Assembly: GCA_903914175.1 (NCBI GenBank)
Contig: CAIWNX010000288.1
Coordinates: forward strand, 1-34,861
Reading direction: 5' to 3'
Length of the DNA: 34,861 nucleotides
From: an uncultured beta proteobacterium
GTDB taxonomy: Bacteria > Pseudomonadota > Gammaproteobacteria > Burkholderiales > Burkholderiaceae_C
Part shown: positions 1-34,861 of the stretch, piece by piece
Layout of the letters: each line of letters opens with the position of its first letter
How positions within the stretch are numbered: the first letter of the stretch is position 1
Program-made: the position numbers and the translations under genes
The notes under the pieces: model-generated
What the model was told of the DNA's origin: nothing
The model's input: only the letters and a program-made list of their open reading frames with translations
The model's database searches: none

Positions 1-958
1 CGCTGGTCATCTTGTCGCCCATGATCGGCACCAGTGCCGGCAGCGGCGGGCAGCAGCGCGCGATGATTTCGTCCAGGCGTTCCATACCGGCCACCTGGCC
101 GTCGTGCGTGACCTTGAGACAGTCGGCGTTGAGCACGTCGTGACACAGTTCGCGGAAGGTCGGGTCACCGGCGGAGACCGTGCTCTTGCGATTGGCCACG
201 ATGCGCCCTAGCATGATGCAGGCACGGATCGTCGGGCGGCCGTTGTTGACGCCCAGCGTGCGGAACTCGCGCACGATGTCGACAATCGATTTGGCCTGGC
301 GCCATGGCAGGCCGGACTTGGACTGGGTGATCGCCACTTCGGTTTCGTAATCGTGGTGCCCGACCTTGATCGTAATCATGCGGTCCATCAGCGCGTCCTG
401 TGTTTTGTGGACACCGGCGTACTCTTCCGGGTTGCTGGTGAAGATGGCGCTGAACTGCGGGTGCACCTGCAGGTAGCCGTCGCCGCTGCGCGCGTCGGGC
501 AGCTCCAGCAGCCGCTCTTCCAGAATCGACAGCAGCACGTTGTTGGCTTCGGGGCGCGAGCGTGTGAACTCGTCATAAATCAGCGTGAAGCCGTATTTGC
601 AGGCGGTGGTCAGGCGGTTGTCGCCCCACTGTTTGGAGACGGTTTCTTCCTGTTTCAGCACCGAGTGGATGTAGTTGTCCACCACCTTGGTTGAGCGGTA
701 ACCGGTCTGCCCGCCGATCAGGTCGGAACTGCCGAATTCATCGTCGCCATGGATCAGGATGACCTGGCGTCCGAGCTGGGCTGCCACGTGCATCGCCAGC
801 GCCGTTTTGCCGGTGCCGGCCGGGCCGCTGAAATGGATCGGATAGCCGGCGGCGAGGTAGTCCAGCGCCCGCCCGGAGACACCCTGGATATACGGGGTCT
901 CTACAAAGTTGGCTTTCTTTTCCAACGTCAGTGTTGTCAACTCTTCTGCTTCGCTCAT
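1..958 (-). CDS. gvpN: Gas vesicle protein GvpN, AAA ATPase (C-terminal end cut by window edge)
   Basis: GvpN is a MoxR-like AAA+ ATPase needed for full-size gas vesicles. In known systems it acts in the cytoplasm during vesicle growth, probably with GvpC. I translated it from the minus strand starting at the ATG at 958-956; 319 codons are present before the edge. The Walker A motif GPAGTGKT lies at residues 45-52, Walker B (TLIYDEFTRS) at about 125-134, and a SNPEEYAGV segment follows, as is typical of GvpN. An AAGGAG ribosome site sits 8 nt before the ATG, which supports the start. It is the third gene after the gvpA promoter, about 80 bp behind the GvpC-like gene, with no terminator between. 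The usual family length suggests only a short C-terminal piece is missing. Identity is secure. Confidence 0.95.
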   Translation of the reverse strand, partial: MSEAEELTTLTLEKKANFVETPYIQGVSGRALDYLAAGYPIHFSGPAGTGKTALAMHVAAQLGRQVILIHGDDEFGSSDLIGGQTGYRSTKVVDNYIHSVLKQEETVSKQWGDNRLTTACKYGFTLIYDEFTRSRPEANNVLLSILEERLLELPDARSGDGYLQVHPQFSAIFTSNPEEYAGVHKTQDALMDRMITIKVGHHDYETEVAITQSKSGLPWRQAKSIVDIVREFRTLGVNNGRPTIRACIMLGRIVANRKSTVSAGDPTFRELCHDVLNADCLKVTHDGQVAGMERLDEIIARCCPPLPALVPIMGDKMTS

Positions 959-1038
959 CACGTCCACTCCTTGAGGGGGTTAAAACTGACCAGGCCCTTG
1001 CTGCGCAATGCGGCGACAAGCCCGATCCAAATTACGGC

Positions 1039-2082
1039 TTACTTTCTCTTGGCTTTCGCAGGTTTGGCCTTTGCCTTGGGCGCTGCAGCCTTGGGTGGTG
1101 GGGCTTTGACGGCGACGGCCTTGACCGGCGCCTTCTTGGGCACCGGCTTGGCGCTTTCACCGCGTGGCGGTGTGCTTGGCCATGGCTTGGCCGCAGCGGG
1201 TGTCGTTTTCGGTGCCGCCTTGACCGGTGCCGGTTGCGCGGCCGGTTTGAACAGTTTGGGTGCTAGCCGTGCCATGGGTGCAGTCGGCGCTGCCACCGGC
1301 GCTGCGACGGGCTTGGGTGCGGGTCGCGCCATGGTGGCTGCGGGCAATGCACGCGGCATCTTCGTGGCGGGCACGCGTGCGCCAGGGGCGCGTGTGCCGT
1401 GAAAGCCCTGCATCAGTTCAGCCAGAGAATGCGAGCGGTCGCGCCGGCATTCGGCCAGACCGGCCCATTGAATCCTGGCCATCTGGTGGTGCGCCTTGGC
1501 GAAGGACAACATCATTTGCGACACGCTGCGTGCGCGCTCGCGCCGGTCACGCGCCAGACTGGCGCCTTGCGCCGCTGCCATGCGCCGCAGCGCCTTGGTG
1601 AAGGCGGCGCGGTCGGCGTCAAATTCATGGAACAACGCGGCCACCGCATTGGAGACGTCCTGTTTCGATTCGACCAGGGCCTGGCGCAAATCGCGGCGCA
1701 TCTGACCGTGGTCCTGGCGAAAGCCCTGGCTCATGGCGCTGGCGTCGTCGCGGATGGCGAGCACCTCGGCCGAGCGACTCAGTCGATCGCTCACCAGTGA
1801 CTGGCGCAGCGTTTCGCGCATGAGTTCATGCGCCTGGCGAAATTCCTCGCTCATGACGCTGGCGTTGTCGCGGATTTCAAGTACTTCTGCCGATCGATTG
1901 ACACGATCGGCCGCTAATTCTGTTTTGAGCGCCTTGGCCATGGCCATGCGTTCGCCCTCAAAGCTGCGCAGCGCGTCGGCTGTTTGCGCCTTGATTTCAG
2001 CAACCGCGCGTCCACGCTCACGCGCAGCGGACGTCATGCCGCTCGCCGGGGAAGTTGCCATGTGTTTTCGGATGATGCTCAT
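1039..2082 (-). CDS. GvpC-like repeat protein with Pro/Ala/Lys-rich tail
   Basis: This 347-residue protein lies between gvpA and gvpN, the place where gvpC sits in several gas vesicle clusters. Residues 23-228 are built of repeats with a 40-residue period, starting near residues 23, 63, 103 and 143, with a shorter unit at 183. Recurring elements are RSAEVL, IRD(D/N)AS, MS..FRQ.H and LRQ.L.(S/A)DR. They look strongly helical, possibly coiled coil. Known cyanobacterial GvpC has 33-residue helical repeats that bind the outside of the GvpA shell and stiffen it, so the role is likely the same here. Residues 230-347 form a low-complexity Pro/Ala/Lys tail ending KPAKAKRK, which looks like histone-H1-type tails and could bind nucleic acid or polyanions. 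GAGGAG lies 9 nt before the ATG. Assignment to GvpC rests on position and repeat style, not on a diagnosed domain. Confidence 0.75.
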   Translation of the reverse strand: MSIIRKHMATSPASGMTSAARERGRAVAEIKAQTADALRSFEGERMAMAKALKTELAADRVNRSAEVLEIRDNASVMSEEFRQAHELMRETLRQSLVSDRLSRSAEVLAIRDDASAMSQGFRQDHGQMRRDLRQALVESKQDVSNAVAALFHEFDADRAAFTKALRRMAAAQGASLARDRRERARSVSQMMLSFAKAHHQMARIQWAGLAECRRDRSHSLAELMQGFHGTRAPGARVPATKMPRALPAATMARPAPKPVAAPVAAPTAPMARLAPKLFKPAAQPAPVKAAPKTTPAAAKPWPSTPPRGESAKPVPKKAPVKAVAVKAPPPKAAAPKAKAKPAKAKRK

Positions 2083-2173
2083 TTCAATTCACTCCTCGTA
2101 GGCCGGGCGCTTTGCTGATGGTGTGCGGATGGGTTCAATGGTTTGCGTGCAGCGCCGATGCGCATCGCAAAAC

Positions 2174-2216
2174 TGCTTTCCCTGCCGGGAGCAGTGAATC
2201 CCCGGCAGAGAAAGCA
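2174..2216 (-). terminator. Strong hairpin between gvpA and the GvpC-like gene (attenuator or mRNA stabiliser)
   Basis: Two 16-nt arms, 2174-2189 and 2201-2216, can pair around an 11-nt loop; the single non-Watson-Crick position is a G-U pair in the minus-strand RNA. The hairpin begins 14 nt after the gvpA stop codon. It is followed on the minus strand by GTTTTGC, so only four T residues, which fits a leaky rather than a complete terminator. The likely effect is many short gvpA transcripts and fewer that continue into the next two genes, or protection of the gvpA message from 3' decay. Confidence 0.7.
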
Positions 2217-2230
2217 ATCTGCACTGCCGC

Positions 2231-2449
2231 TTAGGCGGGTGCCGCTGCGCTGGATGTCAGGCCAATCGCTTCCGCATACTTGAGATAAGTCTCAACCGAT
2301 GCGATCACGACACGCGCTTCAATCGACAGCAGCTCGATACCGACCAGCGATACCTTGACCCAGGCGTCAATCACGATGCCCTTGTCCAGGATGCGGTCAA
2401 CCACTTCAGCCAAACTCGAAGAGTCGGTCGATTTTTGTACCTTAGCCAT
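2231..2449 (-). CDS. gvpA: Gas vesicle structural protein GvpA
   Basis: GvpA is the small hydrophobic protein that polymerises into the ribbed gas vesicle wall. This copy has 72 residues, the normal length. The family core is plain: [19 protein letters not shown], then [19 protein letters not shown] and the [13 protein letters not shown] helix, with a short Ala-rich tail. A longer reading frame extends 28 codons upstream, but the ATG at 2449-2447 is preceded by TAGGAGATTGAAA, a good ribosome site, and gives the standard GvpA N-terminus. It is the first gene after the sigma-54 promoter at 2535-2549, with a leader of about 75 nt, and is followed by a strong hairpin. Only one gvpA-type gene is visible; related genes such as gvpJ or gvpM, if present, lie beyond the left edge. 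Confidence 0.97.
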
Positions 2450-2534
2450 TTTCAATCTCCTAACGTATTGCACCCCTGGAAAACGCTCTTCAGACACGAA
2501 GTACGGGGCTAAATCCTTCGTTGCATGTTGCAAC

Positions 2535-2549
2535 GCATAGCCCGTGCCA
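2535..2549 (-). promoter_or_regulatory. Sigma-54 promoter of gvpA
   Basis: On the minus strand the sequence reads TGGCACGGGCTATGC. It matches the -24/-12 consensus TGGCACG-N4-TTGC at all but one base, and the GG and GC doublets have the required spacing. Transcription would start near 2524, 75 nt before the gvpA ATG. A gene for a sigma-54 activator sits 6 kb upstream in the same locus, and an activator-like dyad lies about 160 bp upstream of the start site. Confidence 0.82.
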
Positions 2550-2674
2550 GTTCAAGGTGTTTATGGCGCTTCGCGTTTATTCGCGATTCATGGCGAATTT
2601 GACCAATACCGTTGCGCAAACCGGCGCCGTAGCGGGTCTGAAGCAGGGTCGGTGTTTGCAGGGAGGCGGATACG

Positions 2675-2694
2675 CTATGGAACAAAGTCCATAG
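2675..2694. promoter_or_regulatory. Upstream activator dyad for the gvpA promoter
   Basis: The 20-nt sequence CTATGGAACAAAGTCCATAG has perfect 7-bp inverted arms. It lies about 160 bp upstream of the predicted gvpA start, the usual distance for NtrC-type enhancer sites. Its core TGGAACAAAGTCCA differs at one base from the core repeated twice at 10585-10618, upstream of the other sigma-54 promoter. It follows the response regulator stop codon by only 7 nt and has no T-run on either side, so it is unlikely to be a terminator. Confidence 0.7.
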
Positions 2695-2701
2695 CTGGGG
2701 T

Positions 2702-3088
2702 TCAGCTTACCGTCTGTAACACAGCGTGGACGGCATTCATGATGTCGTCATGGCGAAACGGCTTGGTCACGAAGGCAGCGATCAGGCCGCTGGCCAGTGT
2801 TTGCATGATCAGGCTGTCGTCTTTGTAGAAATAGCCCGACACCAGGATCACGGGGGCCGGACAGTTGGTTTCGCTGCGGATGCGCCGCGCCAGTTCCACG
2901 CCATCGGCGTCACCGAGTTTGGCGTCGAGCAGGATCAGGTCGCAGACCGACTTGGCCAGGTAGTGCATGGCTTCACCGCCGCTGCCGGCCTGGCTCACCA
3001 TAAAGCCATTGCGCCGCAAAATCATGGCCAGCGCCCAGCGCACATCGGGCTCGTCATCGACGATCAGCACGGTTTGGGCTTGGCGCAT
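2702..3088 (-). CDS. Single-domain response regulator (receiver only)
   Basis: This 128-residue protein is a CheY-like receiver domain with no output domain. The acidic pair is D11-D12, the phosphoacceptor is D55 (LILLDAKLG), the switch Ser is S84 and the conserved Lys is K109 in FVTKPF. The start ATG overlaps the kinase stop codon as TGATG, so the two are translationally coupled and very likely form a cognate pair. Because it has no DNA-binding part, it must act by protein contact, by phosphotransfer, or as a phosphate sink, for example with the receiver of the NtrC-type regulator in the same operon. That last link is inference. It is the last gene before the gvpA promoter region. Confidence 0.9.
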
Positions 3089-4611
3089 CAGACCACCACC
3101 GCCAGTGGCAGGCGCACGACAAAGGTCGTGCCCTGGCCTTCGACACTGCTCTCGACCGCAATCGTGCCACCGTGCTGCTCGACCAAGGTGTGGCAGATGG
3201 ACAGTCCCAGGCCGGTGCCTTTGCCAACCGGTCGCGTTGTGAAAAAGGGGTCGAAGATGCGGTTCAGATGGGTTGGCGCGATGCCGCAGCCGTTGTCGCG
3301 CACGCAGATCAGCGCCTTGTCGCCCTCGCGCCGTGTCAGCACGCTGACATCGCCGCCGTTGGTGATGGACTGGTAGGCGTTGAGCACCAGGTTCATGATC
3401 ACCTGCTGCAGCAGATTGGAATTGCCCATGACCGGCAGCAGGGTTTCGCCGTAGTGTTCGATCAGGTTGATCTTCTGCAGCTTGGCTTGCGGCGTCAGCA
3501 CGTTGAGTGTCTCGCGCACCACCGCAACCAGGTTCAGCGATTCATGCTGGTTGCTCGACGAAGGGCGGGCAAAGCGCAGCAGGTTTTCGATGATGAGGGA
3601 CGAGCGCTCGATGCCGTCAAGAATCTTGCCGACACACTCCTGCTGAAACGCCGGATCTTCGCTGGGCTCGAGCAGGAACTGGGCGGCGGAAAAACTCACT
3701 GACAGGGGGTTGCGCAATTCATGCGCGATACCACTGGCCATCACGCCCAGTGCCGCCAGTTTCTCGCTTTGGTAGAGGTGCTGCTCGAGCGCGCGGCGCT
3801 CCAGCAGGTCGCGTCCCACCGCCACGATGCCACTGACCCGGCCGGAGTCGTCGCGGATCGGCGAGAACGACCAGTCCACCGGAATCAGCGTGCCAGAGAG
3901 CGAGACCAGGTTGATTTCGCTGAAGAACTCGACGACACCGCCGTCCACCAGTTGCCGGATGATGGCCGCCATGTCCTTGCGTCGCGTCGTCTCCGACAGG
4001 TCGGCCAATTGCTTGCCACGCGCGACGTCGCTGCGGTAGCCCGAGATGCGCTCCGCCGCCGTGTTCCAACTGGTGATGCAGCCGTTCGGATCGGTCGAGA
4101 CCACCAGATCGTGGGCGCATTCGACCACGCTGGCCAGATGGCGCTCGGCCATGCGGACCTTTTCGCTGAGCTGCAGTTTCTCGGTGATGTCGTCCATCAC
4201 CAGCATGGCGTGCTCCACCGCCTCGCCGGTCTTGATCGGGATGACGGTATAGAAATAGCTGCGGATCGGAACGCCCGGTGCGCGGTAGGTCATCTGCGAG
4301 CCCGACAGTGCCAGCCCGCTGTTAAAGACCTTGCGGATCTTGGCTTCGAGCTGCGTGAACTCCATGATCGTTTCCGGAAACACCTCGCGAATCGGCTTGC
4401 CAATGGTGTTGTCTTCGGTGCGCCTGGACTTCTCGATGAAGTTGCGATTGGCCGACACCACGCGCAGCGACGGATCGATCAGGATCAGTGAAAACGGGAT
4501 ATTCCCGAGCAGCATCTGGTAGAGCTTTTCGTACCAACCTTCGGACGATGCGGTGGACGGCGGATTCATGCCGACGCTGGCCTGGCTGGCGCGTGCGCCG
4601 GTCTTTTTCAT
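3088..4611 (-). CDS. Soluble PAS-domain sensor histidine kinase
   Basis: The 507-residue protein has no membrane segment, so it senses a cytoplasmic signal. A PAS domain covers about residues 30-145 and a second about 155-270; a short helical linker leads to the HisKA H-box [10 protein letters not shown] with phosphorylated H297. The HATPase domain shows the N-box ([10 protein letters not shown]411), the G1 box DNGCGI (439-444) and the G2 box GKGTGLGL (463-470). It resembles NtrB-type kinases, which suits a partner of an NtrC-type regulator. A longer frame starts at 4656, but the ATG at 4611 overlaps the GvpF/L stop as ATGA and has a GGGAG upstream. The PAS ligand cannot be read from the sequence; oxygen, redox, light or energy state are all possible. 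Confidence 0.92.
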
Positions 4612-5435
4612 GCGGGGGGACTCCCGAGTTCCGGGCAAAAGTTGTAGGGCGGCCAAGGGCCGCGCAATTCGAGGCTCAGGCCGATGGGCGTGTAGGCTTC
4701 CTGTTGTTCGGCCAGGGCGCTGCGGAAGTCATCGATCGTGTCCGGGCCCAGCAGGTAGCCGCTGTTGAAGACCATGCGCTCGGCGCGTCCGGTGACGGCG
4801 CTGGCGTGCAAGCGCAGCGCAGCAGCGCCCTCGGCGCGCAGTGCCAGGGCTTCGCCCAGGTCATGGCTGATGCGCGCGAGCGCGCCTTCGAGCGCGGCGT
4901 CGATCTTGCTGTCAAGCTGCTTTTGCTGCAGGTAGCGCACCCCGGGTGAGGGCGACATCGCGGCGCGCCGCGCCTGAATATCGGGGTCTTCGGTGGCGAT
5001 GATGTTGCGTGCCTGCTCTCCCACCAGATAGCCCTTGACGCTCCATTCGGCCTTGTCGCGCAGTTTGTCCAGTGCCTGATCGATGGCGCCGTGGTGCTGG
5101 TCCATGAACAGCTTGAGGCTCTCGCGTGAGTGGTACAGCGTGCCGAACTTGACCGGCAGCACCGGTGAGACCGCCATGATTCTCGCCACCACGGCCTCAT
5201 GGCGCAAGGCGCGCTCGCCGAGCCAGGACAGGTCTTGCAGATTGGCCTCGGAGAACTCGCTCAAGAGCACCTCGCTGATCACCGCCACCACACCGGCGCT
5301 GGGCAGTGCCGCAACACCGTAATCGGTGTCAACACTGAGCCCTTTTTGCGCGGCGAGTGTCTGTACCGTTGCCAGGCAGTCGATGCGCGCCAGGCAGTAG
5401 AGGTAGATGCCGGTGCTGGCGACGGAGTCGCTCAT
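4608..5435 (-). CDS. Gas vesicle protein GvpF/GvpL family
   Basis: The 275-residue protein matches the GvpL/GvpF family. Visible hallmarks are the N-terminal IYLYCLAR strand, the central VLPVKFGTLYHSRESL segment, and the C-terminal AERMVFNSGYLL and LRGPWPPYNFCPE segment. GvpF and GvpL are minor or accessory proteins that bind GvpA and help nucleate the vesicle. Whether it is functionally F or L cannot be decided without a tree. Both ends are joined to neighbours by ATGA overlaps: its start overlaps the stop of the Cdc48-like ATPase gene, and its stop overlaps the start of the kinase gene. It is thus translated together with chaperone-like and signalling genes. Confidence 0.92.
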   Translation of the reverse strand: MSDSVASTGIYLYCLARIDCLATVQTLAAQKGLSVDTDYGVAALPSAGVVAVISEVLLSEFSEANLQDLSWLGERALRHEAVVARIMAVSPVLPVKFGTLYHSRESLKLFMDQHHGAIDQALDKLRDKAEWSVKGYLVGEQARNIIATEDPDIQARRAAMSPSPGVRYLQQKQLDSKIDAALEGALARISHDLGEALALRAEGAAALRLHASAVTGRAERMVFNSGYLLGPDTIDDFRSALAEQQEAYTPIGLSLELRGPWPPYNFCPELGSPPA

Positions 5436-7579
5436 GGTGGGCTGCTCGTGGATGGCGCGTCAAAGTGCCGGGCCTGGATCAGCAGCGGGCCGGCGCTGGC
5501 CGACTTCTTGCCGCCCTGATCGATTCGTTCACGCACCGCGTTCAGCGCAGCGCGGTTGCACAGCGCGCCCAGATCGGCGCCAGTCAGACCGCTGCTGGCA
5601 GCAGCGAGGGCCGCCAGGTCCACATTTTTGGCCACGGGCTTGCCGCGCACTTGCACTTGCAAAATGGCCAGACGTTGCGCCTCATCGGGCAGGCCGATTT
5701 CAACGACGACGTCAAAGCGCCCTGGCCGCAGCAGCGCCGGGTCGACCATGTCGGGCCGATTGGTAGCGGCCAGCACCAGCACGCCCTTGAGTTTTTCGAC
5801 GCCGTCGAGTTCGGCCAGGAACTGACCGACCACGCGCTCGCTGACACCGGCGTCGGATGCGCCACTGCCGCGCCGTGGCACCAGTGCATCGATCTCGTCG
5901 AAGAAGACCAGACAGGGCGCTGCCTGCTTGGCTTTCTGAAACACTTCGCGCACGGCGCGTTCCGATTCGCCGATGTACTTGGACATCAGCGCCGGCCCTT
6001 TGACTGAAATGAAGTTGACCTGGGTCGCGCTGGCCGCAGCCTGCGCCAGCAGCGTCTTGCCGCAACCGGGTGGGCCGCACAGCAGCACGCCCTTGAGCGG
6101 CTTGACCCCGGCCTGCTCGAACAGCTCACCGTATTGCAGCGGCCACTCCAGCAGTTCGCGCAGCATGCGCTTCGGGCCTTCCAGACCGCCGACGTCGTCC
6201 CAGCGGGTGTTGGGCACTTCCACAAATACTTCGCGCAGCGCCGAGGGCTCGATCTCGCGCAGCGCGGCCAGAAAATCGTCCTTGCACAGTTCGAGTTTTT
6301 GCAGCGACTCGTAGGGCAGCGTGGCCTGGGCAAAGTCGATCTCGGGAAAGATGCGGCGCACGCAGATCATGGCGGCTTCGCGGCACAGCGCTTCCAGATC
6401 AGCGCCGACAAAACCGTGCGTGATGTCGGCCAGGCGTGTCAGGTCAACATCGCTCGCAACCGGCATGCCGCGCGTGTAGATCTCCAGAATGGCCAGACGT
6501 CCGTGCCGGTCCGGAATCGGGATGCCGATCTCGCGGTCAAAGCGTCCCGGTCGCCGCAGCGCCGGATCGATGGCATTGGGGATGTTGGTGGCGGCGATCA
6601 CGATCACCTGGCCGCGCGCCTTCAGGCCATCCATCAGGCTCAGCAGTTGCGCCACGACACGGCGCTCGACCTGGTGTTCACCACCAAGGCCTTCGCGCTT
6701 GGGTGCGATCGAATCGATCTCGTCGATGAAGATGATGCTCGGTGCCTGCTTGGTCGCATCGTCAAACAGCTTGCGCAGAAAGCCTTCGGACTCGCCGTAG
6801 AACTTCTGCATGATCTCGGGGCCGCTGATGGAGAAGAAGCGCACGTCGGTCTCGTGCGCCACGGCGCGCGCAATCAGCGTCTTGCCGCAACCCGGCGGCC
6901 CATACAGCAGCACGCCCTTGGGCGCGTCGATGCCCAGGCGCACAAAGACTTCGGGGAAACGCAGCGGCAGCTCGATGATTTCGCGCACGCGCTGCACTTC
7001 GCGCTTGAGGCCGCCAATGTCCTCGTAGGAAAAGGTGGCGCGCCCGGCCGGGTTGGCGCTGCGCGCCTCGGTCTGCGCCGGGCCGACCGACAGCAGCGTC
7101 GAAGGCGCGATCAGCACCGGCCCTTTGGGTTGCGTTTCGCGCACCAGAAAATCGAGTGAGCGGTTGCCAAACAGCGTGCCGCGGATGCGATCGCCCTCGA
7201 TCACCGGCAGGCCATCGAGCCGCGCGCCGATGTACTGCAGGTCGCGGTCCGACAGACCCGGCGCGGTGGGCGAGAGCACGATGCGCTGCGCTGCTTGCGC
7301 CGAGATTTTTTGCACCGCCACCGCGTCGTCCAGCGCAACGCCGGCGTTGCTGCGTGACAGGCCGTCGAGCTGGATGCGCGCGCCGCCGCGGTCGTCCTTG
7401 TAGGCCGGCATCAGCTTGCACACGGTGCGGCGTTTGCCAACCACTTCGACAATGTCGCCGATCGCGGCACCCAGTGCCACGATGTCGGCGGGGTCCATGC
7501 GCGCCAGCGCGCGACCGACGTCTTTGCTCAGCGCTTCGGTGACTTTGAGGCGCGTCGCTTTATCGGCGGTTTTTTTCAT
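5432..7579 (-). CDS. Cdc48/p97-like double AAA+ ATPase
   Basis: The 715-residue protein has the Cdc48/VAT layout. A Cdc48-type N-terminal domain covers about residues 8-150. The first AAA domain has Walker A GPPGCGKT at 227-234 and Walker B IIFIDEID at 282-289. The second has GPPGCGKT at 502-509 and LVFFDEID at 557-564. Family members are hexameric unfoldases that pull proteins out of complexes. In this operon it is coupled by ATGA overlaps to an Hsp20 protein upstream and to GvpF/L downstream, which suggests it remodels or recycles gas vesicle proteins. That role is inference. The ATG at 7579 was chosen over an upstream frame start because it overlaps the Hsp20 stop and gives a normal N-terminus (MKKTADK). 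Confidence 0.93.
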   Translation of the reverse strand: MKKTADKATRLKVTEALSKDVGRALARMDPADIVALGAAIGDIVEVVGKRRTVCKLMPAYKDDRGGARIQLDGLSRSNAGVALDDAVAVQKISAQAAQRIVLSPTAPGLSDRDLQYIGARLDGLPVIEGDRIRGTLFGNRSLDFLVRETQPKGPVLIAPSTLLSVGPAQTEARSANPAGRATFSYEDIGGLKREVQRVREIIELPLRFPEVFVRLGIDAPKGVLLYGPPGCGKTLIARAVAHETDVRFFSISGPEIMQKFYGESEGFLRKLFDDATKQAPSIIFIDEIDSIAPKREGLGGEHQVERRVVAQLLSLMDGLKARGQVIVIAATNIPNAIDPALRRPGRFDREIGIPIPDRHGRLAILEIYTRGMPVASDVDLTRLADITHGFVGADLEALCREAAMICVRRIFPEIDFAQATLPYESLQKLELCKDDFLAALREIEPSALREVFVEVPNTRWDDVGGLEGPKRMLRELLEWPLQYGELFEQAGVKPLKGVLLCGPPGCGKTLLAQAAASATQVNFISVKGPALMSKYIGESERAVREVFQKAKQAAPCLVFFDEIDALVPRRGSGASDAGVSERVVGQFLAELDGVEKLKGVLVLAATNRPDMVDPALLRPGRFDVVVEIGLPDEAQRLAILQVQVRGKPVAKNVDLAALAAASSGLTGADLGALCNRAALNAVRERIDQGGKKSASAGPLLIQARHFDAPSTSSPP

Positions 7580-8196
7580 GGCCGGGCCTTCTTTGCTTTC
7601 TCTTTCTTGAGCACGATCTCCAGCACGCCGTTGCGGCACTGAAAGCTCAAGCCCTTTTGCGCAAAACTGGCCGGCAGCAGGAGCTCCTTGCGGTAATTCG
7701 GTTCGCCCTTTTTCGTGGCGATCAGCAGGATGTCATCGTGCAACTCGATCTGCAGATTCGCTTCCTCAATACCGGGCACCTCGGCCACGATCAGCACGCG
7801 GGTGGGCTCGTCAAACAGATCAAGCATGGGTTCGCGAATTTCGTGCACCGCGACCAGCTTGCCATCCTCGTCCTTGCGGATGTTGCCAAAGGGTTCCACC
7901 TTGACGCCGCCCTTGTCGCCAATGCCGGACTTGATGGAAAAGCCATAGACGCCCTTGGCCTTCGAGTCGGATCCGAACTTGAACTCGCCGCTTTTGTTCG
8001 TGACGCCGCCGGACTGTTCGGCCTGCTCGACCAGCTTGCCCAGTTGCTCGACCAGGGTGCCCAGGCCCGAGAAGAAACCGTTGCCCGCTGTTTCGGTTCC
8101 GGTCTTGCCAAACGCTGCGCCGAGCCGGCGACCGATTTCGCCCAGACGTTCCTTGCCCTGTGCGAAATCGTCGGAAAGATTTTTCTTGTCAACCAT
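7576..8196 (-). CDS. Hsp20-type small heat shock protein, GvpH-like
   Basis: The 206-residue protein ends in an alpha-crystallin domain (about residues 115-200): VLIVAEVPGIEEANLQIEL, DDILLIATKK and the closing NGVLEIVLKK strand typical of Hsp20 proteins. Residues 1-110 are a longer and more polar N-terminal region, with a possible helix at 20-65, than in general Hsp20 chaperones. GvpH of haloarchaea and of some proteobacterial gas vesicle clusters is Hsp20-like, so GvpH is the best comparison; it may keep hydrophobic GvpA or other Gvp proteins soluble. An AGGAG lies 8 nt before the ATG at 8196, which rules out the longer upstream frame. The stop overlaps the start of the Cdc48-like gene. Confidence 0.85.
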   Translation of the reverse strand: MVDKKNLSDDFAQGKERLGEIGRRLGAAFGKTGTETAGNGFFSGLGTLVEQLGKLVEQAEQSGGVTNKSGEFKFGSDSKAKGVYGFSIKSGIGDKGGVKVEPFGNIRKDEDGKLVAVHEIREPMLDLFDEPTRVLIVAEVPGIEEANLQIELHDDILLIATKKGEPNYRKELLLPASFAQKGLSFQCRNGVLEIVLKKEKAKKARP

Positions 8197-8246
8197 GGCC
8201 CAAACTCCTGTGTGAATGTGATTCAAAGATGACGCGTCAGGGGTTT

Positions 8247-9800
8247 TTAGGCCACGGGCTTGTAGACATCCTTCATGAATTGCGTTGACGAAATTTCGTA
8301 CACCTTGAGTTTGGTGTGAATCGTCTTGTAGTCGATGCGCAGCGTGCGTGCGGCCAGCGCCTTGTTGCCGTGGCTTTTCTCCAGCACGCGCAACAGGATG
8401 GCGCGCTCGACCTGTGCCGTCGCTTGCGCCACCAATTCCTTTAGCGACAGGTCGGTGCCATCGGCCAGGCTGCTCTCGGGCGCGCAAAACGGGCAGGTTT
8501 CCCTGGTGCTGCTTTTGGCTGGCACGCGCTCGGGCATCTTCAATTCGGTCGCCTGGGCGCGCTGGTCGAGCATGCCCAGCAGTTCAGGCAGGATCAAGCC
8601 TTCCGGGTGGTCGCACAGGAGAACGGCGCGGCGCAGGTGGTTGCGCAATTCGCGCGCGTTGCCGTGCCAGTCATAACGCTGCAGGATGCCCCAGGCGTTG
8701 GTCGACAGGCCTTTGACCTGCTTGTCCAACTCGGTGTTGGTTTGCGCCAGGAAGCGCTGCGTCAGGAACACCAGGTCTTCCTTGCGCTCGCGCAAGGGGG
8801 GGATGCGGATGGAATACTCGGCCAGGCGGTGGTACAGGTCTTCGCGAAACTCACGCCGCTCCACCATGCTCAGCAGGTTGGCGTTGGTCGCCGCGACGAC
8901 GCGAAAGTCCACTTTCTTCTCGCGCGTGCTGCCAATGCGGTGGATGCGCCGCGTCTCCAGCGCCCGCAGCAACTTGCCCTGCAGCGCCAGCGGCAGGTTG
9001 CCGATTTCATCGAGGAAGATGGTGCCGCCGTCGGCCTGCTCGAAGGCGCCAGCCTTGGCCTGGTGGGCGCCCGTGAAAGCACCTTTTTCGTGGCCGAACA
9101 ATTCGCTCTCGATCAGCGACTCGGCGATGGCGCCGCAATCGACCGCCACCAGCGGCTTGTCGGCGCGCAGGCTCAGGGCGTGGATCGCCTGCGACACCAG
9201 TTCCTTGCCGGAGCCCGATTCACCTGTGACCAGAATCGAGAAGTTGGTCCGCGCCACCAGTTCAACCTCGCGCTGGATGCCCTTGATGCTGGGGCTGTTG
9301 CCCATCGAATGCAGCAGAAAATCTGCTTGCCGTGGCGTATCGACGATGCGCCGGACTTGTGACCTCGCTGCTTTTTCCGCCAGCGCGCCATGCACGGTGT
9401 GCAGCACGTCCGTGTTCTTGAACGGTTTGGTGATGTAGTCCCAGGCGCCGGCGCGAACCGCTCGCGCCGCGTCGTAGGGTTTGCCGTTGCCCGTGACCAT
9501 GATGACGGGAATCGCCTTGTCGAGCAGCTTGATGCGCGTGAGCACCTCGAAGCCGTCCATGTCGGGCAGGCCAATGTCGAGCAGCACGATGTCGGGCGTG
9601 TGGCGCTGGATACTGGCCAGGGCATCTTCTCCACTCGCTGCCGGCAGCGGAGTGAAACCGGCTTGGCGCATGACGTTGGTCAGAACCCAACGCGCGTCTT
9701 CCTGGTCGTCCACGATCAGCACCTTGATCGCTGCGCGGCTTGCGACATTGGGCACAAGCGCTGGCACGCTTGCTTCGTTGACGGGTCGTTGTTGGTTCAT
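8247..9800 (-). CDS. Sigma-54-dependent NtrC-family response regulator
   Basis: The 517-residue protein has the full NtrC layout. The receiver domain (about 25-140) has D31-D32, phosphoacceptor D75 and K125. The AAA+ domain (about 168-405) carries Walker A GESGSGKE at 193-200, the sigma-54 contact loop GAFTGA at 240-245, Walker B TIFLDE at 260-265 and the RIPPLRERKEDL segment. A Fis-type helix-turn-helix closes the protein (about 465-502). The linker between AAA+ and HTH holds a CPFC motif (C436, C439), which might bind metal or sense redox; this is only a suggestion. Both visible sigma-54 promoters belong to this locus, so it is the natural activator of gvpA and of its own operon. It starts in a 4-nt overlap with the preceding gene. 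Confidence 0.95.
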   Translation of the reverse strand: MNQQRPVNEASVPALVPNVASRAAIKVLIVDDQEDARWVLTNVMRQAGFTPLPAASGEDALASIQRHTPDIVLLDIGLPDMDGFEVLTRIKLLDKAIPVIMVTGNGKPYDAARAVRAGAWDYITKPFKNTDVLHTVHGALAEKAARSQVRRIVDTPRQADFLLHSMGNSPSIKGIQREVELVARTNFSILVTGESGSGKELVSQAIHALSLRADKPLVAVDCGAIAESLIESELFGHEKGAFTGAHQAKAGAFEQADGGTIFLDEIGNLPLALQGKLLRALETRRIHRIGSTREKKVDFRVVAATNANLLSMVERREFREDLYHRLAEYSIRIPPLRERKEDLVFLTQRFLAQTNTELDKQVKGLSTNAWGILQRYDWHGNARELRNHLRRAVLLCDHPEGLILPELLGMLDQRAQATELKMPERVPAKSSTRETCPFCAPESSLADGTDLSLKELVAQATAQVERAILLRVLEKSHGNKALAARTLRIDYKTIHTKLKVYEISSTQFMKDVYKPVA

Positions 9801-10399
9801 GCCGGCGATTCCGGTTGTCCGCTCAGACCGGGAAGTAAATTCCGGACCAGAATGTCGGGGTTGAGCAAAGGTTCGATGTCATGGGCCAGGCCCAGAAACA
9901 GCAAACCGATTTCGTTGGTCAGCAGCGTTTCATTGATGCGCTGCGCCATGAAGCGGTCACGCAGCAGCAGCAGTTCGCGCCCTTGCGCGCGCAGCAACTG
10001 CTCGTCGTTGGCGCCGGGTTGCGCCGGCCGGGGTTGGTGCAATTGATACTCCCGCAGCAGCAGATTGGCATCTTCGGTTCCCATCAGGCGTGCGCCCTGC
10101 GCCATCAGGTCCAGCAGCAGCCGGTGGTTTTTGCTTCCCTGACGCGCAACGTCGCGCACGATCTCGGCTTCCTTGGCGCAGACTGGCAGGCCGTCCTGGT
10201 ACAGGCGCACCGCAGTGCAAGGCAATTCAAGCGAAATGATGCTCTGGCTGATGCCGTCCCAAATCTCGTCGATGGATTTCAGATGGGCCAGCCATTTTTC
10301 GTGGCCAAAGCGGTCCAGGTACGCCTGTTCGGTTTGGTCACGCAGCGAGCCCATGTCCTGTGCGGTATGGATGATGGGAATCTTGAGAAGGGTTCGCAT
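9797..10399 (-). CDS. Conserved-looking protein of unknown function, first gene of the gas vesicle regulatory operon
   Basis: I do not recognise this 200-residue protein. It has no signal peptide or membrane segment and is predicted mostly helical. Notable stretches are the N-terminal IPIIHTAQDMGSL, an EKWLAHLKSIDEIWDGI helix, an LELPCTAVRLYQDGLPVC region with two Cys, and the C-terminal LFLGLAHDIEPLL. It is the first gene behind the sigma-54 promoter at 10470-10484, and its stop overlaps the NtrC-type regulator start as ATGA, so the two proteins are made together. That suggests a regulatory partner or sensor, but no function can be assigned. No strong ribosome site precedes the ATG at 10399. 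Confidence 0.8.
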   Translation of the reverse strand: MRTLLKIPIIHTAQDMGSLRDQTEQAYLDRFGHEKWLAHLKSIDEIWDGISQSIISLELPCTAVRLYQDGLPVCAKEAEIVRDVARQGSKNHRLLLDLMAQGARLMGTEDANLLLREYQLHQPRPAQPGANDEQLLRAQGRELLLLRDRFMAQRINETLLTNEIGLLFLGLAHDIEPLLNPDILVRNLLPGLSGQPESPA

Positions 10400-10469
10400 G
10401 CGTCAGTTCGGGCTGTGCCGGACAAGCGTGTTTGCGGACCTGAGCTTGTCACCAGCTAGGCAGGACAAA

Positions 10470-10484
10470 GCAATAGCTGTGCCA
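10470..10484 (-). promoter_or_regulatory. Sigma-54 promoter of the gas vesicle regulatory operon
   Basis: On the minus strand the sequence is TGGCACAGCTATTGC followed by T. It matches TGGCACG-N4-TTGCW at every position but one, with correct GG-N10-GC spacing. The start would be near 10459, about 60 nt before the ATG of the 200-residue protein. The NtrC-type regulator gene is second in this operon, so it would activate its own synthesis. Confidence 0.83.
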
Positions 10485-10584
10485 CCGGCAACATTTGGAA
10501 ACACAGCCTGTGTGCGCTTCAAATTCGAGTGCGGCGCGGTGTTGGCAAGGCGTGCCCGGGGATTGAAATAGGGAAATTGAACCA

Positions 10585-10618
10585 TGGAACAAATTCCATT
10601 CATATGGAATTTGTTCCA
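10585..10618. promoter_or_regulatory. Double activator dyad upstream of the regulatory operon
   Basis: The 34-bp site has perfect 15-bp inverted arms (10585-10599 and 10604-10618) around TCAT. Each arm is itself an imperfect dyad of type GGAA-N4-TTCC: TGGAACAAATTCCA and its complement. The two dyad centres are 20 bp apart, about two helical turns, so two dimers could bind on one face. Its centre is about 143 bp upstream of the predicted start. The core matches the single site upstream of gvpA at 13 of 14 bases. Confidence 0.72.
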
Positions 10619-10620
10619 GT

Positions 10621-10664
10621 GTGAGAATTTCATACGGATGCTCGTGGCCTAATGAAAATTTCAT
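10621..10664. repeat. Pair of TGARAATTTCAT palindromes, 31 bp apart
   Basis: GTGAGAATTTCAT (10621-10633) and ATGAAAATTTCAT (10652-10664) match at 11 of 13 bases. The second is a perfect dyad of 6-bp arms around one A. The 31-bp spacing is about three helical turns. They lie beside the activator dyad and could be sites for a different dimeric regulator of either divergent operon. Confidence 0.5.
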
Positions 10665-10864
10665 CGGCGTCGATTTGCCCCCTGATTTGGACTTGCGCTT
10701 CTTCTGTCGCCGATTATCGGACTCTTGCGCCGGTCCGGCGAGATTCTTTTTGACCCTGCTCGCGCTAGGGTTGAAACAGTGCCGGGTTAGCCGTTTCACG
10801 GGCGGTGCAGCTGGGGCGATTGGTGTGATGAAGCGGCGTCGTGCCACGGCGAGGCAAGGCTATC

Positions 10865-13800
10865 ATGCAGCTTTCGTCTTCGAAAGCCCCACCGATGTCC
10901 ATGGTCCAGTTGGCACTGCGTCGCCCCTACACCTTTATCGTGATGGCGATGCTGATTGTGCTGGCGACACCGTTTGCGCTGCTGTCGATGGCGACCGACA
11001 TTTTTCCCGAGATCAATATTCCGGTGGTGAGCATCATCTGGAACTATGGCGGCCTGTCGGCGCAGGAAATGGGGCAGCGCATCGCCGGGCAGAGCGAGCG
11101 CGGCCTGACCACCACCGTCAGCGACATCGAGCACATCGAGTCGCAGTCGCTGGCCAGTGTCTCGGTCATCAAGGTCTTCTTCCAACCGACCGCCAATATC
11201 CAGACGGCGATCGCCCAGGTGGTGGCTGCGATGCAGACCCAGGTGCGCCAGTTGCCGCCGGGCATCACGCCGCCGCTGGTGATCAAGTATTCGGCCTCCA
11301 GCATTCCGGTGGTGCAGCTTGCGCTTTCCAGCCCGACGCTGCCCGAGCAGGCGGTGTTCGACGCTGCGGTCAACGTGCTGCGCCCGCAACTGATCACGAT
11401 CCCGGGCGCGGCCGTGCCTTTTCCGTTTGGTGGCAAGAACCGGCTGATCTCGGTCGATCTCGACACGGCGGCACTGCAAGCGCGTGGGCTGGCACCGATC
11501 GACGTGGTCAACGCCATCAATTTGCAAAACCTGATCCTGCCATCGGGAACGGCCAAGTTCGGCGGCACCGAGTACGCGGTGCAGATGAACGGCTCGCCCG
11601 ACGCCTTTGCCGGCCTGGCCGACCTGCCGGTGCGCACGGCTGGCAACAGCACCACCTACCTGCGCGATGTGGCGCAGGTGCGCGACGGCTTTTCGCCGCA
11701 GACCAATATCGTGCGCCAGGACGGCGCGCGCGGCGTGCTGCTGTCGGTGTTGAAGAACGGTGGCGCTTCCACGCTCGACATCGTCGCCAATCTGCGCGCC
11801 TTGCTGCCGCGCGTGGCGCAGGTGCTGCCACCCGACGTCAAGGTGACGCCGCTGTTCGACCAGTCGGTGTTCGTCAAGGCCGCCGTCAAGGGTGTCGTGC
11901 TGGAGGCGCTGATTGCGGCTGCGCTGACCGCCGCCATGGTGCTGCTGTTCCTGGGCAACTGGCGCAGCACGCTGATCATCGCGCTCACCATTCCGCTCTC
12001 GATCCTGGCTTCGATCCTGGTGCTGCGCATGCTGGGCGAAACACTCAACCTGATGACGCTCGGTGGCCTGGCGCTCTCGGTCGGCATCCTGGTTGATCAG
12101 GCGATCGTGACGATCGAAAACATCGAGCGCCATCTGCACATGGGCAAGCCGATCATGGAGGCAATCGAGGTCGGTGCCGGCGAGATCGGTGTGGCCGCTT
12201 TCGTCTCGACGCTGTGCATCTGCATCGTCTTTGTGCCGATGTTCTTTCTCTCGGGTGTGGCGCGCTTTCTGTTCGTGCCACTGGCCGAGGCCGTGGTGCT
12301 GGCGATGATCGCCTCCTACCTGCTGTCGCGCACGCTGGTGCCGACGCTGGTGCTGCTGATGATGGGCGGCACGCAGGGCGCGCCAACAACGCAGCGTGTC
12401 AGCCTGTTGCAGCGCCTGTACCGCGCCTTTGACCAGCGCTTCGAGCGCGTGCGCCGTGCCTACACGCTGGCGCTGTCAGCCCTGCTGTCGCACCGGCGCG
12501 GCTTTGCCATCCAGTTCATGGGTTTTTGCCTGCTGTCGTGCCTGCTGTTCCCGCTGCTCGGGCGCGACTTTTTCCCGAGCGTCGACGCCGGACAGATCCG
12601 CTTGCATCTGCGCGCGCCCACTGGCACCCGCATCGAGGAGACGGCGCGCCTGGCCGATGCGGTGGAGGTGGTCATCCGCGAGATCATCCCGCCTGACCAG
12701 TTGGAGACCGTGCTCGACAATCTGGGCGTGCCCAACAGCGGCATCAACCTCTCGTACAGCAACGCCGGCACCATCGGCACGCTCGACGGCGAAATCCTGC
12801 TGTCGCTGCGCGAAGGTCACGCCCCGACCGAAGGCTTTGTCACCCGCTTGCGCGCTGAGTTGCCCAAGCGTTTTCCGGGCATCGAGTTTTTCTTCCAGCC
12901 GGCCGACATCGTGACGCAAATCCTGAACTTCGGTTTGCCCGCTGCCATCGATGTGCAGTTCACCGGCGCCGATCAGGCCGGCAATGCGCTGCTGGCCTCT
13001 GAATTGACCGACGCGATCCGCAAGATTCCGGGTGCGGTCGATGCCCATGTGCACCAGCGCCTGAACGCGCCGGCGCTGAGTCTGCAGATGGACCGCTCGC
13101 GCCTGCAGCAGCTCGGTTTGTCGGCCGCCAACGTCGGGCAGAACGTGCTGATCTCGCTCTCGGGCAGTTCGCAGACGGCGCCGGCCTTCTGGCTCAATCC
13201 GCAAAACGGCGTCGTCTACAACATCGCCGTGCAGACACCGCAGTACCAGGTTGATTCGCTCGACGCGCTGCTCAACATGCCGGTCGGCAGCGGCATCGCC
13301 TCGGCCAGCACCAGTGGCAGCACGCAACTGCTGGGCAATCTGGTCGAGGTGACACCGAGCCGTATGGTGGCAGTGGCCTCGCGCTACAACATCCTGCCCG
13401 CGGTCGATGTGTTCGTCAGCGTGCAGGGCACCGATCTGGCCAGTGTGGCAACACGTGTGCAGGCGCTGGTCGACCAGGTTCGGCCCAAGCTGCCGCGCGG
13501 CAGCGAGGTGGTGCTGCGCGGCCAGGTCGAGACCATGCAGGCGTCCTTTATCGGCCTCGGTGTTGGCCTGGTGATGGCCATCGTGCTGGTGTATCTGCTG
13601 ATCGTGGTTAACTTCCAATCGTGGACCGATGCGCTGGTCATCATCGCGGCCTTGCCGGCGGCGCTGGCCGGCATCGCCTGGACACTGTTCATCACCGGCA
13701 CCACGCTGAGCGTGCCGGCGCTCACCGGCGCCATCATGACCATGGGCGTGGCGACAGCCAACAGTATTTTGCTGATCTCGTTTGCGCGCCAGCGGCTGGA

Positions 13801-14050
13801 GGCTGGCGTGCCGCCGCTGGCCGCCGCGCTCGAAGCCGGTGCCACGCGCATCCGCCCGGTGCTGATGACAGCACTCGCCATGATCATCGGCATGATCCCG
13901 ATGGCGCTGGGCCTGGGTGAGGGCGCCGAACAAAACGCGCCGCTGGGGCGCGCCGTGATCGGCGGCCTGCTGTTCGCCACCATTTCAACACTGTTCTTCG
14001 TGCCGGCGGTGTTTGCCAGCGCGCATAAATCCTGGAGGTCCGAAACATGA
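10865..14050 (+). CDS. RND efflux pump, inner membrane subunit (AcrB/HAE1-type)
   Basis: The protein of about 1061 residues is a proton-driven RND transporter of the AcrB type. The first membrane helix follows LALRRPYTFIV, then a large periplasmic loop, a helix block at about 350-560, a second periplasmic loop and a last helix block. Residue D411 corresponds to Asp407 of AcrB, but the next residue is Gln (Q412), not Asp, and the Lys940 position reads Ala (A965, in VATANSILL). Drugs, dyes or solvents are the usual substrates; which ones cannot be told here. A frame opens at 10841, but ATG 10865 with AAGG upstream gives a better N-terminus; an internal ATG a few codons on is possible. The stop overlaps the adaptor start (ATGA). 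Confidence 0.93.
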   Translation: MQLSSSKAPPMSMVQLALRRPYTFIVMAMLIVLATPFALLSMATDIFPEINIPVVSIIWNYGGLSAQEMGQRIAGQSERGLTTTVSDIEHIESQSLASVSVIKVFFQPTANIQTAIAQVVAAMQTQVRQLPPGITPPLVIKYSASSIPVVQLALSSPTLPEQAVFDAAVNVLRPQLITIPGAAVPFPFGGKNRLISVDLDTAALQARGLAPIDVVNAINLQNLILPSGTAKFGGTEYAVQMNGSPDAFAGLADLPVRTAGNSTTYLRDVAQVRDGFSPQTNIVRQDGARGVLLSVLKNGGASTLDIVANLRALLPRVAQVLPPDVKVTPLFDQSVFVKAAVKGVVLEALIAAALTAAMVLLFLGNWRSTLIIALTIPLSILASILVLRMLGETLNLMTLGGLALSVGILVDQAIVTIENIERHLHMGKPIMEAIEVGAGEIGVAAFVSTLCICIVFVPMFFLSGVARFLFVPLAEAVVLAMIASYLLSRTLVPTLVLLMMGGTQGAPTTQRVSLLQRLYRAFDQRFERVRRAYTLALSALLSHRRGFAIQFMGFCLLSCLLFPLLGRDFFPSVDAGQIRLHLRAPTGTRIEETARLADAVEVVIREIIPPDQLETVLDNLGVPNSGINLSYSNAGTIGTLDGEILLSLREGHAPTEGFVTRLRAELPKRFPGIEFFFQPADIVTQILNFGLPAAIDVQFTGADQAGNALLASELTDAIRKIPGAVDAHVHQRLNAPALSLQMDRSRLQQLGLSAANVGQNVLISLSGSSQTAPAFWLNPQNGVVYNIAVQTPQYQVDSLDALLNMPVGSGIASASTSGSTQLLGNLVEVTPSRMVAVASRYNILPAVDVFVSVQGTDLASVATRVQALVDQVRPKLPRGSEVVLRGQVETMQASFIGLGVGLVMAIVLVYLLIVVNFQSWTDALVIIAALPAALAGIAWTLFITGTTLSVPALTGAIMTMGVATANSILLISFARQRLEAGVPPLAAALEAGATRIRPVLMTALAMIIGMIPMALGLGEGAEQNAPLGRAVIGGLLFATISTLFFVPAVFASAHKSWRSET

Positions 14051-15255
14051 CTGAACAACGCCATTCGGCCCTGGGTCTGCACCCGATTGAAGTGGCGCCG
14101 GGTGCGGACCCGGTCGAACTGCTCAAGCGATCGCAGATCGTGCGCCGCACGCAAATGGCGGGTCTGGTTGTGCTGCTGCTGCTGGCGCTTGGTGCGGGCC
14201 GCACGCTGCTCGCCCGTCATGCCAACGCCGATGTGCTGGCGGCGGTCAGCGCCGAGCAGTCGCGCCAGTACGTGAAGACGACCGTGGCCCGGCGTAATGC
14301 GGCGGCGCAGAACCTCGCGCTGCCGGGCAGCTTGCAGGGCTTTGTGCAGGCGCCGATTTCGGCGCGCGCCAGCGGCTATCTGAAGCGCTGGAGCAAGGAC
14401 ATCGGCGAGCGCGTTACCAAAGGTGAACTGCTGGCCGAAATCGAGACGCCCGAAATCGACCAGCAACTGGGCCAGGCCGTCGCCGCGCGTGATCAGGCCG
14501 CTGCCAATCTGGCCTTGACGCGCAGCACGGTTGAGCGCTGGGAGGGCCTGCGCAAGAAGGACGTCGTGTCGCAGCAGGATCTTGATGAGCGACGCAGCGC
14601 CGTGACCCAGGCGCAGGCCAATCTGGCGGCGGCCGATGCCAACGTTGCGCGTCTGCGCCAGCTCGAGGATTTCAAGCGCGTCGTGGCACCATTTGCCGGC
14701 GTGATCACGCGGCGCAATGTGGATGTGGGTGATTTGATCGACAGCTCGCGCGTGCTGTTCACGCTTTCGCAAACCGATCCGCTGCGTGTTTATGTCAGCG
14801 TGCCGCAGGCCTATGCCCATCTGGTCAAGGTCGCTCAGGCGGTGGTGGTGACGCAGGGCGAATTGCGTGGCCAGCGTTTTGCCGGCCAGGTGGTGCGCAC
14901 AGCCGGCGCCATCGATACCGCCACGCGCACGCTGCAGGTCGAGGTGGCGCTGCCCAATCGCAGTGGCAGCCTGCTGCCTGGCGCCTATGTGCAGGTGACG
15001 CTGCCGCTGCAAGCCAGCCAGTCGCTGCTGGCGCCGACCAACACGCTGCTCTTTCGCGCGGGCGGCACCATGGTGGCGGTGCTCGATGCGCAGGGCCGTG
15101 TGACGCTGCGCCGCGTCAGCGTCGGACGCAACTACGGCACCGAGTTCGAGGTGATCGATGGCATTACCGAGCGCGAGCGCCTGGTGCTCAATCCGCCCGA
15201 CTGGCTGGCCGATGGCCAGACCGTGGTGCCAATGGACGGCAAGGACAAACCGTGA
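14047..15255 (+). CDS. RND efflux periplasmic adaptor (membrane fusion protein)
   Basis: The 402-residue protein bridges the pump and the outer membrane channel. A short cytoplasmic N-terminus is followed by one membrane helix at about residues 37-55. A split lipoyl domain (LPGSLQGFVQAPISARASGYL and FAGVITRRNVDVGDLID) flanks an Ala/Gln-rich helical hairpin at about 140-205. Beta-barrel and membrane-proximal segments follow. The start codon overlaps the pump stop as ATGA, and the stop overlaps the next gene. It works with both neighbours as one tripartite system. Confidence 0.93.
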   Translation: MTEQRHSALGLHPIEVAPGADPVELLKRSQIVRRTQMAGLVVLLLLALGAGRTLLARHANADVLAAVSAEQSRQYVKTTVARRNAAAQNLALPGSLQGFVQAPISARASGYLKRWSKDIGERVTKGELLAEIETPEIDQQLGQAVAARDQAAANLALTRSTVERWEGLRKKDVVSQQDLDERRSAVTQAQANLAAADANVARLRQLEDFKRVVAPFAGVITRRNVDVGDLIDSSRVLFTLSQTDPLRVYVSVPQAYAHLVKVAQAVVVTQGELRGQRFAGQVVRTAGAIDTATRTLQVEVALPNRSGSLLPGAYVQVTLPLQASQSLLAPTNTLLFRAGGTMVAVLDAQGRVTLRRVSVGRNYGTEFEVIDGITERERLVLNPPDWLADGQTVVPMDGKDKP

Positions 15256-16658
15256 TGTTGCGGCGCAGTTGGCTCGTCGTTTGCGCCTGCGCCCTGAGTG
15301 GCTGCGCGGCGCTGGCGCCGTACGAAAAGCCGCTCCTCGACCTGCCTGTTAGCTGGAAGCTCGAAGACCCATGGCGCCAAGGCCGGCCCGCTGACGCGGC
15401 GGCCAAGGGCGCATGGTGGCAACGCTTTGGCGATGCTGAACTAAGTGCGCTGGAACAGCGCGCCGTTGCCAACAGTCCGACGCTGGCGCTGGCGCAGGCG
15501 CGGCTGACGCAGGCGCGCGCGGCGCTGGCAGCAACCTCGGCCAGCGTGTTGCCGCAGATCGGTTTGAACGAGCGTGTGTCACGCCAGAAGATTTCAGCCA
15601 ACCGGCCGCTGACCAACTACAGCGCCCCGAATTTTTCGACCGTGCAAAACGAGCTCAGCGTGGCGATGACGGTGAACTACGAAGTCGATCTGGCGGGCCG
15701 TGTTGAACAATCGGTGGCGCAGGCGCAGGCGGCGCTGGGGGCTTCGGCGGCCGACCTGGAAAACACGCGGCTGCTGCTGACGGCCGATCTGGCGAGCAAC
15801 TATTTCAATCTGCGTGCCGTCGACAATGAGATCGATGTGCTGACACGCGCGATCAGCCTGCAGCAGCGTGCGCTGGAACTGGTCAATGCGCGCCATGAAC
15901 TCGGCGCCGCTACCGGCCTTGATCTGGCGCAGCAGCAGGCCCTGCTGGAGACAACGCGCGTGCAGTTGGAACTGCTGCGGCGTCAGCGCGCCCAGTTTGA
16001 GCACGCGCTGGCGACGCTGGCTGGCGTGCCAGCCACGCAGTTCACGCTGGCGAGCGATCTGCGTGAGCGCAACGCGCCGCCCGTGCCGCTGGGCCTGCCT
16101 TCGGATTTGTTGCAGCGCCGCCCTGACATCGCCTCAGCGGAGCGCGCCATGGCCGTCGCCAACGCGCAGATCGGCATCGCCAACGCGGCCTTCTACCCCA
16201 GCATTGCGCTGGGCACGGGCCTGGGCCTGGACAGCCGCGAACTCGCGACGCTGTTCGATGCGCCAAGCCTGCTGTGGTCGATCGGCGTGTCAGCGGCGCA
16301 GGTTCTGTTTGATGGCGGGCGCACGCGCGCCAACGTCGACTTTGCGCGCGCCGGCCATGCCGCCAGCGTGGCGAACTACCGGCGTGTGGTGCTGGGCGCC
16401 ATGCAGGAAGTCGAGGACGGCATCAGTGGTCTGGCGGCGCTGGAGCGCGCGGCGCTGCAAGCGGCGAAGGCGCTGGCCACGGCACGGCGCGTGCTTGACA
16501 TGACGACGGCGCGTTACGAAGGCGGTGCCTCGGTTTACTTCGATGTGATTGCGGCACAGCAGGCGCTACTGGCCAGCGAGCGCCAGGCAACGCAGTTGCA
16601 GGGTCAGCGTCTGGTGACGACAGTGTTCCTGATCAAGGCCCTGGGCGGCGACTGGTGA
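15255..16658 (+). CDS. Outer membrane efflux lipoprotein, NodT/OprM family
   Basis: The 467-residue protein is a TolC-like outer membrane channel. The signal peptide ends in the lipobox LSGC with C17 as the lipidated residue. Two repeated OEP domains follow; visible hallmarks are PTLALAQARLTQARAAL, LPSDLLQRRPDIASAERAM and the closing TARYEGGASVYFDVIAAQQALL. The ATG at 15255 overlaps the adaptor stop as TGATG; a GTG one codon earlier (15252) is an equally usable start. It completes the tripartite pump encoded just upstream. Confidence 0.93.
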   Translation: MLRRSWLVVCACALSGCAALAPYEKPLLDLPVSWKLEDPWRQGRPADAAAKGAWWQRFGDAELSALEQRAVANSPTLALAQARLTQARAALAATSASVLPQIGLNERVSRQKISANRPLTNYSAPNFSTVQNELSVAMTVNYEVDLAGRVEQSVAQAQAALGASAADLENTRLLLTADLASNYFNLRAVDNEIDVLTRAISLQQRALELVNARHELGAATGLDLAQQQALLETTRVQLELLRRQRAQFEHALATLAGVPATQFTLASDLRERNAPPVPLGLPSDLLQRRPDIASAERAMAVANAQIGIANAAFYPSIALGTGLGLDSRELATLFDAPSLLWSIGVSAAQVLFDGGRTRANVDFARAGHAASVANYRRVVLGAMQEVEDGISGLAALERAALQAAKALATARRVLDMTTARYEGGASVYFDVIAAQQALLASERQATQLQGQRLVTTVFLIKALGGDW

Positions 16659-16758
16659 TTCCATTCCCAACCCATCCCTGTCGTTGTTGCTTCGCCTTGC
16701 CGTGCGAGTTGCACTGTCTGCGGCTTCGCGCCTAGACAGAAATGATTTGGAAATGGAA

Positions 16759-17232
16759 TCAGTCCCCGAGTAGCCTTTTCATCTGCCGCGCCGCTAACCG
16801 TGATATGACGAAGCGGCTGACGACGTCGGCTTGGGACAGCAGGTGTGCGCCTTCCTGCGAACAAGTGGTCTGCCGTGTTGTCAGTTCGGTGCTTGTGATG
16901 GTTTTCTGCGCCTGCAGCGCGGCGTTTTTCAGGTTTTCCAGCCGCTCCTGATCGCGGTCACCCTGCAAATACGCGTGGCCGATAAAAGCGGCCGCCGCGT
17001 CCAGCGCGGTCTGCAGTGCGGGGCGCTGTTCAGCCTGGCCGGCCTTGACCTGCTGTGCCAAATCCTCGGCCTTGAGTTCCAGCGCCGCGATGCAGTCAGC
17101 CGTGTGCAGTTCGCGCGCCGTCGGCTCCGGCCCGCTGGCCGCCATGGCGCAGGACCCGCTCAGCCACAGCGCCAGCAGCAGGCTGGCGTGGCGTGCGCCG
17201 GAGCGTTTGGTCGTGTCGGTGTAGCAGGGCAT
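16759..17232 (-). CDS. Small exported protein of unknown function
   Basis: The protein of about 157 residues has a basic N-terminus, a hydrophobic stretch (SLLLALWLSGSCAMA) and a likely signal peptidase site after AMA, so it is probably periplasmic. The mature part is Ala/Gln-rich and helical, with two Cys about 80 residues apart that could form a disulfide. I do not recognise a family. A GTG at 17244 could add four residues; the ATG at 17232 was chosen because it still leaves a complete signal peptide, but no clear ribosome site decides. It converges on the efflux operon with about 100 bp between, in which I see no clear terminator. Confidence 0.65.
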   Translation of the reverse strand: MPCYTDTTKRSGARHASLLLALWLSGSCAMAASGPEPTARELHTADCIAALELKAEDLAQQVKAGQAEQRPALQTALDAAAAFIGHAYLQGDRDQERLENLKNAALQAQKTITSTELTTRQTTCSQEGAHLLSQADVVSRFVISRLAARQMKRLLGD

Positions 17233-17474
17233 CAGGGTTCGCACTATAAGCCAGTCCCCATCTTTGAAGAAAGCGCCATGCGCTGCGGGACGCAGGACGG
17301 CATGGCACTCAGCTCCGCGGCTGTCCCAGCGTCATCGGACCACCAACATACCAGCATGAGCGACCGCGCCCGCCGCCTTGCGGGCTCACAGATTCCTGTG
17401 AACCGGGCGTCCATTCTCGGTTGCCAACAGCACCGGCGGTATAGTGCCCGCATCCCAATTTGAAAGGAAACGTC

Positions 17475-18275
17475 ATGGCACTCAAGGTATGTCTGGCTGG
17501 CGCGACCGGCTGGGCCGGCTCCGAACTGGCGCGCGCGATTGCGGCGACGTCTGATCTCGAACTGGTGGCCGCGGTGTCGCGCAAGCAGGCCGGTCGCGTA
17601 TTGGGCGAGGTGCTGGGTGCGCCGCAGCTCAAGGCTCCGGTCTATGCCACGGCGGCCCAGGCGCTGGCCACGGCCTGCGATGTTTTTGTTGAATACACCA
17701 AGCCCGACAGCGCCAAGGCCAACATCCTGTGTGCGCTGGCAGGCGGCGCGCATGTGGTGGTGGGCACTTCGGGCCTGACCGAGAGTGATTTTGCGCAGAT
17801 CGATGTTGTCGCGCGTCAGCACCAGCGTGGCGTGCTGGCCTGCGGCAATTTCGCCCTGACCGTGGTGCTGCTGCAGAAGTTTGCCCAGGCCGCAGCGCGC
17901 CTGATTCCGCAGTGGGAGATCATCGATTACGCGCACGACGACAAGATCGACGCACCGAGCGGCACGGCGCGCGAACTGGCGTTTCGCCTGTCGCAGGTAC
18001 GCGAACCGGTGCCGACGGTTGCGCTGGACAAGACGGTGGGTCCGGTTGAGGCGCGTGGCGCCAGCGTCAATGGCACGCAGGTGCACTCGATTCGTCTGCC
18101 TGGTTACGTGATTGGTGCCGAGGTCATCTTCGGCATGCCCGATCAACGCCTCACGATCCGCCACGACGCGGGAAGCAGCGCACGCCCCTACGCCGATGGC
18201 GCGCTGCTGGCGATCCGCAAGGTCGGCACGCTCCTCGGCGTGCATCGCGGGCTCGATTCGGTGCTGGAGTTTTGA
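17475..18275 (+). CDS. dapB: 4-hydroxy-tetrahydrodipicolinate reductase, divergent DapB
   Basis: DapB reduces 4-hydroxy-tetrahydrodipicolinate with NAD(P)H on the path to diaminopimelate and lysine. The 266-residue protein has the N-terminal nucleotide site GATGWAGSEL (9-18), VVVGTSGL (95-101), CGNFALTV, and the substrate loop KIDAPSGTA (157-165). It differs from E. coli DapB at the catalytic motif: where E. coli has AHHRHK, this reads YAHDDK (152-157), so the position of His159 is Ala while His160 and Lys163 are kept. It may be a divergent but active DapB or a paralogue. The ATG at 17475 is preceded by AAAGGAAAC; the upstream frame start at 17460 is less likely. Confidence 0.82.
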   Translation: MALKVCLAGATGWAGSELARAIAATSDLELVAAVSRKQAGRVLGEVLGAPQLKAPVYATAAQALATACDVFVEYTKPDSAKANILCALAGGAHVVVGTSGLTESDFAQIDVVARQHQRGVLACGNFALTVVLLQKFAQAAARLIPQWEIIDYAHDDKIDAPSGTARELAFRLSQVREPVPTVALDKTVGPVEARGASVNGTQVHSIRLPGYVIGAEVIFGMPDQRLTIRHDAGSSARPYADGALLAIRKVGTLLGVHRGLDSVLEF

Positions 18276-18320
18276 GGCCATCGTCACCCCGGGCCCCGGT
18301 TGTCATCCCGGGCCCCCGGT

Positions 18321-18351
18321 TGTCATCCCGGACTTGATCCGGGATCCATGC
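18321..18351. repeat. Repetitive dyad of the TGTCAT-CCGGA-ATCCATGC type
   Basis: The unit begins TGTCATCCCGGACTTGATCC and ends GATCCATGC, with a CCCGGA/TCCGGG stem (18327-18332 and 18338-18343). It lies in the 77 bp between the converging 3' ends of dapB and argH and ends 1 nt before the argH stop codon. Partial copies of its left half, GTCATCCCGGGCCCCCGGT-like, precede it from about 18281. The same unit recurs twice near 21.7 kb. It probably ends or stabilises transcripts here. Confidence 0.65.
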
Positions 18352-18352
18352 T

Positions 18353-19804
18353 TTACCCCAGCCGCGCGCGTTGCCGCGCAATCTGGGCGCGCACCTGGTT
18401 CGGCGCAGTGCCGCCCAGGATGTCGCGCGCGTTAAGCGAGCCGCGCAGCGACAGCACTTCGTACACGTCCTTCTCGATCTTGGGGTTGAACTGCTGCAGC
18501 ACGGCCAACGGCAGTTCGGACAGATCGACCTGGTGCGAGATCGCGGCCTTGACGGCGTGCGCCACGGTCTCGTGCGCGTCGCGAAACGGCAGACCCTTTT
18601 TCACCAGGTAGTCGGCCAGATCGGTGGCGGTGGCGTAGCCGCGTGCGGCGGCCTGCTCCATCGCCTGTGCGTTGACGCTGATGCCGCCTTCCTTCTGACC
18701 CGTGGCCGCATTGAGCTGGCCGCCGACCATTTCGCAGAAGATGCGCAGCGTGTCCTTGAGCGTGTCGACGGTGTCGAACAGCGGCTCCTTGTCTTCCTGA
18801 TTGTCCTTGTTGTAGGCCAGCGGCTGGCCCTTCATCAGGGTCAGCAGGCCCATCAAATGGCCGACGACACGCCCGGTCTTGCCGCGCGCGAGTTCGGGCA
18901 CATCGGGGTTCTTCTTCTGCGGCATGATGGAACTGCCCGTGGTGAAGCGGTCCGAGATTTTGACGAAGCCAAAATTCTGGCTCATCCACAGCACCAGTTC
19001 TTCCGACAAGCGGCTGACATGCACCATGCATAGGGCAGCGGCAGCGCTGAATTCGATGGCGAAGTCGCGGTCGCTGACGGCGTCCACACTGTTCTGGCAG
19101 ACCTGTGGTTGGCCTTTTTCATCGACCATTCCCAGCGTGGCAGCAACGCGCTCGCGGTCCAGCGCGTAGCTGGTGCCGGCCAGCGCGGCAGCGCCCAGCG
19201 GCAGGCGGTTGGTGCGCCGACGCACTTCGCTCATGCGCTCGGCGTCGCGGCTGAACATCTCGACATAGGCCAGCATGTGGTGGCCAAAGCTGATCGGCTG
19301 CGCCACCTGCAGGTGCGTGAAGCCGGGCAGGATGACCTCGACGTTTTTCTCGGCGACATCGATCAGGGCAAGCTGGAGTTCGCGCAGCAGGGCGATGATC
19401 AGGTCGATCTCGTCGCGCAGCCACAGGCGCACGTCGGTGGCCACCTGGTCGTTGCGGCTGCGTCCGGTGTGCAGGCGCTTGCCGGCGTCACCGACGAGCT
19501 GTGTCAGGCGCGCCTCGATGTTGAGGTGCACGTCTTCCAGATCGAGCTTCCACTCGAAGGCGCCGGCTTCAATCTCGCTGCGGATCGTGCGCAGACCGGT
19601 CTCGATCGCCGCAAGGTCGGATGGCGCGAGGATGCCCTGCGCCGCCAGCATCCCGGCGTGCGCCAGTGAGCCGGCGATGTCGGCCTGCCACAGGCGCTTG
19701 TCAAAATCGACGCTCGCGGTGTAGCGTTTGACCAGGTCGCTCATCGGCTCCGAGAACAGGGCTGACCAGGCTTGCGACTTTTTGTCAAATTGATTGTGTG
19801 ACAT
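18353..19804 (-). CDS. argH: Argininosuccinate lyase
   Basis: ArgH splits argininosuccinate into arginine and fumarate, the last step of arginine synthesis. The 483-residue protein has the superfamily signature [11 protein letters not shown] at residues 290-300 with the catalytic Ser, plus [13 protein letters not shown] (112-124) and [10 protein letters not shown] (161-170). Length is slightly above the usual 455-470. The frame opens at 19900, but ATG 19804 gives the normal ArgH N-terminus. It is divergent from the AlgZ-like kinase with 114 bp between, a gene order like argH-algZ-algR of pseudomonads. Confidence 0.97.
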
Positions 19805-19918
19805 GACAGTGGGCGTCGGCTTTCGACGGCCGTGTGGGGTGGAAGTGTTACAACACAGAATCATCAATAATCGGGCTGGCGGCTCGAAGACCATGAACAC
19901 CGGTCAGCGCAACTATTA

Positions 19919-20956
19919 ATGAAAGACACGCAAATTTTATCGACCTTCCAGGAGGGCGCCCCCGACCCGGTCGGGTCGGCACGGCCGCGGTCCTTGGTTT
20001 TTGACGCCTGCAAGCTCGGTGTGGTGCTGCGCTCGGTCCTGTTTGTCGAGGCCGTGGTGGCGGTGGCGGCTCTGTTTGGCGTGCTCTCCGCACTGGAGTG
20101 GCTGAACCGATTCTCCCTGTTCACCGGTGGCGCGCTGCCCGCAACCCTGTTTTGGCTGATCGCCGCCTGCAGTCTGAAAAAATTGCTGGCGCGCCTGGGT
20201 GGCGTGGCGCAACAAGTTGCGGGTGTGTTGCTGGGCGCACTGGCTGGTTTGTACGGCTGCGCGGTTTTGTCGCTGGTTGGTTGGCTGGACCCGGCACCCT
20301 GGCTGGCCAGCGCCGCCAGCGGCGCGCTGCTGGCCGCTGTGTTGGTGGTCGCGCTGGTGTTGCGCGCGCGCGGCCAGATGCCGGCCGACACGGCAGCCCG
20401 TTTGGGTGAGTTGCAGTCGCGTATCCGACCGCATTTTCTGTTCAATACGCTCAACACCGCCATCGCCCTGGTGCGCGCCGAGCCGGCCAAGGCCGAGACG
20501 CTGCTGGAGGACTTGAGTGATCTGTTCCGCCATGCCCTGACCGAGCGTCGCAAGGCGGTCACGCTGGCCGATGAAATTGCGCTGGCGCAGCGCTACCTGG
20601 CGATTGAGCAAGTGCGCTTTGGCGAGCGAATTGAAGTTGAGTGGGCGCTCGACCCTGCAGCCTCGGCGGCTATGCTGCCGCCCCTGCTGTTGCAGCCCTT
20701 GGTTGAGAATGCCGTGCGCCACGGTGTTGAACCCAGCGCGGCGGGCGCACAAATTCGGATATCGACGCAGCGGCGCGGCGACATGGTGGTCATCAAGGTG
20801 ACGAACACGGTACCGGCCGGGCCGGGCGCACCGGGCCAGGGCGAGGCGCTGGCCAATGTGCGCAACCGGCTCAAACTGCTGCACGATGTGCAAGGACAGT
20901 TTCAGAGCGGTCTGCGCGACGGTGTGTACCAGGTTCGCATCGAGGTGCCGGTATGA
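19919..20956 (+). CDS. AlgZ/FimS-like sensor kinase of the LytS family
   Basis: The 345-residue membrane protein has about four helices in residues 37-150, then a LytS-type His_kinase domain with IRPHFLFNTLNT (H172 is the likely phosphoacceptor). An HATPase segment follows with LLLQPLVENAVRHGV and a degraded G-box region. In Pseudomonas the equivalent AlgZ (FimS) controls AlgR, alginate and type IV pili; the target here is unknown. The order argH, kinase, LytTR regulator and nearby hemC supports orthology to AlgZ. The stop overlaps the regulator start (ATGA). No clear ribosome site precedes the ATG. Confidence 0.88.
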   Translation: MKDTQILSTFQEGAPDPVGSARPRSLVFDACKLGVVLRSVLFVEAVVAVAALFGVLSALEWLNRFSLFTGGALPATLFWLIAACSLKKLLARLGGVAQQVAGVLLGALAGLYGCAVLSLVGWLDPAPWLASAASGALLAAVLVVALVLRARGQMPADTAARLGELQSRIRPHFLFNTLNTAIALVRAEPAKAETLLEDLSDLFRHALTERRKAVTLADEIALAQRYLAIEQVRFGERIEVEWALDPAASAAMLPPLLLQPLVENAVRHGVEPSAAGAQIRISTQRRGDMVVIKVTNTVPAGPGAPGQGEALANVRNRLKLLHDVQGQFQSGLRDGVYQVRIEVPV

Positions 20957-21699
20957 ACTCGCCGTTGAAAGTTTTGATTGTGGATGACGAAGCGCTGGCG
21001 CGAGCGCGCTTGCGCACGCTGCTCGCCGATTGCCGTGCACCGGCTGCCAGCGTCGAGGCCGAGGCGGCGGATGCGGTGCAGGCGATGCAGTGCTTGCAGC
21101 GCCAAGCGTTTGATGTGGCCTTGATTGATATTCACATGCCCGGCGCAGATGGGTTGGCACTGGCGCGCGCACTGCGCAGTCTGGCGCTGCCACCGGCCGT
21201 GGTGTTTGTGACGGCGCATGCCGAGCACGCGCTGCAGGCGTTTGAACTCGAAGCCGTCGATTACCTGACCAAGCCGGTGCGGCTGGAGCGATTGCAGGCA
21301 GCGCTACAGAAGGTTCAGAAGTTGTTGCAGGCCGAGCGTGCGCTGTTGCCGCAAGCGACGGACGAGGTGCTGATCGTGCAGGAGCGCGGCCGCACCGAGC
21401 GCGTGCCCTTGGCGGAGGTGCTGTACCTCAAGGCTGAACTCAAATACCTCACGCTGCGCACGGCGACGCGCAGCTACATCCTGGAAGGCTCGCTCAGCGA
21501 AATGGAAGCGCGCTACCCGCAACGCTTGCTGCGCATTCACCGCAATGCGCTGGTGGCCCGTTCTGCGGTGCGCGCGCTGGAAAAAAGCGAGGACACACAG
21601 GAAGGCGAGGGCTGGGCGGTTCGGTTGAACGGACTCGCTGATTCACTGCCGGTGTCGCGCCGGCAGTTGGCTGCAGTGCGGGAGTTATTGGTGGGCTAG
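20953..21699 (+). CDS. AlgR-like LytTR response regulator
   Basis: The 248-residue protein has a receiver domain (D11-D12, phosphoacceptor D59, Lys in DYLTKPV) and a C-terminal LytTR DNA-binding domain (about 140-245). The LytTR hallmarks are EVLYLKAELKYLTLRT and RLLRIHRNALV. It is coupled to the AlgZ-like kinase by an ATGA overlap. AlgR of pseudomonads is also next to hemC, but here ppc lies between on the opposite strand. Direct target sites cannot be listed without a known motif for this species. Confidence 0.9.
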   Translation: MNSPLKVLIVDDEALARARLRTLLADCRAPAASVEAEAADAVQAMQCLQRQAFDVALIDIHMPGADGLALARALRSLALPPAVVFVTAHAEHALQAFELEAVDYLTKPVRLERLQAALQKVQKLLQAERALLPQATDEVLIVQERGRTERVPLAEVLYLKAELKYLTLRTATRSYILEGSLSEMEARYPQRLLRIHRNALVARSAVRALEKSEDTQEGEGWAVRLNGLADSLPVSRRQLAAVRELLVG

Positions 21700-21722
21700 C
21701 TGACGCACGCGCAGGCAGAATC

Positions 21723-21806
21723 TGTCATTGCGGGCCACGACCCGCAATCCATGCTTCATGTGGCACGCTTAGAAGGCATGGATGCCGGATCAAGTCCGGC
21801 ATGACA
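21723..21806. repeat. Inverted pair of TGTCAT...ATCCATGC dyads, probable two-way terminator
   Basis: One unit at 21723-21754 has a TTGCGGG/CCCGCAA stem. A second unit in opposite orientation at 21776-21806 has a GCCGGA/TCCGGC stem, and is followed by ATTTTT. The outer ends TGTCAT and ATGACA, and the inner ATCCATGC and GCATGGAT, are inverted with respect to each other, so the whole 84 bp could fold as one element. It lies between the converging algR-like gene and ppc, 45 bp before the ppc 3' end. The second unit is almost the reverse complement of the one at 18321. Confidence 0.7.
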
Positions 21807-21850
21807 ATTTTTGCCTTTGTACGCTGGACGATTTATGGCGCGCGCAAAAG

Positions 21851-24688
21851 TTATCCCGTATTGCGCAGCCCAGCGGCAATGCCGTTGATCGAGATGTGGA
21901 TGCCGCGCTGGATGCGCTCGTCGGTCTGGCCGGCGCGGTAGCGTCGCACCAGTTCTACCTGCAGGTGGTGCAGCGGGTCGATGTAGGGAAAGCGGTGGCG
22001 AATCGAGCGCTGCAGGGCTTCGTTGTTGGCCAGTCGAGCCGGGTCGCCGGTGATCAGGCTCAGCGCCTTGGCGGTGCGTTGCCATTCGAGTTCGATGGCG
22101 CTGAAAATTTTCTTGCGCAGGCGCACATCCGCCACCAGTTCGGCGTAGCGCGAAGCCAGCGCCAGATCGCTTTTGGCCAGCACCATGTCGATGTTGGAGA
22201 GCAGGGTTCTGAAGAAGGGCCACAGCCGGTACATCTGCTGCAACTGTGACAGCGGGTTTTTGCGCCCGGTTGTTGTCGGCTGCGCGAGGAACTGTTCCAC
22301 TGCCGAGCCAAAGCCATACCAGCCCGGCAGCGTGAGTCGGCACTGGCCCCAGCTGAAGCCCCAAGGAATGGCGCGCAGGTCTTCGATTTTTTGACTGGAT
22401 TTGCGGGACGCTGGGCGGGATCCGATGTTGAGTTGGGCGATCTCGCGGATCGGCGTCGAGTCGAAGAAGTACTCGGTGAAGCCCGGTGTTTCATAGACCA
22501 GTTTGCGATACGCCGCCATGCTCAGTTGCGACAACTCGGTGGCGGCTTGCAAAAAGGGTGCGCTGGCTGACTTGGTGGGTTGCAGCAGCGTGGCTTCGAG
22601 TGTGGCCGCAACCAGTGTTTCCAGGTTGCGCCGGCCGATCTCGGGGTTGGCGTATTTGGAGCCAATCACTTCGCCCTGCTCGGTCAGGCGAATCTGTCCG
22701 CGCACGGTGCCCGGGGGTTGCGCCAGGATCGCCTGATAGCTGGGTCCACCGCCGCGCCCCACCGTGCCGCCACGGCCGTGGAACATTCTGAGCTGAATCG
22801 CTGCGGTATTTGCGTCTTGCGAGTTAAGTTCATCAAACAGCGCCACCAGCGCGATCTCGGCGCGATAGAGCTCCCAGTTGCTGGTGAAGATGCCGCCGTC
22901 CTTGTTGCTGTCGGAATAGCCCAGCATGATGTCCTGCTCGGCGCCGCTGCGCTGCACCAGCGCCTTGACACCGCTCAGGGCGTAGAACTCGCGCATGATG
23001 GGCGCGGCATTGCGCAGGTCTTCGATCGTTTCAAACAGCGGCACCACAATCAGGTCACACAGGGCGTTGCGGTCGTCCAGTGTTCCGTGCAACAACCCTA
23101 CCTCCTTTTGCAGCAGCAGAACTTCGAGCAGATCGCTCACGGTTTCGGTGTGGCTGATGATGTAGTGGCGTATTGCCTGCGCACCAAAGCGCTCGCGCAT
23201 CACTTTGGCAGTTTCAAATATCTCGATTTCGCTGCGCGTTCGGTCGGAATAGACCGTGCCGAGCACACGCAACGGGCGGGCGTCGCGCAGCAGTTGCATG
23301 AGCAGCGTGCGCTTGCTCATTTCATCGAGCGCGGCATAGGCCGGTTCGAGTCGCGCCACGGCCAGAAGTTCGGCCAACACGGCTTCGTGCTGATCCGAGC
23401 TTTGACGCAGGTCGACCGTTGCCAGGTGGAATCCGAAGACTTGGACGGCGCGGATCAGTGGGTGCAGACGTTGCGCGGCCAGCGCGTTGCCGTGCTCACC
23501 CTGCAACGAGGCTTCGATGGTGAGCAGGTCGGTCAGGAAGGCTTGCGCGTTGGGGTAGGCGTTTTGCGGCGGCACGGCATGGCGCGAGGCTTCGCCGCCG
23601 GTGAGATCGTGCAGCGCGGCGGCGAGCCGCGCGTAGACACCGATCAGGGCGCGCCGGTAGGGCTCGTCACTGCGGTGCTCGTTGCGATCGGGTGAATTGT
23701 CAGCCAGTAGCTGCAGCGCCGGAAGGCAGCCCGCCAGCATGCCCGAGATCGAGAGTTCGCCGCCCAGGTAATGGACCTCGGTGAGGTAGTGGCGCAGCAC
23801 GACCTCGGCCTGCCGCCGCAGCGCCTGCAACAGGGTTTGTGCATTGACGTTGGGGTTGCCATCGCGGTCGCCGCCGATCCACTGGCCCATGCGCAGAAAA
23901 CTGTGCACTGGCTGCTGGCCCAGTTCACGTTCCAGCGTGGCGTAAAGCCGGGGGATTTCGCGCAGGAAGGTGGTTTCGTAATAGCTCAGGGCATTTTCGA
24001 CCTCATCCGCAACCGTGAGTTTGCTATGGCGCAGGAGCCGGGTTTGCCAGAGCTGAATGACGCGTGCGCGGATTTGCTGCTCGTTGTTGCCGAGTTCGCG
24101 TGCGCCCGGTGTGTCCTTGCCGCTTGGGATGCTGCCGCTGCGCAGCCGGATGTCATCGCGCTGGCTCAGCAATTCCGCGATGGCGCGTTCAGCGTCAAGG
24201 ATGCTTTTGCGCTGGACTTCAGTCGGATGCGCTGTCAGCACCGGTGAGACGAAACTGGTGGCCAGCGTAGCGGCGATGGCTTTCGATGAAATGCCGGCGC
24301 GACGCAGGCGCGAGAGCGCCATTTCGATGCTGCCGTCCTGGCTTTGGCCGGCGCGTTCGTGGATGGCGCGGCGGCGGATGTGGTGCCGGTCTTCGGCCAG
24401 ATTGGCCAGATGGCTGAAATAGGTAAAGGCCCGGATCACGCTGACGGTCTGGTCGTTGCTCAAACCCTTGAGCAGTTTCTTGAGCGTCTTGTCGGCGGCG
24501 GTGTCGGCGTCGCGCCGGAAGGCCACCGACAGCGTGCGGATCTGCTCGATCAACTCGAAGGCGGCTACGCCCTCCTGTTCTCGGATGACGTCGCCCAGAA
24601 TCCGGCCCAGCAGCCGGATATCGTCGAGCAGCGGTCGTTCATTGCTGCGGGCACGTTTGGACGGGGCGGGTTTGAGCGGCTTGATCAT
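21851..24688 (-). CDS. ppc: Phosphoenolpyruvate carboxylase
   Basis: PEPC adds bicarbonate to phosphoenolpyruvate to make oxaloacetate and refill the citric acid cycle. The 945-residue protein is full length. It carries [13 protein letters not shown] with active-site H154, [10 protein letters not shown] near residue 590, [14 protein letters not shown] near 635, and the usual C-terminal GLRNTG. It is transcribed away from hemC with 101 bp between. Its neighbourhood with hemC, hemD, hemX and hemY is the arrangement I expect in Burkholderiales. Identity is secure. Confidence 0.98.
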
Positions 24689-24789
24689 GGCGTTCGGTGG
24701 GGGTCAGGTGGAAGCGTTTTGCCTGGGCCATGCTAGCATCCTGCGTCCATACCCCATTACCAAACCGTTACCAACCAAAGCTACCCAAT

Positions 24790-25737
24790 ATGAGCCAATT
24801 GACGATCGCAACACGAGAGAGCCGCCTTGCCATGTGGCAGGCACAGCATGTCAAGGCGCTGCTGGAGCAACTGGGGCACCAGGTCAGTCTGCTGGGCATG
24901 ACGACGCTGGGCGATCAGATACTGGATCGCACGCTGAGCAAGGTCGGCGGCAAGGGCTTGTTCGTCAAGGAATTGGAAGTTGCGCTCGACGAAGGCCGGG
25001 CCGACCTGGCCGTGCACTCGCTCAAAGACGTGCCGATGGAGTTGCCCGAGGGTTTCTGCCTGGCCTGCGTGATGGAACGCGAAGACCCGCGTGATGCCTT
25101 TGTCTCGAACCGCTACGCCAATCTGGCGGCGCTGCCGCAAGGCGCCGTGGTCGGAACTTCCAGCCTGCGCCGCGTCGCGCTGCTGCGCGCAGTGCGGCCG
25201 GATCTGAAAATCGAGCCGCTGCGCGGCAACCTGGACACGCGCTTGCGCAAGCTCGACGACGGGCAGTACGACGCCATCGTGCTGGCGGCAGCCGGCCTCA
25301 AGCGCCTGGGTCTGAGCGAGCGCATTCGCGGCACCTTTGAGCCAACCCAGATGCTGCCTTCAGCCGGGCAGGGCGCTCTGGGCATCGAGGTGCGCAGTGC
25401 GCGCGCTGATGTGATCGCGGCGCTGGCGCCGCTGGCGCACCAGCGCACCTGGCTGGCGGTGGCGGCTGAGCGCGCGGTGAGCCGGGCCATGGGCGGTAGT
25501 TGCTCGATGCCCCTGGCTGCATTCGCCACGCTTGACGGTGACGCGCTGACGATTGATGCCGCCTGGGGTGACCCGGATGGCGTGCTGGAACTGGTTTGTG
25601 TGCGCGCCACCGCTACCGTCACCGATCTGACCGGCGCGGCGGAACTGGGCACGCGCGTGGCCGCTGATCTGCGTGCCGGCGTGATGGCCAAAGGGGGCTC
25701 GGTCCCGCTTCCAGGTGCGGCGCAAGGCCCGGTCTGA
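24790..25737 (+). CDS. hemC: Hydroxymethylbilane synthase (porphobilinogen deaminase)
   Basis: HemC joins four porphobilinogen units to hydroxymethylbilane in haem synthesis. The 315-residue protein has the N-terminal [13 protein letters not shown], the KDVPMELP loop, [15 protein letters not shown], and [12 protein letters not shown] with C238 for the dipyrromethane cofactor. An upstream frame start at 24697 is rejected because ATG 24790 gives the standard N-terminus; the ribosome site is weak. The stop overlaps the hemD start as TGATG. It heads the hemCDXY group. Confidence 0.97.
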
Positions 25738-26537
25738 TGCCGCGTGTCATCGTCACCCGTCCGGCGAGCGAGGCGCAGCGCTGGGTGCACGAACTGGCGG
25801 CACAGGGCTTTGATGCGCAGTGCCTGGCGCTGATTGAAATCAAGCCGAGCGGGCAAACAGACGATCTGGCGCAGGCCTGGCAGCAGTTGCCGACCTATCT
25901 CGCTGTGATGTTTGTCAGCGGCAATGCCGTCAGCCATTTTTTTGCGGCCAAAAACGCGGCTGCTGCAGCTTTTGGTGGTCAGCCCCAAGGCAGGCCACGC
26001 GCCTGGGCCACTGGCCCTGGCACGGCGCGTGCGCTGCTGCGCGCGGGCGTGGCGCCGCACTGCGTGGACGCGCCGGCGCCGGATGCTGGGCAGTTTGATT
26101 CCGAAGCGCTGTGGGCTCAGGTGGCCTCACAGGTGGTTGCCGGCGCGCGGGTTCTGATCGTGCGCGGTGCCGACGCCGCAGACAACGACGGAGCAGGTTC
26201 CGGGCGTGAATGGTTTGCACAGCAGGTGGCGGCAGCGGGTGGACAGGTGGATTTTGTGGTGTCCTACGAGCGTCGCGCACCCACTCTGGACGCCAGCGCG
26301 CAAGCCCTGGCAAAGCAGTCCGCCAGCGATGGCTCGGTCTGGTTGTTCAGCAGCGCGCAGGCGCTGGCCAACCTGAATGCCGTGCTGCCGGGGCAAAACT
26401 GGGCCGCTGCACGCGCATTGGCAACGCATCCGCGCATCGCGCAGGCGGCCAGGGCCGCTGGTTTTGGTGTTGTTTTCGAGTCGCGTCCAACTCTGGTGGA
26501 TGTGGCCGCAGCGCTCGGGCAACACTTTAAAACTTAA
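25737..26537 (+). CDS. hemD: Uroporphyrinogen-III synthase
   Basis: HemD closes and inverts ring D of hydroxymethylbilane to give uroporphyrinogen III. The 266-residue protein has the weakly conserved family pattern: VIVTRPASEAQRWVHEL at the N-terminus, a VMFVSGNAVSHFF strand-helix, RVLIVRGADAADN in the middle, and WLFSSAQALANL later. Sequence identity in this family is always low, so position directly behind hemC with a TGATG overlap is important evidence. Length is normal. Confidence 0.93.
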   Translation: MPRVIVTRPASEAQRWVHELAAQGFDAQCLALIEIKPSGQTDDLAQAWQQLPTYLAVMFVSGNAVSHFFAAKNAAAAAFGGQPQGRPRAWATGPGTARALLRAGVAPHCVDAPAPDAGQFDSEALWAQVASQVVAGARVLIVRGADAADNDGAGSGREWFAQQVAAAGGQVDFVVSYERRAPTLDASAQALAKQSASDGSVWLFSSAQALANLNAVLPGQNWAAARALATHPRIAQAARAAGFGVVFESRPTLVDVAAALGQHFKT

Positions 26538-26546
26538 AATAGCCCC

Positions 26547-27605
26547 ATGAACTCATCCCCTGATGCCGAACTGAGCGCTGCGGCCAGTGCGACGGCATCC
26601 GCAGGCGAAACCGAAGCGCCAGCCGTTTCCAGCGTGCCACGCTGGCTGTTGATCGCGCTGGCACTGCTGGCCACGCTGGCTTTGTTGTCGAGTGTCCTGT
26701 TGTGGCAAAAGCTCTCCTCGATTCAGGAGCAACTGGCACGCCAGAGCGCTGATGCCGGCGCCCAGTCGACCGAGGCGCGCGCGGTGGCCAAGCAGGCGCA
26801 GGAAATGGCGCGCGAAGCCGCAGCCCGGGTGGCGGTGTTTGATGCGCGTCTGAGCGAGGTGGCCCTGCAGCGCACGCAACTTGAAGAACTGATGCAAAGC
26901 CTGTCGCGCTCACGCGACGAGAACATGGTGGTCGATATCGAGTCGGCGATTCGCCTGGCACAGCAGCAGGCGCAACTTACCGGCAGCGTGGAGCCGCTGC
27001 TGGCAGCGCTCAAGAGTGCGGATCAGCGCGTTGCCCGCGCCGCCCAGCCGCGCCTGACGCCGCTGCAGCGGGCCATCGCGCGCGACATCGATCGCATCAA
27101 GTCGGCGGCGGTCAGCGACACGCCGGGCCTGTTGGTCAAGCTCGATGAACTGGTGCGTCTGGCCGACGAACTGGTGGTGGCCAATGCGGTGGCGCAGGCC
27201 AACGCAGTAACCGCGCCGCGCGCCCAGAGCGTTGCCAGCCCGGTCTGGTGGCAGCGTGCGCTGCAGGTGTTGCACGACGAGACACGCATCCTGCTGCGGG
27301 TGAGCCGCGTCGAGCAGCCCGAGGCGGCGCTGCTGTCGCCCGAGCAATCTTTCTTTTTGCGTGAGAACTTCAAGCTCAAACTGCTCAATGCGCGGCTTGG
27401 TCTGCTGGCGCGTCAGCTTGAATCGTCGCGTGCTGATCTGGCAGCGGCAGCGCTGTCGCTGAACAAATACTTTGATGCCAACTCGCGCAAGACCCAGACC
27501 ACCGCCGCCCTGTTGCAGCAAGTGCAGGCGCAGATGAAGACATTGCAACTGCCGCGTGTCGATGACACCCTGGCGGCATTGACCACGGCGGCTGCCGGCC
27601 GATAG
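26547..27605 (+). CDS. hemX: HemX-like membrane protein
   Basis: The 352-residue protein has a polar Ala/Ser-rich N-terminus, one membrane helix at about 31-53, a coiled coil at about 55-110, and the HemX domain with LLRVSRVEQPEAALLSPEQSFFLRENFKLKLLNARL. Such proteins were once named as uroporphyrinogen methyltransferases, but they lack the methyltransferase domain. They probably scaffold haem enzymes at the membrane. The gene is 9 bp behind hemD and 2 bp before hemY. A short A/T-rich stretch (TTTAAAACTTAAAAT) precedes its ATG. Confidence 0.9.
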   Translation: MNSSPDAELSAAASATASAGETEAPAVSSVPRWLLIALALLATLALLSSVLLWQKLSSIQEQLARQSADAGAQSTEARAVAKQAQEMAREAAARVAVFDARLSEVALQRTQLEELMQSLSRSRDENMVVDIESAIRLAQQQAQLTGSVEPLLAALKSADQRVARAAQPRLTPLQRAIARDIDRIKSAAVSDTPGLLVKLDELVRLADELVVANAVAQANAVTAPRAQSVASPVWWQRALQVLHDETRILLRVSRVEQPEAALLSPEQSFFLRENFKLKLLNARLGLLARQLESSRADLAAAALSLNKYFDANSRKTQTTAALLQQVQAQMKTLQLPRVDDTLAALTTAAAGR

Positions 27606-27607
27606 CG

Positions 27608-28885
27608 ATGCGCGCGGCCCTGTGGTTTCTGGCGTTGTTTGGCATAGCGGTTGCCATCGCGCTGTTTGCTGGCAACAACCAGGGCACGATCACGCTGTTC
27701 TGGCCACCGTACCGGGTTGATGTGTCACTCAACCTGGTGCTGCTGCTGCTGGCATTGCTGTTCTTTGTTTTGCATGTGGCACTGCGTGCGTTGTCCGCCC
27801 TGTTCGCGATACCGGGGCAGGCGCAGCGCTGGCGCATTCAGCACCACGAGCGCGCACTGCACACGGCCTTGCTTGATGCGCTGTCACACCTGATTGCGGG
27901 GCGTTTTATCCGTGCCAAAAAGGCGGCCGAAGCGGTGCTGGCGCGCGAAAGCGCAATGGCCAGCAGCGGTGAAACCCTGGCTTATTCGGCGCGTTTGCGC
28001 ACGCTGTCGCACCTGCTGGCGGCCGAGAGTGCCCAGGTGTTGCAGGACAAGAGCGCGCGCGAGACGCATTTCCGCCAGGCGCTGGAACAGGCATCCAAGC
28101 GTGAGGCGCAGGAAACACGCGACGGCGTGCAGTTGCGGGCTGCGCGCTGGGCCGTGGAAGACCGCGACGCGCCGGCCGCGCTGCAGTGGCTCGATGAATT
28201 GCCGCAGGGTGCGGCGCGGCGCACGCTGGCCTTGCGACTGCGTTTGAAGGCGGCGCGGATGGCGCGCCAGACCCATCTGGCGTTGGAAACGGCGCGCCTG
28301 TTGGCCAAGCACCGTGCGTTTTCCGAAGTGGCGGCGGTGGGCATCGTGCGCGGGCTGGCGCTGGAGTACGTGGCGACCGCGCACGATCCGCAACAAATGC
28401 AAACCATCTGGCGTCAACTCGACGAGACCGAACGCGCCACACCCGAAGTCGCCGTGGCGGCGTGCCGGCGCATGCTCGAACTCGGCGGTGATGTTGTGCC
28501 AACCCTGAACTGGCTGCTGCCGGTATGGGAGCGCATGGTGACGCGACCCGGCGCTTTGACCGACGCCCAGCGAGTTGCGCTGATGCAGGTGCTGGTCAGT
28601 GGTTTCGCTCAGTCCGGCGGCACGCCCGACGCGCAGTGGCTGACCCGCATTGAGCAGGCGCAAATGTCCAATCCAGCGGATGCCGTTTTGCAGTATCTTG
28701 CCGGTATCACCTGCATGCGCTTGCAACTGTGGGGCAAGGCGCAGCAGTTGCTCAAGCAGGCGCTGCCGCGCTTGCAGGACGCCACGCTGGAGCGCAATGC
28801 CTGGGCTGCGCTGGCCGAATTGGCCGAGCAGCGCGGCGACGCGCTGGCCGCCACCGAAGCCTGGAAAAGCGCAGCGCGGGTTTGA
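27608..28885 (+). CDS. hemY: HemY-like TPR membrane protein
   Basis: The 425-residue protein has two membrane helices at about 3-20 and 40-62, the HemY_N pattern GNNQGTITLFWPPYRVDVSLNL, and Ala-rich helical repeats of TPR type in the cytoplasmic or periplasmic rest. It is not related to protoporphyrinogen oxidase HemY of Bacillus. The role is late haem synthesis, but the reaction is not defined. It starts 2 bp behind hemX. The stop is 51 bp from the end of the converging exported protein gene, with no obvious terminator. Confidence 0.9.
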   Translation: MRAALWFLALFGIAVAIALFAGNNQGTITLFWPPYRVDVSLNLVLLLLALLFFVLHVALRALSALFAIPGQAQRWRIQHHERALHTALLDALSHLIAGRFIRAKKAAEAVLARESAMASSGETLAYSARLRTLSHLLAAESAQVLQDKSARETHFRQALEQASKREAQETRDGVQLRAARWAVEDRDAPAALQWLDELPQGAARRTLALRLRLKAARMARQTHLALETARLLAKHRAFSEVAAVGIVRGLALEYVATAHDPQQMQTIWRQLDETERATPEVAVAACRRMLELGGDVVPTLNWLLPVWERMVTRPGALTDAQRVALMQVLVSGFAQSGGTPDAQWLTRIEQAQMSNPADAVLQYLAGITCMRLQLWGKAQQLLKQALPRLQDATLERNAWAALAELAEQRGDALAATEAWKSAARV

Positions 28886-28936
28886 TCTGCGGTATGGCGG
28901 CGCAGGGCCGGTGCTGCCAGTTTTGCGTCGTGACGC

Positions 28937-29521
28937 CTACTTGGCTGGCGTGCTGGCGTCAAACGTGACGGGCGCCTTGATCAGCGCCGCATGGCAACTT
29001 CCGAGGCCGACCACATTGACCCGTATCTGCGTGCTCGCATCGATGGCGCGCAATGCGATTTCGCGCGCGCCGCCACGCCCCACCGTCGCGAAATAGGCGC
29101 TCAGGTAGGAGCGTCCCATTGTTGCGCTACCGTTGGCGTCAACATAGAGAAACTCACGCACGCGGGTAATGGTTGCCGCACACACGGTGCGAAATGATTC
29201 GGCCGGAACTTTTCGCACGGCGATGACGAGGTCGAGCTTGTCCGGATCAATCTTGTAGGCGACGCCCGCACCTTCAATCGGCGCTGGCCAGTTCTTGATG
29301 GCATTGAGGGCAACCTCGAGCTTGAAAGTTCCGAACTCGAGCTTGGAAACCTGCGCCGAGCGCAGGTCATCGAGTGGTGTTGCGCGGGCGGCGCTGCTCC
29401 AGACGCAGGCCAGCGCCAGAAGCACAAGGACCCGCCACGCGTTCGTTGTCAGTCTGGGCGCAGTACAAACTGTGCTCAAGGTAGTGCGAGTCAGTGTGCT
29501 CGCCGCGCTCAGTGGGGTCAT
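28937..29521 (-). CDS. Exported protein of unknown function
   Basis: The protein of about 194 residues has a hydrophobic signal (WRVLVLLALACVWSSAARA) that begins unusually late, near residue 28, with a likely cleavage before TPLDDL. The mature part is about 145 residues and has two Cys. I recognise no family. The ATG at 29521 is preceded by a weak AAGAGA. A longer frame opens at 29566, and a later TTG would give a shorter and more usual signal peptide, so the start is unsure. It is divergent from the MFS gene with about 90 bp between. Confidence 0.65.
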   Translation of the reverse strand: MTPLSAASTLTRTTLSTVCTAPRLTTNAWRVLVLLALACVWSSAARATPLDDLRSAQVSKLEFGTFKLEVALNAIKNWPAPIEGAGVAYKIDPDKLDLVIAVRKVPAESFRTVCAATITRVREFLYVDANGSATMGRSYLSAYFATVGRGGAREIALRAIDASTQIRVNVVGLGSCHAALIKAPVTFDASTPAK

Positions 29522-29609
29522 GGGGTTCTCTTGGAAGCGGGGGGTGGCACATTCTAAAGGCCGCATCTTTGACGGGCCGTTTCCGAGCGGGTGCGATACT
29601 TAAAACCCT

Positions 29610-30896
29610 ATGGACGAAGCAGCCCGCAAAGAACGCCGTCGCCGCACCGTGGTTTTGTCCATCGTGGTGGCGACCTATGCGCTGTCATTTTTCCAGCGCT
29701 TTGCGCCGGCCGGAATTGCCAGCGATCTGGCGGTGGCGTTCCACACCACGGCGTCTTCGCTGGGCGCGCTGGCGGCGACCTACTTCTATGTCTACACGCT
29801 GATGCAGGTGCCCACCGGCATTCTGGTCGACACCCTGGGGCCGAGGCGGATTTTGCTGATCGGTGGACTGATAGGTGGTGGCGGTAGTTTGATATTCGGG
29901 CTGGCGCCCAGTCTGGAACTGGCGCTGCTCGGGCGCACGCTGGTTGGGCTCGGTGTCTCGGTGACTTTCATCGCCATGCTCAAGATCATTGCCGTTTCTT
30001 TCGACGAGCGGCGTTTTGCCACCTTGGTCGGGCTGTCGATGTTGATTGGCAATTTGGGTTCGGTGCTGGCGGGGGCGCCGCTTTCGTGGCTTGCGCAACT
30101 CAGCGGTTGGCGCAGCATCTTTGTTGCGTTGGCCGGGGTTTCAATTCTGCTGGGCATCGCCTGCTGGGTGCTGGTGCGCGAGCGAGCGGCGCCGACCGGC
30201 CAGGCGCAAGTGAAGCCGCAATTTGACCGTGCGCTGATTCTGGCCGGGCTGCGCTCGGTGCTGCGCAACCGCGATACCTGGCCCACGGTGTGGGTCAACT
30301 TCGGCATCTGCGGCAGTTTCTTTGCCTTCGCCGGGCTCTGGGCAACACCGTTTCTGACGCAGGCGCAGGGCATGACGCGCGCTGTTGCAGCCAATCACGT
30401 CAGTCTTTATTTCGTCGGCTTTGCGATCGGCTGCGTGGCCATCGGGACGCTGTCGGACCGGCTTGGAAAGCGCAAGCCAGTGCTGATTGCGAGCAGCCAT
30501 CTCTACCTGCTGATCTGGCTGCTGCTGCTCTGGGGCCCGGCACTGCCCTTGCTGGCGAGCTATGCCGTGTATGCCCTGATGGGTCTGGTGACGGCCGGCT
30601 TTACGCTGACCTGGGCTTGCGTCAAGGAAGTCAATGCGCCGGTTTTTTCTGGCATGTCCACCAGCGTGACCAATATGGCGGGCTTTCTCGCGGGTGCTTT
30701 GTTGCAGCCACTGGTCGGCTGGGTGATGGACCGAAGCTGGCAGGGTGGTCTGACCAGCAACGGTGCGCGCCTGTTCACCCCGCAGGACTACCATGCCGGT
30801 CTGTTGCTGCTGCTGGCAGTGGCAGCACTTGGCGCAGTCGCAACCTGGTGGATTCGCGAAACGGGTTGCCGCAATATCTGGCAGCCAGCTTCGTAG
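29610..30896 (+). CDS. Major facilitator superfamily transporter
   Basis: The 428-residue protein has about 12 membrane helices. The MFS loop 2-3 motif reads DTLGPRRILLIGG, and its counterpart in the second half reads GTLSDRLGKRKPVL. An N-terminal RRR precedes the first helix, which contains YALSFFQRFAPAGIASDLA, a pattern like GlpT/UhpC-type organic-anion or sugar-phosphate carriers. The substrate cannot be told. It is a single-gene unit. Confidence 0.9.
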   Translation: MDEAARKERRRRTVVLSIVVATYALSFFQRFAPAGIASDLAVAFHTTASSLGALAATYFYVYTLMQVPTGILVDTLGPRRILLIGGLIGGGGSLIFGLAPSLELALLGRTLVGLGVSVTFIAMLKIIAVSFDERRFATLVGLSMLIGNLGSVLAGAPLSWLAQLSGWRSIFVALAGVSILLGIACWVLVRERAAPTGQAQVKPQFDRALILAGLRSVLRNRDTWPTVWVNFGICGSFFAFAGLWATPFLTQAQGMTRAVAANHVSLYFVGFAIGCVAIGTLSDRLGKRKPVLIASSHLYLLIWLLLLWGPALPLLASYAVYALMGLVTAGFTLTWACVKEVNAPVFSGMSTSVTNMAGFLAGALLQPLVGWVMDRSWQGGLTSNGARLFTPQDYHAGLLLLLAVAALGAVATWWIRETGCRNIWQPAS

Positions 30897-31303
30897 CAGT
30901 GGCAATGGTCCTTGCTGCTAGATGGCAGGTGAGAGCCGACGACACTGCGGCAGTTGGAAAAGGGCCGCCTATTACATCCATCTCCAGATCGCCACAAGAA
31001 TTTGACACCCTGGGAATGCATCGAAAAATTTCCAATGTCGCCTGATGTCAAGCGGTTGGGAATAGCTGTGCTTCATTGCTGCGCACTCCTGGTGGTGACC
31101 GAGCCGTCTTTGCTTGGTTTCAAGAAAGGTCACGCTGAGTTTTACCCGGATTTATCTACTGGAAATGGCCAAGCAGAGGTGCTTTACGCCTTCATTTCAG
31201 ACCATGGCAGCGATGAATCGAGAACGCGGCGCGAGCGCAAAAAAAAGGGCACTCAGTGCCCTTTTTGAATCGAAGCAAACCGGCGCTCGCCGGCTTGGGT
31301 GAT
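30897..31303. other. Intergenic region between MFS gene and rne
   Basis: These 407 bp lie between converging genes. Apart from the rne terminator at 31239-31266 I see nothing in it: an open frame on the plus strand at 30954-31268 has no ribosome site, no recognisable protein and runs into the terminator, so I take it as non-coding. Confidence 0.6.
31239..31266 (-). terminator. Intrinsic terminator of rne
   Basis: On the minus strand AAAAAGGGCAC and GTGCCC pair around a TGA loop, followed by eight T residues, 38 nt after the rne stop. The plus strand also shows a GC stem with five T residues, so it may act both ways and stop MFS-gene transcripts too. Confidence 0.9.
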
Positions 31304-34249
31304 TTACGGATTCGCCTCGAAGGGCAGTGTCATATTGCCCAGATCGCGTTTGGTTTCGACCAGCACCAGCGGGCCGGTGTCGATCTGCACCGGGGCGGGG
31401 CGCTCGCGTGGCACGCGGATGGGTTGGGGTTCTGCGGCAATCGCTGCTTGCACGGCAGCAATCTTTTCGGCGTCGGAGTTGACCCAGACCAGACCGGAGC
31501 TCTGCGCTACCTCGGCCAGGTCTGTCAGAGGCAGAACAAACGGCTTCAAGGCGGGCATGGCGCTGCTGGCAGGGGCCGCAGTCGCAACTGGCGCAACCAC
31601 GGGTTGCGGCGCTGCCTGCGCGACCACAGGCGCTTGGGGTGCCGGTGCTGCAAGGGCAGTTTCGACAACCGGGGGCCGGGCTTCGGGCATGGCTTCGACC
31701 GTTTGTACTGGTGCCGGTGCAGGTGCTGCGGCAACTGGCGCTGCGAAATAGGACTTGCGCGGTTCTTCCGAGCCCTGCTCTGCTGGCGGCTGCTCCTGCA
31801 CGTCCATGCGTTCCTGACGTTCACCCGACTCGTTGCGCTCCGTGCGTTCGCCGCGCGGGCCACGGTCACGGTCGCGCCCGCGTGGGCGACGCTCGCGTTG
31901 CTGTGAGCCCTCAGCGCGTGGTGCCGAGGATTCAGCGCCGCCTTGTTCGCGCTCGCCACTGGTTGCACCGTCGGCTGCCGCTGCGCCTTCGAGCGGCAGG
32001 TTGGCTTGTGCGTCTGAGCCTTCAGCGCGTGCGCCTTCGTCCGGGCGACGGTTGCGATCAGGGCGGCGTTCGCCACGGCCATCGGCGCGGGGTTCACCGC
32101 GCTCGGATGGGGCTGCGCGTTCGCCTTGTTCATTGCGTTCGCCACGGCCGCGCTCGCCGCGGTTGCCACCACGTTCGGTGCGCGGTGGTCGGTCACCACG
32201 CGGTGCTTCCTGGCCTGTCATGTCGGGTGCCGGACGGGTGCCATTGGCGCCGAGTTCGGCTGCCATGGGTTTGCCTTCGGCATCCAGGCGTTCACGCGGG
32301 CCTTGACCGGCGCGCTCGCCGCGTCCACGGCCACCACGGCCACCGCGACCTTCGCCACGGCCGCCACGGCCGTCGCCGCGACCTTCCGGACGACCTTCAC
32401 CGCGCGGTTCACCACGGCGCGCGCCGTCGCGGCCGGGACGGGCGTCACGCTTGTCGTCCTTGCCGGCTTCCTCGCGCGGCTTGGGCGCAGGGGCGGCTGC
32501 TGGCGTGGGCGCAAACAATTGTTTTAACCAGCCGAAGAAACCTTTTTCCGCTTTTGCTGGCGCGGCGTGGGCCGGCCTGGCATGGGTGTGCGCTGGCGTT
32601 GCCGCCGGCTTGACAACTTCAGGCTTGGGCACAGCGACCGGTGCCGGTGCATCGGGCAGCACGCCCTTGATGACGGGGGTCTGCTTGTTGGTGGGTTCCT
32701 GCGAACGGCGTGTCACGGCCACCGCGTCTTCCGCTTCCTCGGCCATCTTGTAGCTTGGCTCGACATTGTCCAGACGCGGGTCGTCGTGCTTCAGGCGCTC
32801 CAGCTTGTAGTTCGGCGTTTCCAGCGTCTTGTTCGGAACCATCAGCACGTTGATGCGCTGTTTGATTTCGATCTTGGCGATCTCGGCGCGCTTCTCATTA
32901 AGCAGGAAGGAGGCGACTTCTACCGGAACCTGGCACAGCACCGACGCTGTGTTGTCCTTGAGTGACTCTTCCTGGATGATGCGCAGAATTTGCAGCGCGC
33001 TTGATTCGGTATCGCGGATATGACCGGAGCCGCCGCAACGTGGACACGGGATGGAAGCGCCTTCGGAGAGGGCCGGGCGCAGGCGCTGGCGGCTCATTTC
33101 CATCAGACCGAATTTGCTGATGGTGCCGAACTGAACGCGGGCGCGGTCTTGCCGCAGCGCGTCGCGCAGGCGGTTTTCCACGTCGCGGCGGTTGCGGCTT
33201 TCTTCCATGTCGATAAAGTCGATCACGATCAGGCCACCCAGATCGCGCAGGCGCATCTGGCGTGCCACTTCGTCAGCGGCTTCCAGGTTGGTGCGGGTCG
33301 CGGTTTCTTCGATGTCGCCGCCCTTGATGGCGCGCGCAGAGTTGACGTCGACCGAAACCAGGGCTTCGGTGTGGTCGATCACGATCGCGCCGCCGCTGGG
33401 CAGTTGCACGGTGCGGGCGTAGGCCGATTCGATCTGATGCTCGATCTGGAAGCGGCTGAACAGCGGCGCGTCATCACGGTAGCGCTTCACGCGCGCGGCG
33501 TGCTCGGGCATGACGTGGGCCATGAACTGCTGGGCTTGTTCGTAAACGTCGTCGGTGTCGATCAGGATGTCGCCGATGTCGTTGTTGAAGTAGTCGCGGA
33601 TGGCGCGGATGACCAGGCTGGATTCCTGGTAAATCAGGAAGGCGCCCTTGGCACCCTTGGAAGCGCCGTCAATGGCAGTCCAGAGTTTGAGCAGGTAATT
33701 CAGGTCCCACTGCAGTTCCGGCGCGGCGCGGCCGATGCCGGCGGTGCGGGCAATGATGCTCATGCCGTTCGGGTATTCGAGCTGGTCGAGCGCTTCCTTG
33801 AGCTCGGCGCGGTCTTCGCCTTCAATGCGGCGCGAGACGCCACCACCACGCGGGTTATTGGGCATCAGCACAACGTAGCGGCCGGCCAACGAAACGAAGG
33901 TGGTCAGGGCGGCACCCTTGTTGCCGCGCTCTTCTTTTTCGACCTGGACCAACAGTTCCTGGCCTTCGCGGATCGCGTCCTGGATGCGGGCCTGGCTGAC
34001 CGACACACCCTGCTGGAAGTACTGTTTGGAGATTTCCTTGAACGGCAGAAAGCCGTGGCGGTCTTCGCCGTAGTCGACAAAGCAGGCTTCCAGCGAGGGC
34101 TCGACGCGCGTGACGACGGCCTGGTAGATGTTGCCCTTGCGCTGTTCGCGCCCTTCAATTTCGATTTCGTAGTCGAGGAGTTTTTGTCCGTCGACGATGG
34201 CCAGGCGGCGTTCTTCAGCCTGCGTGGCGTTAATCAGCATCCGTTTCAT
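31304..34249 (-). CDS. rne: Ribonuclease E
   Basis: RNase E is the main endoribonuclease for mRNA decay and for rRNA and tRNA processing, and the scaffold of the degradosome. The 981-residue protein begins [10 protein letters not shown]. It has an S1 domain (about 38-125), the DNase-I-like catalytic part with metal ligands D301 and D344 (Asp303 and Asp346 in E. coli), and the Zn-link CPRC (C402, C405). The C-terminal part, from about 520, is disordered: an Arg/Gly/Glu-rich stretch from about 600 to 830 that should bind RNA, then an Ala/Pro-rich end. Partner binding sites cannot be read by eye. An AAGGAAC lies upstream of the ATG, and the leader is long and structured. Confidence 0.97.
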
Positions 34250-34281
34250 GGGTAGCGTTCCTTCAATTCAAATAACAAACC

Positions 34282-34296
34282 AGCTCATGACGAGCT
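34282..34296 (-). promoter_or_regulatory. Small hairpin near the rne start
   Basis: AGCTC and GAGCT arms pair around a 5-nt loop about 33 nt upstream of the rne ATG. It could affect translation of rne. Confidence 0.35.
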
Positions 34297-34344
34297 ATTG
34301 ATACCGGAACTGACGCTTTGAAATGAGGAGGAATTGCCGGAGAA

Positions 34345-34369
34345 CCAGGACTTATACGATAAGTCTTGG
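34345..34369. promoter_or_regulatory. Near-perfect 25-nt dyad in the rne leader
   Basis: Arms of 11 nt (34345-34355 and 34359-34369) match at 10 of 11 positions around a 3-nt centre. In rne RNA this gives a hairpin with one A-C mismatch; in plus-strand RNA the mismatch becomes a G-U pair. It lies about 96 nt upstream of the rne ATG and may be part of RNase E self-control. Confidence 0.5.
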
Positions 34370-34730
34370 TGTAGGCGCGTGGAGGGGAGCGAGGAGGTTT
34401 GGCTGTGGGAGTTCAATCTTGCAAACAGCGGGTTGCGCCCAGATCATGGGCACGGATGGCCGATCAATGCCAAATAACGGGGCGAATACGTCCCGCAGGC
34501 AACTGACAATCAGACTCATCAACACAAACATCTTGCTTCATTCCATTCACAGACAGAACGTCTGCGAACTTGGGGTATTCCATTTCAGTGTTTCAACGCG
34601 TCGCCTTGACCGTCTGTTTTGCAGGCCACCTCAAGCAACTGGCTGAAGGTCTGCGTGCGTTGGCAAACGGCGGTATCGACATTACTAGAGACGCTGGTGA
34701 TGGGGGTGAACTAAACTCCACCTAAACCAC

Positions 34731-34751
34731 GATTTAACTGTCAGTTAAATC
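34731..34751. promoter_or_regulatory. Perfect 21-bp palindrome between rne and rluC
   Basis: GATTTAACTG and CAGTTAAATC flank one T. The element ends 22 bp before the probable rluC start. Its length, A/T-rich composition and lack of a T-run fit an operator for a dimeric regulator better than a terminator. Confidence 0.55.
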
Positions 34752-34773
34752 AACCACTTACAGCGCATCGCTA

Positions 34774-34861
34774 GTGAAACACATTATAGGGGTCAATCCC
34801 GATCCCCACCTGCCCCAGGTAAAAACAGTGCGCGTGGACGAAGAGGATGCAGGCCAACGCC
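34774..34861 (+). CDS. rluC: Start of 23S rRNA pseudouridine synthase RluC (cut by window edge)
   Basis: RluC makes pseudouridine at three positions of 23S rRNA. Only about 29 codons are in the window. From the GTG at 34774 the frame reads KHIIGVNPDPHLPQV and then KTVRVDEEDAGQR, which matches the strand that opens the S4 domain of RluC (VDEDEAGQRIDNFL-type). An in-frame stop at 34735 and no closer ATG leave the GTG as the best start. The divergent position beside rne is where rluC is found in many proteobacteria. The ribosome site is weak. Confidence 0.72.
   Translation, partial: MKHIIGVNPDPHLPQVKTVRVDEEDAGQR

Follow-up and report, generated by a model that had tools for sequence, protein, structure and literature searches.

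Paired palindromic boxes and sigma-54 promoters point to a probable GvrA regulon at a bacterial gas vesicle locus

The window, a stretch of 34,861 nucleotides, spans an entire contig of an uncultured beta proteobacterium, whose 4.05-Mb genome is in 322 contigs, and carries a gas vesicle (gvp) locus encoded on the minus strand. Operon 1 is headed by gvpA (2231-2458; PF00741), followed by a gene for a GvpC-like protein with no Pfam match and then by gvpN up to the contig end, past which the operon extends. Operon 2 is headed by orfX (9797-10399), which encodes a 200-residue protein with no Pfam or NCBIfam match that is kept beside gvrA in relatives, and continues with gvrA (8247-9800), a gvpH-like gene of the Hsp20 family (7576-8200), a CDC48-family AAA ATPase gene of the gvp cluster (5432-7580), gvpF/gvpL (4608-5435; PF06386), a gvrB-like PAS histidine kinase gene (3088-4611) and a gvrC-like single-domain response regulator gene (2702-3088). 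GvrA is an NtrC-type sigma-54 activator in which receiver, sigma-54 AAA+ with GAFTGA, and HTH_8 domains were detected, bearing out an earlier note on this DNA that the locus encodes its own GAFTGA-type activator; the helix-turn-helix (8298-8417) contains a DYKT segment. From 10399 to 2702 the ends of seven genes overlap or almost touch, and the run is therefore likely a single seven-gene transcription unit. As second gene in this run, gvrA has an order and packing that would fit transcription from the predicted promoter and boxes ahead of orfX, in keeping with the claim that the regulator gene sits inside one of the two operons. The genome also has an rpoN gene. A divergent RND efflux-type operon begins at 10841, next to the upstream region of operon 2.

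Each operon is preceded by a -24/-12 element that matches 10 of 11 sigma-54 consensus positions, at 2535-2549 for the gvpA operon (TGGCACGGGCTATGC) and at 10470-10484 for the gvrA operon (TGGCACAGCTATTGC). The earlier note had located both to the exact base, and to its positions we add the strand, which is minus for both. The consensus TGGCAC-N6-TGC occurs four times in the window versus 1.15 expected, the two other matches (26018-26032, plus strand; 33253-33267, minus strand) overlapping open reading frames. Upstream of the gvpA promoter lies a main box at 2675-2694 (CTATGGACTTTGTTCCATAG) that matches CTATGGA-N6-TCCATAG at 14 of 14 positions, with a degenerate second box 20 bp further upstream (2695-2714; score 6/14) that overlaps the gvrC stop. 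Upstream of the gvrA operon, 10585-10618 forms a perfect inverted repeat with 15-nt arms and a 4-nt loop, made up of two inverted 14-bp sites 20 bp apart; these putative GvrA boxes occupy 10605-10618 on the minus strand (TGGAACAAATTCCA) and, as the inverted copy, 10585-10598 on the plus strand. Allowing up to one mismatch, the 14-mer TGGAACAAANTCCA has three matches in the window versus 0.00 expected (100 shuffles), and its three exact matches in the 4.05-Mb genome all lie at the gas vesicle locus. At up to two mismatches the genome holds 61 matches versus 70 for the reversed control, so that only the exact sites stand out. Relative to the starts predicted by the -24/-12 elements, the gvpA box is centred at -161.5 and the gvrA-operon sites, from their coordinates, at about -153 and -133; the dyads thus stand where they had been described, upstream of both promoters, and these centres replace the distance of 140-160 bp given before. 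IHF-like sites between box and promoter, scored with no control, matched best at 0-3 mismatches.

Relatives were gathered by GvrA and GvpN searches. Within the window's genus, 12 gvrA loci were found in 11 of 89 genomes, the window's genome included. An order-wide search of 300 genomes returned one clear outside relative (G037, 51% identity), the remaining matches scoring like general NtrC proteins, and a class-wide search on a drawn sample, which did not include Serratia 39006, found one further locus (G908) in 368 other genomes. The GvpN scan of named genomes contributed the best 80 of 242 confirmed loci. Loss of the dyads in close relatives had been named as grounds for refuting the proposed regulon; instead, among the 12 loci that belong to the window's GvrA clade and whose contig includes gvpA, a box of at least 11/14 precedes gvpA in 11, as does a sigma-54 element of at least 9/11. 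The exceptions are L080, which has the sigma-54 element at gvpA but a box without significance (9/14, shuffle p 0.55), and L083, a metagenome-assembled genome labelled Acidobacteria, in which the box is present and the sigma-54 element absent. The stretch fetched for G908, which does not include the main gvpA, has no box of at least 11 and no sigma-54 element before orfX. The conserved element is CTATGG(A/C)-N6-TCCATAG, a 20-bp dyad between gvrC and gvpA in relatives. The core suggested by the earlier note, TGGAACAAA(T/G)TCCA, was too narrow and was dropped as the conserved motif because its CAAA centre differs among relatives, the CTATGG and CCATAG halves being what is conserved. Across 30 gvpA upstream regions the best pattern score reached a shuffle p of at most 0.017 in 17 and exceeded 0.1 in 13, the latter including both L080 gvpA copies and six Planctomycetales-type loci (L087, L088, L090-L093). 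Distance was measured in 17 gvpA regions, a set that counts L080 with its non-significant box and excludes two orphan copies, and the box centre fell between -99.5 and -183.5 from the predicted start.

We scanned 88 gvp or gvrA loci (1,236,420 bases, 5 duplicate records removed) for the motif upstream of sigma-54 promoters, a check that had been proposed with the original observation; many of these loci are close kin and the counts are not independent events. Boxes of at least 12/14 occur 24 times, and 19 of them are followed, in the direction of the gvp genes, by a sigma-54 element of at least 9/11, which is found in 1.6% of random 155-bp stretches. Three of the remaining boxes are followed by an element scoring 7 or 8, and two (L083, L139) have none. 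The pattern was defined from seven loci, outside which 10 of 15 box sites are linked to a sigma-54 element, and this is the independent figure. The half-site pair TGGA-N6-TCCA occurs 25 times with 13 occurrences linked to a sigma-54 element, 8 of them in the pattern-defining loci, versus 0 or 1 linked occurrences for each of eleven permuted palindromes. Dyads some 80-200 bp upstream are therefore associated with sigma-54 promoters beyond chance, as upstream activating sequences would be. The box also appears sporadically in distant loci from Acidobacteria (L105, L107, L109) and Desantisbacteria (L124), with sigma-54 scores of 7, 8, 9 and 9.

The boxes also recur in pairs. The 88 loci contain 23 pairs of sites (at least 7/8) separated by 14-100 bp, of which 12 are spaced at 19-22 bp and five at exactly 20, and over 15 gvpA-type boxes a degenerate partner at offset -20 has a mean score of 6.93 versus a mean of 3.43 (sd 0.87) at other offsets. 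With the 20-bp spacing at operon 2, this arrangement puts the two putative sites for dimers on the same side of the DNA helix. The next-highest partner offsets, +14, -16 and -14, may reflect the palindrome overlapping itself. Genus-wide, exact CTATGG-N8-CCATAG is found once each in 14 of 89 genomes versus 5 of 89 for the reversed control. In seven of the 14 (G000, G326, G325, G300, G332, G316, G315), all of which carry gvp genes, a sigma-54 element of at least 9 lies downstream, and the other seven have no such element there. A fuller 20-bp pattern, searched in seven genomes, matched exactly in six and always at gvpA; with one mismatch it was no commoner than its reversed control (18 versus 22). 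A loose box with variable gap matched 81 of the 89 genomes and was set aside as noise.

Co-occurrence with a particular GvrA type points to the protein that may read the box. A box of at least 12 precedes gvpA in 11 of 24 loci with DYKT-type GvrA, the other 13 having none directly upstream of gvpA, compared with one of six DRMT-type loci, none of three with other GvrA types, and none of seven GvrA-less contigs that reach 7 kb upstream; 22 of the 88 loci have no gvpA match strong enough to count. Shorter GvrA-less contigs have the box in 4 of 26 cases (L072, L073, L074, L086), of which L072 and L074 belong to genomes (G300, G332) with gvrA on another contig. In G315 (the genome of L073) and G316 the box is present and gvrA was not found in assemblies that are 82 and 86% complete. 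From the association with DYKT-type GvrA we infer that GvrA binds CTATGG(A/C)-N6-TCCATAG. In two alphaproteobacterial loci with a DYKT-type GvrA (L195, L196), gvpA is preceded by sigma-54 elements but by no such box, so the DYKT segment by itself is no predictor of the box.

The module before the regulator's own operon has a narrower distribution. Of 15 related loci whose sequence reaches 320 bp or more upstream of the orfX-gvrA operon, four (the window, L057, L058 and L059) have a sigma-54 element of at least 9 there, the last three sharing TGGCATAGCTATTGC as the gvrA-operon element. Boxes are intact in three of the four, with both sites kept in L059 and one in L058, and have decayed in L057, whose GvrA is 90% identical. 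All four GvrA proteins belong to one six-row clade of the GvrA tree (100/100); its two remaining members, L060 and L061, represent paralogues of GvrA and have no gvp genes on the stretch covered. As the module is found in four of 15 related loci, all of one clade, the predicted positive autoregulation probably arose within this lineage and is not ancestral; the feedback loop predicted in the earlier note is supported for the window's clade and does not extend to the other related loci, which have no such module. Before orfX in Scalindua L112, a 10/11 sigma-54 element and a perfect TATGGGATTAATCCCATA perhaps represent an independent gain, and the other four of five distant orfX loci have no sigma-54 element of at least 9 at this position. 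G037 has its box pair and sigma-54 element directly after gvrA, not before it, an order that would exclude the regulator from the loop. Between species, the two halves of the 34-bp palindrome vary in step (CAAA/TTTG in the window, TGAA/TTCA in L059), as either selection on both sites or palindrome repair would produce.

We place at roughly 80% the probability that the dyads are GvrA upstream activating sequences driving gvpA and GvrA's own operon through sigma-54 in a positive loop. The arrangement is real and its original interpretation mostly right. The GvrA receiver would probably be activated by phosphorylation, with the PAS kinase GvrB as the likely phosphate donor, and GvrA dimers would occupy the paired sites, which are spaced by about two helical turns and lie some 130-160 bp ahead of the start. 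Looping would allow GvrA to open RpoN-polymerase at gvpA and at its own operon, and action on the latter would close a positive feedback loop that should render vesicle production steep or switch-like. In this way a lake-type bacterium seems to switch on its gas vesicle genes by means of paired DNA tags and a single regulator that reads them and probably activates its own gene as well.

An unlikely alternative is that GvrA and sigma-54 control only gvpA and that the gvrA operon is transcribed from another promoter, its module being weak or vestigial. Precedent comes from Serratia sp. ATCC 39006, for which gvrA expression is reported to start at a mapped sigma-70-type promoter and to be unchanged in an rpoN mutant (PMC4982088, PMC11778176), and the lack of the operon-2 module in 11 of 15 related loci, with decayed sites in L057, fits the same picture. 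It sits poorly with a 10/11 promoter and two perfect sites before the gvrA operon, retained in part or whole in L058 and L059; a sigma-70 consensus scan of 9700-11000 found no match, a weak argument as 0.2 are expected by chance. We consider it improbable that the dyads are operators of a different protein, such as a repressor of the divergent efflux-type operon or a quorum-sensing repressor. The divergent efflux-type open reading frame is also present in L057, L058 and L059, a neighbourhood compatible with an efflux operator at operon 2, and SmaR is known to repress gvpA1 directly in Serratia. Yet the same box precedes gvpA, away from the efflux genes, where it accompanies GvrA and sigma-54 elements, which disfavours an efflux operator, and its distance from the promoter is that of an enhancer and leaves the promoter itself clear. 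Least credible is a reading of the 2675-2694 dyad as a hairpin or terminator in the RNA at the 3′ end of gvrC: the dyad is palindromic and lies 7 bp past the gvrC frame end, but across 13 sites position 4/17 is unpaired in six and 7/14 in nine, a both-sided change keeping a Watson-Crick pair occurs in one site only, no T run follows the dyad, and the same box sequence precedes a non-gvp gene in L168. We rejected this reading on the pairing across the 13 sites.

NtrC-family enhancer-binding systems are known for tandem upstream sites, paired dyads about two helical turns apart, and autoregulation. The gvp loci examined share paired dyads at this spacing, with boxes 100-184 bp upstream of -24/-12 promoters, and differ from the NtrC-family systems known to us in that their target is an organelle gene set. 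To our knowledge, CTATGGA-N6-TCCATAG is not a site of NtrC, NifA, ZraR, CbrB or others. A close regulatory parallel for GvrA as activator is Serratia 39006, for which the same papers report a sigma-54 consensus at gvpA1, sigma-54/GvrA control, and a need for GvrA, GvrB and GvrC for full gvpA1 expression (PMC4982088, PMC11778176). Both loci have two operons, a cluster-encoded NtrC-type activator with receiver, GAFTGA AAA+ and helix-turn-helix, and a -24/-12 promoter before gvpA; in contrast to Serratia, where by these accounts the second operon starts with gvrA, that of the window starts with orfX and is preceded by a sigma-54 element and two boxes. Plasmid gvp clusters of Methylosinus sp. C49 and Methylocella tundrae share with the window the order gvrA-gvpF-gvrB-gvrC-gvpA and a sigma-54 element before gvpA, but such a box is missing ahead of their gvpA, and the 400 bp preceding gvrA contain no sigma-54 element scoring 9 or higher. 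No GvrA-binding sequence appears in the portions of the Serratia gas vesicle papers available (PMC4982088, PMC11778176) or in the titles and abstracts found across the open-access literature. The sigma-54/GvrA principle is already known; the literature examined gave no instance of the predicted box, of a self-loop confined to one clade or of the additional predicted targets. The box offers a concrete, mutable candidate binding site for a regulator so far known by genetics, predicts self-amplifying and non-self-amplifying gas vesicle clusters, and makes the commitment of bacteria to floating addressable by footprinting and reporter tests. Enhancer, promoter and leader are also candidate parts for heterologous gas vesicle expression, where clusters move between hosts.

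Between the gvpA promoter and gene, the minus strand of the window carries a conserved 5′ leader (2465-2525; CCCC...GGGG, CGAAG...CTTCG) for which we propose a structure. Its covariation score was reached by 50 of 500 shuffles and its percentage paired by 96 of 500, and seven single-sequence folds did not clearly outperform shuffled sequences (z +0.88 to -1.29). Rfam searched over window positions 1-12000 at E up to 1 gave only two weak animal miRNA matches (2160-2229), below gathering scores. A leader model matches at 13 places, which are spread over 11 of the 89 genus genomes and include copies used to build it. The second place in the window's own genome (contig C293, 1652-1712) precedes an orphan gvpA, 98.6% identical over residues 2-75, with an 11/11 sigma-54 element and a 10/14 box; G333 has the same orphan arrangement. 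The regulon of two operons set out in the earlier note is supported but falls short in extent, as a comparable module precedes this orphan gvpA, which sits on a different contig. G315 has the full module (box 14/14, sigma-54 10/11, leader) before a non-gvp open reading frame. Tentatively, GvrA and CTATGGA-N6-TCCATAG could constitute an old bacterial flotation regulon with evolvable wiring, in which most lineages drive only gvpA, one Rhodoferax-type clade and, separately, a Scalindua-type planctomycete put gvrA itself in the loop, and in the window's genus the module, with its shared and possibly structured mRNA leader, reached an orphan gvpA and also a large gene, probably for a surface protein, by which buoyancy would be linked with the cell surface. 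The G315 open reading frame has no Pfam, NCBIfam or significant PDB match; PF00353 is present in four of its 18 relatives and one relative bears the name of a DUF4214 protein, and we therefore take the open reading frame to encode a large surface or secreted repeat protein.

The gvpA 5′ leader, an element of about 61 nt on the minus strand of the window (2465-2525), is strongly conserved in sequence across 16 copies, 12 of them distinct, and a single one of the 16 stands upstream of a non-gvp gene. The leader may form CCCC/GGGG and CGAAG/CTTCG stems; covariation was not significant, and an Rfam search that covered the leader returned no match there.

Parts of the upstream module, and in one case all of it, also stand before genes other than the window's gvpA. 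On a different contig of the window's own genome (C293, 1652-1943), an orphan second gvpA is preceded by an 11/11 sigma-54 element and the leader, an arrangement shared by an orphan gvpA in genome G333. Locus L080 carries two gvpA copies, at 8415 and 16407, each 97% identical to that of the window and each with the leader and an 11/11 sigma-54 element; no recognisable box lies upstream of either, and a different activator site is possible there. At L168 (1-1382, minus strand), the complete module of box, sigma-54 element and leader precedes a large ORF that has relatives among repeat proteins of the RTX/DUF4214 type.

Paralogues of the activator GvrA occur on stretches without gvp genes. One (L061, 3239-5400), which carries an HD domain (PF13487) fused at its C terminus, has no gvp genes in the stretch of its contig examined, and further fusions of this kind were found. 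A second gvrA in genome G326 (L060, 3538-4983) has no gvp neighbours within the stretch examined.

Within operon 2, orfX (9797-10399, minus strand; about 200 aa) matched nothing in Pfam and NCBIfam searches and recurs beside gvp genes, in clusters from several phyla. The palindrome CCGATTATCGG (10710-10720) lies closer to the divergent RND efflux-type operon, of which it is perhaps an operator, and by eye is mostly preserved in L057-L059, relatives with the operon-2 sigma-54 element.
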